Shown here one piece after another: positions 1-52,761 of a stretch of DNA of 52,761 nucleotides; position 1 is the stretch's first letter, and every line of letters starts with the position of its first letter. Both the position numbers and the translations under genes were made by a program. Where the stretch lies: the NCBI GenBank assembly GCA_014859605.1, contig JACUTW010000008.1, positions 1 through 52,761 of the forward strand. Reading direction: 5' to 3'. The stretch comes from Desulfuromonadales bacterium. GTDB taxonomy: Bacteria > Desulfobacterota > Desulfuromonadia > Desulfuromonadales > UBA2197. Below the pieces are notes generated by a model. It was given only the letters and a program-made list of their open reading frames with translations, did not search any database and was not told where the DNA came from.

Positions 1-2
1 TG

Positions 3-689
3 TCCGAGCAGATCAGTCTGGTCATCGGCCCCGGTTATGTCCTCTCCTTGCAGGAGAAGCCTGGCGACCTCTTTGATTCTTTGCGCCAGCGGATTTACGC
101 CGATCAGGGGCGGGTGCGCAAGATGGGGGCGGATTATCTTGCTTATCGTCTCCTCGACACCATTGTCGACCACTATTTTGTCATTCTTGAACAGATGGGC
201 GAGCAGATTGAAACGCTCGAAGAAGAACTTCTTGCCAAGCCTGACCGGCTGCTGTTGCACCGCATTCATCTGGCCAAGCGTGAAATGATCCTGCTGCGCC
301 GGGCGGTCTGGCCGCTGCGCGAGGTGATCAGCGGCCTGCAGCGCGCTGATTCCGGAAACATCACCCCGGCGGTGCAGCCTTTTTTACGCGACCTTTACGA
401 TCACACTATCCAGATTATCGATACCGTCGAGACCTGCCGCGATGTCATTACCGGCCTCCTCGATCTTTATCTGTCATCGATCAGCAACCGCATGAACGAG
501 ATCATGAAGGTTTTGACGATCATGTCGACCCTCTTTATCCCCCTGACCTTTCTCGTCGGCGTCTACGGGATGAATTTCGACCATCTCCCCGAGTTGCACT
601 GGCGCTGGGGCTATTTTGCTCTGTGGGGGGTAATGCTGAGCTGTGTCGGCGGCATGTTTGTCTTCTTCCGGCGCAAAGGGTGGGTGTAG
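3..689 (+). CDS. corA: CorA-type Mg2+/Co2+ transporter, C-terminal part (5' end outside window)
   Basis: The reading frame is open from the first complete codon, so the gene starts upstream of the window. The visible part is the cytoplasmic helical stalk followed by two C-terminal membrane helices. The CorA signature YGMNF sits at the end of the first helix, followed by an acidic loop (HLPEL) at the pore mouth and a short basic tail (FRRKGWV). CorA proteins form homopentameric inner-membrane channels for Mg2+ or related divalent cations. The substrate cannot be read from this fragment; Zn2+ or Co2+ transport is possible in the family. Confidence 0.93.
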   Translation, partial: SEQISLVIGPGYVLSLQEKPGDLFDSLRQRIYADQGRVRKMGADYLAYRLLDTIVDHYFVILEQMGEQIETLEEELLAKPDRLLLHRIHLAKREMILLRRAVWPLREVISGLQRADSGNITPAVQPFLRDLYDHTIQIIDTVETCRDVITGLLDLYLSSISNRMNEIMKVLTIMSTLFIPLTFLVGVYGMNFDHLPELHWRWGYFALWGVMLSCVGGMFVFFRRKGWV

Positions 690-710
690 GCGGGAGGCGG
701 GCGATATTAC

Positions 711-754
711 AACGCAAAGAGGCTGCCCTTGAGTAGGGGCAGCCTCTTTGCGTT
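711..754. terminator. Strong bidirectional hairpin between corA and the convergent gene
   Basis: A perfect 18-bp inverted repeat (711-728 with 737-754, loop of 8) lies between convergent genes. The stem begins AACGCAAAGAGG. Neither side has a long T run, so termination efficiency is uncertain, but the position between two gene ends fits a shared terminator. Confidence 0.7.
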
Positions 755-811
755 GTTTGTGAAATTCTTTCTTGTTGCGGTCCGTCAGGTTCAAGCTGTT
801 GACGTCAGGTT

Positions 812-2032
812 TTAATCAGCCCTCACCCCCTGGGTCAGTTGCTGCGTCTTCTCACTATAGCGCTGCAAATTGTCACTCAGCCGTGCCTCTTCCTTCTCCA
901 GCCCTTCTTCATCCGCTTCGAGGGCTGCGAGTTCGGCTTCGGATTCCCGCAGCAGGGCTTCGGCTTCGGCCTTGAGCTGGTCGGCCTCGGCGGTTGGCGG
1001 CACTTTGGCGATGGTCTCTTCGGCGGTCTTCTTCTTAGCGACAACGGCAGTCTTGCGTTCGGAGAGCTCCTGTTTTTTGCTGCGGACTATGCTCAGGAAC
1101 TCCGTATCGACCCTGGTCAGTTCCTGCAGTTTTGCCAGATTCATTTCCTCCGGATAAACAATTTGTGGCGGAGATGCTGCGGGGATGTTCGCCATGGTTT
1201 TGGTCGGGCAGTCGATCTCGAGACGTTCGCCGCTGAGGGCCTTTTGCGCTTGTGCCGCGTAGAACCGCGCTTTGTTGTCCGCTTCGGGATTCTTCATGTC
1301 GGCGTATTGCGCGGCGGCATCAGAAAGGGCCTCGGCGCAGGCGAGGCGTTGCAGCGTTGACATCCCGCTGCTTTGGCTACTCCCCGGCGCGAGGCTGGCG
1401 GTCTGGCTGTGGTCGATCCCTTTCCAGGCAAGGGCGCCCTGGCTGCCGTTGCGTTGTGTGGTCGGTTCGTTATCCAGCCCCTTCATCTGTCCGGCCCAGG
1501 ATTGCCGCCGCAGGCGTTCTGCTTCCGCTTTTCTTCTTGCCTCCTCTGCCTTGCGCAGCGCTTCAGCTTCGGCCAGACGCCGGGCTTCTTCTTCCTGCGC
1601 CTGTTTGCGGGCAATCTCTTCGGCGGACGGCCCGGTCGGGGGAGTCAGGGCGGCGCTGAGAATGCCCAGGGCCATGGCTTGTCCCAAAGTGGCCCCGGGA
1701 GGGATGGTAAAACCACTGCCGCCGCCACTGCTGCCGCCACTGGCAGCGCCGTTACACTGGCACCGTGTCTTTTGATAGCCGGTATCATTGGCATAGTTCC
1801 AGAAGGATTTAACGAGATCTTCACATTGTTTTTCAGTCGTGATATTGGCAGGGAGGGGATGGTGGGTCTTGTACATGTTCGATCGAGTTGCCCGGTTGAG
1901 GGTATTGACATACCCCTGGTCATAGATCACCACACATCCTCCGTGCGCCGGTGCAACGGCTGTCATCAGCAGGATGGCGGCTGTGGTGGCCGTAGCGAAG
2001 AGTCGGCAGCGGGCGTCAAGACGATGAATCAT
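812..2032 (-). CDS. Secreted coiled-coil protein of unknown function
   Basis: About 406 residues, no family recognised. A signal peptide (basic start, hydrophobic segment, cleavage near AHG/G) is followed by a short Cys-containing globular part (roughly residues 25-100, including CQC). A Gly/Ser linker, an Ala/Glu/Arg-rich helical stretch (about 140-190) and a second acidic coiled coil at the C-terminus follow. The ATG at 2032 is chosen because it overlaps the stop of the FecR-domain gene (ATGA) and has a GGAG-type ribosome site upstream. Translational coupling suggests it works in the envelope with that protein. The C-terminal half is low complexity, so homology searches there will be noisy. 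Confidence 0.75.
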   Translation of the reverse strand: MIHRLDARCRLFATATTAAILLMTAVAPAHGGCVVIYDQGYVNTLNRATRSNMYKTHHPLPANITTEKQCEDLVKSFWNYANDTGYQKTRCQCNGAASGGSSGGGSGFTIPPGATLGQAMALGILSAALTPPTGPSAEEIARKQAQEEEARRLAEAEALRKAEEARRKAEAERLRRQSWAGQMKGLDNEPTTQRNGSQGALAWKGIDHSQTASLAPGSSQSSGMSTLQRLACAEALSDAAAQYADMKNPEADNKARFYAAQAQKALSGERLEIDCPTKTMANIPAASPPQIVYPEEMNLAKLQELTRVDTEFLSIVRSKKQELSERKTAVVAKKKTAEETIAKVPPTAEADQLKAEAEALLRESEAELAALEADEEGLEKEEARLSDNLQRYSEKTQQLTQGVRAD

Positions 2033-2928
2033 TCCTCTTTCTCCTCTTCCCACTCGTCCCCTTTGTTCTCTGCCGGGATCTCCACCGGGTGAGCGGGGGA
2101 GTGCCCCGGCGCAACGGTGACCTGCTGTCCCGCTGCGACGAGAACGCTGTCCTCCCCGTCGGGGCGGCTGACTTCGACACTCCCTTCGGTGACGGTGACG
2201 GTGGTGCTGCCGTTTTCGGGGTGAGCGATCCGGAAAGCGGTGCCGCGTACCGCCATGGCCGCCGCCGGAGTGCGGACCTGGAAATTCTCCGCCTTCGACA
2301 ACTTCACAACTTCGAGCTTGATCTTGCCGAGTAAGAGTTCGAGAGGGGAAGGACCCTCGGGCAGGGTTAATTCGCTGTTTGGTCCGACCCTGACGGTGCC
2401 GGGTCGATTGCTGAGCTGGAGCGTCACATAGCCGTCGGCGCCGGTGCGGATCGGGGTGCCCGGCTCGGCGATGATCGGCTCACCTTCCGGGACGCGCAGC
2501 CATTGGCCACCCTGCCGGATCTCCACGCTCCCCTTATGGGAAATCGCTACGGCTGCCGGTCTTGTCCCGATCCCTTGGGCTAGCGCTGTTATCCGGCTTT
2601 TGATGGCGGCGGCCATCTCTGCGGCCCGGTCCCGCTGTGATTCGGCTTTGCGCATCGCCGCGCGGGCGGTGGCGGCGGCTTTGCGGGCTGTCTCCCTTGC
2701 GGCGGTATTGCCGGCGACGGTGGCTTTGGCCGCAAGGTCTTCGGCTTTGCGGAGGGTGACGCGGGATTTGTCGGCTTTTTTTCCGGCTTCGTCGCGCAGA
2801 GCTTCAAAGCGGGCAGCCGCTGCGTCGAGCCAGCGGTCACTTTTGCTCTCTTCAGCGCCGACCGGAGCTGCCGATGCGAGAAGAGCGAAAGAGAGCGCTA
2901 TGGTCAGAGCAGAAAGTGTCGATCTCAC
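2029..2928 (-). CDS. FecR-domain periplasmic protein
   Basis: About 299 residues from the GTG at 2928, which overlaps the upstream stop (GTGA) and has GGGAGGA eight bases ahead. A signal peptide (cleavage near VGAEE) is followed by an Ala/Lys/Arg-rich helical region (about 30-120). A FecR-type beta domain follows (about 130-280), with features such as GSVEIRQGGQW, PGTPIRTG and RGTAFRI. The tail is acidic (EWEEEKEE). FecR domains outside siderophore signalling occur in many periplasmic proteins of unknown role. No partner sigma factor or TonB receptor is nearby, so iron signalling is not supported. It is the third gene of a coupled leftward cluster. Confidence 0.82.
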   Translation of the reverse strand: MRSTLSALTIALSFALLASAAPVGAEESKSDRWLDAAAARFEALRDEAGKKADKSRVTLRKAEDLAAKATVAGNTAARETARKAAATARAAMRKAESQRDRAAEMAAAIKSRITALAQGIGTRPAAVAISHKGSVEIRQGGQWLRVPEGEPIIAEPGTPIRTGADGYVTLQLSNRPGTVRVGPNSELTLPEGPSPLELLLGKIKLEVVKLSKAENFQVRTPAAAMAVRGTAFRIAHPENGSTTVTVTEGSVEVSRPDGEDSVLVAAGQQVTVAPGHSPAHPVEIPAENKGDEWEEEKEE

Positions 2929-4217
2929 TTGCGACGTCCTCCCGCGGCACTTTCTTCCTGTTTCGGGCTGGTCGCGCCTTCCTTGTCGCGGGCGGCTTCC
3001 CACTGATACACGAGATCGCGCGCTTTACGGGCGTCCGCCGCCTCGGGAGCGAGATCGAGATAAGCGTTCATCGATTCGATCGCCGGGCTGTAATCCTTAT
3101 TCATGGCGTACGCCATCGCCAGATTATAGCGGGGAGTCGGGAGCCAGGGGGTTTTGCGGATCGCTTCCGAGAGGAGCGCAATCGCCCGCTCGGAGTCATT
3201 CTCCAGGGCCATCGTTTCAGCCTGGACGATGAGTCGCCGTGCCTCTTCCGGCATCGGCGGTTTAACCGGCAGGGAGCGGTAGCAGTCGAAGACCTTCTTT
3301 TTGATAGCGGCGAGATCGGCAGGGATCAGGGTATTTTCGTAGGCGCGGGTAAAGTGGTCAAGAGCGATGAACCCTTTGCCGGCAGCCAGGGCCTGATCGC
3401 CGCGCCGTTCTTCGGCCACGGGGAGGAAGAGGCGGCGGGACGCAGCCGCATCGATGCGGCCGCTTTGCTGGAGATTGCCGTTACTGGTCTGGGCCTGGAC
3501 GATAACTTCGATCTCGCCCGGTTCAGCGCGGAACGAGCGGAAGAGGGGCGCGGCATCGAGGGCGGCTTTTCCGTTTATATCCGTTTCGAGGGTGCGAATG
3601 ATCGGTTCTTCTCCCCTGGTCTGGAGTTGAACTTTAAGGGGGATTTTAGCGAGGCCAACTTCTTCGGAGACAGTTTTGCCGGTCGGTCTTTTCCTCACAT
3701 CCCCGCGGGTGTCGACAATGTCACAAGAATCCATGATCCCGACGAGGGCCTGAATCGAGAACATAAACATCCCGTGTTCGCAGGGATTGTCATCGTCAGT
3801 GCCGAGGAGCCTGCCGAGGGCGGTGTCATCGTTGGAAAGGGCGGCAGCGCTGATAATAATCGGCGAAGCCACAGTGAGGACCGCACCAAGGGGGATGATC
3901 AACGGCCCCCATTGCCGTTCATAGGTGTTTTCCTGCACCGTGGTGATATTCGCCTCGGGGCCGGTCAGGGTGTGCGACACCATAAAGGCAAGGGGGGTGG
4001 CAGGCGTCTCCGCACTGGGGAGCGTTGTCACCAGCAGTCGCGGCGGCCCGGCCTGGGCAGCGTCCCGGTCAAGAGCGGTGTTGAAAGTTTTGGTGCGCGG
4101 GTCAGGGATGTAGCCGCTGGTGTAGGAAACACAGCCCTGCAAGGACAGGGCAAGGGTCAGGAGTGCGCCAAGCAGGAGTGAATGCGTGTTGCGGTGGGTC
4201 AGGCTGATTTTTTTCAT
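2925..4217 (-). CDS. TPR lipoprotein, paralogue of the upstream gene (copy 2)
   Basis: 430 residues. An N-terminal lipoprotein signal ends in the lipobox LSLQGC (Cys29). A domain with a hydrophobic segment (about 105-130) and two Cys residues (NPCE ... DSCDIVD) follows. The motif AEERRGDQALAAGKG comes next, and the C-terminus has TPR-like helical repeats (RYNLAMAYAM; YLDLAPEA). It is the same length as the gene at 4217-5509 and aligns with it end to end, showing a tandem duplication. Its ATG overlaps the stop of that gene by one base (TAATG). It is probably an outer- or inner-membrane-anchored scaffold; the function is unknown. Confidence 0.83.
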   Translation of the reverse strand: MKKISLTHRNTHSLLLGALLTLALSLQGCVSYTSGYIPDPRTKTFNTALDRDAAQAGPPRLLVTTLPSAETPATPLAFMVSHTLTGPEANITTVQENTYERQWGPLIIPLGAVLTVASPIIISAAALSNDDTALGRLLGTDDDNPCEHGMFMFSIQALVGIMDSCDIVDTRGDVRKRPTGKTVSEEVGLAKIPLKVQLQTRGEEPIIRTLETDINGKAALDAAPLFRSFRAEPGEIEVIVQAQTSNGNLQQSGRIDAAASRRLFLPVAEERRGDQALAAGKGFIALDHFTRAYENTLIPADLAAIKKKVFDCYRSLPVKPPMPEEARRLIVQAETMALENDSERAIALLSEAIRKTPWLPTPRYNLAMAYAMNKDYSPAIESMNAYLDLAPEAADARKARDLVYQWEAARDKEGATSPKQEESAAGGRRK

Positions 4218-5509
4218 TATCGACCTCTGGCTTTCTTTGCTTCAAAAATCTGTTGCGTTTCATTTTGCACTGCGCTTTGGGTACCATGAACCGGCGGAGG
4301 AGTCAGCGTTTCCCATTCGTAGATCTTATCCTTTGCCTGCCGTGCGTCCGGGGCATCAGGGGCCAGTTCGAGGTAGTGGTTCATCGTCGTGATCGCGGCG
4401 GAGTAGTTGGCTTCCATCGCTTGTGCCATCGCCAGATTGTAGCGGAGGATAGGCATCCAGGGTGCCATCTGGATCGCTTCACCGAGTTTTTGGATTGCTC
4501 CGGTCGCATTGTCATTCCTGGAGAGGGTCTCGGCCTGCACGGAAAGGCGCCGCGCTTCCTCGGGGAAGAGGGGTTTGAGTGGAAGAGCGCGGTAGGTCGA
4601 GGTGATCTTGGTCCAGAGACCGGGATTGACCACGGCTGGGTCGCCGTTGCCATTACCGGCGCGGGAGTAATGATCGAGAGCAACCAATCCCTTGCCGGCG
4701 GCGAGGGCCTGGTCGCCGGCCCGTTCTTCGGCGATGGGGCGGTAGAGGAGGCGGACGGTTTCGGCGTCGATCGCGATGCTGATGACGGTATTTTCTTCGT
4801 CAATGACGCGGAGGCTGGCTTCGACATCAGCGGGGTAATCGCGGTAAAGCGCAAAGAAGGGCTGCAGGTTGATGGCGACCGTGCCGGTGGAGTCGGTGCG
4901 GTAGGTCTGGACGATCGGTTGTTCGGCTCTGGCGCTCAGTCGCAATTCGACGGGTTTGTCAACGACCGGGACCTTTTCGCTGATGGTGCGGCCGGTCGGG
5001 GTTTTGACTTCGTTCATGCGGCGGGCAACGATGGTGCAGCTCGTGGCAACGCCGATGATGGCGTTCAGGCCGAATTCGGTCGTATTCTCTTTGCAGGGGT
5101 TGGGATCGGAGCCATAGAACATCTCAAAGGCTTTTTCGCCATCGCCGGAGATAACGCCGCCGAGAAAGCCGAGGGGGGCAGTCGGGACGAGCAGCACTCC
5201 GAGGGGGATCAGCAGCGGCGTCCATTGGTGCCGGTAACTGTTCTCTTGGAAGGAGGTGGTTTCTGTCTCCGGTCCGCTGTGGGCTCGGCTTAGTTGCACA
5301 CTGAGCGGTGCTTCCGGCGCAATCGAGGAGGGTTGTGTGGTGAGGACCAGGCGGGGCGGTTCGGTTTGCGCTGCGGAGCGGTCAAGTCCCGTATGGGTCT
5401 GCAACGTTCTCGGATCCTGAACGTAACTGCTGTTATAGGAGATGCAGCCCGACAGGGACAGGGCGACGAGCAGGAGGAGGGGGAGATAGGTGCGCTGCAT
5501 TCTGTTCAC
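4217..5509 (-). CDS. TPR lipoprotein, paralogue of the downstream gene (copy 1)
   Basis: 430 residues from a GTG at 5509 with AGGAGG eight bases upstream; an ATG three codons in is an alternative. The lipobox is LSLSGC (Cys22). It shares with its neighbour the YVQDPRT-type motif after the lipid anchor, a hydrophobic central segment, a conserved Cys pair (NPCK ... TSCTIV), the AEERAGDQALAAGKG motif and TPR helices near the C-terminus (RYNLAMAQAM; YLELAPDA). The paralogues have diverged in the middle but keep these anchors, suggesting two related subunits. The next gene upstream on the same strand ends 74 bases away, so transcription may begin further upstream. Confidence 0.83.
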   Translation of the reverse strand: MNRMQRTYLPLLLLVALSLSGCISYNSSYVQDPRTLQTHTGLDRSAAQTEPPRLVLTTQPSSIAPEAPLSVQLSRAHSGPETETTSFQENSYRHQWTPLLIPLGVLLVPTAPLGFLGGVISGDGEKAFEMFYGSDPNPCKENTTEFGLNAIIGVATSCTIVARRMNEVKTPTGRTISEKVPVVDKPVELRLSARAEQPIVQTYRTDSTGTVAINLQPFFALYRDYPADVEASLRVIDEENTVISIAIDAETVRLLYRPIAEERAGDQALAAGKGLVALDHYSRAGNGNGDPAVVNPGLWTKITSTYRALPLKPLFPEEARRLSVQAETLSRNDNATGAIQKLGEAIQMAPWMPILRYNLAMAQAMEANYSAAITTMNHYLELAPDAPDARQAKDKIYEWETLTPPPVHGTQSAVQNETQQIFEAKKARGR

Positions 5510-5583
5510 GATGATTTCCTCCTGTCAGGAGACATGTTGTCCTGTGCCTCGTCGGGCGTTTTGAAGTTAAAGGGGGATTGACC

Positions 5584-7197
5584 TCAGAGTCCGGTGATCT
5601 CCTGATTCTCCGGATAGCTCACCGCAAAAATGGTCGATAGTTGCCGCTTTTCGCCGGGAGCCAGGGTCAGGGTCCAGGTCAGGATGCCGTCGCTGCCGAT
5701 CTCTGCGTCTTTGCTGGTCGGGGCAATGACTTCCACCTTGATCTCTTCGTGTGCAGAGATCGGGACTTGATCCCGCACCAGCAGGGTGATCGGCCGCGAC
5801 TTGCCGTTGACAATCTCGGCCTGATATTCGTAGTGCTTGCGGGTCTTTTTGGCAAAGGCTCCGGTACGCTCGGTGAACTGTTTCTGCATTTTAACGCTGG
5901 CAAAGATCGTTTCGTCCATGCCGAGGGTCAGGCGCATCTCGTCGCCGGCCAAAATCGGTTTCTCGACCCTTTGGGTGCTGACAAAGCGGCCGTCGAGAAA
6001 GATGTTCAGTTCGCCCCCCGGCAGCGGGAAGACAAAGGGATTTTTGAGCTCAGCGGTCAGTGACGCGTATTGTGCCAGCTTCGGGATGGCGAGATATTCG
6101 AATTTTCCTTCGGCAACCGAGGAGGAGACGAGAATTTTGTGGGGCTGATTATCAGCGGGGAGGGAGACCCTCTGTGCCAGCACATAACTCATTGAGGTCG
6201 CCTCGCTCCGCACTTCCGGTGCGGCCAGGGCGTCTTCATAAGGCGCTGCCATCATGGCAAGTTGCGGCGCTTCCGACATCTCCATCATTTTAGCGCGCCC
6301 GTAAGGCTGGTAAACCGGCGGTTGGTAGATATCGAGCCGCCAGGGGGACAGTTCGGGGAGTTCGCCGGAGACCGCCGGCCGGGCCGTGGAAATCTCGATA
6401 TTGCTGCCGCTCAGATCTTCGCCGCTGGCCTGTTTGACGATGGCGAAGAAGTTGAGTTCGAGGCGCTGGGTGAGCGTGTCAGCCCGCACTTCGTACTTTG
6501 GCGTCCATTGCACCCCCCGCAGAAAGTAGGAGTATTCGAGGGGAAAGGAGGTTGCCGCATCGGCATAAACCGTCACCAGGATGCTCTTCGACTCTTCCCG
6601 GCCGGGCACGAGATTGCGCTTCTCTCTTTCGAGCTCAGCCTTCTTTTTGTTGAGATCGGTGATGCTCTGTTCGAGTTCCGCAACTTTACCGAGGCGGTCA
6701 GTCGTGGCCTGCTCCATGGCGATCAGGTAGTCGCGGACGGTCGCAAAGGAGGTATTTTGTTCCTGGGAGAAGGGGACGATCTTTTGCAGAAAAGTCAGGG
6801 AATTCTTTTGCACGGTCAGGGCGTTCCCTTGGCGGACGAGATCTTGATCGACTTTGTCGATTTTGGCCTGTAACTCTTTGGTCCGATGCTGATCGGCTTT
6901 GATGAGAGCCGTCCGGCGCACTTCGATGTCGATGATCCGGGCTTTACCGGGGTTGCGGAGGCTGGCCTGAACGGAATCGTCGATCATGCCCGGCGTCAGA
7001 CCGGTGAGTTCCAGGGTGTTTTCCCCTTGCGCGACTGCCACCTGGAGAGTCTTTTTCACCATGGCCCGATCCGGGTAAATGACGACGCCGACCGTGGTTG
7101 CTGCTGCGGTGGAATAGGGGGCCGCAGCGGCCAGGGAGAGGCCCGGCAGGTACAGGAACTGTAGGAGGAAGAGGCAGGGCAGGAAGTTCCGGATCAT
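5584..7197 (-). CDS. DUF4140/DUF4139 (mucoidy-inhibitor MuiA-like) protein
   Basis: About 537 residues from the ATG at 7197, with GGAGGT five bases upstream; the open frame extends further but lacks a start site there. A signal peptide is followed by a DUF4140-type beta domain (about 35-130), a coiled coil (about 120-225, rich in Glu/Lys/Gln), and a DUF4139 domain to the C-terminus with the typical YFLRGVQWTPKYEVRAD and ELNFFAIVKQ features. Family members are secreted or periplasmic and of unclear function; the name comes from an effect on mucoidy in one species. It ends 74 bases before the tandem lipoprotein genes and may be the first gene of that operon. Confidence 0.85.
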   Translation of the reverse strand: MIRNFLPCLFLLQFLYLPGLSLAAAAPYSTAAATTVGVVIYPDRAMVKKTLQVAVAQGENTLELTGLTPGMIDDSVQASLRNPGKARIIDIEVRRTALIKADQHRTKELQAKIDKVDQDLVRQGNALTVQKNSLTFLQKIVPFSQEQNTSFATVRDYLIAMEQATTDRLGKVAELEQSITDLNKKKAELEREKRNLVPGREESKSILVTVYADAATSFPLEYSYFLRGVQWTPKYEVRADTLTQRLELNFFAIVKQASGEDLSGSNIEISTARPAVSGELPELSPWRLDIYQPPVYQPYGRAKMMEMSEAPQLAMMAAPYEDALAAPEVRSEATSMSYVLAQRVSLPADNQPHKILVSSSVAEGKFEYLAIPKLAQYASLTAELKNPFVFPLPGGELNIFLDGRFVSTQRVEKPILAGDEMRLTLGMDETIFASVKMQKQFTERTGAFAKKTRKHYEYQAEIVNGKSRPITLLVRDQVPISAHEEIKVEVIAPTSKDAEIGSDGILTWTLTLAPGEKRQLSTIFAVSYPENQEITGL

Positions 7198-7339
7198 TGT
7201 GACCTCCAGGCAGATGCGATGGTTCCTTTCCGGAAGGGAATCCCTTCGGGAAAAAAAGGGGGATGCCAGATAAAAATCTGACGATGATTGTCGCAAAAAT
7301 CCTTTTGCAATACCAAGTTTTTTTATTGGGCTTTGGTCA

Positions 7340-7645
7340 TTATTTGTCGCGGCGGGGGGGAGTCGATGGTTCTGCTGTAGTCTGTTTGATCCGATTTTTA
7401 TATTGCTCTGCATCCTGCTGGTATTCATCGAAGACAGCAAAGGCAAAAAGAGCGGCAACCAAGGCAACAATTCCTGCAGAGATGCGCCGTCGGGGAGTGC
7501 CGAAACAGAGCGGGGGAGCGATGACAAGCCCTGCAAAGATGGCCGAGAAGAATTGGCCGGCCGGAGATGGGATCATCAAACCGATGAAAAGGATGATTGC
7601 TGCCAGCCAGGTCAGTGTTTGCGCCGAAGAATCCTTGATTTTCAT
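7340..7645 (-). CDS. Small two-helix membrane protein, unknown
   Basis: 101 residues. Hydrophobic segments at about 11-28 and 30-45 and a third at about 57-73 suggest two or three membrane passes, followed by a charged Gln/Asp-rich tail ending PPRRDK. It sits just downstream of rodA on the same strand (34 bases), so it may be co-transcribed with the rod-shape cluster. The ribosome site is weak (CGGA). No family recognised. Confidence 0.6.
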   Translation of the reverse strand: MKIKDSSAQTLTWLAAIILFIGLMIPSPAGQFFSAIFAGLVIAPPLCFGTPRRRISAGIVALVAALFAFAVFDEYQQDAEQYKNRIKQTTAEPSTPPRRDK

Positions 7646-7678
7646 GTCAATCCGTGGCTTGTTCGTTTGGAAAAAAGG

Positions 7679-8773
7679 TTAAAACATAAAGCGTCGCATG
7701 CTGACATTGAGGAGTAATCCTGTGCCGATCATCGTTGTCACCATGCTGGTGCCACCATAGGAGAAGAGGGGGAGGGGGATGCCGACGACGGGGAGCAGGC
7801 CGGTGACCATGCCGAGATTGATAATGATGTGCCAGAAGAGCATGGCGGTGACGCCGACGGCGAGGTACATGCCGAAACGGTCGGAGGCGCGGCGGGCGAT
7901 ATAGATCCCCCAGATGATGATGAGGAGATACAGGGTCAAAAGAATGGCGGTGCCGATAAAGCCCCATTCCTCGGCGAAGACGGAAAAGGCAAAGTCGGTG
8001 TGGCGTTCGGGGAGGAAGGCGAGTTGCGATTGCGTCCCCTCCATAAAACCTTTGCCGGTAAAGCTGCCGGAGCCGATGGCGATCTTGGACTGGATAATGT
8101 GGTAGCCGCTGCCGCGGGGATCGGCTTCCGGATTTAAAAAGGTGAAGATACGCTGGCGCTGGTAGTTGTGCAGGAAGGACCAGCCGGTCCAGGCGGCGGC
8201 GACGGCAACACCGGCCAGAGTGATAAAGGTGCGGAGCTTGACGCCGGCAAAGAGGATCATGGTGGCGCCGATAAAGAGGAGCATCATGGCGGTGCCGAGG
8301 TCGGGTTGTTTGAGGATGAAGGCGACCGGCAGCAGGACGAAACCAAGAGGAATCAGCAACTCTTTGAGGTTGAGGCCGCCGAGGCGGCCATGCAGGGTAA
8401 AGTAGCGGGCCAGGGTAATGATTATTACCGGTTTGGCAATTTCACTCGGCTGCAGATTGATCGGTCCGAGGCTGAGCCAGCGGGTCGCCCCCATCGAGGT
8501 CTTGCCGACGAGCATGACCGCCAGTAGCAGAAAGATGGTGAAGCCGTAAGCGAAAAAAGCGGAATACTCGAGGTGCCGGTAATCAAAGAGGCAGAGCGTG
8601 AAGGCGATGCCAAGGCCGAGAGCAAACCAGGTGAGCTGTTTGAGGTAGACCGGGGTGGCCCCGGACCAGTCTGCGGTCACACTGCAAAGGTTGAGGATGC
8701 CGAGGCCGGCGACCGCGACGATCAATCCCAAAAGCATCCAGTCAAAGTGGGTGACAAGGCGACGGTCGAACAT
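7679..8773 (-). CDS. rodA: Rod-shape peptidoglycan glycosyltransferase RodA (SEDS family)
   Basis: 364 residues with about ten hydrophobic segments. SEDS hallmarks are present: the LQPSEIAK motif, the large periplasmic loop with GFMEGTQSQL and FLPERHTDFAF followed by EEWGF, and the C-terminal IPLPLFSYGG signature. RodA polymerises lipid II glycan strands in the elongasome together with PBP2, whose gene ends immediately upstream; the ATG at 8773 directly abuts that stop. It is the last conserved gene of the mreB-mreC-mreD-mrdA-rodA order. Confidence 0.96.
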   Translation of the reverse strand: MFDRRLVTHFDWMLLGLIVAVAGLGILNLCSVTADWSGATPVYLKQLTWFALGLGIAFTLCLFDYRHLEYSAFFAYGFTIFLLLAVMLVGKTSMGATRWLSLGPINLQPSEIAKPVIIITLARYFTLHGRLGGLNLKELLIPLGFVLLPVAFILKQPDLGTAMMLLFIGATMILFAGVKLRTFITLAGVAVAAAWTGWSFLHNYQRQRIFTFLNPEADPRGSGYHIIQSKIAIGSGSFTGKGFMEGTQSQLAFLPERHTDFAFSVFAEEWGFIGTAILLTLYLLIIIWGIYIARRASDRFGMYLAVGVTAMLFWHIIINLGMVTGLLPVVGIPLPLFSYGGTSMVTTMIGTGLLLNVSMRRFMF

Positions 8774-10744
8774 CTATTCGTCTCCAAAGGGCGACACGGC
8801 GGCCGCTTCGTCGGGGGGGGGAGCGATCGCTTCGACCTCTTCTGGTAGCTCGGAAGGGGGGACTTCCGGGTCGAGCGGTTCCGGAGCGGGGGCGATGAGT
8901 TGGCCTTTGAGCGGCGGCGTCACCACATCCTTGAGTCCGAAGTATTCGGCAAAGATGGCGCGGGCCACCGGCGCGGCCGCACTGCCGCCGTGCCCGCCAT
9001 GTTCGACAATCACCGCCACGGCGATCTTCGGTTTGTCGACCGGGGCATAAGCGACAAAGAGAGCGTGATCTTGCAGTATTTTCCGATCGCCATTGGCGAC
9101 CGCGACCTTGCTCTGAATGACCTGAGCTGTCCCGGTCTTGCCGGCCACTTTCAGGCCGGGGATGCGGCTGGCAGCTCCGGTTCCGCCGGCTTCATGGACG
9201 ACCGCTTCCATCCCTTCGCGAACAACGGCAAACATGCTTTGCGGCAGGTCAAGGGTGTTGAAGGGCTCGGGGGCAGCATTGAAGACGACCCGGCCGTTGA
9301 GCTCTTCGATCCGCATGACCACCTGCGGGCGCAGAACTTTTCCGCCGTTGGCAACCGCGGCCGTCATCACGGCGAGTTGCAGGGGGGTGGTCAGAACATA
9401 CCCCTGGCCGATTGAGGCTATCGCCGTTTCACCGTTGAACCATCCCTGGTTAAACCGTTTCTTCTTCCACTCCTTGGTCGGGATCAGCCCCTTCTTGACG
9501 CTGTCGAGGGGGAAGTCGTAGTTCTGGCCCAGCCCCATCTCCAGAGCGGTGGCAGCGAGTTTGTCGATGCCGAGTTTGAGCCCGACCTCGTAGAACCAGA
9601 CGTCGCAGCTCTCCTTGATGGCTCGGCGCAAATCGACGCTGCCATGCCCGTCGCGCTTCCAGCAGCGGATCACCTGATTGTGCTTGCCGATGGTGATGCT
9701 GCCGCCGCAGTGGACAGAGGTCGCAGCGGTGGCAACATCGTTACGCAGGGCGGCGATAGCGGTGACGAGTTTGAAGGTCGATCCGGGGGGGTACTGACCG
9801 GAGATGGCACGGTTCTGCAGCGGCTTGAGGGGGTCATCGCGCAGTGTGCCCCATTCAGCAAAGGAGATGCCCCCGGAGAAGAGGGCCGGGTCGAAGGTCG
9901 GCCGGCTCGCCATGGCGAGAACTTCACCGGTTTCAACATCGATGGCGACAGCGGCGCCGCTCTCATCCCCAAAGGCTTCTTCCGCCACCTTTTGGAGCTG
10001 GCTGTCGATGGAGAGGTAAACTTTCTTGCCGGGGATGGGAGCAAATCCCTGCAGTTGGCGAAGTTCACGGCCATGGGCATCGACTTCAACGCGGCGCTCA
10101 CCACTGATGCCGCGCAGCTCTTTTTCGAGATGTTTCTCCAAACCGGTCTTGCCGACCATGTCGCCGGGGCGGTAGCCGGTGAATTGGGGGCCTTGCAAAT
10201 CCTTTTCACTGATTTCGCCGGTATAGCCGAAGAGGTGGGCGCCTTTTTCCCCTTGCGTATAGGTGCGCACCGGAACAACTTTAATCAGGACGCCGGGGAG
10301 GTGAAGATCGTTCTCCTGCAGGATCTCCATGGTGTCACGATCGATATCGTTGACCAGCGGCGCCGGCAAATAGGGGGGGTAGCGTTTGAGCAGGGCATAT
10401 TTGCGCTGCAGCTCACTGTAGGGGACCCCCAAAAGCGTGTTGAGGCGCAGCAGCAGGAGGTCGGGATCTTTAATCTCCTGACGGATAAGGGCGACGCTGA
10501 AGGACGGGCGATTTTCGACGAGGAGTTCACCGTTGCGGTCGAAAATCGAGCCGCGCGGCGGATCAATAGGGATGAGCCGGGTGCGGTTACGATCGGAGAG
10601 GAAGACATATTCATCGCTCTGGATCACCTGCAGATACCACAGGCGGCCGAGGAGGAGGAGGAAGAAGCCGGCGGCGGCCAGGGAGAGCACATAAAAACGG
10701 CGGCGCAGGGCGGATGCGGACGATCCCGGTGAGTTAAGCCCCAT
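8774..10744 (-). CDS. mrdA: Penicillin-binding protein 2, elongasome transpeptidase
   Basis: About 656 residues. One N-terminal membrane helix is followed by the PBP dimerisation domain (PPRGSIFDRNG) and the transpeptidase domain with all three active-site motifs: STFK (Ser about 322), SCD (about 379) and KTGT (about 536). The C-terminus is a Pro/Glu-rich tail. It crosslinks lateral-wall peptidoglycan with RodA. The ATG at 10744 is preferred over an upstream in-frame TTG; it overlaps the end of mreD by 11 bases, and its ribosome site is weak, which suggests translational coupling. Confidence 0.96.
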   Translation of the reverse strand: MGLNSPGSSASALRRRFYVLSLAAAGFFLLLLGRLWYLQVIQSDEYVFLSDRNRTRLIPIDPPRGSIFDRNGELLVENRPSFSVALIRQEIKDPDLLLLRLNTLLGVPYSELQRKYALLKRYPPYLPAPLVNDIDRDTMEILQENDLHLPGVLIKVVPVRTYTQGEKGAHLFGYTGEISEKDLQGPQFTGYRPGDMVGKTGLEKHLEKELRGISGERRVEVDAHGRELRQLQGFAPIPGKKVYLSIDSQLQKVAEEAFGDESGAAVAIDVETGEVLAMASRPTFDPALFSGGISFAEWGTLRDDPLKPLQNRAISGQYPPGSTFKLVTAIAALRNDVATAATSVHCGGSITIGKHNQVIRCWKRDGHGSVDLRRAIKESCDVWFYEVGLKLGIDKLAATALEMGLGQNYDFPLDSVKKGLIPTKEWKKKRFNQGWFNGETAIASIGQGYVLTTPLQLAVMTAAVANGGKVLRPQVVMRIEELNGRVVFNAAPEPFNTLDLPQSMFAVVREGMEAVVHEAGGTGAASRIPGLKVAGKTGTAQVIQSKVAVANGDRKILQDHALFVAYAPVDKPKIAVAVIVEHGGHGGSAAAPVARAIFAEYFGLKDVVTPPLKGQLIAPAPEPLDPEVPPSELPEEVEAIAPPPDEAAAVSPFGDE

Positions 10745-11270
10745 GGATTTCAGTCCGCAAATGGGCAAAGCCGGGGATCACCAGGCGGGGCGAGAATCGT
10801 CGTTGCAGAGCGGCAATCAGAGTGATCAGCATAAAGGCGGTGAGGACATTGATGCTCCCCTGAAAGGTAGCGCGTTGGAGGAGGAGCGGAAAGAGCCGTT
10901 GCAGATCGGCAAAGATGCCGAAAAGGATCAGCAGGCCGCTTTGCAGGAGGGAAGCACAGAAGACCATCACCAGCAGCAGCAGGGGGCTTTCGGTATTCAG
11001 CGCTTGTACCGAGGAGCGGCCGATGATGAAGATGCTGAGGTAGATGGTGGCATGCAGGCCGAAGTGGGTGCCGCCGCAACTGTCAAGGAGAAGTCCGATC
11101 CCCCAGGCCAGACAGGCGCCCCGAACCACCTCTTCGGTCAGACAGAGATAGACGACTAAAAGGAGGAGAAGCTCAGGTTTGAAGTAGTGGGGGAGGAGCA
11201 TTGGCAGCAGGGTCGTCTGGCTCAATAAAAAGAACAGAGCAACAGTAAAGAGCAGCAGTACGCGGGTCAT
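10734..11270 (-). CDS. mreD: Rod shape-determining protein MreD
   Basis: 178 residues, very hydrophobic, with five to six predicted membrane helices. It is recognised by its place between mreC and mrdA and by typical MreD features (KPELLLLLVVYLCL; GLLLDSCGGTHFGLHA). The start ATG overlaps the mreC stop (ATGA). MreD is an inner-membrane component of the elongasome that works with MreC. Confidence 0.93.
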   Translation of the reverse strand: MTRVLLLFTVALFFLLSQTTLLPMLLPHYFKPELLLLLVVYLCLTEEVVRGACLAWGIGLLLDSCGGTHFGLHATIYLSIFIIGRSSVQALNTESPLLLLVMVFCASLLQSGLLILFGIFADLQRLFPLLLQRATFQGSINVLTAFMLITLIAALQRRFSPRLVIPGFAHLRTEIHGA

Positions 11271-12106
11271 GGCTTGTCGCCGGGAAGAGGGGAAGGGGAC
11301 ACTTTCGAGAGGATGACGAGGACTTCTTCGAGATGCTCGAAGTCGACAGCCGGTTCGACCTCGACGCTCTGGAACATGTCAAAGCCCCCTTTGTCGACCC
11401 GGGTTACGGCTCCGACGATGAGTCCTTTCGGGAAAGTGCCGCCAAGCCCGGAGGTGATCAGAAGGTCGCCGACCTGAACGTCGTCAGTCAGCGGCAGATA
11501 GTCAAGGCTCATGCTGTCACCATCGCCGCGACAGATCGCCCGGGCGCGGGTCCGCTCAATCAGCGTGGAGAGTTTTGAGGCGGCATCTACCAGCAGCAGA
11601 ACTCGCGAAGAATGCGGGGTAGTGGTGACAACCCGGCCGACGACGCCATAAGCGGAGACGACCGCCATCCCTTCGCGAATCGCTTCAGCGCTGCCGCGGT
11701 CAATGGTGATACTGCGAAACCAGCTGGTGGCATCGACGCCGATGACCCGGGCCGCCACCATCGGTTCTTCGCGTTGGGCCCGGAAAGAAAGGAGCAGCTT
11801 CAGGCGCTCATTCTCTTGTTTCAGCTCGCTATGTGCGACGAGTTGCTCTTTAAGCTGCGCATTTTCGTTGTGCAGGCGCTGTATTGTCGCGTCCGAAGCG
11901 CCGAAGAGGTTGACCCGGACCGCTGCAATCCCGTCTTTGCCGAGCATAACACTCTTTTGCAGGGGATAGGTCAGAGTGAGGAGTTGACGCTCGATGGGCG
12001 AAGGAGCGTCTTTGTGGCGCAGGTGGGAACTGTAATAGCTGAGCGACGCAATCAGAAGAAGTCCGAGCGCAAAGGGTCTCCAGTATTTTTCAAACAATTC
12101 GCGCAT
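11267..12106 (-). CDS. mreC: Rod shape-determining protein MreC
   Basis: 279 residues. A short cytoplasmic start is followed by a membrane helix (about 11-28), a periplasmic coiled coil (about 70-110, with IQRLHNENAQLKEQL) and the beta-rich MreC domain containing SWFRSITIDRG, GVVGRVV and LITSGLGGTFPKGL. MreC connects the cytoskeletal MreB filaments to periplasmic wall enzymes and activates PBP2. It lies 73 bases after mreB, with a GC-rich hairpin between them. Confidence 0.96.
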   Translation of the reverse strand: MRELFEKYWRPFALGLLLIASLSYYSSHLRHKDAPSPIERQLLTLTYPLQKSVMLGKDGIAAVRVNLFGASDATIQRLHNENAQLKEQLVAHSELKQENERLKLLLSFRAQREEPMVAARVIGVDATSWFRSITIDRGSAEAIREGMAVVSAYGVVGRVVTTTPHSSRVLLLVDAASKLSTLIERTRARAICRGDGDSMSLDYLPLTDDVQVGDLLITSGLGGTFPKGLIVGAVTRVDKGGFDMFQSVEVEPAVDFEHLEEVLVILSKVSPSPLPGDKP

Positions 12107-12118
12107 GTTTTAACGTCG

Positions 12119-12150
12119 TGCGGCGGCACCAGAAAGTCGGTGCCGCCGCA
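12119..12150. terminator. GC-rich hairpin between mreB and mreC
   Basis: A perfect 12-bp inverted repeat (12119-12130 with 12139-12150, loop of 8) fills the mreB-mreC gap. On the transcribed (minus) strand it is followed by CGACGTT rather than a U run. It may therefore be a partial terminator or a 3' stabiliser that keeps MreB output above the rest of the operon. Confidence 0.6.
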
Positions 12151-12179
12151 AGGAAGAGGTCCGCCCGCGACAACCGTGA

Positions 12180-13268
<1,089 letters not shown>

Positions 13269-13340
13269 CTATACGGGAAAATGTCGTTCAAAGTAACAAA
13301 ATCATCCCGCCATTTCAAGGATAAATACTTAAAAAGAGAG

Positions 13341-13369
13341 TTGCATTATGCCCCCTCTTTGTCTAACAT
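13341..13369 (+). promoter_or_regulatory. Putative sigma-70 promoter of ppiD
   Basis: TTGCAT (13341-13346) and TAACAT (13364-13369) are separated by 17 bases in the divergent mreB/ppiD region, 53 bases upstream of the ppiD ATG. This is a pattern match only. Confidence 0.5.
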
Positions 13370-13421
13370 CGGGGAGTTTTTTATGCCCATTATCAAGTTG
13401 GTTTCCCGCAAGGAGTCTTAA

Positions 13422-15359
13422 ATGCTCGGAATTATTCGTCAAAAGCAAAAAACTTTCTTGGTGCAGATTGTCTTTTGGGCGATTATCGCCACCTTTGTCG
13501 GGACGATCTTCCTCGTCTGGGGCAAAGGCGACGATGCGCCTGCCGGTGATGATTTTGCGGCCAAGATCAACGGTCAAGCGATCTCCATGACCGATTATCA
13601 ACGTTCTTATGAAAATATCTATCGGATGTATCAAAATCTTTACGGCGAAGCTTTTACTCCGGCGATTGAGAGTTCTCTCAATTTGCGCAAGGTAGCGCTT
13701 GATTCTTTGATCGATCAGGTACTGCTGCAGCAGGAAGCCGAAAAGATGAAGCTGAAAGTCGGCAAGCAGGAGATTGTCGAGGCGATTGCCAGGATTCCGG
13801 CTTTTCAAGTCAACGGCGTCTTCAGTCGCGACCAGTATGTGCAGGTCTTACGCGCCCAGCGGATGACCGCGGATCAATTTGAAGCGATGCAGAAACAGGA
13901 ACTCTTCGTTGAAAAGGCGCGGCAGTCCCTGGAAGGCCGCGCCGTGGCGACGGATGCGGACGTCGATGCCGAGTACGCTGAGCGCAACGAAAAAGTAAAT
14001 CTTGCCCTGTTGCGGCTCGATCCGGCCCTCTTTGCCGGGCGGGTGAAGATCGATCCGGTCGGACTGGAGAGTTTCTTTGCTGACCACAAGGAGTCGTTTC
14101 GTCTCCCCGAAACGGCGAAAATTTCTTATCTGATTGTCGATACCAAAGCTTTCGCGACGGGTGTCGAGCTCAGCGAGACCGATCTTGAAAAGTATTACCA
14201 GCGTCACCTTGACCGCTTTGAAGTCCCCGAGCAGGTGCGTGCCGCCCATCTCTTGATCCGGGTGCCGCAGGGAGCGACGGCTGAAGTGCAGGCGGAGAAG
14301 CGGGCACTCATTGAAAGTCTGCGGGAAAAGGCCCTTCAGGGGGAGGATTTTGCCGCGTTGGCAAAACGCCATTCGGAAGATCCCGGCAGCGGCGTGCAGG
14401 GGGGCGATCTCGGCTTTTTCAGCCGCGGCACCATGGTCCCCTCCTTTGAATCCGCGGCTTTTGCTCTCAATGTCGGGGCGATCAGCGGGGTGGTGACAAC
14501 CGATTTCGGTTATCATCTCATTCGTGTCAGCGCTCGTCAGGAGGCGCAGCTCAAGCCGCTGGCTGCTGTGGTCGAAGAAGTGCGGGTCGGCGCCCAGGAA
14601 GCCAAGGGGCGTGAGTTGGCGCTGGAAAAGGCCATGGATCTTTACAATATCAACCGCAAAGGCGGTTCGCTCGATGTAATTGCCAAAGAGTTTGCCACGC
14701 CGGTGCAGGAGAGTTCTTTTTTTACCTTTGATCAAGCGGTTGTGGCCAATACCGCCCTGAACAAAGAGGTCGCGAACGCGATCTTTGCCCTGCAGTCGGG
14801 AGCCATCGGTCGTCCCACCCTTCTGCCGCAAGGGCTTTTGTTTTATGCCCTGCAGGAGAAACGCGCCGCCCATATCCCGGAGTTGTCGGAAGTTCGTCCG
14901 GCCGTCGAAGCCGCTTATCGGCAAAGCCAGGCGGTTGATCTCGCTAAAAGTGAGGGTAAACTTATTCTCGCAGAAGTTCTCGTCAGCAAAAATCTCGCGG
15001 CCGCGGCACGGAAGCGTTCGTTGCCGGTAAGTGAAACCGGGCTCTTTACCCGCAGCCGGAGCTTCTTTGTGCCGATGGTTGGAGCCCATGAAGAGCTGAG
15101 CAACACCGCCTTTGCTCTGACCAGCGCTGCGCCGGTGCCGGCGACGACCTTTGAGGCTGACGGTGCCGTGGTCGTGGTCCAGCTGAAAGAGCGGCAGAAT
15201 GCCGACCCGGCCGGTTTGACCGAACCGGTTCGCGAGGAAATGCGGCAGGCGGTGGTCGAGCGGAAGAAACAGGAAATTCTTGAACAGGCCCTGAAAGAGT
15301 TGCGGGAAAAAGCCCAAATCAATTACGCTGCCGCTGTCGCCGCAGACCAGAAAGGATAA
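13422..15359 (+). CDS. ppiD: Membrane-anchored peptidyl-prolyl isomerase/chaperone, PpiD type
   Basis: 645 residues. A single N-terminal membrane helix (about 13-32) is followed by a SurA/PpiD-like chaperone region (about 45-170). One parvulin domain (about 267-370) carries [24 protein letters not shown] and [11 protein letters not shown] second large helical region reaches the C-terminus. PpiD sits at the Sec translocon and helps periplasmic and outer-membrane proteins fold. It ends five bases before purC, so the two are probably co-transcribed. Confidence 0.9.
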
Positions 15360-15364
15360 TCATC

Positions 15365-16252
15365 ATGTCCGTGATCATGCAGGCGAATTTCCCCGACCTT
15401 AAACTCGTCACCCGCGGCAAGGTTCGGGATATCTATGACCTTGGCGAGCACCTTCTGATTGTGACTTCGGACCGGATTTCGGCCTTCGATGTGATTATGA
15501 ATGAAGGGATCCCGAAAAAAGGGCAGGTCCTCACCCAGATTTCGATCTGGTGGTTCAAGCAGATGGTCGATCTCATTCCCAACCATATCGTCGCTGTCGA
15601 TGTCGACGATTTCCCGGCGGAAACGCACAAATACCGCCAGCAACTCGAAGGACGCTCGATGTTGGTGAAAAAGGCGAAACCGCTGCCGGTTGAATGTATC
15701 GCTCGCGGCTATGTCTCCGGTTCCGGCTGGAAGGATTATCAGGCCACCGGCGCAATTTGCGGCATTCACCTGCCGGCCGGCCTCCTTGAAAGCGCTCAGT
15801 TGCCGGAGCCGCTCTTTACCCCTTCGACCAAAGCGGACCTCGGATCCCACGATGAGAATATCTCCTTTGCCACGACCATCGAACTGTGCGGCGAAGAGAT
15901 TGCCACCCAGATTCGCGATACCACTCTGGCGATTTACAGCCGGGCCCGGGATATTGCCGCCGAACGCGGCATCATCATTGCCGACACCAAATTTGAATTC
16001 GGCATGTATGAAGGGAAACTCCTCTGGATCGATGAAGCTCTCACTCCGGATTCCTCCCGTTTCTGGCCGAAAGATCAATATAAACCGGGGGGGGCGCAGC
16101 CGAGTTTCGACAAGCAGTTCCTGCGCGATTATCTTGAAACCCTCGATTGGGGGAAGACCGCACCGGCCCCGACCCTCCCCGAAGAGATTCTCCGCAAGAC
16201 CGGCGAGAAGTACGAAGAAGCGCTCTTCCGTTTAACCGGAATTAAACTTTAG
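15365..16252 (+). CDS. purC: Phosphoribosylaminoimidazole-succinocarboxamide synthase
   Basis: 295 residues, the longer form of the SAICAR synthetase family. The enzyme joins CAIR and aspartate using ATP in purine biosynthesis. Visible signatures are [10 protein letters not shown] (ATP loop), [23 protein letters not shown] and DTKFEFGM, with [16 protein letters not shown] near the C-terminus. The AAAGGA ribosome site lies inside the end of ppiD. Role and reaction are certain from the family; the pairing with ppiD looks incidental. Confidence 0.97.
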
Positions 16253-16256
16253 GCCG

Positions 16257-16970
16257 GTGACCAGTCTCCTGATGTTCAACAGCGACCCTCTGCGGCGGTG
16301 GCGACTCCTCGTCACCGCCGTACTGCTTCTCTGTCTGGCGGCTTGTTCCTTCTCCTCCGCAGCAAAAGAGGAGCGTTCTGCGCAGTTGCAGCAGCACCTT
16401 GCCGCCGGCGATGCTGCCTGGCAGGGGCGGGATTATGCGGCGGCCGGCAACGCTTATGGCGCAGCCCGCCTCTTGGTCACCGCTGACCCCGCCCTCGATT
16501 TTCGTCTCGGCCTGGTCCAGGAACATCTCGGCAATTATGCCGAAGCCGCTGCTTTTTATCGCACCGCACTCAAAACGAAGAAACTCCCCGACGAGTTGCG
16601 GCACGATTTGACCTATCGCCTGGCTCTGCTTGAAGCCTTTCGTCTGCAGGGGGCAGAGCAGGTTCCCCTTCTCCTCGCCACCCTGCCGCCGACCTCGCCT
16701 TATGCCGCTGATCTGCAGGCGGTACTGGCCCTTTTGGCCGGAGATGGTCGCAAAGCCTTGGCCGAGCTGAATGTCGCTCGTGCCCTCCCGCTCAATCCGG
16801 AGCTGTCGTCGATCATCCTTTATCATGCGGCCCGCGCTTATTATCTGACCGGCGAAGTCGACCGGGCGCTGCAGAGCCTCTTTGAGGCGATCAACCTCGC
16901 GGGTTATGCTCCGGTTGCCAAGGACATCAGCGAGTTTCGCGAATTTCTCATCAAGCAACCCCGTTCCTGA
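16257..16970 (+). CDS. TPR-repeat lipoprotein, unknown role
   Basis: 237 residues if the GTG at 16257 is used; an ATG at 16272 is an alternative, and neither has a clear ribosome site. The lipobox is LCLAAC (Cys30 from the GTG). The mature part is helical with TPR-like pairs (AGDAAWQGRDYAAAGNAYGA; LVQEHLGNYAEAAAFYRTAL; ARAYYLTGEVDRALQSLFEA). It probably acts as a protein-interaction scaffold at the membrane. It follows purC by four bases and may ride on the ppiD-purC transcript. Confidence 0.78.
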   Translation: MTSLLMFNSDPLRRWRLLVTAVLLLCLAACSFSSAAKEERSAQLQQHLAAGDAAWQGRDYAAAGNAYGAARLLVTADPALDFRLGLVQEHLGNYAEAAAFYRTALKTKKLPDELRHDLTYRLALLEAFRLQGAEQVPLLLATLPPTSPYAADLQAVLALLAGDGRKALAELNVARALPLNPELSSIILYHAARAYYLTGEVDRALQSLFEAINLAGYAPVAKDISEFREFLIKQPRS

Positions 16971-17000
16971 TCCTTCCTTTCATCTTTTCCGGAGTCCCTG

Positions 17001-19949
17001 ATGTCCTCTTCTTCATTTTCGCCGGGTTCGACTTTTTCCGGTTATATTGTTCGTGCTACCCACCCTCTGCCGGAACTCAACGCCACCCTGATCGAGTTGC
17101 GCCACCAGGTGACCGGGGCGCGTCATGTCCACATTCAGACCCAGGATCGCAACAACCTGTGTGCCATCGGTTTTCGTACTCCCCCCGCTGATTCCAGCGG
17201 CGTTGCTCATATCCTTGAACACACCACCCTCTGCGGCTCACGGCGTTTTCCGGTGCGTGATCCCTTCTTCGCCATGATCAAGCGCAGTCTCAATACCTTC
17301 ATGAATGCCATGACGGCCAGTGACTGGACTTTTTACCCCTTTGCGTCCCAGAACCCGCAGGATGTGCGCAATCTCCTGTCGATCTACCTCGATGCGACCT
17401 TCTTCCCGTTGCTGCGGGAAGAGGATTTCCGCCAGGAGGGACATCGCCTCGAATTTACCGATCCCGGCGATCCGTCAACACCGCTGTTGCGCCGGGGGAT
17501 TGTTTACAATGAGATGCAGGGGGCGATGGCTTCTCCGTCTTCACTGTTGTCGCGGCGGATGAGCCGAGCCCTTTATCCGCATACTACCTATCACTTTAAT
17601 TCCGGCGGCGAACCGGCCGAGATCCCCAAGTTGACCTGGGAAGAGCTGCGCGCCTTTCATGATGACTACTACCACCCCGCCAATGCCTGGTTCTTTACCT
17701 ATGGCAATCTCCCGCTGGAAGGACATCTGCAGCAGATTCAGGAGGAAGTCCTTTGTCATTTCGGGCCGCGCCAGGTCGAAAGTGCGATTCCGCCGGAGAC
17801 GCGTTTAGCGGCGCCGCGGCAGGTGGTCGAGTCCTATCCGGTTGCGAATGCAGAGACGGCGGAAAAGAAGACCTTCGTCCAGGTCGGCTGGCTGACCTGC
17901 GATGTTGTCGACAGCTTTGAACGTCTGGCTTTGTCACTGCTGTCGAGCCTCCTCATCGGTAATCCGGCGGCGCCCCTGTATCGGGCTCTTCTGGAATCGC
18001 GCCTCGGAGAGAATCTGGCGCCGGGCTGCGGCTACCACGACGACAATCGCACCACCGCCTTTACCGTCGGCCTGCAGGGTTGCAGCAGCGCCAGTGCGGC
18101 AGAGGTCGAGCCGTTAATTCTGGCGACACTTGCCGCGGTGGCGGAGCAGGGTTTCACGCCGGAGCGGATCGCCGGAGCAATTCAGCGCCTCGAATTCGAA
18201 CATCGCGAAGTGACAGGCAACTCCTATCCTTATGCCCTTTCCCTCCTCTTTCGCATGCTCGGCCCGTGGCTGCATAACGATGATCCCCTGTCGGGCCTCC
18301 AGTTGGGGGCCAATCTTGCGCGCTTGCGCCAGGAAATCGCTGCCGGTCCCTTTTTGCAGAATCTCATCCAGCGCTGGTTTCTTGATAATCCCCATCGCGT
18401 CACCTTGATCCTTGCCCCTGATGCCGGGCTGCGTGCCCGCGAAGAAGCTGCCAATGCCGCCGAACTGCAGCGGATCAAGGCCGGTTTGCCGGCTGCGGCG
18501 GTACAGGTGCTAGTGACGGCCGCACAGCAGTTGCAGGCCGAGCAGGAGCGGGAACAGGACCTCTCTTCACTGCCGACCCTGACGCGCGCCGATATCCCCC
18601 GGGCCGAGGAAGTTTTCGCTCCGCTCGAGGGCACGGTTGAGCAAGGGATTGCCCACTTTGTCGCCCCGACCAACGGGATCGGGTATGTGGCCGGGAACTT
18701 TGCCGCCGATCGGGTCCCGCCCGCTCTCCGCCCGCTTCTGCCGTTGTGGTGTGCCCTGTTGCCGCAAATCGGCGCGGCCGGCTCTTCGTACGTGCAGATT
18801 GCCGAACGGATCGAAGCCCAGACCGGCGGGATTTCCTTTGCCTGTGAAATTCTCGACGATCTCCATTCGCTGCAGCGCTTTACTCCTGTCATCGCGCTGC
18901 GCGGCAAGGCGCTGCTCCCTTTGCAGGAAGCGCTTTACACCTTGCTTGGCGATCTCTGTACTGCGCCGGATTTCAGCGATCTTGAACGTTTGTCGACCCT
19001 GCTCGGGCAAGTTCAGGCCAATCTGGAGAATTCGATCGTCACGGCCGGACATAGTTATGCCGCCCGGGCGGCGGCGGCGCATCTGACCGTCGCAGCCCGC
19101 CAGCGCGAAGAGTGGGGGGGGATTTCTTTGTTGCAGCGGGTGCGTTCCCTGGCCGGCAGTGCCGGGACTCTGGACCGCTTTGCCGGCGATCTGGCAGCGA
19201 TTACTGCCGCCCTGGTCGATGCTTCGACGCTGCGCCTCGGAGTGACGGCTGAATCCGGAAAATTTGCGGCGATCGATACCCCGCTGTACCACTTTCGGCA
19301 ACGTCTGCCGCTCCTCCCTGCCAGCCACAGTGTCCCGTCCCTCTTGTCAGCACAGCCCGTTCGTCTCGGCTGGAGTTTTAACACCCCGGTCAATTTTGTC
19401 GCCCAGGTCTGGACCGGCGTCCCCTTGACGCATCCCGACGGGGCCGCCCTCTCGCTGCTGGCAAAAATGCTGCGCGCCGCGTATCTGCATCGGGAGATTC
19501 GCGAAAAAGGCGGGGCCTACGGGGGGATGGCGAGTTATGATACCGAGACCGGACTCTTTTCCTGCCTCTCTTATCGTGATCCCCACTTGCTGCGCACTCT
19601 TGAGGTCTTTGTCGCTGCAGCACAGTGGGGGGCAAAGGGCGGTTTCAGTGCCGCCGATCTCGAAGAAGCCCTGCTCGCGGTCTTTGCCGATCTTGATCGC
19701 CCCCTTTCCCCCGGCGGACGTGGTGCCCAGGAATTTGCCAACTGGCAGCAGGGGTTGACGCTGGAGATCCGGCAGGAGTGTCGTGATCGCCTCCTGGCGG
19801 TGACCCGGAGCGATCTGATGCGCGTGGCGGAGCTTTATCTGCTCGAACAGCGCCGCCAGAGTGCGATTTCCGTTATCGCCAGCGAAGAGACTCTGCTGCG
19901 TGCCAATGCCGAGACGAAAGAGCAACCCTTTACTATTGCGCGGATTTAA
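17001..19949 (+). CDS. M16C-family zinc metalloprotease (presequence-protease/Cym1 type)
   Basis: 982 residues, the usual size for the single-chain M16C enzymes. The inverted zinc motif HILEH (His70, Glu73, His74) is followed by TTLCGS and the distal ligand region GIVYNEMQGAM. The C-terminal half is the inactive M16-like domain with the typical REKGGAYGG loop. These enzymes degrade short peptides within a closed two-half chamber. No signal peptide is seen, so it is probably cytoplasmic. The start has GGAG six bases upstream. It stands alone after the purC group. Confidence 0.92.
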   Translation: MSSSSFSPGSTFSGYIVRATHPLPELNATLIELRHQVTGARHVHIQTQDRNNLCAIGFRTPPADSSGVAHILEHTTLCGSRRFPVRDPFFAMIKRSLNTFMNAMTASDWTFYPFASQNPQDVRNLLSIYLDATFFPLLREEDFRQEGHRLEFTDPGDPSTPLLRRGIVYNEMQGAMASPSSLLSRRMSRALYPHTTYHFNSGGEPAEIPKLTWEELRAFHDDYYHPANAWFFTYGNLPLEGHLQQIQEEVLCHFGPRQVESAIPPETRLAAPRQVVESYPVANAETAEKKTFVQVGWLTCDVVDSFERLALSLLSSLLIGNPAAPLYRALLESRLGENLAPGCGYHDDNRTTAFTVGLQGCSSASAAEVEPLILATLAAVAEQGFTPERIAGAIQRLEFEHREVTGNSYPYALSLLFRMLGPWLHNDDPLSGLQLGANLARLRQEIAAGPFLQNLIQRWFLDNPHRVTLILAPDAGLRAREEAANAAELQRIKAGLPAAAVQVLVTAAQQLQAEQEREQDLSSLPTLTRADIPRAEEVFAPLEGTVEQGIAHFVAPTNGIGYVAGNFAADRVPPALRPLLPLWCALLPQIGAAGSSYVQIAERIEAQTGGISFACEILDDLHSLQRFTPVIALRGKALLPLQEALYTLLGDLCTAPDFSDLERLSTLLGQVQANLENSIVTAGHSYAARAAAAHLTVAARQREEWGGISLLQRVRSLAGSAGTLDRFAGDLAAITAALVDASTLRLGVTAESGKFAAIDTPLYHFRQRLPLLPASHSVPSLLSAQPVRLGWSFNTPVNFVAQVWTGVPLTHPDGAALSLLAKMLRAAYLHREIREKGGAYGGMASYDTETGLFSCLSYRDPHLLRTLEVFVAAAQWGAKGGFSAADLEEALLAVFADLDRPLSPGGRGAQEFANWQQGLTLEIRQECRDRLLAVTRSDLMRVAELYLLEQRRQSAISVIASEETLLRANAETKEQPFTIARI

Positions 19950-19962
19950 ACCTGGAGACGGC

Positions 19963-20085
19963 AGTTAGCCGCAGATAAGGTCGGATAAAATCTGATAAAT
20001 CAAGACGATCATTGTGTTGTCCGGCTTACCCGCCTGGCAAAATGATTGTCTCTAGTTTTATCTGCCCTTATCCGCAGTTATCCGC
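19963..20085. repeat. Long imperfect palindrome, MITE-like, in the M16C-amrB gap
   Basis: The outer arms run from about 19963 to 19994 and from about 20053 to 20085; shared elements include GCAGATAAGGTCGGATAAAA on the left and its near-complement on the right. An inner pair GACGATCATT (20004-20013) and AATGATTGTC (20041-20050) matches 9 of 10. The whole could fold into one long hairpin. No coding capacity is seen. It may be a decayed miniature element or a structured 3' end. Confidence 0.6.
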
Positions 20086-20239
20086 TTTTTCAGCGGCCAA
20101 ATGCTTTTTTTAAGTTAAAAGGAGCGGATCAACCTTCCACTGCTCACTGCGTCTGGATTTTTTCGGAAAGTGTGCTAGCTTTTCGGGAAAGAGAGCATGG
20201 ATTTCCTGACGTAATTTTTTTGCAGAGTTGGAGGAGACG

Positions 20240-21028
20240 ATGACTTCGACCCGCCCCGCGGCTGTGGACGGCAGTTTCTACCCGGCCGATCCCCGGCAAC
20301 TGCGCACTGTCATCTCCACTTTCCTTCGCGCCGTGCCGGCCGTTTCCGGTCCTTGTCCGAAGGCGGTTATTGTGCCGCATGCCGGTTATATCTATTCCGG
20401 GGCCGTTGCCGCCAGTGCTTATGCGCGCGTTGCTAGCGGTCGGGACACGATTCGGCGGGTGGTCCTCCTCGGGCCCGCCCACCGTCTGGCCTTTCATGGT
20501 CTGGCGCTAAGCAGCGCCGATTCCTTTGCCACACCCCTCGGTTCCGTCCCCCTCGATCATCCGGCAAACACCGTGCTGTTGTCGCTGCCGGGCGTGCAGA
20601 TTCTCGATCAGGCGCACGCGCTTGAACACAGCCTGGAGGTTCAGCTCCCGTTTCTGCAGGAGGTCTTGTCTGATTTTTCCCTTGTCCCGATTGTGGTCGG
20701 CAATGCTCCGGCCGAGGCTGTCGCCAAGGTTATTGAGGCGGTGTGGGGCGGCGCTGAGACTCTGGTCGTGATCAGTTCTGATCTCAGTCACTATGAAGAT
20801 TATGCGACGGCAAAGGAGCATGATGCCGCGACGTCGCAAGCCATCGAAAAACTTCATCCCGAAGTCATCGATTATCACGATGCCTGCGGCCGTTTGCCGG
20901 TGAACGGTCTGCTGCTGGTGGCGAAAAAGTTGGGATTAACCGTGACCCCTTACGATCTGCGTAACTCTGGGGATACCGCTGGTGACCGGGATCGGGTTGT
21001 CGGCTATGGAGCCTACGGTTTTGTCTGA
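20240..21028 (+). CDS. amrB: AmmeMemoRadiSam system protein B (MEMO1 family)
   Basis: 262 residues from the ATG at 20240, with GGAGG five bases upstream; an in-frame TTG twelve bases earlier overlaps that site and is rejected. MEMO-family features are PAAVDGSFYPAD at the N-terminus, IVPHAGYIYSG, LLGPAHR, the LEHSLEVQLPFLQ stretch, and VISSDLSHYEDY with VNGLLL later. The fold resembles class III extradiol dioxygenases, with metal-binding His residues. In bacteria it occurs with an AMMECR1 protein and a radical SAM enzyme; the joint reaction is not established. The A partner follows directly with overlap. Confidence 0.92.
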   Translation: MTSTRPAAVDGSFYPADPRQLRTVISTFLRAVPAVSGPCPKAVIVPHAGYIYSGAVAASAYARVASGRDTIRRVVLLGPAHRLAFHGLALSSADSFATPLGSVPLDHPANTVLLSLPGVQILDQAHALEHSLEVQLPFLQEVLSDFSLVPIVVGNAPAEAVAKVIEAVWGGAETLVVISSDLSHYEDYATAKEHDAATSQAIEKLHPEVIDYHDACGRLPVNGLLLVAKKLGLTVTPYDLRNSGDTAGDRDRVVGYGAYGFV

Positions 21029-21587
21029 ATGTCATTTGACCCGGCCAGGCCAGCTCCATCTTCTCAATCTGGCGCGTGCGTCGATTCGTCGTGGGGTGCA
21101 GGCGGGGCGCCCACTCAAGGTTGCCTTGGCAGAACTGGCGGCGGAGCTGGTGGTGCCACGCGCCAGCTTTGTCACTCTGGAGAAAAACGGCCGGTTGCGG
21201 GGCTGCATCGGTTCCCTTGAGGCTTGGCGCCCTCTCGCCGTCGATGTTGCCGAGAATGCTTTTGCCGCGGCTTTTCGCGATCCCCGCTTCCCGCCGGTGC
21301 AAAGCGAGGAAGTCGAAGAGCTGGAGATCCACCTCTCCCTGTTGACTCCGCCAATCGCCATGACCTTCAGCTCGGAGGCCGATCTTCTGGCGCAACTCCG
21401 CCCCGGGGTGGATGGCTTGATCTTGTCGGACGGGCCGTGCCGCGGTACTTTTCTGCCGTCGGTCTGGGCGGAATTGCCGAGCCCGCAGCTCTTTTTGACG
21501 CAACTCAAGCGCAAAGCCGGCCTGGCGGCCGACTACTGGTCGCCGAGTGTGCGCATCTGGCGTTATGAGACAGAGATGGTGGAGTGA
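21006..21587 (+). CDS. amrA: AmmeMemoRadiSam system protein A (AMMECR1 domain)
   Basis: About 193 residues from the ATG at 21006, overlapping the end of the MEMO gene by 23 bases; a GTG at 20982 is the other candidate. The AMMECR1 hallmark LRGCIGS is present, preceded by SFVTLEKNGR and followed by FRDPRFPPV and ELEIHLSLL. The C-terminus has GTFLPSVW. The radical SAM member of the trio is not within this window on either side, so it must be elsewhere or absent. Confidence 0.92.
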   Translation: MEPTVLSECHLTRPGQLHLLNLARASIRRGVQAGRPLKVALAELAAELVVPRASFVTLEKNGRLRGCIGSLEAWRPLAVDVAENAFAAAFRDPRFPPVQSEEVEELEIHLSLLTPPIAMTFSSEADLLAQLRPGVDGLILSDGPCRGTFLPSVWAELPSPQLFLTQLKRKAGLAADYWSPSVRIWRYETEMVE

Positions 21588-21615
21588 TGCTGGCGGGGCA
21601 GGGAGGGTGCTGCGG

Positions 21616-22221
21616 TCAGTAGCGGCGTTTCGAGCGGGAGGATTTGCCGGCAAACCAGCCGAGAAGCAGGATGGCGGCCCCCGCCAGAAACCATTGTAAT
21701 TGATTGCTATCGCTCAGGTTCGACAGGAGACCTTTCTCGCTGGCAGCCCCTTTCAGTTTGGCAACTTCCTGCCGCAGTTGATCCCGTTCTTGCTCAAGGG
21801 CCGTAATTTCAGCGCGGCTCTTTTCCACTTCTTGCGAATCCACGGGAGCAGGGATGTCTGCCAGCGTCGATTTCAGCTGTTTGACTTCGGCGCTTAACTT
21901 GGTAATGCGTTGCTGGGCTGTTGTCAGTTGCTCCTGTACGGCTTTGCTTGCTGCCGGTGTTCTTGCCGGCGCAGTCGGAACCAAATATTTGCTGCGGGCA
22001 AAACCGACCGTGCCGGTCGGAGATTTAATCTTGAGAAAGGTACCGTGATCTGCGACCACCTCAACTTTCATGCCGGTCGTCAAATACTCCAGGGGGAGGG
22101 AGGTATCGTCCTGGGCGGGACGCAGGGCAATGACTAGCTGGTCGGTGACGTAACGGCTTTCTGCCTGCGCCGACAGGGCGAGAGTCAGGATCAGGAAAGA
22201 GAGAAGGATGGTTCGCTGCAT
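21616..22221 (-). CDS. SH3-domain membrane protein (TIGR04211/YgiM-like)
   Basis: 201 residues. A signal peptide ends near SAQAES. A bacterial SH3 domain (about 20-80; SRYVTDQLVIALRP, TGMKVEVV, GFARSKYL) is followed by a coiled coil (about 90-165) and one C-terminal membrane helix (about 173-190) with a basic end KSSRSKRRY. This architecture is typical of the family, thought to be anchored in the inner membrane facing the periplasm. The ATG at 22221 has AAGGAG at good spacing. The role is unknown. Confidence 0.85.
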   Translation of the reverse strand: MQRTILLSFLILTLALSAQAESRYVTDQLVIALRPAQDDTSLPLEYLTTGMKVEVVADHGTFLKIKSPTGTVGFARSKYLVPTAPARTPAASKAVQEQLTTAQQRITKLSAEVKQLKSTLADIPAPVDSQEVEKSRAEITALEQERDQLRQEVAKLKGAASEKGLLSNLSDSNQLQWFLAGAAILLLGWFAGKSSRSKRRY

Positions 22222-22334
22222 ATTGCGCTCCTTGCGGGGCGGTGGGAGCCGCTCCCTAGTATTAATAGCGCAAAAATATAACGTAATTTCCAAAAATACC
22301 AGAAGTTTTTCATTCTTGTTGTCTTCGATGCTTT

Positions 22335-23465
22335 TTAAAGCAGTAAATAGACGGCCCCTCCGTTCTTCTTGCGTAGCAGAATCAGGGATTGTCCTGCTTT
22401 TCTGTCATCGAGCGCCGCATAAAAATCGTCCGGAGTTTTGACCGGGCGCCGGTTCACTTCTTTGATGATATCACCGGCTTTGATCCCGGCCCGTTCTGCC
22501 GGACTTTGCGGCACAACGTCGGTCACCAGGGCGCCCAAGCTGTCCTGACGACCAAAGGAAGCAGCCAGTTCGGGTGTCACTTTCTGGATGCTCACGCCCA
22601 GCCAGCCTCTGGTCACGACCCCTTTGTCGGCGAGTTGTGCGGCAATCGCTTTCGCCATGTTGCTGGGAATAGCAAAACCAAGCCCCTGGCCGCCGGGGAC
22701 GATAGCGGTATTGATGCCGATCACTTCGCCGCGCAGATTGATAAGCGGACCGCCACTGTTGCCGGGATTGATCGGTGCATCGGTCTGCAGGAAATTGTCA
22801 TAAACTCCGGAGCCGATCACCCGACCGGTGGCACTGATGATCCCCTTGGTGACGGTGTGCTCCAGGCCAAAAGGGTTGCCGATCGCCAGGACCCAGTCGC
22901 CGACGCGGATCTGGTCAGAATCGCCGAGGAGGAGAACCGGCAACTTCTCAAAAGGTGAAGAGATCTTGATCAGCGCCAGGTCGGTTTTGGGATCCCGGCC
23001 GATGACTGCCGCCTTGAACTCTCGGCTGTCGGTGAGTCTGACCTTGATTTCGTCGGCCCGTTCGACAACGTGATTATTGGTAAGGATCAAGCCGTTCTTG
23101 TCGATGATAAATCCGGTGCCGAGACTACGCTGTTTTAATTCGCGATCCGGCACTGCCCCGAAGAAGTTCTCAAAAAAGTCTCCGAAGGGGTCGTTGCGGT
23201 TCTGTTCAAAGAAGTGTTGAAAAGGATGCCCCGGAACCCTGACCGTCGTCGTTGTGCTGATATTGACGACGGCCGGTTGAACTTTGTCGACGAGATCGGC
23301 AAAGGATTGCGGGAATTCGACAACTTCAATCACCGGCGGTTCTTTGCAGCCGGCCAGAAGGGAGAGAGACAGGACGATCAGGAGCGTGAGGCCGGGTAAA
23401 AGTCTCCCCGGAACAAGGGATTTCCCTAAGGACGGAACCTTTGTTTTTATCCCCGAGCAGAGCAT
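22335..23465 (-). CDS. HtrA/Deg-type serine protease lipoprotein with one PDZ domain
   Basis: 376 residues. The start has GGAGG upstream. The signal ends in the lipobox LLAGC, so the enzyme is probably lipid-anchored. The trypsin-like domain shows all three catalytic residues: His in TNNHVVE, Asp in KTDLALIKI and Ser in PGNSGGPL. A single PDZ domain follows (GWLGVSIQKV; SPAERAGIKAGDII). Deg proteases with one PDZ resemble DegS, but DegS has a membrane helix rather than a lipobox. It likely acts in envelope protein quality control. Confidence 0.92.
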   Translation of the reverse strand: MLCSGIKTKVPSLGKSLVPGRLLPGLTLLIVLSLSLLAGCKEPPVIEVVEFPQSFADLVDKVQPAVVNISTTTTVRVPGHPFQHFFEQNRNDPFGDFFENFFGAVPDRELKQRSLGTGFIIDKNGLILTNNHVVERADEIKVRLTDSREFKAAVIGRDPKTDLALIKISSPFEKLPVLLLGDSDQIRVGDWVLAIGNPFGLEHTVTKGIISATGRVIGSGVYDNFLQTDAPINPGNSGGPLINLRGEVIGINTAIVPGGQGLGFAIPSNMAKAIAAQLADKGVVTRGWLGVSIQKVTPELAASFGRQDSLGALVTDVVPQSPAERAGIKAGDIIKEVNRRPVKTPDDFYAALDDRKAGQSLILLRKKNGGAVYLLL

Positions 23466-23551
23466 CGAAAAACCTCCATTTTAAAGTAATATTCCGTCCT
23501 TAAACTAATGGCAAATTGCGCCCTGTCAAGGGGGTAATTTGAAAAAAATGC

Positions 23552-23580
23552 TTGCATGCAACCCTGTCCTGTGATAGTAC
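23552..23580 (+). promoter_or_regulatory. Possible promoter of the rimP-nusA-infB operon
   Basis: TTGCAT (23552-23557) lies 17 bases before TAGTAC (23575-23580) and 15 bases before GATAGT. The -10 match is modest. It lies just upstream of the leader hairpin. Confidence 0.35.
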
Positions 23581-23609
23581 CTTTGCGGTAAAGTTTAGTT
23601 CACTGGCAC

Positions 23610-23643
23610 AAAGTGGGCACGTCATGCTCACTTTTTTTATTTT
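23610..23643 (+). promoter_or_regulatory. Terminator-like leader hairpin in front of rimP
   Basis: A 10-bp stem (23610-23619 with 23625-23634, one G-T pair, loop CGTCA) is followed by a seven-T run, only 20 bases before the rimP ATG. A terminator placed inside the leader of the operon that makes NusA suggests attenuation with feedback by NusA. That regulatory reading is inference. Confidence 0.65.
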
Positions 23644-23653
23644 CTGGGGTAGT

Positions 23654-24142
23654 ATGGATAGCGAAAGTGTACATGATCGCGTTCAAAACCTCGTCAAGCC
23701 GGTGCTCGACGAGTTGTCGATAGAGTTGGTCGATCTTGAGTTTAAGCGCGAGGGCCGCGACTGGTTTCTGCGCCTTTTTATTGATAAAGAAGGCGGCGTC
23801 ACGCTTGATGATTGCGCCGGGGTCAGTCGGGAGGTTTCGGCGATCCTCGAAGTTGAAGATCCGGTTTCGGCGGCTTATCATCTTGAGGTCTCTTCTCCGG
23901 GGCTGGATCGCCCCCTCAAGAAGGCAGCCGATTATGAGCGTTTTGTCGGCCGGCTGATAAAGCTCAAGACCTATGAAAAGCTCGATCCGGATGGCCGCGG
24001 GCATGAGCGTAAAACCTTTGTCGGGATCTTGTGCAGCTTTCAGGATGAGATCGTCAGTCTTGAGCAGAACGATAAAAAGGGCGGCGTTGTCAGTTTCCCG
24101 CTGGCAGCGATTGCCAAGGCAAATCTCGAATTAGAATTTTAA
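23654..24142 (+). CDS. rimP: Ribosome maturation factor RimP
   Basis: 162 residues from the ATG at 23654; the frame is open upstream but that part covers the leader hairpin. Family features are ELVDLEFKREG, LRLFIDKEGGVTLDDC, VSREVSAILEVEDP and the LEVSSPGLDRPL signature. RimP helps assemble the 30S subunit. It is the first gene of the conserved rimP-nusA-infB operon. Confidence 0.96.
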   Translation: MDSESVHDRVQNLVKPVLDELSIELVDLEFKREGRDWFLRLFIDKEGGVTLDDCAGVSREVSAILEVEDPVSAAYHLEVSSPGLDRPLKKAADYERFVGRLIKLKTYEKLDPDGRGHERKTFVGILCSFQDEIVSLEQNDKKGGVVSFPLAAIAKANLELEF

Positions 24143-24225
24143 GTTGCCGCCTTTGGGGCGGGCAGCTTCATAAAGGCGAAGGTTGATGCGTCGTTTCGCC
24201 CAGACTGTAAACAGGAGTTAGACCG

Positions 24226-25419
24226 ATGTTGGCAAATCTCAATCATATAATCGATCAGGTGGTTAAAGAAAAAGGGATCGATCGCGTTATTCTTGTCGAG
24301 GCCCTCGAATCTGCCGTCCTTTCAGCCGCCAATAAAAAATATCGTAATACCCGCGAACTCGAAGCGCATTACAATGATGAGCTCGGTGAAGTTGAACTCT
24401 TCGAATTTGTCACGGTTGTCGATGAAGTTCTCGATTCCTATAAAGAGATCGACCTCGCTGAAGCACATGAAATCGACCCTGAAGTTGAGATCGGTGACTC
24501 TCTCGGCATGAAGCTTGATGCCGGCAACTTTAGCCGGATTGCCGCCCAGACCGCGAAGCAGGTCATCATTCAGAAGGTGCGTGAAGCCGAGCGGGACGGG
24601 ATTTATAACGAATTCCGTGACCGGATTGGTGAGATGGTCAACGGCATTGTCCGTCGATATGAGCGCGGAGATCTGGTCATCGATCTCGGTCGCGCTGAAG
24701 CGCTGCTGCCGCAGAAGGAACAGGTCCCCCGGGAGAATTATCGTCAGGGAGATCGCGTCCGTGCTTATATCTCCGATGTCCGTATGGCGACCAAGGGCCC
24801 GCAAATCATTATTTCCCGGACCCATCCCGGTGTGGTTGCCGCCCTCTTTAAATCCGAAGTTCCGGAGATTGCTGAAGGGATTGTCGAGATCAAGGCTGTG
24901 GCCCGCGAGCCGGGGAGCCGGGCGAAGATTGCGGTCGTTTCTCATGATCCTGATGTCGATCCGGTCGGTGCTTGTGTCGGTATGCGCGGCGCCCGGGTGC
25001 AGAATGTGGTCTCGGAGCTGCGTGGCGAAAAGATCGATATTATCCCCTGGACACCGGATATTGCCCGCTTCTCCTGTTTCGCGCTCGCTCCGGCAGAAGT
25101 CAATCGGGTGTATGTTGACAACGATGAGCAGTCCCTTGAAATTATTGTACCTGACGACCAGCTTTCTTTAGCGATCGGCAAGAAAGGGCAGAATGTTCGC
25201 CTTGCTGCCAAGTTGACCGGCTGGAAGATCGATATCAAGAGCGAAACCCGCGCTGCCGAAGCGCAGGCCGAGTTGAACGGTAGCGACGAAGCTGCTGACT
25301 CTGCCGAAGACGAAGAAGTTGTCGATGGGAGTATTGCGGGAGATGAATTTGTCGCCAGCGAGAATTCTGGCGATGAAGCCTCGGAATCCGGCGTTGCTGA
25401 CGAAGAGGTCAAGGATTGA
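24226..25419 (+). CDS. nusA: Transcription termination/antitermination factor NusA
   Basis: 397 residues. The N-terminal RNA-polymerase-binding domain (1-125, with [19 protein letters not shown]) is followed by S1 (about 130-200), KH1 and KH2 (about 205-345, including [18 protein letters not shown] and [13 protein letters not shown]). The C-terminus after about 350 is an acidic, low-complexity tail instead of the acidic repeats of enterobacterial NusA. It binds nascent RNA and modulates pausing and termination. Confidence 0.97.
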
Positions 25420-26015
25420 CCTCTGACGAAGAACGCGGCCCACAGCGCACCTGTCTTGGATGCCGAAAGGCCTTTGCCCGCAAAGATCTGTTGCGCTTTG
25501 TCTTGGCGCCGCAGGGGGAACTTCTGGTTGACTACAAAGGGCGATTGCCGGGACGCGGTGCCTATACCTGTGTCGATCCTGGCTGTATAGCCGAAGCCAT
25601 TCGCCGCCGCCAGTTTTCCAGAACCTTTAAACGGGAACTGCTGCCGGTCGCAAATGATTATATTTCCCGGGAACTATCCCGACAGATTCAAGAGCGGATC
25701 AGCGGCTTGATCGGCATGGCGCGTAAAGCGCATCAGCTCCTCTCCGGTAGCAGTCTGATCCTTGATCGCCTTGCTGCAGGTGCGCCCCTGGCCTTTGTGG
25801 TGATTGCCAGCGATGTCTCCGACGGCATCGGCGAAAAAGTTATTGGTCGTGCCACCAACCGGTCCGTCCGTTATTATCGAATGTTTGAAAAAGAGTTTCT
25901 CGGCCGTCTTCTCGGGACGGGGCAACGGAGCGTCCTTGCTTTGGTGCCGGGATCGCTCGCAGCAGCGATCAGAGTCGAGCTGGAACGTTACCAGCGAATT
26001 GCAGGGGAGTATTGA
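25416..26015 (+). CDS. Fused YlxR (RnpM)-L7Ae/YlxQ RNA-binding protein
   Basis: 199 residues from a TTG at 25416 that overlaps the nusA stop (TTGA), with GAGG upstream. The first half is a YlxR/DUF448 domain: [21 protein letters not shown], the CVDPGC pair and [11 protein letters not shown]. The second half (about 95-190) is an L7Ae-like domain with [17 protein letters not shown] and [11 protein letters not shown]. In Bacillus these are two separate genes, ylxR and ylxQ, between nusA and infB; here they form one chain. YlxR proteins have been linked to RNase P. Function in this organism is inferred. Confidence 0.88.
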
Positions 26016-28948
26016 TGGGAAAGACAAAAGTTTTCGAACTGGCCAAGAAACTCGGACTTGAAAACAAAGAGATGATCGAGCGTCTGCATAAGGCCGGAAT
26101 CGACGCCAAGAGTCACCAGAGTGTCCTTGAAGAGGGCGATCTCAAGAAGTTTGAGTCCGCGGCTCAAAGTGATAAGAAGGTTGATGAAGAGCGCATCAGT
26201 AGCGGGATTATCCGCCGCCGCCGCAAGGAGGCTGTGCCCGAGGCTGAGGCTGCGCCTTCTGTCGAGGTTCCCGTCGCGGTGGCCCCTCCTGCAGCTGCTC
26301 CGGCAGCCACTCCGCCTGCCCCGCCAGAGGTTGTGGTCAAGGCCGCGGTTATCGAAGCTCCTGCTGTGGCCGTCGCCGCTAGTGCGGCTGCCGAGCCGGT
26401 GTCAACGCCGGCGAAAGTGGAAGCAAAAGTGGAAGCAAAAGTCGCAGCCCCGGTCGCTGTGGAGCCGCCGGCAACAGCTGCCCCCAAGGCTGAGCAAGAG
26501 ACGCCCCCTGTCGTTGCCGCAGTTCCTGCGCAGGCCCCGGCCGCTGACGTCACGGCTCCAGGCGAAGCGGCGGTTGCCGAGAAGCCAGGCAAGCATACGC
26601 CGGTATTGCAGGATATGACCCAGGTCGAGAAGCACGTTCCCGGCCGGGCCCGTATCCTTGGCCGCGTCGAACTTCCTCCCCCGGCTGCGCCGCACCGCCG
26701 CGAAGAATTTATCAATAATGCGCCTCGTCCTTCGCGCCCGGATCAGTCCGGCGCACGTCCTGTCGATCGTCGTCCCCCGTCGCGCCCGGCCGGTCCCGGT
26801 GGCCCGAGCAGTGCTGGTCGTCCCGGTGGTTTCTCCCGTCCTTCCGGCCCCCCTGGTGCCGGTGGCCCGGGCAGTCGTCCTGGTGGCCCGTCCCGTCCGG
26901 GTGGCCCTGGTGGCGGCGCCGGTCGTCCTGGCGGCCCACCCCGTCCGGGCATGACTCCTCCCCCGGCGGAGCTCTTCCCCGGGAAGGAACAGCGCAACAA
27001 AAAGAAATCCAAAGGCAAGACCGACTATACGGCAGGGCCGACTGCCGATGGCTCGGGCGCCAAGGGTCGCGTTGGCCGGCGTGATGTTTTTGAACCGGAT
27101 CACGGCGATCGTCAACGGCGGCAGAAAAGAGCTCAGAAGCCGGTTGCCAAGAAGACCGAGTTGACGGTCTCCAAGGCGATCAAACGGATTATCCGCATCA
27201 GTGATGCGATTACCGTTGGCGAACTGGCCAAGCGCATGGGTGTCAAGGCGAATGATCTGATCAAGGAGTTGATGCGTCAGGGGACGATGGTGACGATTAA
27301 TCATCCCCTCGACTTTGATACCGCCGCGATCCTCGCTGCTGACTTCCAGTATGAAGTTGAGAACGTCGCATTTGATGAAGATAGCATCCTCGATGCGGCC
27401 GTAATCAAGCAGACGGAGGAGGAAGCCGCAGAAAATCTGCTGCCCCGCCCGCCGGTTGTGACGATCATGGGGCATGTCGATCATGGTAAAACCAGTCTTC
27501 TTGACGCTATTCGTGCGGCCAACGTTACGGATGGGGAGGCTGGCGGTATCACTCAGCATATCGGCGCTTACGACGTTGAGCTGAACGGACGCAAGATTAC
27601 CTTCCTTGATACTCCTGGTCATGAAGCCTTTACGGCGATGCGTTCCCGTGGAGCCAAGGTCACGGATATTGTTATCCTGGTTGTCGCTGCTGACGACGGG
27701 GTCATGCCGCAAACCCGCGAGGCGATCAATCATGCCAAGGCGGCAGGTGTGCCGATCGTTGTCGCTATCAATAAAATTGACAAGCCCAACATCAACATTG
27801 ACCGTGTTAAGCAGGAATTGACGGAGTTCGGACTGGTCAGCGAAGACTGGGGCGGCGACACCATCTTCTGCGAAGTGTCGGCCAAGCAACGGACGAATCT
27901 TGAACAGTTGCTCGAAATGCTCCTGCTTCAGGCTGAAGTCCTCGACCTTAAAGCGAATCCAAACAAGCGCGCGAAAGGGACGATCGTTGAAGCACGTATC
28001 GATCGCGGGCGCGGTCCAGTCGCCACGGTTCTGGTTCAGGAAGGGACGTTGAAGATCGGCGATCCTGTCGTCTCCGGCCTGTATTACGGCCGCGTCCGCA
28101 CCATGACCGATGATCGCGGTAACCGCCTTGAGGTGGCTGGTCCTTCGGTTCCGGTCGAAGTCACTGGTTTGACCGGTGTGCCGGGTGCCGGCGATACCTT
28201 CTATGCGGTTGAAGACGAGCGCATGGCCCGCGATGTTGCCCAGCATCGTGAGCAGAAGTTGCGCGAAGTCGAACTCGCCAAGCACAGCAAGATTTCCCTC
28301 GAACAACTCTACGCCCGGATTCAGGAAGGCGAAGCGAAAGAACTCAAGGTCATTATCAAGGGTGACGTCCAGGGCTCGGTTGAAGCAGTACGGGATTCCT
28401 TGCTGAAATTGTCGACGGATGCCTGTCGTCTGGTCGTCATTCATACCGCAGTCGGCGGCATTATCGAGAGCGATATTACTCTCGCCTCTGCTTCGGATGC
28501 GATTGTGCTCGGCTTCAATATCCGTCCGGAAACCAAGGCTGCGGCCCTGGCTGAAAGTGAAGGGGTCGACATCCGCCTCTATACCATCATTTACGATGCC
28601 GTGGGCGACATCCGCAATGCCATGGAAGGACTCCTCGAACCGACTTATCGCGAGAAGGCTTTGGGTAAAGCAATCGTGCGCGACATCTTCTCGATTACCA
28701 AGATCGGGACAATTGCCGGCTCCTTTGTGACCGAGGGCAAGATTGTCCGTAATGCCCAGGTCCGATTGGTCCGGGATAACATTGTCGTCTGGACCGGAAA
28801 ACTTTCTTCCCTCAAGCGCTTTAAGGATGATGTGCGGGAAGTTGCCAGCAATTACGAATGCGGTATCGGTCTTGAAAACTATAACGATCTCAAGGTCGGC
28901 GATATTGTCGAAGCCTTTGAGATGGAAGCGATCAAGACGACCCTGTAA
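26015..28948 (+). CDS. infB: Translation initiation factor IF-2
   Basis: 977 residues. The ATG at 26015 overlaps the previous stop (TGATG), with GGGGAG upstream. A short IF2_N domain (1-55) is followed by a long Ala/Pro/Val linker, then an Arg-Pro-Gly-Gly rich stretch (about 235-320), a second IF2_N (about 385-440) and the G domain. The G-domain motifs are GHVDHGKT (about 485), DTPGHEA and NKID. Domains 2 and 3 follow, and the C-terminal domain binds fMet-tRNA. The family fold is complete; the Gly/Pro linker is unusually repetitive. Confidence 0.97.
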
Positions 28949-29020
28949 GCGTGCTGGTGTTCCTTCGAAAAGTTTCTTCGAAGTTTCTTGCCATTTCAGT
29001 ATGAGCAAAGGTAGCTAAGT

Positions 29021-29398
29021 TTGGGAATACAACGGGCACAAAAGGTCGCTGAGGCGATTCAAAAAGAGATCTCCTCCCTGATCATCAAGGGATTGAAAGA
29101 TCCCCGGGTCGGTTTTGTCACCATCACCGCCGTCGACGTGACTTCGGATCTTTCCCTGGCCAAGGTCTTCTTCACGGTGATTGGTGATGACAAGGCCCGC
29201 AAGGACTCTGCGGCCGGACTCAAAAGTGCTATCCCTTATATCCGCCGTGAAATCGGCAAGCAGTTACGGTTGCGGGTTGTCCCGGAAGTGGTCTTCCACT
29301 ACGATACATCGATCGATTACGGCCATCATATCGAAGCGTTGCTTAAAGGGATTCAGGAGAAAGATGAGGATGGTCGGGGCGATTCTCAAGACAATTAA
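29021..29398 (+). CDS. rbfA: Ribosome-binding factor A
   Basis: 125 residues from a TTG at 29021; AAGGT lies about nine bases upstream and no ATG in frame fits better. Family features are RAQKVAEAIQKEIS, LKDPRVGFVTIT, SLAKVFF, and the C-terminal LRVVPEVVFHYD followed by DYGHHIEALL. RbfA is a KH-fold cold-shock factor for 16S rRNA processing. A five-codon open frame (29001-29018) sits between the ribosome site and infB; it is probably meaningless. Confidence 0.94.
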   Translation: MGIQRAQKVAEAIQKEISSLIIKGLKDPRVGFVTITAVDVTSDLSLAKVFFTVIGDDKARKDSAAGLKSAIPYIRREIGKQLRLRVVPEVVFHYDTSIDYGHHIEALLKGIQEKDEDGRGDSQDN

Positions 29399-30329
29399 AG
29401 AGAACCGCCGCTTTCTTGTGGTTTCGCACGAAGGGCCGGATGGTGATGCCATTGCCTCGACGCTGGCCTTGACCCTGGCCCTGCGTTCTCTCGGTAAGGA
29501 AGTTGTCGCGTATAATTGCGATGGTGTTCCTGATGCTCTGGCATTCCTCCCGGAGTCGACGACGATTCGCTGTACCCTGGAACCCGCCGAACGTTTCGAT
29601 GTCGGTTTCATCCTCGATGCCGGTGAGTTGCGCCGGGCCGGAACGCATTTGGCGCAGCATTGCGATCTCCTTGTCAACATCGATCATCACCCGTTTTCCG
29701 AGCACTTTACCCCGCTCCATTATGTCGATGAACAAGCCAGTGCCACCGGCGTCCTCATCTATCGCCTGCTGCAGGCCGGGAATATCCCTGTCTCTCGCGA
29801 GGTTGCATTCTGTGTTTATGCAGCCATATTGGCTGACACCGGCTCCTTTCGCTACTCCAATGCCGATGCGGAGGCCTTTCGGGTTGCCGGTGAAATGATC
29901 GGCCTCGGCGTCAACCCTTGGGATGCTGCGGCTGGTCTTTACGAAAGCCAACCGGAGCTGCGCCTGCGTCTGTTGGCTCTCGCCCTGCAAACCTTGACCA
30001 TCTCCCCCTGCGGTCGTTACGGTTCGGTGAGTGTGACAACCGAGATGTACAGTGCCACCGGCGCCCGCGCCGAGCACACCGATGGTTTTGTCAATTACCC
30101 GCGCTCGATCCATGGCGTTGAGGTCGGCCTCTTCTTTCGGCAGGTCGGACCAGGGCAGTTCAAGGTCGGTTTCCGTTCCAAGGGGCGCATCGATGTCGGT
30201 GCGATCTCCCGTGAATTTGGCGGTGGTGGTCATCATAATGCCGCCGGGGCTCAGCTTGCGGGGGATCTTGAGTCTGTGCGCAACACCGTTTTTCAGCGCG
30301 TCGATCAGCTCCTTGATAGCTGCTCTTGA
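29364..30329 (+). CDS. nrnA: DHH-family oligoribonuclease/pAp phosphatase NrnA
   Basis: 321 residues from the ATG at 29364, with AGGAG upstream, overlapping the rbfA 3' end by 35 bases. The DHH phosphoesterase motifs are visible: SHEGPDGDAIAS, ILDAGELRR, NIDHHPFSEHF and ADTGSFRYSN. The DHHA1 part ends in FGGGGHHNAAG. NrnA removes short RNA oligonucleotides and 3'-phosphoadenosine 5'-phosphate. Its place between rbfA and truB is conserved in many bacteria. Confidence 0.94.
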   Translation: MRMVGAILKTIKENRRFLVVSHEGPDGDAIASTLALTLALRSLGKEVVAYNCDGVPDALAFLPESTTIRCTLEPAERFDVGFILDAGELRRAGTHLAQHCDLLVNIDHHPFSEHFTPLHYVDEQASATGVLIYRLLQAGNIPVSREVAFCVYAAILADTGSFRYSNADAEAFRVAGEMIGLGVNPWDAAAGLYESQPELRLRLLALALQTLTISPCGRYGSVSVTTEMYSATGARAEHTDGFVNYPRSIHGVEVGLFFRQVGPGQFKVGFRSKGRIDVGAISREFGGGGHHNAAGAQLAGDLESVRNTVFQRVDQLLDSCS

Positions 30330-31234
30330 ACGGTTTTCTGGTCGTCGATAAACCTCAGGGGGTCACTTCCTTTGATGTGGTGCGGACGATCCGTCGTGCT
30401 CTCAAGGTGCGGCGCGTCGGTCACTGCGGCACCCTCGATCCCATGGCGACCGGAGTTCTGCCGGTTGCCATCGGTGAAGCGACGCGGCTGGTCGAGTTCG
30501 TCATGGATGGAGAGAAGATCTATCGCGGCACCCTGAAGCTCGGTGAGACTACCGATACTCAGGATGCGGAAGGAACCATTCTCTGTTGCCGTCCGATCGA
30601 TGGGATTGGCCGAACGCAGATCGAGGCCGCGATTTCTACCCTGCTCGGCCCGATTCAGCAGTTGCCGCCGATGTATTCGGCATTGAAGCGTGACGGCGTG
30701 CCTTTGTATGAGTTGGCGCGAAAAGGGGTCGAAGTCGAAAGGGCTCTGCGCTCTATAGAAATTTATCGTTTTAAACTCTGCGCCGTCGATCTGCCCTTTG
30801 TCGCTTTTGAAGTCACCTGCTCCAAGGGGACTTATGTTCGCACACTCGCGCATGATCTTGGTGTACGTCTCGGCTGCGGCGCTCATTTAACCGCGTTGCG
30901 TCGCCTGAAGAGCGGCGCCTTCACTGAAGGAGAGGCGATCCCCCTCGATCGCCTGCGGTGTGAACCGGAATCAGTGCAGCTTTTGCCGGTTTCGGCTGCC
31001 CTTGCTTCTCTGCCGGCTCTCGATTTGTCAACAGAGGCGCTGGTTCGCTTGAAGAACGGGGTACCGCCGCAACGGAGTGAAGTCAGCGACATACAGCCGT
31101 TCCCGGTCGCCGGCAGCCTCGTTACGCTCTGTCGAGATCGACAGTTAGTCGCGGTTGCGCGCTTTGAACCTGAACGTGAAAATGAGGCGCGCGGCGATTT
31201 TGTTCTGCTTCGGGTCTTCCCGTCCAACGCATAA
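30326..31234 (+). CDS. truB: tRNA pseudouridine(55) synthase TruB
   Basis: 302 residues from a TTG at 30326 that overlaps the nrnA stop (TTGA). The catalytic Asp lies in GHCGTLDPMATGVLP. Other family motifs are FLVVDKPQGVTSFDVV, GETTDTQDAEG, QLPPMYSALK and CSKGTYVRTLAHDLG. A C-terminal PUA-like region follows. It makes pseudouridine 55 in the T loop of tRNAs. Confidence 0.96.
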   Translation: MNGFLVVDKPQGVTSFDVVRTIRRALKVRRVGHCGTLDPMATGVLPVAIGEATRLVEFVMDGEKIYRGTLKLGETTDTQDAEGTILCCRPIDGIGRTQIEAAISTLLGPIQQLPPMYSALKRDGVPLYELARKGVEVERALRSIEIYRFKLCAVDLPFVAFEVTCSKGTYVRTLAHDLGVRLGCGAHLTALRRLKSGAFTEGEAIPLDRLRCEPESVQLLPVSAALASLPALDLSTEALVRLKNGVPPQRSEVSDIQPFPVAGSLVTLCRDRQLVAVARFEPERENEARGDFVLLRVFPSNA

Positions 31235-31238
31235 TAAC

Positions 31239-31267
31239 TTTACAGCCTTTTTCTTCTGTGATAAAAG
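31239..31267 (+). promoter_or_regulatory. Putative sigma-70 promoter of rpsO
   Basis: TTTACA (31239-31244) and TAAAAG (31262-31267) are 17 bases apart, just after truB, giving rpsO its own promoter in addition to readthrough. Confidence 0.55.
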
Positions 31268-31273
31268 ATCAAG

Positions 31274-31311
31274 GCTTCATGACCACCGGCCATTTGAAGT
31301 CCGGTACAAGC
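31274..31311 (+). promoter_or_regulatory. Structured rpsO leader, possible S15 autoregulatory site
   Basis: An inner stem ACCGG/CCGGT (31285-31289 with 31301-31305) and an outer GCTT/AAGC pair enclose an internal loop, 26 bases ahead of the rpsO start. Ribosomal protein S15 represses its own mRNA through structured leaders in several bacteria. The shape fits, but no known class is recognised. Confidence 0.4.
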
Positions 31312-31336
31312 AATAAAACTAGAAGGAGGTGGCACA

Positions 31337-31603
31337 GTGCTGGCCACGGAACGCAAACAGGAAATCATCGAACAGTTTAAGACTCACGAAGGGGACACCG
31401 GTTCGCCCGAAGTCCAGATTGCTCTGCTTTCAGAGCGCATTATTTATCTGACCGAGCATTTTCGCTCTCATGCCAAGGATCATCATTCGCGGCGTGGATT
31501 GCTTAAGATCGTTGGACAACGGCGGCGTCTTCTCGACTACTTGAAGAGCAAGGACGTTGAGCGTTATCGAACTGTGATCAAGGCCCTTAAAATCCGCAGA
31601 TAA
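31337..31603 (+). CDS. rpsO: 30S ribosomal protein S15
   Basis: 88 residues from a GTG at 31337 with a strong GGAGG site. The sequence matches S15 throughout: [37 protein letters not shown] and [12 protein letters not shown]15 binds 16S rRNA early in 30S assembly. The rpsO-pnp order is widely conserved. Confidence 0.98.
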
Positions 31604-31607
31604 TACC

Positions 31608-31644
31608 GATAAGCGCACTCTTTGCGGTGAGGAGTGCGCTTATC
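31608..31644 (+). terminator. Perfect 13-bp hairpin after rpsO
   Basis: GATAAGCGCACTC (31608-31620) pairs perfectly with 31632-31644, followed only by a weak T tract (TCTTTCC). It may be a partial terminator or a processing site. Confidence 0.6.
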
Positions 31645-31662
31645 TCTTTCCACCGTCGGCGA

Positions 31663-31690
31663 CTCGGGAGGCTGTCCCGAGAGAGTTTTT
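31663..31690 (+). terminator. Intrinsic terminator between rpsO and pnp
   Basis: CTCGGGA (31663-31669) pairs with TCCCGAG (31675-31681) and is followed by AGAGTTTTT. This is a normal intrinsic terminator shape and would separate rpsO from pnp transcripts. Confidence 0.7.
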
Positions 31691-31771
31691 AACGTGAATG
31701 TTGATCGCGTTTAAGACTGTCTCAGGCCAACCTCCCTAGTCTATTTTCACCGTGCTAAAACGTCGAAAAAT

Positions 31772-31801
31772 TCAATCGTTACGGAATGATTGAGAGTTTT
31801 T
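31772..31801 (+). promoter_or_regulatory. Hairpin in the pnp leader
   Basis: TCAATCGTT (31773-31781 region) pairs with AATGATTGA across an ACGG loop and is followed by GAGTTTTT, about 20 bases before the pnp start. In Escherichia coli a pnp leader hairpin is cut by RNase III and used for PNPase autoregulation. Here it could play that part or act as an attenuator; this is inference. Confidence 0.5.
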
Positions 31802-31822
31802 CAGTAGACAAGGAGTATGACC

Positions 31823-33931
31823 ATGTTTGAAAAAACCTACCATCAAGTTGAAACACAGTTTAACGGCCAAACATTCACGATCGAAACCGGGAAAATGGCT
31901 CGCCAGGCGCACGGTGCGGTTGTCGTTTCTTATGGTGGCACCAAAGTCATTTGTACTGTTGTTTCCGCCAGCAAAATGCGCGAAGGGCAGGACTTCTTTC
32001 CGATGACGATCAATTATCAGGAAAAATTCTACGCCGCCGGCAAGATCCCCGGATCTTTCTTTCGTCGTGAACGCGGTTCTTCGGAGCGTGAAACGCTAAT
32101 CTGCCGTCTCATTGACCGTCCGATGCGTCCGCTCTTTCCCAAGGGTTACATGTTCGAGACCCAGATCATGCCAACAGTCATCTCGGCAGACCTGATCAAC
32201 GACCCTGATACTCTGGCGATGGTTGCCGCCTCGGCGTGTGTCGTCATATCTGATATTCCCTTTGCCGGCCCCATTGCCGCTGTGCGCGTCGGCCGTATTG
32301 CCGGCGAGTTGATCGCCAACCCGACCCGCGAGCAGATGGCGGCCAGCGATCTTGATATTATTGTCTCGGGCTCGAAAGAGGCGGTGATGATGGTCGAAGG
32401 CGAAGCCGATCTCATCTCCGAAGACGCTATGCTCGAAGCGATCTTTTTCGGTCACAATGCGTTGCAGCCGCTGATTGAGCTGCAGTCCAAGCTGCAAGCG
32501 CTGGTCGGCGTCAGCAAGCGTGCTTTCGAAGTTGCCAAGGCGGATGCCGAGCTTGAAGCCAAGATCACTCCGCTGGCTGCCGAGCGCCTCAAGGCCGCGA
32601 GCAAAATCGGCTCAAAGCAGGAGCGCTATGCTGCCATCGATGAGATTAAAGGCGAGATTAAAGAGCTGATGGAAGTCGAATATGCCGGACGCGGTAATGA
32701 AGTCTCCGCCATCCTCAATTCGATTTCGAAACGGGCTCTGCGGCAGATGGTCACCCAGGAGAATGTCCGCATCGACGGTCGCGACATGACGACGATTCGT
32801 CCGATCGTCTGCGAAGTCGGCAACCTCTCCCGTTCGCACGGCAGCGCCCTCTTTACCCGCGGCGAGACCCAGGCTTTGGTGGCTGCGACCCTCGGCACCT
32901 CCAGCGATGAACAGCGCATGGATAACATCCAAGGGATGGAGTTCAAGAAATTCATGCTCCATTACAACTTCCCTCCCTTCTCGGTCGGGGAGACCAGCAT
33001 GCGACTCTTTCCGGGTCGGCGTGAAATCGGCCACGGCTATCTGGCCGAGCGTTCGGTTGCCAAAGTCCTCCCCCAGCATGATGCCTTCCCTTATACCATC
33101 CGCATCGTCTCTGATGTTCTGGAGTCGAACGGTTCTTCGTCGATGGCCAGCGTCTGCGGCGCTTCCATGGCGTTGATGGATGCCGGTGTCCCTCTGACCG
33201 CTCCGGTGGCGGGGATTGCCATGGGTCTCATCAAGGAAGGCGATGATGTTGCCGTCCTTTCTGACATCCTCGGTGATGAAGATCACCTCGGCGATATGGA
33301 CTTCAAAGTCACCGGTACCGCGACCGGCGTTGCTGCCCTGCAGATGGATATCAAAATTACTGGTGTCGATCGGGCGATCATGAAGCAGGCGCTGGAGCAG
33401 GCGAAAGCCGGCCGTATCCACATCCTCGCCAAGATGGCCGAAGCGATCGGGACCCCCCGTGGCGACCTGTCACAGTACGCACCGCGTATCACCACCATCT
33501 ACGTCAAATCCGACCAGGTTCGCACCGTTATCGGTTCGGGCGGCAAGAATATCCGCGGCATTATCGAAGCGACCGGTTGTTCGATCGACATCGAAGATGA
33601 TGGCCGCATCAATATTGCCTCGGCTGATGGCGATGCCTGTAAAAAAGCGATCAAGATGATCCGCGACCTCACCCAGGAAGCCGAAGTCGGCAAGATTTAC
33701 CAGGGGATTGTTCGCAAGATTATGGAATTCGGCGCTTTTGTCGAAATTTATCCCGGCACCGACGGCCTCGTCCATGTCTCGGAACTTGCGCATGAGCGGG
33801 TCAAGAACGTCTCCGACGTTGTATCTGAAGGCGATTCGATCCTGGTCAAGTGTATCGGTATCGATAAACAAGGGAAGATCAAGCTCTCCCGTAAGGAAGC
33901 CCTTGGTAAGCCTGAATCCGCTGGCGAGTAA
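31823..33931 (+). CDS. pnp: Polyribonucleotide nucleotidyltransferase (PNPase)
   Basis: 702 residues from the ATG at 31823, which has AGGAG seven bases upstream; the ATG two codons earlier is too close to that site. Two RNase PH domains are separated by a helical linker. The second contains [20 protein letters not shown] and PGRREIGHG, and the KH ([12 protein letters not shown]) and S1 ([19 protein letters not shown]) domains follow. It is a phosphorolytic 3'-5' exonuclease of mRNA decay and part of the degradosome in many bacteria. Confidence 0.98.
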
Positions 33932-33943
33932 ATCGTTGCGGCT

Positions 33944-35209
33944 ATGATCCAGAAATCGGTTCTCGATAACGGTATCCGGATAGTCAGTGAAAAGATCCCG
34001 GCGGTTCGCTCTGCGGCCGTCGGGATCTGGATCGAGACCGGTGCCCGCCATGAAATGCCGCAAGTCAGCGGCATTTCTCACCTTGTCGAGCACATGCTCT
34101 TCAAGGGGACGCAGACGCGTGACGCCCGGTCCATTGCCAAAACCATCGATTCAGTCGGCGGCGTTCTCAACGGCTTCACCAGTCGGGAATATACCTGTTA
34201 CTACGCCAAGGTTCTTGGCGAAAAGCTGCCGCTGGCCATCGACCTCCTCGCCGACATGGTGCAGAATTCGATCTTCGATCCCGAAGAGCTCGAAAAGGAG
34301 CGGCGGGTCATCCTGCAGGAGATCGGGATGGTCGAAGACTCCCCCGATGAACTCAGTTACGACCTCTTCAACCAAACCTTCTGGCAAAATCATCCCCTTG
34401 GCAACTCCATCACCGGTACCGCCGCATCTATAGAATCCCTCACCCGCGACGATCTCTGCGCTTTTGTACGCGAGCGCTATTGTGGCGAAGGGATGGTTAT
34501 CGTTGCGGCCGGGAATGTCGATCATCGTCAAGTCGTCGACCTGATCACCGCGGCTTTTTCCGATATTCGCCCGACCCTGCCGGAGGTCGCCACGCTGTTG
34601 CCCGATTACGGGCGTCACCTTAATCTTCACGAAAAAGAACTCGAACAGGTGCATATCTGTCTCGGCACCCGTCTCCTGCCGCAGGATCATCCCAATCGTT
34701 TTGCCGCCTACCTCCTCAATATGATTCTTGGCGGCGGCATGAGTTCCCGTCTTTTTCAGTCGATCCGCGAAAATCTCGGGTTAGCTTATTCGATCTACAG
34801 TTCGGTTGACGCCCATTCTGATGCCGGCGCTTTGGTCGTTTATGCCGCTGTCGCCCCGGCGGATACCCGGCAGACCGTCGATGAAATCCTCAAAGAACTG
34901 GCTAAATTTCGCACTCAGCCGATCCTTGCGGAGGAATTGGCTGTTGCCAAAGATCAGCTTCAAGGAAATATTCTCCTGTCACTGGAGAGCTCTGACACCT
35001 GCATGTCCCTGTTGGCCCGCAATGAAATTTATCTCGGACGCATCTTCCCGGTTCGCGAACTGCAGCGCGGTATTGAGAAGGTGACGGTAGAGGATATTCA
35101 TCGCCTGGCCGAGTTTGTCATCAAGGACGAATATCTCAATCTGCAGATTCTTGGCCGTGTCCAGCCGCAGGATTTTGACCTGTCGCAACTCACGGTCGAA
35201 GGGCGTTAG
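33944..35209 (+). CDS. M16-family zinc peptidase (processing-protease type)
   Basis: 421 residues, matching the YmxG/mitochondrial processing peptidase-beta type. The zinc motif is HLVEH followed by MLFKGT, with the distal Glu in the [17 protein letters not shown] stretch. The C-terminal half has [22 protein letters not shown]. Genes of this type follow pnp and precede dut in many bacteria, as here. The physiological substrate is not settled. It begins 12 bases after pnp. Confidence 0.94.
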
Positions 35210-35210
35210 C

Positions 35211-35660
35211 ATGACCGCAGCGACTTTAACGGTGCAGGTGCGCCGCCTCTCTGGTACAGCGATCCTCCCCCGCTACATGACCGAGCTTGCCGCTGGTGTG
35301 GACCTCCATGCCGACCTGGCAGCGGACATCAGTCTGGCGCCGGGGGAGCGCACTCTCGTCCCGACTGGTCTTGCCCTGGCAATCCCCGCTGGCTTCGAAG
35401 GGCAGGTCCGTCCCCGCTCCGGCCTCGCCTTGAAAAAGGGGATAGCGCTGGTGAATTCGCCCGGCACCATCGATGCCGACTACCGCGGTGAAGTCGGGAT
35501 TATTATCATCAATCTTGGCCAGGAGATCGTGACAATCGCTCCGGGTGAACGCATCGCCCAGTTGATCATTGCCCCGGTGGTCAGAGCGAAATTTGTTGCC
35601 GTCGACGAGCTCGATACCACCCGGCGCAATGCCGGCGGTTTCGGCCATACCGGAGGATAA
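35211..35660 (+). CDS. dut: Deoxyuridine 5'-triphosphate nucleotidohydrolase
   Basis: 149 residues from the ATG one base after the M16 stop. dUTPase motifs are in order: AAGVDLHAD (I), [11 protein letters not shown] (II), [15 protein letters not shown] (III), GERIAQLII (IV) and the C-terminal arm AGGFGHTGG (V). It hydrolyses dUTP to dUMP and keeps uracil out of DNA as a homotrimer. Confidence 0.97.
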
Positions 35661-35662
35661 GC

Positions 35663-35959
35663 ATGGCGCATAGCTGTGACTGTGGCACAACGAATGGCAA
35701 GCCCCTCGACGAGCTGGTGGAATTCCCCTGCGATTACATCTTTAAAGCCTTTGGTCCCAATAATGAGACCTTTGTGGACCGCGTCCGTGCGGCGGTCGGC
35801 GCTACCGTCTTTGCCCCTCTCGACGCCATCAAGGTGCGCCCCAGCAGCAAGGGGGAGTATCAGTGTGTGACCGTTGTCGTCCGTTTGCAGAATGTCGAAC
35901 AGCTCAAAACCATCTATCACGATTTGCAGCAGCTCGCCGAGCTGAAATACCTCCTCTAA
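35663..35959 (+). CDS. DUF493 (YbeD-like) protein
   Basis: 98 residues. Family features are the LVEFPCDYIFKAFG segment and the SSKGEYQCVTVVV strand. The N-terminal CDCGTTNG segment is an added Cys pair. DUF493 proteins are small ferredoxin-like-fold proteins, some associated with lipoylation in enterobacteria; here the role is unknown. It starts two bases after dut. Confidence 0.85.
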   Translation: MAHSCDCGTTNGKPLDELVEFPCDYIFKAFGPNNETFVDRVRAAVGATVFAPLDAIKVRPSSKGEYQCVTVVVRLQNVEQLKTIYHDLQQLAELKYLL

Positions 35960-35981
35960 AGCCACTCAAGCGGGGTCGCCG

Positions 35982-36596
35982 ATGATTATACCTGTTCATG
36001 CCGATAATCCGCAGCCGCGCCAGATCAGCCGCATTGTCGAGACGTTGCGTAAAGGCGGGGTTATCGCTTATCCGACCGATACCATCTACGGCATCGGCTG
36101 CGACATTACCAATCGCAAAGCGATTCAGCAGATCTACCGGATCAAAGAGCGCGATCCGAAAAAACCCTTTGCCTTCATCTGCCCCGACCTGGCCGCTATC
36201 ACCCGTTTTGCCCAGGTCAGCAACTTCGCTTTTCGCATCCTCAAACAACGCCTCCCCGGTCCTTATACCTTTATCCTTGAAACGACGCGACAGACCCCGG
36301 AGATCCTCACCACCAAGCGGAAGACTGTCGGCATCCGTATCCCCGATAATCGTATTGCTTTAGCAATTGTCACCGAACTTGGCGAACCTCTCGTCACCAC
36401 CAGTGTTAACCTTTCCGGCAGCAACCCCCTCTGCGATCCTTATGATATTGAAGATGAATTCGGCCAGCAACTCGACATGGTGGTCGATGGCGGCATCCTT
36501 ATGGGCGATCCTTCAACCGTGATCAGTCTGGTCGGAGACCGCATTGAAATCTTGCGGCAGGGCTGCGGAGAAACCTCCTGGATCACCGAAGGATAG
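35982..36596 (+). CDS. Sua5/YciO/YrdC-family protein (threonylcarbamoyladenylate synthase-like)
   Basis: 204 residues, a single YrdC domain with VIAYPTDTIYGIGCD, IYRIKERDPKKPF, RLPGPYTFIL, VGIRIPDN and TSVNLSG. TsaC/Sua5 members make the threonylcarbamoyl-AMP used for tRNA t6A37. The KERDPKKPFAFIC stretch is closer to the YciO subgroup, whose in vivo role is less certain. It lies 22 bases after the DUF493 gene. Confidence 0.88.
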   Translation: MIIPVHADNPQPRQISRIVETLRKGGVIAYPTDTIYGIGCDITNRKAIQQIYRIKERDPKKPFAFICPDLAAITRFAQVSNFAFRILKQRLPGPYTFILETTRQTPEILTTKRKTVGIRIPDNRIALAIVTELGEPLVTTSVNLSGSNPLCDPYDIEDEFGQQLDMVVDGGILMGDPSTVISLVGDRIEILRQGCGETSWITEG

Positions 36597-36600
36597 CTTG

Positions 36601-37056
36601 ATGATCTATCGCTGCGCCCGACTTCTCCTGGTCACGCTGACCGTTCTTTTCTGCCTCTGTGGGCCATCTGTCGCCGCACCCCCGATCGCATTGGCCAAAC
36701 CGGCAGAGATGGGGGGCGTCGGTCTGCAGGTGGTGCCGATTGCCAGCGGTGAGATTGTCGTCATTGCCGTCTTGGCGAAATCCCCGGCCGATAGGGCCAA
36801 GCTGCGCCCCGGTGATCTGATTATCGCCGTTGACGGCGTCGCTTTACGCGGCAGCAAGTTTGCTGATGTCACCAAAAACCGGCTTTGGGGCAAGGTCGGC
36901 AGCAAGGTCAAGCTGACCTGGCAGCGCCCCGGCGTGGCCGGTAAGAAGAGTGCACAGCTGGTGCGGGCAGCCCTCAAGAATGAACCGGCACAAGATCTTG
37001 AGGTCCAGCTGCTGGTGCCGGTCGCGACTCCTGTTTCTGAGGTAACTAAACAATGA
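36601..37056 (+). CDS. Secreted single-PDZ protein
   Basis: 151 residues from the ATG at 36601. A signal peptide (cleavage near SVAAPP) is followed by one PDZ domain (about 35-120: GGVGLQVVPI, VLAKSPADRAKLRPGDLIIAVDG, KVGSKVKLTW). No protease domain is attached. The next gene starts inside its last codons, so the two are translationally coupled and may work together. Confidence 0.8.
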   Translation: MIYRCARLLLVTLTVLFCLCGPSVAAPPIALAKPAEMGGVGLQVVPIASGEIVVIAVLAKSPADRAKLRPGDLIIAVDGVALRGSKFADVTKNRLWGKVGSKVKLTWQRPGVAGKKSAQLVRAALKNEPAQDLEVQLLVPVATPVSEVTKQ

Positions 37057-37445
37057 GCGGCAAAGAGATCACCCTCACTTTTTACGGACGACGTTTTTTT
37101 CGGGAAGATTGGCGCATCGATTTCGACCGGGCCAGCATCGATACCTGGGTGAGCAAGTTGCAGGGCGAATACACCCCTTTTCAGATAAGTGTTCAAGGGC
37201 GCTGGCAGGAAGATGTCGTCCTTGAGCTTAATGGCTATGCCGACCTCCTCAACTGTGTGCGACTCAGTTCCCCGCAAGACGGCATAAGTAACCTGTGTCT
37301 CGGTCATATCATCGGCAAGAGTGCCAACTGTAATCTCGAGGAGGATATCCGCCGCGGTGTCAGTCGCGTCGCCTTTGCCCCGGAAATGGTAGAACCGGAC
37401 GGGGAGAATAAGCGGGTCTGTCACAACTGCGGCTGTGGGTGTTGA
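37053..37445 (+). CDS. Small protein with Cys-rich C-terminal tail, unknown
   Basis: 130 residues, with an ATGA overlap with the PDZ gene. No signal peptide. The sequence is mixed alpha/beta with aromatic residues near the N-terminus (LTFYGRRFFREDW) and ends in CHNCGCGC, five Cys-containing positions suited to metal or Fe-S binding. No family recognised. Confidence 0.7.
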   Translation: MSGKEITLTFYGRRFFREDWRIDFDRASIDTWVSKLQGEYTPFQISVQGRWQEDVVLELNGYADLLNCVRLSSPQDGISNLCLGHIIGKSANCNLEEDIRRGVSRVAFAPEMVEPDGENKRVCHNCGCGC

Positions 37446-37454
37446 GGAAGAGGA

Positions 37455-37507
37455 TGTAGGAGCGACCTCCAGGTCGCAATCATCGCAGACTGGAGCCGGC
37501 TCCTACA
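37455..37507. repeat. REP-like palindromic repeat
   Basis: TGTAGGAGC at 37455-37463 matches inverted GGCTCCTACA at 37498-37507, with an inner GACCTCCAGGTC palindrome. This sequence type (GTAGGAGCGACCTCCAGGTCGC) resembles dispersed extragenic palindromes of many proteobacteria. Only one copy is seen here. Confidence 0.6.
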
Positions 37508-37544
37508 GTTCACCCACAAATCGCCGGAGCAACATTAAGCGAGC

Positions 37545-37576
37545 GGGGCGACTCATCATAGAGCCGCCCCTTTTTT
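37545..37576 (+). terminator. Intrinsic terminator of the long rightward gene run
   Basis: A 10-bp stem with one mismatch (GGGGCGACTC, 37545-37554, with GAGCCGCCCC, 37561-37570) is followed by six T residues. It closes the Sua5-PDZ-Cys-tail group. Confidence 0.8.
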
Positions 37577-37870
37577 GCATTCAGGCACGATATGATTCAG
37601 CCGGCATTTTAGTTGAATGAATCGTTTCAAACGGTTAGGATACTGAAGTATTTGTGCAAACATAAAATATCCTTACGTCTACGCTTTCATGGGATAGGTG
37701 CGGTCATTTTGCCATTTGTAGACGTACTGAATTTTATCGAGGCTCTTGCCAAAATTGGTCAAACGCCGATTTGTAGAGTTTCGCAATATAATCGTGAAGA
37801 CAAGTCAGACCGGCACATTGTGGTTTTCTACGGTGACGGAAGATGAAATTGCGGATAGAGGGGGGAAATA
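37577..37870. other. AT-richer gap, no confident gene
   Basis: Base composition drops relative to its surroundings. One 77-codon frame (37613-37846, TTG start) exists but has no ribosome site and no recognisable features. The stretch probably holds the promoter of the toxin-antitoxin remnant that follows. Confidence 0.4.
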
Positions 37871-38134
37871 ATGAAGATTAAATACTCGGAAATCGCTGAA
37901 AAGCAGATCAAGCGAATTGCCAAAGGTGACAGAAAAAGTACAGTATTGATTCTCGCGGCCATTGAAAGATATGCTGAAAACCCTTCCACGGCATAGAATG
38001 TCAAGGAGTTGAAGGGGAACCTGGTTTCATTCAAACGACTTCGCGTTGGCAACTACCGCGTTATTTTTGATGAATCAGGGAACATTATGTTTATCTACGA
38101 AATTAAACACCGGCAGGAGGCATACAATGATTAA
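37871..38134 (+). pseudogene. RelE/ParE-superfamily toxin gene with internal TAG stop
   Basis: Read through from the ATG at 37871, the frame gives 87 codons with the RelE/ParE pattern. The N-terminal part is helical (YSEIAEKQIKRI). After a TAG at codon 42 (37994-37996) come KELKGN, FKRLRVGNYRVIF and the end IYEIKHRQEAYND. The stop falls between the helical half and the catalytic beta sheet, so the 41-residue product should be inactive. The frame is otherwise intact, suggesting recent loss. It overlaps the antitoxin gene by eight bases in toxin-first order. Confidence 0.85.
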
Positions 38135-38312
38135 AACACAAATTGTTCGTGAAGGCAGAAAACCGGTGGCGGTTATTCTTGATTACGAGGAATACCTGAG
38201 ATTAAAGGGGATTGCGGAAGACAAGGAGGACTATGTCACCGCGCTGTATGTAAAGAATACCAACAAAACATGGAAAGATCATGATCAACTGAAGAATGAA
38301 CTCGATTTGTGA
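38127..38312 (+). CDS. Antitoxin of the broken RelE-type module (Phd/RelB-like)
   Basis: 61 residues from the ATG at 38127, with AGGAGG six bases upstream. The N-terminal part VREGRKPVAVILDYEEYLRLK resembles Phd/YefM/RelB-type antitoxin dimerisation segments. The C-terminus is acidic and Lys-rich, as expected for a toxin-wrapping tail. It stays open although its toxin is interrupted. Confidence 0.72.
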   Translation: MIKTQIVREGRKPVAVILDYEEYLRLKGIAEDKEDYVTALYVKNTNKTWKDHDQLKNELDL

Positions 38313-38351
38313 TTGCAGCGAAATATTGAGATGGGTTTGAAGGGATGTTTT

Positions 38352-39716
38352 ATGAACAAAATCGGCCGTAACGATCTCTGCTCTTGCGGGAGCGGGCAAA
38401 AATTCAAAAAGTGTTGCCTGGCAAAGATTGACCAGTTCGAGTCGCGGCGGCGCGAAGAGCGTCAGGCGATCCAGACCGCCATCGACTGGCTGCAAGAGAC
38501 CTATCCCGACGAAGCCGCCGCCGCTTTGTATTTTGATTTTATGGATGAACCGGATGAAGAGAGACAGGCTGCTATCGACGCGCTCTCCGATCGTTTCGAA
38601 AACGCTGTAGACGTCAATATCGGCGAATGGCTGCTGGCGGATGCGCAGCTCACCGTCAATGGCCAAGATGTCGCCGCGAGCGAGCTGATCCTCGGCAAAG
38701 GGGGGCCACTGCTGCCGGCCCGTGGACGCGAGTGGTTGCAGGAACTGGCAAAACGCCCTTTAGCGCTTTATGAGGTGAAAGAGGTTTTGAAGGAGAAGGG
38801 ATTGATCCTTGCCGACATGCTGCACCCGGATCTCCCCCCGGTCGAGATCCGGGAAAAGGCGGCAACCAGATTTTTGCGGCCCTGGGATACGTTCGGAGCT
38901 CGTCTCCTTTGGCAGGATGACAGTTTTGTCATGAGCGGCGCGGTCTATCCAATGGATCGGGAGGCGGCACTTGACTGCCTTGCCGAGATAGCCAGTGAGT
39001 TGAAGCATGAAAATGGCGATGCCACGCTGGAGCGCTATATTACAACCTGCACTATCATCGATTACTGGCTCGATTCGCTTTTGGAAACACGGCCACTTCC
39101 TGAGCTAGTGGATGCTGAGACCGGGGACAAGATCCACTTGACCACCGATCATTATCGGGTGACCGATTGGCCGAAGCTGGACAGCGTTCTTGCTGAGCAG
39201 GACGATGTTACTGGCGATCGTAACGAAGGATGGAACCGTTTTGTCGAGCTGGAGGAGGGCCAATATCGCACTCGTGCCTATTTGATGGTAAAAGGAGTTG
39301 ATTCTCTGGAGGTCTTCTGTAACACCCCCGGTCTGGCCGATGAAGCAAGAAAGTGGCTGGAAGGGCTTGCTGGGGGGATCGTTCAATACAAAATCCGCGA
39401 ACTCGTCGATCCTCGTTCCGAAAAAGTGCGCAATGCCTTGCAACAAAGGCCGGAATCCGAGATCCCGCAGGAGGTGCAGCGCCAGATTGTTCACCAGTAT
39501 CTTGCCAAACACTACGCCACCTGGCCGGAAATAGCGCTGCCGGCCCTGAACGGGAAGACGCCCCTTGAGGCGGTCAAGGATAAAAATCTCCGGCCGGCCG
39601 TTATTGAGCTTCTGAAGTCGATCGATCAGCTTGAGGCGGGGCGGACTGAGGAGACCGGGGGAGAACCTTTTGATGTCTCATTCCTCTGGGCGCGGTTGGG
39701 GGTGGAGAGAAAGTAG
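38352..39716 (+). CDS. SEC-C zinc-motif protein, unknown function
   Basis: About 454 residues from the ATG at 38352 (an ATG at 38331 is possible). It opens with the SEC-C motif NDLCSCGSGQKFKKCC, a CXCX8CC zinc site. The rest is an acidic, mostly helical protein without membrane segments and without a family I can name. SEC-C tails are best known from SecA, where they bind SecB and ribosomes, but they occur in many unrelated proteins. Its 3' end overlaps the convergent ferredoxin-like gene by 39 bases. Confidence 0.8.
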   Translation: MNKIGRNDLCSCGSGQKFKKCCLAKIDQFESRRREERQAIQTAIDWLQETYPDEAAAALYFDFMDEPDEERQAAIDALSDRFENAVDVNIGEWLLADAQLTVNGQDVAASELILGKGGPLLPARGREWLQELAKRPLALYEVKEVLKEKGLILADMLHPDLPPVEIREKAATRFLRPWDTFGARLLWQDDSFVMSGAVYPMDREAALDCLAEIASELKHENGDATLERYITTCTIIDYWLDSLLETRPLPELVDAETGDKIHLTTDHYRVTDWPKLDSVLAEQDDVTGDRNEGWNRFVELEEGQYRTRAYLMVKGVDSLEVFCNTPGLADEARKWLEGLAGGIVQYKIRELVDPRSEKVRNALQQRPESEIPQEVQRQIVHQYLAKHYATWPEIALPALNGKTPLEAVKDKNLRPAVIELLKSIDQLEAGRTEETGGEPFDVSFLWARLGVERK

Positions 39717-39923
39717 GGGAAGATAAAGTGCGCGATGCAGGCAGGCGGGGAGGCAGTCGCTGCAGCCGGTACAGCGCTGCGCATTGACGACGGCGGTTTT
39801 GCGGCCGAAGCCGTCGGTGCGTTCTGTCACGAGGGTGAGCGCGTCGACGGGGCAGGCAGCGACACAACGACCGCAGCCGGTGCAGTTCGTAGTGATCAGG
39901 AGGTTGGGAACTTTTTTTTGCAA
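39678..39923 (-). CDS. Small 2[4Fe-4S] ferredoxin-like protein
   Basis: 81 residues from a TTG at 39923, six bases after the upstream gene. Two four-Cys clusters are visible: CTGCGRCVAACP and CTGCSDCLPACL. The second lacks the usual Pro after the last Cys. The C-terminus is a short Pro/Leu-rich tail. It is the last gene of the leftward run that contains hgcAB and could pass electrons to HgcB or HgcA, which is inference. The overlap with the convergent SEC-C gene end is unusual, and the TTG start is not certain. Confidence 0.72.
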   Translation of the reverse strand: MQKKVPNLLITTNCTGCGRCVAACPVDALTLVTERTDGFGRKTAVVNAQRCTGCSDCLPACLHRALYLPLLSLHPQPRPEE

Positions 39924-39929
39924 GTGCCG

Positions 39930-40457
39930 CTAAAAATCCAGGTGGCGTTCGACAAATTTTTCGATACTGCTGATCTCCCTTTGCAATTCGTAATTACGGT
40001 TTTCCAGCTGAATAATCTCTTCCCCGAGACGCGCCTGTCTCTCCTTGAAGGCCGCCATCTGTGCCTTGGAATCTTCAATCATCTTGCTTAAATCCCCGTT
40101 TGACCCGCCTATATTCTGTTTTTGCCGCTCTTCCAGGGCGAGGATCCGCTCGTTCCAGGTCTTTTGCGCATCTTCGATGTTGTTGCGAGTATTTTTCATG
40201 GCGGTAATGTCCCGCTCGACGACTTCGATGCGCCGCGAGCGAAAACTCAGATAACTAATGGCCAGATTGAGTTTCTCCAGCGATTCTTTGTTGCTGGCGC
40301 TCTTTTGCCCGGCCTCCATGGCTGCTGCCAGGCGATTGATCGCTGCGGTCAAAGCTTCGACTGACGCCGGCGCCAAAGGCTTTTGCTCGGATGCGACGGC
40401 CGGGGAAGAGGGTAGGAGCAGGAGGAAGAGAACAGCTACGGTTAAAAATTGTGACAT
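39930..40457 (-). CDS. Periplasmic coiled-coil protein, unknown
   Basis: 175 residues from the ATG at 40457, with GGAG six bases upstream. A signal peptide (cleavage near AVASEQ) is followed by a helical, Glu/Gln/Arg-rich chain with two coiled coils (about 35-70 and 75-165). There is no Cys in the mature protein. It begins 28 bases after hgcB on the same strand, so co-transcription is likely. No family recognised. Confidence 0.75.
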   Translation of the reverse strand: MSQFLTVAVLFLLLLPSSPAVASEQKPLAPASVEALTAAINRLAAAMEAGQKSASNKESLEKLNLAISYLSFRSRRIEVVERDITAMKNTRNNIEDAQKTWNERILALEERQKQNIGGSNGDLSKMIEDSKAQMAAFKERQARLGEEIIQLENRNYELQREISSIEKFVERHLDF

Positions 40458-40485
40458 CAAAGACTCCGAATAACGTGAAAGGGGT

Positions 40486-40776
40486 TCAGGAACAGCAGTC
40501 GCCGCCGGGGGCACGCAGATTATGTTCGCGCAGCCAGTCATTGATCAGGCCGGTGGCACAGCCGACCCCGGCATCGACGGAGATTGCCGCCACCGGGCAG
40601 TTCAGCTGGCAGGCGCCACACTCCATGCAGTCGTCACGCAGGGCGATAACGGCCTTCTTGCCTTGCAGAACAAAGACCTGATGCGGACAGACCTCCAGAC
40701 AGCGGCCACAGCCGATGCAGATTTCCTCCTGCAACTGCAGGGTCGTCACATCCTTTAAATAGTGGAAACCTTTCAT
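40486..40776 (-). CDS. hgcB: Mercury methylation ferredoxin HgcB
   Basis: 96 residues from the ATG at 40776 with AAGGA seven bases upstream. Two 4Fe-4S motifs are present: CIGCGRCLEVCP (Cys20, 23, 26, 30) and CMECGACQLNCP (Cys50, 53, 56, 60). HgcB-specific features are Cys73 and the vicinal pair Cys94-Cys95 at the extreme C-terminus (GGDCCS). HgcB reduces the HgcA corrinoid so that it can be re-methylated, and its tail cysteines are thought to bind Hg(II). It directly follows hgcA, the defining gene pair for Hg methylation. Confidence 0.96.
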   Translation of the reverse strand: MKGFHYLKDVTTLQLQEEICIGCGRCLEVCPHQVFVLQGKKAVIALRDDCMECGACQLNCPVAAISVDAGVGCATGLINDWLREHNLRAPGGDCCS

Positions 40777-40780
40777 CACT

Positions 40781-41965
40781 TCATCCTTTCATGACCAGCC
40801 ATTGGCCGACAGCCAGCAGGACCGCGCTGCTCAGAATCGCCATCCCCATCAGCGGCATCGCCAGCCGCATCTCCTTTTTAACCCCGTTCGGTGAGGTGTA
40901 GGTCGTGCAGCCGGTGAAGTTGAGGGTGTAAAAAGCACTCACGGCCGGTAGCGCCAAAAAAGCTGCCAGCGTCTGCGGGATATTCCAGTCAGCGCCGACC
41001 AACTGATAGCAGATGAGTGCCCAGAGTAGGCCGACGCTGGCGCCCTTGACGGCAAAGCTCCGTCCCGGCAGCCAGGGGAGGAGGAGGGGGCCGACAACGA
41101 TGCCGGTGTAAAGGGCGCCGAGATAAGCAAAGATCATCTGGCTGGCAGCCGTGCTGCCGCTGCTGAAGAAGCCGAGAAGGAAGAGGAGCAGAGTGATGAT
41201 TGCCGCCGATTTTACGGCATGGACGATCTCGACCGGAAGGAGGACGAGGCGTTCGTAGAGGGTGAAGGTCAGCTCCCGCATGGACGGGGTGGTGACCTGA
41301 CCGTTGTCGAGATAGACAGGGAGATCGGCAGCGCGGATCGTTCCGTAGCGAACATTGAATCCACTCTCTTTCTTCACCGTGTGGGCCGCCACCCCCGGCG
41401 CGCCGAGGATCGGCAGGATCAGCTGACGATGGTTGACGATGCCTGCGAGGTTGGTCGCCTTGATCTGCGTCAGCAGTTCGCCCGTGCCGAAGGTCCCTTT
41501 GCCGGCCGCGCACCAGACATTGACGCCGAAGGTCTCCAGCACCAGCAGCCAGAGGTTGCGGCCGCGCAAGGTGCTGCGCAGGATGTCGTAACTCATTTTG
41601 TAGTTGGCAGTGACCAAAACTGGTGCCTCAGCGTCCGGGGTGCCGATGGCATACAGGCCGGGGGGGACAAGATAGTGCATCCGGCCGATCCCCCAACGCG
41701 CCTTGCAGGCGCCGAGATGATCGCTCAGGGTCAGTTCGCTGGCGATCTGCGCCACCCGTCCACCCTCGGACGTCGGCATCCAGCGCAGAAAACCGGGGAC
41801 TTTTTCAGTAATGACGCCGCCGTGGGTGGTGGCGGGTGGGCCGCAACAGGGGGGCTTCTCCAACGTGGCCGGGGGTGCGGCTGCGGGCGGGCAGCAGCTC
41901 GACAACGGCGGACAACAGGAGGGTGTGGGACGTTTCTCGATCTTTTTAATACGGCGTATCTTCAT
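40781..41965 (-). CDS. hgcA: Mercury methylation corrinoid protein HgcA
   Basis: 394 residues. The hallmark NVWCAAGK (149-156) includes Cys152, the lower-axial cobalt ligand unique to HgcA, followed by GTFGTGEL. The corrinoid-binding domain lies at about 55-235 and five membrane helices follow (about 240-392). HgcA carries a methyl group on its corrinoid and transfers it to Hg(II), making methylmercury. Before the usual N-terminus there is an extension of about 50 residues with three vicinal Cys pairs (17-18, 24-25, 40-41) in a Pro-rich context. The ATG overlaps the thioesterase stop (ATGA). Confidence 0.97.
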   Translation of the reverse strand: MKIRRIKKIEKRPTPSCCPPLSSCCPPAAAPPATLEKPPCCGPPATTHGGVITEKVPGFLRWMPTSEGGRVAQIASELTLSDHLGACKARWGIGRMHYLVPPGLYAIGTPDAEAPVLVTANYKMSYDILRSTLRGRNLWLLVLETFGVNVWCAAGKGTFGTGELLTQIKATNLAGIVNHRQLILPILGAPGVAAHTVKKESGFNVRYGTIRAADLPVYLDNGQVTTPSMRELTFTLYERLVLLPVEIVHAVKSAAIITLLLFLLGFFSSGSTAASQMIFAYLGALYTGIVVGPLLLPWLPGRSFAVKGASVGLLWALICYQLVGADWNIPQTLAAFLALPAVSAFYTLNFTGCTTYTSPNGVKKEMRLAMPLMGMAILSSAVLLAVGQWLVMKG

Positions 41966-42390
41966 AAGGATAGCTCTTTAGCTGGCAGTTGCGCAGCCAG
42001 GTGTGCGGTCAGTTCCGGCGGCAGCTTTGGACGGCCGCCCGCGCCGACGGCGGTGCCGGTGACCTGCGCCTTGACGATCAATTTGTGATCGGGTTGGCGG
42101 TAGATCGTTTGCAGAAAAGTGATCCGCACCGGCGAAGTCCGTTCCATCGCCACTTCGACGACAAAGGCATCGCCGCTGGTCAGGGAGGTTTTGTAGTCGA
42201 TCTCGACCCGCGTCACCACCAGATTGATCCCTTGCGCAGTGAGAGCAGCAAAATCGATGCCGAGCGTCTTGAGGTATTCGTGGCGGGCATGTTCAAGATA
42301 GTTCTGGTAAACAGCGTTATTCACCACCCCCTGCAGGTCGCATTCGTAATCGCGCACCGCCATATCCAGACAAAAGTTTTTAGATTCCAC
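41962..42390 (-). CDS. Acyl-CoA thioesterase, hot-dog fold (YbgC/4HBT type)
   Basis: 142 residues from a GTG at 42390 with GGAG seven bases upstream. The hot-dog helix motif VRDYECDLQGVVNNAVYQNYLEHAR carries the catalytic Asp position of the 4HBT/YbgC family. Later strands (VVTRVEIDYKTSL; AFVVEVAMERTSPVRITFLQ) fit. It hydrolyses acyl-CoA thioesters; substrate unknown. Its stop overlaps the hgcA start, so expression of the two is coupled, which is unexpected for a methylation pathway. Confidence 0.88.
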   Translation of the reverse strand: MESKNFCLDMAVRDYECDLQGVVNNAVYQNYLEHARHEYLKTLGIDFAALTAQGINLVVTRVEIDYKTSLTSGDAFVVEVAMERTSPVRITFLQTIYRQPDHKLIVKAQVTGTAVGAGGRPKLPPELTAHLAAQLPAKELSL

Positions 42391-42474
42391 TTGTTCACTC
42401 CATGTCCCGCGCGGCAAAAAGACGGGACTTCGTCATCGCCGGGGAAAATCGTCCAGGGATGTCAGGTTTCTCAC

Positions 42475-43725
42475 TCAGCTGCTCTTCGCGCCGGAGCGGA
42501 CCACACAGTTGCGTCCTTGCTCCTTGGCCCGGTAGAGAGCTTTGTCGGCGGCCTTGAGGACCGCTTCCGGGGTGAGATTGAAATTGTTGCGTTCGGCCAC
42601 GCCGATGCTCGCTGTCACCTTCAGTCGTTGTCCTTCTTTGCCCTTGACCGGTTGTTCCGGCTTCTCATTGGGCCGCGCGACATCGCGCAGGGTAAAACCA
42701 GTCATCTCGATGCTATGTCGCAACTCTTCAAGGTGGGGCAGCGCTTCCCGCGCACTTTTGTTCGGAAAGAAGACGGTAAACTCTTCGCCGCCGAAGCGAT
42801 AGGGGCGCCCGCCACCGCGGACCTCCTCAATCTTCGCCGCGACCATCTTCAGAACCTGATCGCCGACGTCATGACCGTGCGTGTCATTGACCTTCTTGAA
42901 ATAATCGATATCGACCATGGCGATGGTGTAAGTCCGTCCGACCTTGAGCAACTCCTCGTTCAGCGCCCGCCGCGCCGGCAGACCGGTCAATTCGTCACGA
43001 TAGGCCATGCGGTGCGACGATTCGACCAGCGAGACGGTGAGAATCAGTCCGGAAGTGGCAAACCAGAGGGTCAGAGTCTCGCCGGAGACCCCGGCGGCGA
43101 GGGGGACGATGGCGGCAACCAGGGCCCAGAGGAAACCGCCGTCGATCGCCGAGGGGTGGCGGGGAAAACGAAAGGCGAGGATGCCGCCCCCTAAAAGGAG
43201 GGCTGCTAAAGGGATCTGTGCCAGCGGCAGACGATCGAGAAGCGCCCAGGGGAGGGGTTTGCCGATCAGGAAGTTGCTGAGGACCGCGGGGCTGGCAAGA
43301 TACGCGAGATAAAGACAAAGGGGTTGCGCTGCGATCACCCCGGCGCGCAGCAGTCCCGGTCGGGAAAGCAAGCCGCGTTCGACAAAGAAGCTGATCATCG
43401 CCAGATTCAGGGGGATGAGGAATTCGGCTGCGGCAATGGCGAGCACGCGGGTCTCACCGTCCGGAAAGCGGCGCAGGCACAGGTCGGCTAAGGTTAAAAG
43501 GACCAGGGCAAAGAAGAGCCGGGTACGATTGAAGCGCCAGCTGAGAAAGAGCCCGAGCGATAGGACCAGGGCGGGGTAGTAGGCAAAGAAGCCGCGTACC
43601 TGGTCGGGGAGGGTGAGGAGATGGAAGAGGAGGACGCCGCCGAGAACTAGCAGTCCGCCGGGGAGGAGATAGACGAGATCCCGCTGGCGCAGGTTGATTT
43701 CAGCGGTCGAAGGGAGCAGTGCCAT
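42475..43725 (-). CDS. Membrane diguanylate cyclase (GGDEF)
   Basis: 416 residues. About eight N-terminal membrane helices (roughly 15-245) are followed by a GGDEF domain (about 255-410) with DELTGLPARRAL, VDIDYFKKVNDTHGHDVGD and the active-site GGEEF, so it should make cyclic di-GMP. The inhibitory site normally four residues before that motif (RxxD) reads RGGG, so product inhibition through it is unlikely. It lies 84 bases upstream of the thioesterase-hgcAB run on the same strand. Confidence 0.93.
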   Translation of the reverse strand: MALLPSTAEINLRQRDLVYLLPGGLLVLGGVLLFHLLTLPDQVRGFFAYYPALVLSLGLFLSWRFNRTRLFFALVLLTLADLCLRRFPDGETRVLAIAAAEFLIPLNLAMISFFVERGLLSRPGLLRAGVIAAQPLCLYLAYLASPAVLSNFLIGKPLPWALLDRLPLAQIPLAALLLGGGILAFRFPRHPSAIDGGFLWALVAAIVPLAAGVSGETLTLWFATSGLILTVSLVESSHRMAYRDELTGLPARRALNEELLKVGRTYTIAMVDIDYFKKVNDTHGHDVGDQVLKMVAAKIEEVRGGGRPYRFGGEEFTVFFPNKSAREALPHLEELRHSIEMTGFTLRDVARPNEKPEQPVKGKEGQRLKVTASIGVAERNNFNLTPEAVLKAADKALYRAKEQGRNCVVRSGAKSS

Positions 43726-43728
43726 GTT

Positions 43729-44304
43729 TTAAAGTCCATTTGTGCCAAAAATTTTAAGGAGATTCATAGCATGAGTCCGGCGTGCTGTAAATCTTTTGAA
43801 AGGTATTTGGATCTCGCTCTTGGCTAACGTGGCGGCCGGGTAGGGGATGAGCCGGTAGTAGAGGTGGGCGCCGTAGGCGGCGAGAAAGAGGATCACCACT
43901 CCGCCTGCCGGCAACAGGCTGGCATAGTGGCGGTCGGCGGCGCGCAGGGCGATGCCGCTGCCGATCAGCGCCGCACCGCTGACGACGGCGAGGATGATCT
44001 GCCGGGCCGGGGTGAGCCAACCGAGATCGACGCCGAGCTTGATCAGGTAGGCGACCGCGAGGACCAGGGCTGTGACTCCGGCCCAGCCGAGGAGTTGGGT
44101 GACATTGAGCTGCGGGAGGGTGGAGCGGGACGCCGGGCGGGGAGTCGTTGCTGTTGTTCGCGGGGGAGTCGGCGCCGCCGGTTCAAGAAAGATGAAATCG
44201 CCGGGATCCCTGGCTGTCTCCGATGTCTGCAGCGCCTCCAGGCGACGTACTCGCGCTTCGAGAGCGAGGATCTGGCGTTTGAGTTCATCTTCGGTGGGGG
44301 GCAT
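43729..44304 (-). pseudogene. DUF2339 membrane protein, truncated
   Basis: 191 codons remain from the ATG at 44304 (GGGAG upstream). The start is normal for the family: a short coiled coil (DELKRQILALEARVRRLE), a Pro/Thr linker and membrane helices (LGWAGVTALVLAVAYLIKLG and onwards to YGAHLYYRLI). After residue about 160 the family sequence stops, and an unrelated hydrophilic tail follows (KSEIQIPFKRFTARR). Full members run to several hundred residues with many more helices, so most of the gene has been lost, probably by deletion. Confidence 0.7.
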
Positions 44305-44457
44305 GCGTTCTCCCTGCAATTCATGTGTTCAAAGTCGGGCAAGGTTTTTACAATGGCGCAAGATTATACCGGAACAATCAAGACGGCAACAGAAACGAAA
44401 AAGGAAAGAAGAAGCGATTGAGTCCGCGTGCTTTATGAGCTCTGTTCATTGCCGTTG

Positions 44458-44489
44458 TAGGGACGGATCTATGTGGCCGCCCGGTTTTG
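44458..44489 (+). repeat. REP-like repeat, copy A
   Basis: 32 bases that match the reverse complement of 46111-46142 at 27 positions. Its internal palindrome is partly decayed. Together the copies flank the toxin-antitoxin block in inverted orientation. Confidence 0.65.
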
Positions 44490-44505
44490 CTGTTCTTTCC
44501 GCTGA

Positions 44506-44841
44506 TCAAACGTTACCCGTATCGATGAATAGGTCGAGCCGGTCGCGCGTTTCAGCGGACAGGTTGAGGATGTGTTCATCCCGCAGAAGCTTATGCCGAT
44601 GGAGAAGGGGGAGTTTGAATAATAGATTCGAGCGCCGCCAATTGTCGAAACACTCAGCAACGATGGCGTCTGAGTCCTTGAGGTGTTTGTAGAGGAGCAA
44701 GTACTTGTCATGTTCGGATCCGATGCCTGAATGGACGATCGCCGCTGCCTGTTGATTGATCGTGCGGCAAAGCTCGGAGAGGAGATCTTTTTCGACGCTG
44801 CGCAGATATTTCCAGTCCTTTTCCGGAATTGAGTTTGCCAT
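44506..44841 (-). CDS. Small soluble protein downstream of the toxin-antitoxin pair, unknown
   Basis: 111 residues from the ATG at 44841, with AAGGAGG about eleven bases upstream. It is all-helical in appearance, with IPEKDWKYLRSVEKDLL at the start and a Leu/His/Arg-rich segment (LFKLPLLHRHKLL) near the end. There is no signal peptide, membrane helix or Cys cluster. It lies 50 bases after the antitoxin on the same strand, inside the repeat-bounded block, so it may be a third component. No family recognised. Confidence 0.65.
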   Translation of the reverse strand: MANSIPEKDWKYLRSVEKDLLSELCRTINQQAAAIVHSGIGSEHDKYLLLYKHLKDSDAIVAECFDNWRRSNLLFKLPLLHRHKLLRDEHILNLSAETRDRLDLFIDTGNV

Positions 44842-44891
44842 GGCTGGCTTTTCCTCCTTTTGCCACCTTGATCTCCGCCATGCCGGCTCCG

Positions 44892-45659
44892 CTACTCCGC
44901 TCCCATCAACCCCGCCACTTTCTCCCACCACTCTTTCTCCTCTATCCCGTACTCCCCGCTCTTTTCGCGGACAGCGCCATGCTTCTTGTCCCTGGCTGCC
45001 CCGCTCAGCAAAGCGCGCAGAGCAGCAACGTCGAGGCCGAGAAAGCACGCTAGGCGCGCCATGACATCAGGCGGCGTCTGCTCGGGGGGCAGATCGTTAT
45101 TCTCTAACCTAACCAGCGTCGCCGCTTCCAGACCGACGGCGGCGCAGACCACCTCCGGCAGCAGGTGGGTGGCGGTCAAAACTTCACGCAGGTATTCACC
45201 AAAGGAAAGGTATTGCCCGAGGAGCGTGGCGTTGACCTTGGCGATGGCGGCGCCGCGCGCACCTGCGAAGAGATTGACCTGCGCGTCGGGAAAGCGGTCG
45301 ATGAGCTGATGGACGAGGAGATTCATCGACGGCGTAATCGCCACCTCGCCCCGCTCCCAACGTCCGTAACTGTTGCGTCCGACATGCAACAGGTCGCAGA
45401 TCTCCTCCAACTTGAGGTTGAGAACCTGGCGCAGGGTCTTGAGTTGGAGAGGAGTCAGAAGCGGCTTGGCCCCGAATTCAAGGGTGATTCGTTTCTTGTC
45501 GATCTCCAGGCTCTGGAGATGGGTAAAGGTGATCTCGCCGCAGGCTGGGCAGATATCGCAGTCGAGGTCGCGCAGGGTGTGGACGGCGTCGTTGATGGTG
45601 ATCGTTAATTCGGTCTTGCCGGGTTGGTTTTCGGCGGCGAAGCAGCTCGTGCAGATCAT
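44892..45659 (-). CDS. MqsA-like antitoxin/regulator with YgiT-type zinc finger and two HTH regions
   Basis: 255 residues from the ATG at 45659, overlapping the toxin stop (ATGA). An N-terminal YgiT/MqsA-type zinc finger (CTSC ... CPAC) is followed by a helix-turn-helix (about 75-130: LKLEEICDLLHVGRNSYGRWERG). It is longer than MqsA of Escherichia coli (about 130 residues). The extra C-terminal part contains a second HTH-like stretch (VVCAAVGLEAATLVRLEN) and a Lys/Glu-rich tail. MqsA proteins neutralise the toxin and repress their own promoter; the palindromes upstream fit that role. Confidence 0.82.
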   Translation of the reverse strand: MICTSCFAAENQPGKTELTITINDAVHTLRDLDCDICPACGEITFTHLQSLEIDKKRITLEFGAKPLLTPLQLKTLRQVLNLKLEEICDLLHVGRNSYGRWERGEVAITPSMNLLVHQLIDRFPDAQVNLFAGARGAAIAKVNATLLGQYLSFGEYLREVLTATHLLPEVVCAAVGLEAATLVRLENNDLPPEQTPPDVMARLACFLGLDVAALRALLSGAARDKKHGAVREKSGEYGIEEKEWWEKVAGLMGAE

Positions 45660-46009
45660 GGTTGGCATCCCTGTTGGTTCGTGAAAGAGGTCAGCGTCCA
45701 TTCGATGAAGGCATCGGTCGTCGGGTGGTAGTTGCTGCACACCTTGCAATAGACCTTGGTCCCTTTGGTGCTGGTGCCGTGGATGACGTAATGGGTGTTG
45801 AGTTTGTTGCTCGCTCGAACGCTCGTTGCCGGCATGGCTTTTTCTACCGTTGTCGCGGTCATGATGATTTGTTCCACATCTGCTTCGTAGAGTCCGGCGC
45901 GGATCATATCCTTCTGGCAATCAAAGGTCTTGCGCAATTTTCCCGCCAGATAAACATCCTGGATGGTGTGCAGAACCCGATCGTCCAAAGCGGTTCCAAT
46001 CGGTGTCAT
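45656..46009 (-). CDS. Putative toxin of MqsR/DUF4258-like type
   Basis: 117 residues from the ATG at 46009, with AAGGA seven bases upstream; an earlier in-frame start at 46033 lies in the operator and is rejected. The core DCQKDMIRAGLYEADVEQII and THYVIHGTS followed by GTKVYCKVCSNYH resembles small ribonuclease toxins of the DUF4258/MqsR group. The call rests mainly on size, gene order and the MqsA-like partner. The first gene of the pair, it precedes its antitoxin as in mqsRA. Confidence 0.7.
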   Translation of the reverse strand: MTPIGTALDDRVLHTIQDVYLAGKLRKTFDCQKDMIRAGLYEADVEQIIMTATTVEKAMPATSVRASNKLNTHYVIHGTSTKGTKVYCKVCSNYHPTTDAFIEWTLTSFTNQQGCQP

Positions 46010-46064
46010 ATAAGATTCCTTCTGTTGCACCAATTGGTGTTTTTATGATTACACCAATTGGTGT
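45996..46064 (-). promoter_or_regulatory. Twin palindromic operators of the mqsRA-like pair
   Basis: CACCAATTGGTG (46028-46039) and ACACCAATTGGTGT (46051-46064) are perfect palindromes with centres 24 bases apart. A degenerate third half-match CCAATCGGTGT (45996-46006) overlaps the toxin start. The upstream operator lies within the promoter spacer, the other just after the -10, so binding should block transcription. Confidence 0.8.
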
Positions 46065-46075
46065 GATAGCGTCAA
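46046..46075 (-). promoter_or_regulatory. Promoter of the mqsRA-like pair
   Basis: On the minus strand TTGACG (46070-46075) and TAATCA (46046-46051) are 18 bases apart. The second palindrome lies between them. Confidence 0.55.
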
Positions 46076-46110
46076 TAATTATTTTGAGGCGTATATTTGC
46101 CGTCTTAGGT

Positions 46111-46142
46111 CAAAGCCGGGCGGACACACAGGTCCGCCCCTA
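46111..46142 (-). repeat. REP-like repeat, copy B
   Basis: The palindrome GGGCGGAC (46118-46125)/GTCCGCCC (46132-46139) with flanks matches 44458-44489 in inverse orientation at 27 of 32 positions. This copy keeps its stem intact and resembles widespread extragenic palindromes. Confidence 0.65.
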
Positions 46143-46185
46143 CCGAAAAAATCGGTCGACGGCAATAACGCTGCTGATCCCACGC

Positions 46186-46228
46186 AGAAGCGGGGCAATC
46201 CAGCTTGTCGCCGCATTGCCCCGCTTCT
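46186..46228. terminator. Perfect 14-bp hairpin downstream of nrdJ
   Basis: AGAAGCGGGGCAAT (46186-46199) pairs perfectly with 46215-46228. A T tail (TTTTA) is present only on the plus-strand side, whereas the adjacent gene nrdJ is read on the minus strand. It may still end nrdJ transcripts or block antisense entry. Confidence 0.6.
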
Positions 46229-46274
46229 TTTAATCAATCAAAATCCGACTCATTATCCCCTCCACCCGTTCACT

Positions 46275-48506
46275 CTATGCGCATTCACTATATCCACAAG
46301 AATGACACACGCAGCAGCCGCCTTCGTGCTCGACGACGCCGCCGCATTCGGGGCAGGCGCCGCCATTCTGGGAGTGGATGGTCCCTTCCATCCCTTCTTC
46401 ATGCGCCTGGACATGCATCATGATCGCCCGGGCAACGGCGTCGGAACAGCTGGTGATGCGGTTATCGCCGAAGCCGGCCGGTTTGTGGCAGCTGATACCG
46501 ATCAGCTGTTTGACCGTCTGCCGGGCCTGGACGCCGGAGCGCCAGGCGAGGGAGACGAGGCGGCCGATCGCTTCGCACTGGCTGGCAGCGCAACCGCCAG
46601 CTTTGCCCATGGTGGTGAAGACTTCGAAGAGGCCGGAGTTATCTTCGTTGATGGTGACGTAGAGGGGGCCGCAGCCGGTCTCCATCTGATAGGTGGAGCC
46701 TTTGAGGGCGCGGGGCCGGTCGCGCTTGCGGCCGGTCTTCTGGGTCTCGACCGGAACAGCGGCAGCGGGAGTCTCTTCCTTCTTGCCGACGGAGAGGACC
46801 TGCATGTCGCGGGAGCCGTCGCGGTAGATCGTCACGCCTTTGCACCCCTGCTGATAAGCGAGGCGGTAGACGGTGGCGACATCCTCTTTGGTGGCGGAGT
46901 TGCAGAAGTTGACCGTCTTACTGACGGCGTTGTCGGTGTATCTCTGGAAGGCTGCCTGCATGCGGATGTGGTCTTCCGGGCTGATATCGTGCGAAGTGAC
47001 GAAGATGCGGCGGATATCCTCGGGGACTTGATCGATATCCTTGACCGTGCCGTGTTGGGCGATGAGTTTCATCAGCTCCGGCGAATAGAAGCCGCGTTCC
47101 TTGGCGATCTTTTCGAAGAGGGGATTGACCTCGACGAGGATGTCGTTATCGAGAACTTGACGGACATAACTGACGGCGAAGAGGGGCTCGATGCCGCTCG
47201 ACGAGTTGGCAATAATCGAGATGGTGCCAGTCGGGGCGATGGTGGAGCTGGTGGCGTTGCGCACCGGCTTGCTCCCCTTTTTGTCGAAGGTGCTCCCCTT
47301 GAAGTTGGGGAAAGCGCCGCGCTCGGCCGCTAGTTCCTGCGACATGATCCGCGCTTCGTCGGTGATAAACTTCATCACCTTTTCACCGAGCTCCACCCCT
47401 TCCTGCGAGTTGTAGGGGATGTTGAGAAGAATCAACATATCCGCCCAGCCCATGACGCCGAGACCGATTTTGCGATTGGAGCGGGTCATTTCGTTGATCT
47501 GCGGGATCGGGTAGTTGTTGACTTCGATGACGTTGTCAAGGAAACGGGCAGCGCTGCGCACGGTCTTGCGGAGCCGCTCCCAGTCGACCTGGTTTCCCTT
47601 GATCATCAGCGCAAGGTTGATCGAGCCGAGGTTGCAACTCTCAAAGGGGAGGAGGGGCTGCTCGCCGCAAGGATTGGTCGCTTCGAATTCGCCGACCAGC
47701 GGGGTCGGGTTGTCGCGGTTGAGGCGGTCGAGGAAGATGATCCCCGGCTCACCGTTGCTCCAGGCGAGTTCGACGATATGTTCAAAGACTTTACGCGCCG
47801 GCAGGGTGCGGCCATCTTCTTTGTTGCGGGGGTTGACGAGTTTGTAATCGGCATCTTTTTCGACCGCTTCCATAAAGGCTTCGGTCATGCCGACGGAGAT
47901 ATTGAAGTTGGTGAGGACGGTCTGATCCCGTTTGCACATGATAAAATCCATGATATCGGGATGATCGACGCGCAGGATCCCCATGTTGGCGCCGCGCCGG
48001 GTGCCGCCCTGCTTGATCGTCTCGGTGGCGGCATCAAAGACTTTCATGAAGGAGAGGGGACCGCTGGAGACGCCGCTGGTCGATTGGACAACATCGTTGG
48101 CGGGACGGATGCGCGAAAAGGAGAAGCCGGTGCCGCCGCCGCTTTTGTGGATGAGGGCGGTCTGCTTGATCGCTTCGAAGATCTCTTCCATCGAGTCGCC
48201 GACCGGCAGGACAAAGCAGGCGGAGAGCTGGCCGAGTTCGCGGCCGGCATTCATCAGCGTCGGCGAATTCGGCAGGAATTCGAGGGAGGTCATCATCCGG
48301 TAGAATTCGTCGGCCAGAGCCTTGGCGTCGACGCCGGTCCCCAAACGAACTTCGGCACTGGCGATCGCTTCGGCGACGCGGCGGAACATCGCTGCCGGGG
48401 TCTCGGTCGGTTTGCCGTCGAGATCACGTTTGAGGTAGCGGCGTTCGAGGACAGTGATGGCGTTTTTTGAAAGGCTGGTGGTCGTTTCGGTCGTCTTTGC
48501 GGGCAT
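46275..48506 (-). CDS. nrdJ: Adenosylcobalamin-dependent (class II) ribonucleoside-diphosphate reductase
   Basis: 743 residues. Catalytic-barrel features are LPNSPTLMNAG, the active-site Cys in LSACFVLPVGDSMEEIF, NPCGEQPL and the SSIEPLFAVSY-like PLFAVSY region. The C-terminus has TYRLAYQQGCKGVTIYRDGS and a zinc finger (CPECGG ... CHSCGYSEC) containing the Cys pair used for re-reduction. It makes deoxyribonucleotides using coenzyme B12 and needs no oxygen, fitting an anaerobe. The ATG has GGGAGG upstream. Two NrdR-like boxes lie in front. Confidence 0.96.
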   Translation of the reverse strand: MPAKTTETTTSLSKNAITVLERRYLKRDLDGKPTETPAAMFRRVAEAIASAEVRLGTGVDAKALADEFYRMMTSLEFLPNSPTLMNAGRELGQLSACFVLPVGDSMEEIFEAIKQTALIHKSGGGTGFSFSRIRPANDVVQSTSGVSSGPLSFMKVFDAATETIKQGGTRRGANMGILRVDHPDIMDFIMCKRDQTVLTNFNISVGMTEAFMEAVEKDADYKLVNPRNKEDGRTLPARKVFEHIVELAWSNGEPGIIFLDRLNRDNPTPLVGEFEATNPCGEQPLLPFESCNLGSINLALMIKGNQVDWERLRKTVRSAARFLDNVIEVNNYPIPQINEMTRSNRKIGLGVMGWADMLILLNIPYNSQEGVELGEKVMKFITDEARIMSQELAAERGAFPNFKGSTFDKKGSKPVRNATSSTIAPTGTISIIANSSSGIEPLFAVSYVRQVLDNDILVEVNPLFEKIAKERGFYSPELMKLIAQHGTVKDIDQVPEDIRRIFVTSHDISPEDHIRMQAAFQRYTDNAVSKTVNFCNSATKEDVATVYRLAYQQGCKGVTIYRDGSRDMQVLSVGKKEETPAAAVPVETQKTGRKRDRPRALKGSTYQMETGCGPLYVTINEDNSGLFEVFTTMGKAGGCAASQCEAIGRLVSLAWRSGVQARQTVKQLIGISCHKPAGFGDNRITSCSDAVARAIMMHVQAHEEGMEGTIHSQNGGACPECGGVVEHEGGCCVCHSCGYSECA

Positions 48507-48567
48507 GAAATGGGCCCTCCCTTTGAGGTTTCAATAACTTATGGTTATTTTATGTTTTCGTTGAATG

Positions 48568-48583
48568 GCACTAGATGGTGTGT
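48568..48583. promoter_or_regulatory. NrdR-like box 1 upstream of nrdJ
   Basis: GCACTAGATGGTGTGT agrees with the NrdR box consensus (ACACWATATATWGTGT) at 12 of 16 positions on the minus strand. It starts exactly 32 bases from box 2, about three helical turns, the spacing usual for NrdR. Confidence 0.6.
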
Positions 48584-48599
48584 GGCGCCAAGAGTTAAA

Positions 48600-48615
48600 C
48601 CACAATATGTCGTGC
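48600..48615. promoter_or_regulatory. NrdR-like box 2 upstream of nrdJ
   Basis: CCACAATATGTCGTGC agrees with the NrdR consensus at 12 of 16 positions. Paired with box 1, it suggests repression of nrdJ by NrdR according to the dATP/ATP state. Confidence 0.6.
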
Positions 48616-48717
48616 ATGTCAAGACGCGGTCCACAAAAAAGCAGAAAAAATTCATGCGGGACCTGATGAAAAGGAGGGCGGGCCTTACTTCTCGATCTTA
48701 ACGATTTGACTCTTTGC

Positions 48718-48800
48718 ATTCCTGACTGGATGTGTTAATGATTCAGGAATTTTAAGCAGCTGTTCTATGGTGAGCTGTTTGCGGTGCCTGGGCTTTAGCT
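48718..48800 (+). promoter_or_regulatory. Structured leader of the GAF-GGDEF gene
   Basis: ATTCCTGA (48718-48725) pairs with TCAGGAAT (48744-48751), followed by TTT. Just after it, AAGCAGCT (about 48755) pairs with AGCTGCTT (about 48790). A possible promoter TTGCAT-16-TAATGA (48714-48741) overlaps the first repeat, so it may be an operator instead. No cyclic di-GMP riboswitch signature is seen. Confidence 0.4.
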
Positions 48801-48825
48801 GCTTTCCGGAAAGTGAGGACTCACA

Positions 48826-49899
48826 TTGAGTATCAAACGATTTTCCGAGCTCGATAACGTACTGAACCAGGACGAATTTACCGACGAAGAATTGAATTGT
48901 CTGCGCGAGGTTCTTTCGGTCGCCCAGGTTGTCGTCTCCTCGCTCGATCTTGACGAAGTCCTGCACAACATCCTTTGCAGTTCCTTGGGGATTATGGATA
49001 TGCCCGCCGGGAGTATTGCTCTTTATGATGACTCTCTCAACCGTCTGCAGTTGCACGCCCATATCGGTCTCAGCGAAAAGTTGACGGCCAGGTCGAGTTG
49101 GTCGGTCACGGTCGGCGGCTTGACCCATCGTATTCTCAGCGAAGGGCAGCTCTTTGTCGTCGAAGATACGCAAGGGGAAGCGTTCTTTAAGAATCCGCTG
49201 GCGGTGGAGGAAGGGATTCGTTCACTGATTGCTGTCCCCCTGAAGATCCAGCAAAAGATTATCGGCATCCTCTATCTCGATGATTTCGTCCCCCGCACCT
49301 TCTCCGCCATGCGTCTGCACATGCTCTCTATCCTCGCTTCTTTTGCCACCATGAGTATCGACAATGCGCGTCTGCATGTAAAAACCCATCTTCTCGCCTG
49401 CACTGACGGTTTGACCGGTTTGTACAACCATCGGCACTTTCTCATGACTTTTGACGAGGAGATGGCTCGTGCCATTCGCTATGAAAAACCGCTGTCGCTG
49501 CTGATGCTCGATGTTGACGACTTTAAACGTTTTAATGATACCTACGGACATCCTGTTGGGGATAAAGCTTTGATCGCGGTCGCCAAGACTTTGCACTCTC
49601 TATTGCGCACCTGCGACTTCTCCTTCCGTTATGGCGGCGAGGAATTTATTGCGATTCTTACCGAGACCGATCTTGATAAAGCCCTGGTTGCGGCGGAACG
49701 TTTGCGCCAGGGGATCATCAACAGTACCCGCGATGCTTTGGTCGGCATCGTCCCGGAAGGGGTGACGGTGAGTATCGGCGTCGCTTCCTACCCCCGTGAC
49801 GGGTTCGGCGATGTGTTGATTAAAGAGGCGGACGATCAACTGTATCGCGCCAAACGCGAAGGAAAGAACTGTGTCTATCATCGGGAGTTGAAGGAGTAG
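48826..49899 (+). CDS. GAF-GGDEF diguanylate cyclase
   Basis: 357 residues from a TTG at 48826 with GAGG upstream. A GAF sensor domain (about 40-180; MDMPAGSIALYDD, RSLIAVPL, IIGILYLDD) is followed by a GGDEF domain (about 185-355) with the active-site GGEEF. The inhibitory RxxD site (RTCD) is present, so product feedback is expected. No membrane segment: it is a soluble sensor of unknown ligand. The stop is one base from the next gene, so it is in an operon with a response regulator. Confidence 0.94.
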   Translation: MSIKRFSELDNVLNQDEFTDEELNCLREVLSVAQVVVSSLDLDEVLHNILCSSLGIMDMPAGSIALYDDSLNRLQLHAHIGLSEKLTARSSWSVTVGGLTHRILSEGQLFVVEDTQGEAFFKNPLAVEEGIRSLIAVPLKIQQKIIGILYLDDFVPRTFSAMRLHMLSILASFATMSIDNARLHVKTHLLACTDGLTGLYNHRHFLMTFDEEMARAIRYEKPLSLLMLDVDDFKRFNDTYGHPVGDKALIAVAKTLHSLLRTCDFSFRYGGEEFIAILTETDLDKALVAAERLRQGIINSTRDALVGIVPEGVTVSIGVASYPRDGFGDVLIKEADDQLYRAKREGKNCVYHRELKE

Positions 49900-49900
49900 C

Positions 49901-51298
49901 ATGGCTGCGGAAAAGATTCTGATCGTTGATGACGAAGAGGGGATGCGCCGCCTGCTCGATCGCCTCCTCAGTCGTGAAGGCTATGAAACCGTGACGGTCG
50001 GATCCGGGAAAGAGGCGATCCGGCAGATGCGCGCCGACATCTTCGATCTGGTGGTCACCGATATCAAGATGCCCGAGATGGACGGGCTGCAGCTCCTCGA
50101 AGAGATCAAAGCCTATAATCCCTCCTTGCCGGTGATCGTTATTACCGCCTACGGAACAGTGGAAAATGCCGTTCAGGCCTTGCGTGCCGGTGCCTACGAT
50201 TACATCACCAAACCCTTTGAAAGTGACGAGCTCCGCTTGACTGTGGCTCAGGTGCTGGAACGCCAGCGTCTGTTGGTGGAAAACCGCTATCTGCATCAGG
50301 AACTGGAAGGTCGCTACAGCTTTTCCGGGATTGTCGGGGCGTCGCAGGGGATGAGCAAGATCTTCGAGACCGCCTCAGCGGTGGCGGCGAGTAATGCCAG
50401 CGTCATGATCACCGGTGAATCCGGGACGGGCAAAGAGTTGATCGCCCGTTCGATTCACTTCAGTTCAGCGCGCAAAGAGAAGCCCTTTGTCGTCCTTAAC
50501 TGCGCCGCCCTCTCCGAAGGGGTGCTGGAGAGTGAACTCTTCGGCCATGAACGCGGCGCTTTCTCCGGCGCCGTGGCACTGAAGAAGGGGCGTTTTGAGA
50601 TGGCGCACGAAGGGACGCTCTTTATCGACGAAGTCGGTGAGATGAGTCTCAATGCCCAGGTCAAACTGCTGCGCGTCATTCAGGAACACGAATTCGAGCG
50701 GGTCGGCGGCACCAAGACCATCCGTACTGATGTCCGTATCGTCGCTGCCACCAACAAGAATCTCGAGACCGAGGTCAAGAAAGGCACCTTCCGCGAAGAT
50801 CTCTTTTATCGCCTCAATGTCGTCAATATCCATCTGCCGCCTCTGCGCGAACGCCGTGAAGATATCGAAGCTCTGGCCCGGCACTTTCTCGATCGCTATG
50901 TGCGCGAGACCGGGAAAAAGGTCGAAACCATCTCTCCACGCGCTATCTCTTGTCTTTTGGCCTATGATTGGCCGGGGAATGTTCGTGAGCTGCAGAATGC
51001 CATGGAGCGCGCCGTCGTCCTTTGTCGTGGCAATGTCATCACCCCCGCCGACTTCCCGCCGGCGATTCAGGGGGGGGAGGAGATCTATCTGCAGGTGCCG
51101 GAACGGGGCGGCAGTCTCACCGAGATCCTTGAAGATCTCGAACGGCAACTGATCGTCCAGACTCTGCGCCGCGAAGAGGGCTCGCAAACACGGGCCGCGG
51201 CTGCCCTCGGGATCAAACGCACTACCCTGCGCTACAAGATGGAGAAATACCAGTTGATTGACCAGGCTGACAGATTGTCGTCAGAGCGCGACGACTAG
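49901..51298 (+). CDS. NtrC-family sigma-54 response regulator
   Basis: 465 residues. The receiver domain (1-120) carries the acidic pocket VDDEEGM, phospho-acceptor Asp in VVTDIKMPEMDG, and Lys in ITKPFE. The AAA+ domain (about 140-375) has Walker A GESGTGKE, GAFSGA in place of GAFTGA, Walker B GTLFIDEVGEM and the arginine-finger region LFYRLNVV. A Fis-type HTH closes the protein (GSQTRAAAALGIKRTTLRYKM). It activates sigma-54 promoters. No histidine kinase is in the window. AAGGAG precedes the start. Confidence 0.95.
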   Translation: MAAEKILIVDDEEGMRRLLDRLLSREGYETVTVGSGKEAIRQMRADIFDLVVTDIKMPEMDGLQLLEEIKAYNPSLPVIVITAYGTVENAVQALRAGAYDYITKPFESDELRLTVAQVLERQRLLVENRYLHQELEGRYSFSGIVGASQGMSKIFETASAVAASNASVMITGESGTGKELIARSIHFSSARKEKPFVVLNCAALSEGVLESELFGHERGAFSGAVALKKGRFEMAHEGTLFIDEVGEMSLNAQVKLLRVIQEHEFERVGGTKTIRTDVRIVAATNKNLETEVKKGTFREDLFYRLNVVNIHLPPLRERREDIEALARHFLDRYVRETGKKVETISPRAISCLLAYDWPGNVRELQNAMERAVVLCRGNVITPADFPPAIQGGEEIYLQVPERGGSLTEILEDLERQLIVQTLRREEGSQTRAAAALGIKRTTLRYKMEKYQLIDQADRLSSERDD

Positions 51299-51366
51299 TG
51301 GCGCGCTCGCGCGGATATATGGTGTGAATCCTCCTTCGGGTATATTCCTTGCTATTCCTCCCCCCT

Positions 51367-52419
51367 ATGAATCGTTCCCCGTCTGATTATTTGCGGCTTC
51401 TGGCTGTTCTTACTTTTGTCCTGCTGGCCGGTTGCCGGTTGCCGGGGGGCAGCCCCGAGCTGGCTGATCGTGCTTATGCCTTGTGGTTGGAGCAGGCGCC
51501 GCAGGATGCCGATTGGGAGCGGGCCCTGCCGCGGGTCATCACCGTCAAGGGTGGACGGGTGCATAAACTCAACCCCCTTCCGGATATCGATGAAGATACC
51601 GTCCATGTCACCACCGCTTCCTGCCATCACGGTTCGACCCCGCCGGCACCTCTAAGCGTCGATCTACGCGCTTTTTATACCGATAGCGATCTTTATCTGC
51701 GGTTCTCCTGGCTCGATCCGACCCGTGACGAAGCGATCCGGCAATGGCAGTTCGATGGCAAAGAGTGGCTGGCTTCGCCGGCCCTTGAAGACGGTCTGGG
51801 GATCCTTTGGGATAACGACAATCGCTTTCACCAATTCACCTGTTCTTACGCCTGCCATATCGACGGCTTCGGCGTGGCCGGGGCGAATTTCCACGCCAAC
51901 AACAAGATGAAGCTCCCTCGCGATGAAGGGATCGAGCTCGATCTCTGGAACTGGAAGGCCGGTCGCACGGCCCGTTTCGGTTTTGCCGACGATCGCACTC
52001 TCGCTTTCAAGGGGATGGAAGGGGATGTGCCGGGAGAGATCTTTCTGGAAAATTCCCGCGCCCGCAGCGAAGGGCAGGGGAGCATCGAAATTTTCGGGGC
52101 TGGCGACACGCCGGTCTACGATCAGGAAGGCCGCTCCATCGGCAAAGAGTTCCGTCCCGCCGGATCGGTGGCGCCCGGTTATATCAGTGCCCGTCCAATC
52201 GGCAGTCGTGCCGATGTGGCAGCGGTGACCGACTACCGCAATGGCCGCTGGATCGTCATCCTGCGCCGTGCTTTGCAGACGGCTGATCCCCGCGATGTCG
52301 TCTTTACGCCGGGGAAGACCAGCGGGGTTGCCTTCGGTCTGGCGATCATGGATGATACCATCAAGGAGCATTACGCTTCGATCACCACCGAACATCTGGT
52401 TCTGTTGCCGAAAAAGTAA
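51367..52419 (+). CDS. Ethylbenzene-dehydrogenase-type haem-binding lipoprotein with CX3CH motif
   Basis: 350 residues; the ATG at 51367 lacks a clear ribosome site. The lipobox is VLLAGC (Cys23). The mature part resembles the beta-sandwich haem domain of ethylbenzene dehydrogenase/DMSO reductase gamma subunits (LYLRFSWLDPT; WQFDGKEW; GIELDLWNWKAG; NGRWIVILRRAL). It also has CSYACH (159-164), a CX3CH arrangement instead of the usual CX2CH, plus Cys86 next to two His. It is likely an electron-transfer protein on the outer face of a membrane. Haem type is not determined by sequence alone. Confidence 0.8.
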   Translation: MNRSPSDYLRLLAVLTFVLLAGCRLPGGSPELADRAYALWLEQAPQDADWERALPRVITVKGGRVHKLNPLPDIDEDTVHVTTASCHHGSTPPAPLSVDLRAFYTDSDLYLRFSWLDPTRDEAIRQWQFDGKEWLASPALEDGLGILWDNDNRFHQFTCSYACHIDGFGVAGANFHANNKMKLPRDEGIELDLWNWKAGRTARFGFADDRTLAFKGMEGDVPGEIFLENSRARSEGQGSIEIFGAGDTPVYDQEGRSIGKEFRPAGSVAPGYISARPIGSRADVAAVTDYRNGRWIVILRRALQTADPRDVVFTPGKTSGVAFGLAIMDDTIKEHYASITTEHLVLLPKK

Positions 52420-52449
52420 GTTGCAGGTTGCTGTTGAACAGCCTCACCG

Positions 52450-52498
52450 CGAAACGCAACATTGACCGCGAGTTCAACGAAAGAGCCGTCGCGTTTCG
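52450..52498 (+). promoter_or_regulatory. Hairpin in the leader of the last gene
   Basis: CGAAACGC (52450-52457) pairs with GCGTTTCG (52491-52498), 45 bases ahead of the next start. No known riboswitch recognised. Confidence 0.35.
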
Positions 52499-52543
52499 TC
52501 CCTCAACACGACCTACGTTAGTCCCGTTTCAGGAGAATTCACA

Positions 52544-52761
52544 ATGAAGTTAAGTCCTTTCTATCTCCTTCTCGTCCTTGTCTCGCTGCTCGTTGCCGGC
52601 TGCACGCAAGAGTCGGCAACGCCTTCCACCGGCAGCGGTCGGTTACGCGGCGCAGTTGTCTCGCCACTGGAAGGGACCTATCTTTATGTCTACAAGCAGG
52701 GGATGGATCTTTACGGTCCGGCCTTTGCCATCTCCGAGGCGACCGGTCCGGACGGCGCTTT
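52544..52761 (+). CDS. Lipoprotein, N-terminal part (3' end outside window)
   Basis: 72 codons are visible from the ATG at 52544, which has AGGAG at good spacing. The signal peptide ends in the lipobox LLVAGC (Cys20). The following GRLRGAVVSPLEGTYLYVYKQ segment resembles carboxypeptidase-regulatory-like beta domains at the start of surface lipoproteins. It follows the haem-binding lipoprotein by 124 bases and may belong to the same respiratory or envelope group. The rest is not available. Confidence 0.75.
   Translation, partial: MKLSPFYLLLVLVSLLVAGCTQESATPSTGSGRLRGAVVSPLEGTYLYVYKQGMDLYGPAFAISEATGPDGA

Follow-up and report, generated by a model that had tools for sequence, protein, structure and literature searches.

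An intact hgcAB pair in a Desulfuromonadales bacterium, with a cysteine-rich HgcA tail that is the Cys form of a selenoprotein

Should a Desulfuromonadales bacterium represented by a draft genome be expected to methylate mercury, and how does its HgcA compare with those already known? With the gene pair hgcAB, anaerobic bacteria can convert mercury into methylmercury, which is toxic. The pair is a marker of organisms capable of this conversion, so finding it complete predicts that this lineage includes a methylator. We analysed a stretch of 52,761 nucleotides (the window; contig JACUTW010000008.1 of assembly GCA_014859605.1), for which a sequence-only reading had claimed a complete hgcAB locus at positions 40486–42390.

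The pair is indeed complete, and both proteins score above the curated cut-offs of their own families. The genes lie in the order hgcA then hgcB on the minus strand, one base apart, and neither frame contains an internal stop. With intact, adjacent frames and E values of 1.6e-134 (HgcA) and 8.7e-37 (HgcB) on curated models, a chance match or a pseudogene is ruled out. The extent originally given to the locus is correct only at its left end. Its right end, 42390, coincides with a possible GTG start codon of a separate thioesterase gene, most of which was thereby included; the pair proper spans 40486–41965 (Table 1). The 3' end of the thioesterase gene shares 4 bases with the start of hgcA, so the two are probably co-transcribed. 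To our knowledge, thioesterases of the YbgC/FadM type lie outside the methylation machinery.

Table 1. Features at and around the hgcAB locus, in window coordinates.
Feature	Position	Strand	Remarks
hgcA	40781-41965	-	394 aa, ATG start; membrane corrinoid protein HgcA
hgcB	40486-40779	-	dicluster ferredoxin; GTG start at 40779 (97 aa) or ATG start at 40776 (96 aa)
HgcA N-terminal tail	41789-41965	-	residues about 1-59; three vicinal Cys pairs
Cys40-Cys41 codons	41843-41848	-	second Cys aligns with an in-frame TGA of relatives, probable selenocysteine
Thioesterase gene	41962-42417	-	YbgC/FadM-family acyl-CoA thioesterase; TIGR00051 (70.8 bits), PF13279
Small coiled-coil protein	39930-40457	-	probable signal peptide; downstream of hgcB; no Pfam family
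Second small ferredoxin	39678-39923	-	2x[4Fe-4S], generic; 26 bits on the HgcB model (cut-off 99)

We took family identity from NCBIfam equivalog models with curated cut-offs. HgcA scores 448.1 bits on its own model (NF040863, cut-off 275), covering profile positions 1–324 of 325, and HgcB scores 124.9 bits on NF040864 (cut-off 99). The model for HgcAB-like fusion proteins (NF043039) gives 182.5 bits for HgcA, under its cut-off of 285, and 53 bits for HgcB; the homology to these fusions is distant, and unlike in the fusions the two genes of the window are separate. The sole Pfam match of HgcA is to a distant family, CdhD (PF03599, 40 bits), and its corrinoid domain is homologous to the CFeSP gamma subunit (AcsC/CdhE, PF03599; Foldseek E about 1e-6, 27% identity). 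Despite this kinship it is next to inconceivable that the corrinoid protein serves as a subunit of the CFeSP/acetyl-CoA pathway (AcsC, CdhD or CdhE) with the ferredoxin as a generic partner, since HgcA reaches only 63.6 bits on the CFeSP gamma model (NF003195, AcsC/CdhE-type, cut-off 306), CFeSP has neither a membrane domain nor the cap-helix cysteine, and the window's genome holds no second PF03599 match above cut-off. Profile placement against CdhD/AcsC had been proposed as the check on the first reading; at 448 versus 63.6 bits it falls on the HgcA side and refutes an AcsC/CdhD identity.

The residues and the fold described in the sequence-only reading are present as well. The cap-helix motif NVWCAAGK occupies residues 149–156 with the cobalt-ligating cysteine at position 152, and all eight residues (N149, V150, W151, C152, A153, A154, G155 and K156) are invariant in 42 of 42 aligned HgcA rows. 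An AlphaFold2 model (mean pLDDT 85.7, pTM 0.77), built on an input alignment of 42 window and locus sequences, has a CFeSP-like corrinoid domain at about residues 59–222, followed by the five C-terminal membrane helices (236–269, 271–298, 304–326, 329–348 and 359–393). Its top PDB match is 9a0b, a published HgcAB model, with CFeSP structures next. Counted from the GTG start, HgcB has cysteines at 21/24/27/31 and 51/54/57/61, which form two CxxCxxCxxxCP (4Fe-4S) motifs, and further ones at 74, 95 and 96. Counted from the ATG, the numbering used in the first reading, the last three are Cys73 (in GVGC) and Cys94 and Cys95 of the C-terminal tail. We looked for a selenocysteine form of HgcB (GVGU) in the loci listed and found Cys at this site in every HgcB and TGA in none.

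In Desulfovibrio desulfuricans ND132, Cys93 of HgcA and Cys73 of HgcB are essential, and one of Cys94 and Cys95 is needed (PMC7305189). Every mutationally essential residue of the literature is found in the window's HgcA and HgcB, which bears out the claim that the features needed for Hg(II) methylation are there. The pair resembles HgcAB of ND132 and of Geobacter sulfurreducens in the order of the genes, the corrinoid domain, the cap-helix cysteine and the five membrane helices, and in the two cluster motifs, Cys73 and the CC tail of HgcB. Unlike these proteins, HgcA of the window has a Cys-rich N-terminal tail of 50–60 residues, and because of this tail its cap-helix cysteine is residue 152 and not 93.

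Gene integrity, family identity, essential residues and fold are established here. That the organism methylates Hg(II) is a strong prediction, because its hgcAB belongs to a known kind. Methylation rates differ widely among methylators. If the proteins work as their homologues do, the two 4Fe-4S clusters of HgcB would reduce the corrinoid of HgcA to Co(I), Cys152 would supply the lower axial thiolate on cobalt, and Co(I) would take up a methyl group. In purified HgcAB the methyl group comes from SAM via methylcobalamin, with a Cys-Co bond (PMC11588087), and SAM may be the donor here too. The methyl group would then pass from the corrinoid to thiolate-bound Hg(II), while Cys73 and the C-terminal Cys94-Cys95 of HgcB would hand mercury in and methylmercury out.

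What, then, is the HgcA tail, which the earlier reading did not mention? The sequence preceding residue 71, where the NF040863 profile starts, is MKIRRIKKIEKRPTPSCCPPLSSCCPPAAAPPATLEKPPCCGPPATTHGG; the tail falls outside the profile. Its cysteines come in the pairs C17C18, C24C25 and C40C41 (CCPP...CCPP...PPCCGPP). Residues 1–50 have a pLDDT of 51–63 in the AlphaFold2 model and are thus of low confidence or disordered. We found no mutational work on the tail in the literature examined.

In most of 41 relatives the second Cys codon of PPCCGPP is TGA, and the frame is conserved on both sides of it. Together with loci from further genome searches, the set comprises 59 loci of this CxGP type: 46 have TGA (PPC-TGA-GPP), 13 have Cys, and TAA or TAG never occurs. 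About 14 nt past the TGA comes a short stem closed by a loop of 3–5 nt, typically CTCCGCC-GGY-GGCGGAG. The stem of the Sec forms averages 6.8 bp, where recoding with synonymous codons drawn from the gene itself would give 3.5 bp (Wilcoxon P about 6e-14; the P values of the hairpin and Fisher tests count related loci as independent although they are not). In the Cys forms it averages 2.5 bp versus 2.45 expected, hence no excess, and none of them has a stem of at least 6 bp at the Sec-form spacing. The specific hairpin test alone showed a signal; the folding energy of the whole 63-nt segment reveals no excess stability. GGA serves as the third Gly codon in 27 of 33 SAGGG forms, compared with 18% of the other Gly codons of the same genes. 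We regard the hairpin as a putative bacterial SECIS-like element, and its presence beyond codon choice points to selection on the Sec site. TGA and the downstream hairpin occur together in the tails of L004, L006, L009-L015, L017-L028, L030, L032-L041 and L043.

Selenoprotein forms of these proteins have been reported: PMC13188914, after Haft and Gwadz 2023, lists both as selenoproteins, HgcA with a CU and HgcB with a GVGU motif. Taken with the in-frame TGA and the hairpin, this listing means that selenoprotein HgcA is already known and that the window holds its Cys form. It is the same protein with the same tail position, PPC-X-GPP. At the CU site, however, the window has TGC and not TGA, it lacks the SECIS-like hairpin, and it has two further CC pairs upstream.

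One could also argue that the TGA of the relatives is a true stop, that HgcA starts after it, and that the tail in the window is read-in upstream DNA. Standard gene callers would place the HgcA start downstream of the TGA, and two Sec-form CxGP loci, L015 (genome G534) and L037 (G556), are in genomes without a SelB match, be it through incomplete assemblies or a real mismatch. We nevertheless consider a true stop very improbable. The PPC and GPP codons are conserved in frame around the TGA with no other stop codon found, the hairpin accompanies TGA at a fixed spacing but not Cys codons, SelB is present in 31 of the 33 CxGP Sec-form genomes examined, PMC13188914 names HgcA as a selenoprotein, and the hgcA frame of the window is open from the ATG at 41965 through Cys41. 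Standard gene calls probably cut HgcA short at this codon in most Geobacter-type genomes.

Where the selenocysteine is missing, further cysteine pairs are usually present. Leaving out the exchanged Sec/Cys pair itself, 12 of the 13 Cys forms of the CxGP type have one or two extra CC pairs in their tails; the 46 Sec forms have none. Among 127 tails of all types, extra CC pairs occur in 4 of 72 Sec tails (68 without) and in 49 of 55 Cys tails (6 without). On a quick IQ-TREE phylogeny of the HgcA core, there are at least 16 changes between Sec and Cys forms. Where branches are well supported, independent pairs show extra CC together with Sec loss in 5.7 cases on average, the opposite in 0.1 and no difference in 3.3 (sign test, median p 0.031, range 0.016–0.375). 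The CxGP clade alone, with 5 changes and 3–5 pairs, offers too few for a test. The pattern of Sec and CC exchange is consistent, and its tree-aware support is modest. The literature examined, which excludes the primary selenoprotein paper (Haft and Gwadz 2023, PMC9879109), contained no report of such a swap. Two to four CCPP-type repeats are also seen in other HgcA proteins of the same order (L090-L105, L109-L111, L115, L117, L119, L121, L123-L125, L131, L134, L141 and L144), whereas one CUPPKAPPGA motif is all that their tree neighbours have.

It is conceivable that the tail is nothing but neutral, low-complexity Cys/Pro filler and that the Sec/Cys pattern reflects lineage history. The predicted disorder of the tail and its variable length and composition would fit such a view, and so would the modest tree-aware support inside the window's own clade. 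Filler does not account easily for at least 16 Sec/CC changes in which the extra CC pairs go in the same direction in nearly all informative pairs, nor for a hairpin that is maintained beyond codon choice, as under selection on the Sec site. We hence judge filler to be distinctly unlikely.

Could the Cys form simply be a consequence of lost selenocysteine decoding? SelA is absent from the window's genome (2.76 Mb in a draft of 153 contigs, with a completeness rating of 100%), and so is any SelB above cut-off (the best matches are EF-Tu-like in length); the top three tRNA-Sec candidates turn out to be tRNAs for Ser and Trp. SelD of this genome has Cys (SSGCAAK; L165:6-1049, contig C142 of G000), and its gene adjoins a KdsB-like gene instead of selB. 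The sister species G517 has selB next to a selD that contains TGA (L168 and L172, contig C11), yet its HgcA has the same Cys form (CCAP/CCPP/CCGPP). SelB is also found in 5 of 8 other Cys-form genomes checked. Lost decoding can thus be rejected as the general cause of the Cys form. Since G517 combines SelB and a TGA-containing selD with a Cys-form HgcA, the Cys form probably arose before the apparent loss of the decoding machinery. This loss within the genus appears to be recent. In two congeners selB is present, with a TGA-containing selD beside it.

The surroundings of the gene pair are shared with G517 only. Window positions 28608–37449 and 39730–43839 align to this sister species, with a DNA identity of about 87–89% across the locus. 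The segment between them (37449–39730) is a 2.3 kb insertion relative to G517 in which GC dips to 0.44; it holds a 467-aa protein (38313–39716) with a SEC-C-like Cys motif near the N-terminus. A 130-aa protein at 37053–37445 matches nothing in Pfam and is rich in Cys at one end (CHNCGCGC). At the point where synteny with G517 breaks off (43839), a membrane-protein frame (43729–44319) ends in unrelated-looking sequence and is possibly a gene truncated at a rearrangement point. The thioesterase gene adjoins hgcA only in the window and in G517, and the coiled-coil protein and the extra ferredoxin (74% identical in G517) are common to these two alone. Among the compared loci no hgcAB neighbour is conserved beyond G517, and conserved neighbours as a clue to native function were therefore discarded. 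The congener G516 (91% complete) has no HgcA match, so hgcAB is patchy within the genus.

The computed Sec/Cys exchange pattern suggests that the tail acts as an arm for metal-thiol(selenol) handling. Disordered and carrying three Cys pairs, it could serve at the cytoplasmic face as a flexible soft-metal arm for capturing or shuttling Hg(II)/CH3Hg+ or the native substrate. Such an arm would hold the soft metal near the active site, parallel to the CC tail of HgcB. Selenium is a very strong mercury ligand, and several vicinal thiols may do the job of the single selenocysteine of most relatives. Tentatively, and with some doubt on our part, we propose that the tail is an unrecognised third element for handling mercury or organometals, which has repeatedly switched in evolution between Sec and an array of two to four Cys-Cys-Pro units and is present in the window in its array form.

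A real hgcAB pair might still have its main job on another substrate or metal, with mercury methylation as a by-product of it that this organism may not display. Carriers of hgcAB are not obviously more resistant to mercury (PMC7305189), conserved neighbours are lacking around the pair here, and a Sec or multi-Cys tail fits any soft metal. All residues for mercury methylation are kept, however, and another main substrate is compatible with mercury methylation. Although it fares best among the alternatives, we think it somewhat unlikely. The locus is very probably a working hgcAB operon from the Geobacter-type lineage, with the tail as its proposed soft-metal arm.

Beyond the confirmed pair, the interest of the locus lies in the HgcA tail. 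HgcA calls in Sec-using relatives are probably cut short at the TGA, and the tail would then be hidden from most surveys. The result renders two steps testable, the uptake of Hg(II) by HgcAB and its release of methylmercury, and raises the question why some methylators use selenium and others thiol arrays instead.
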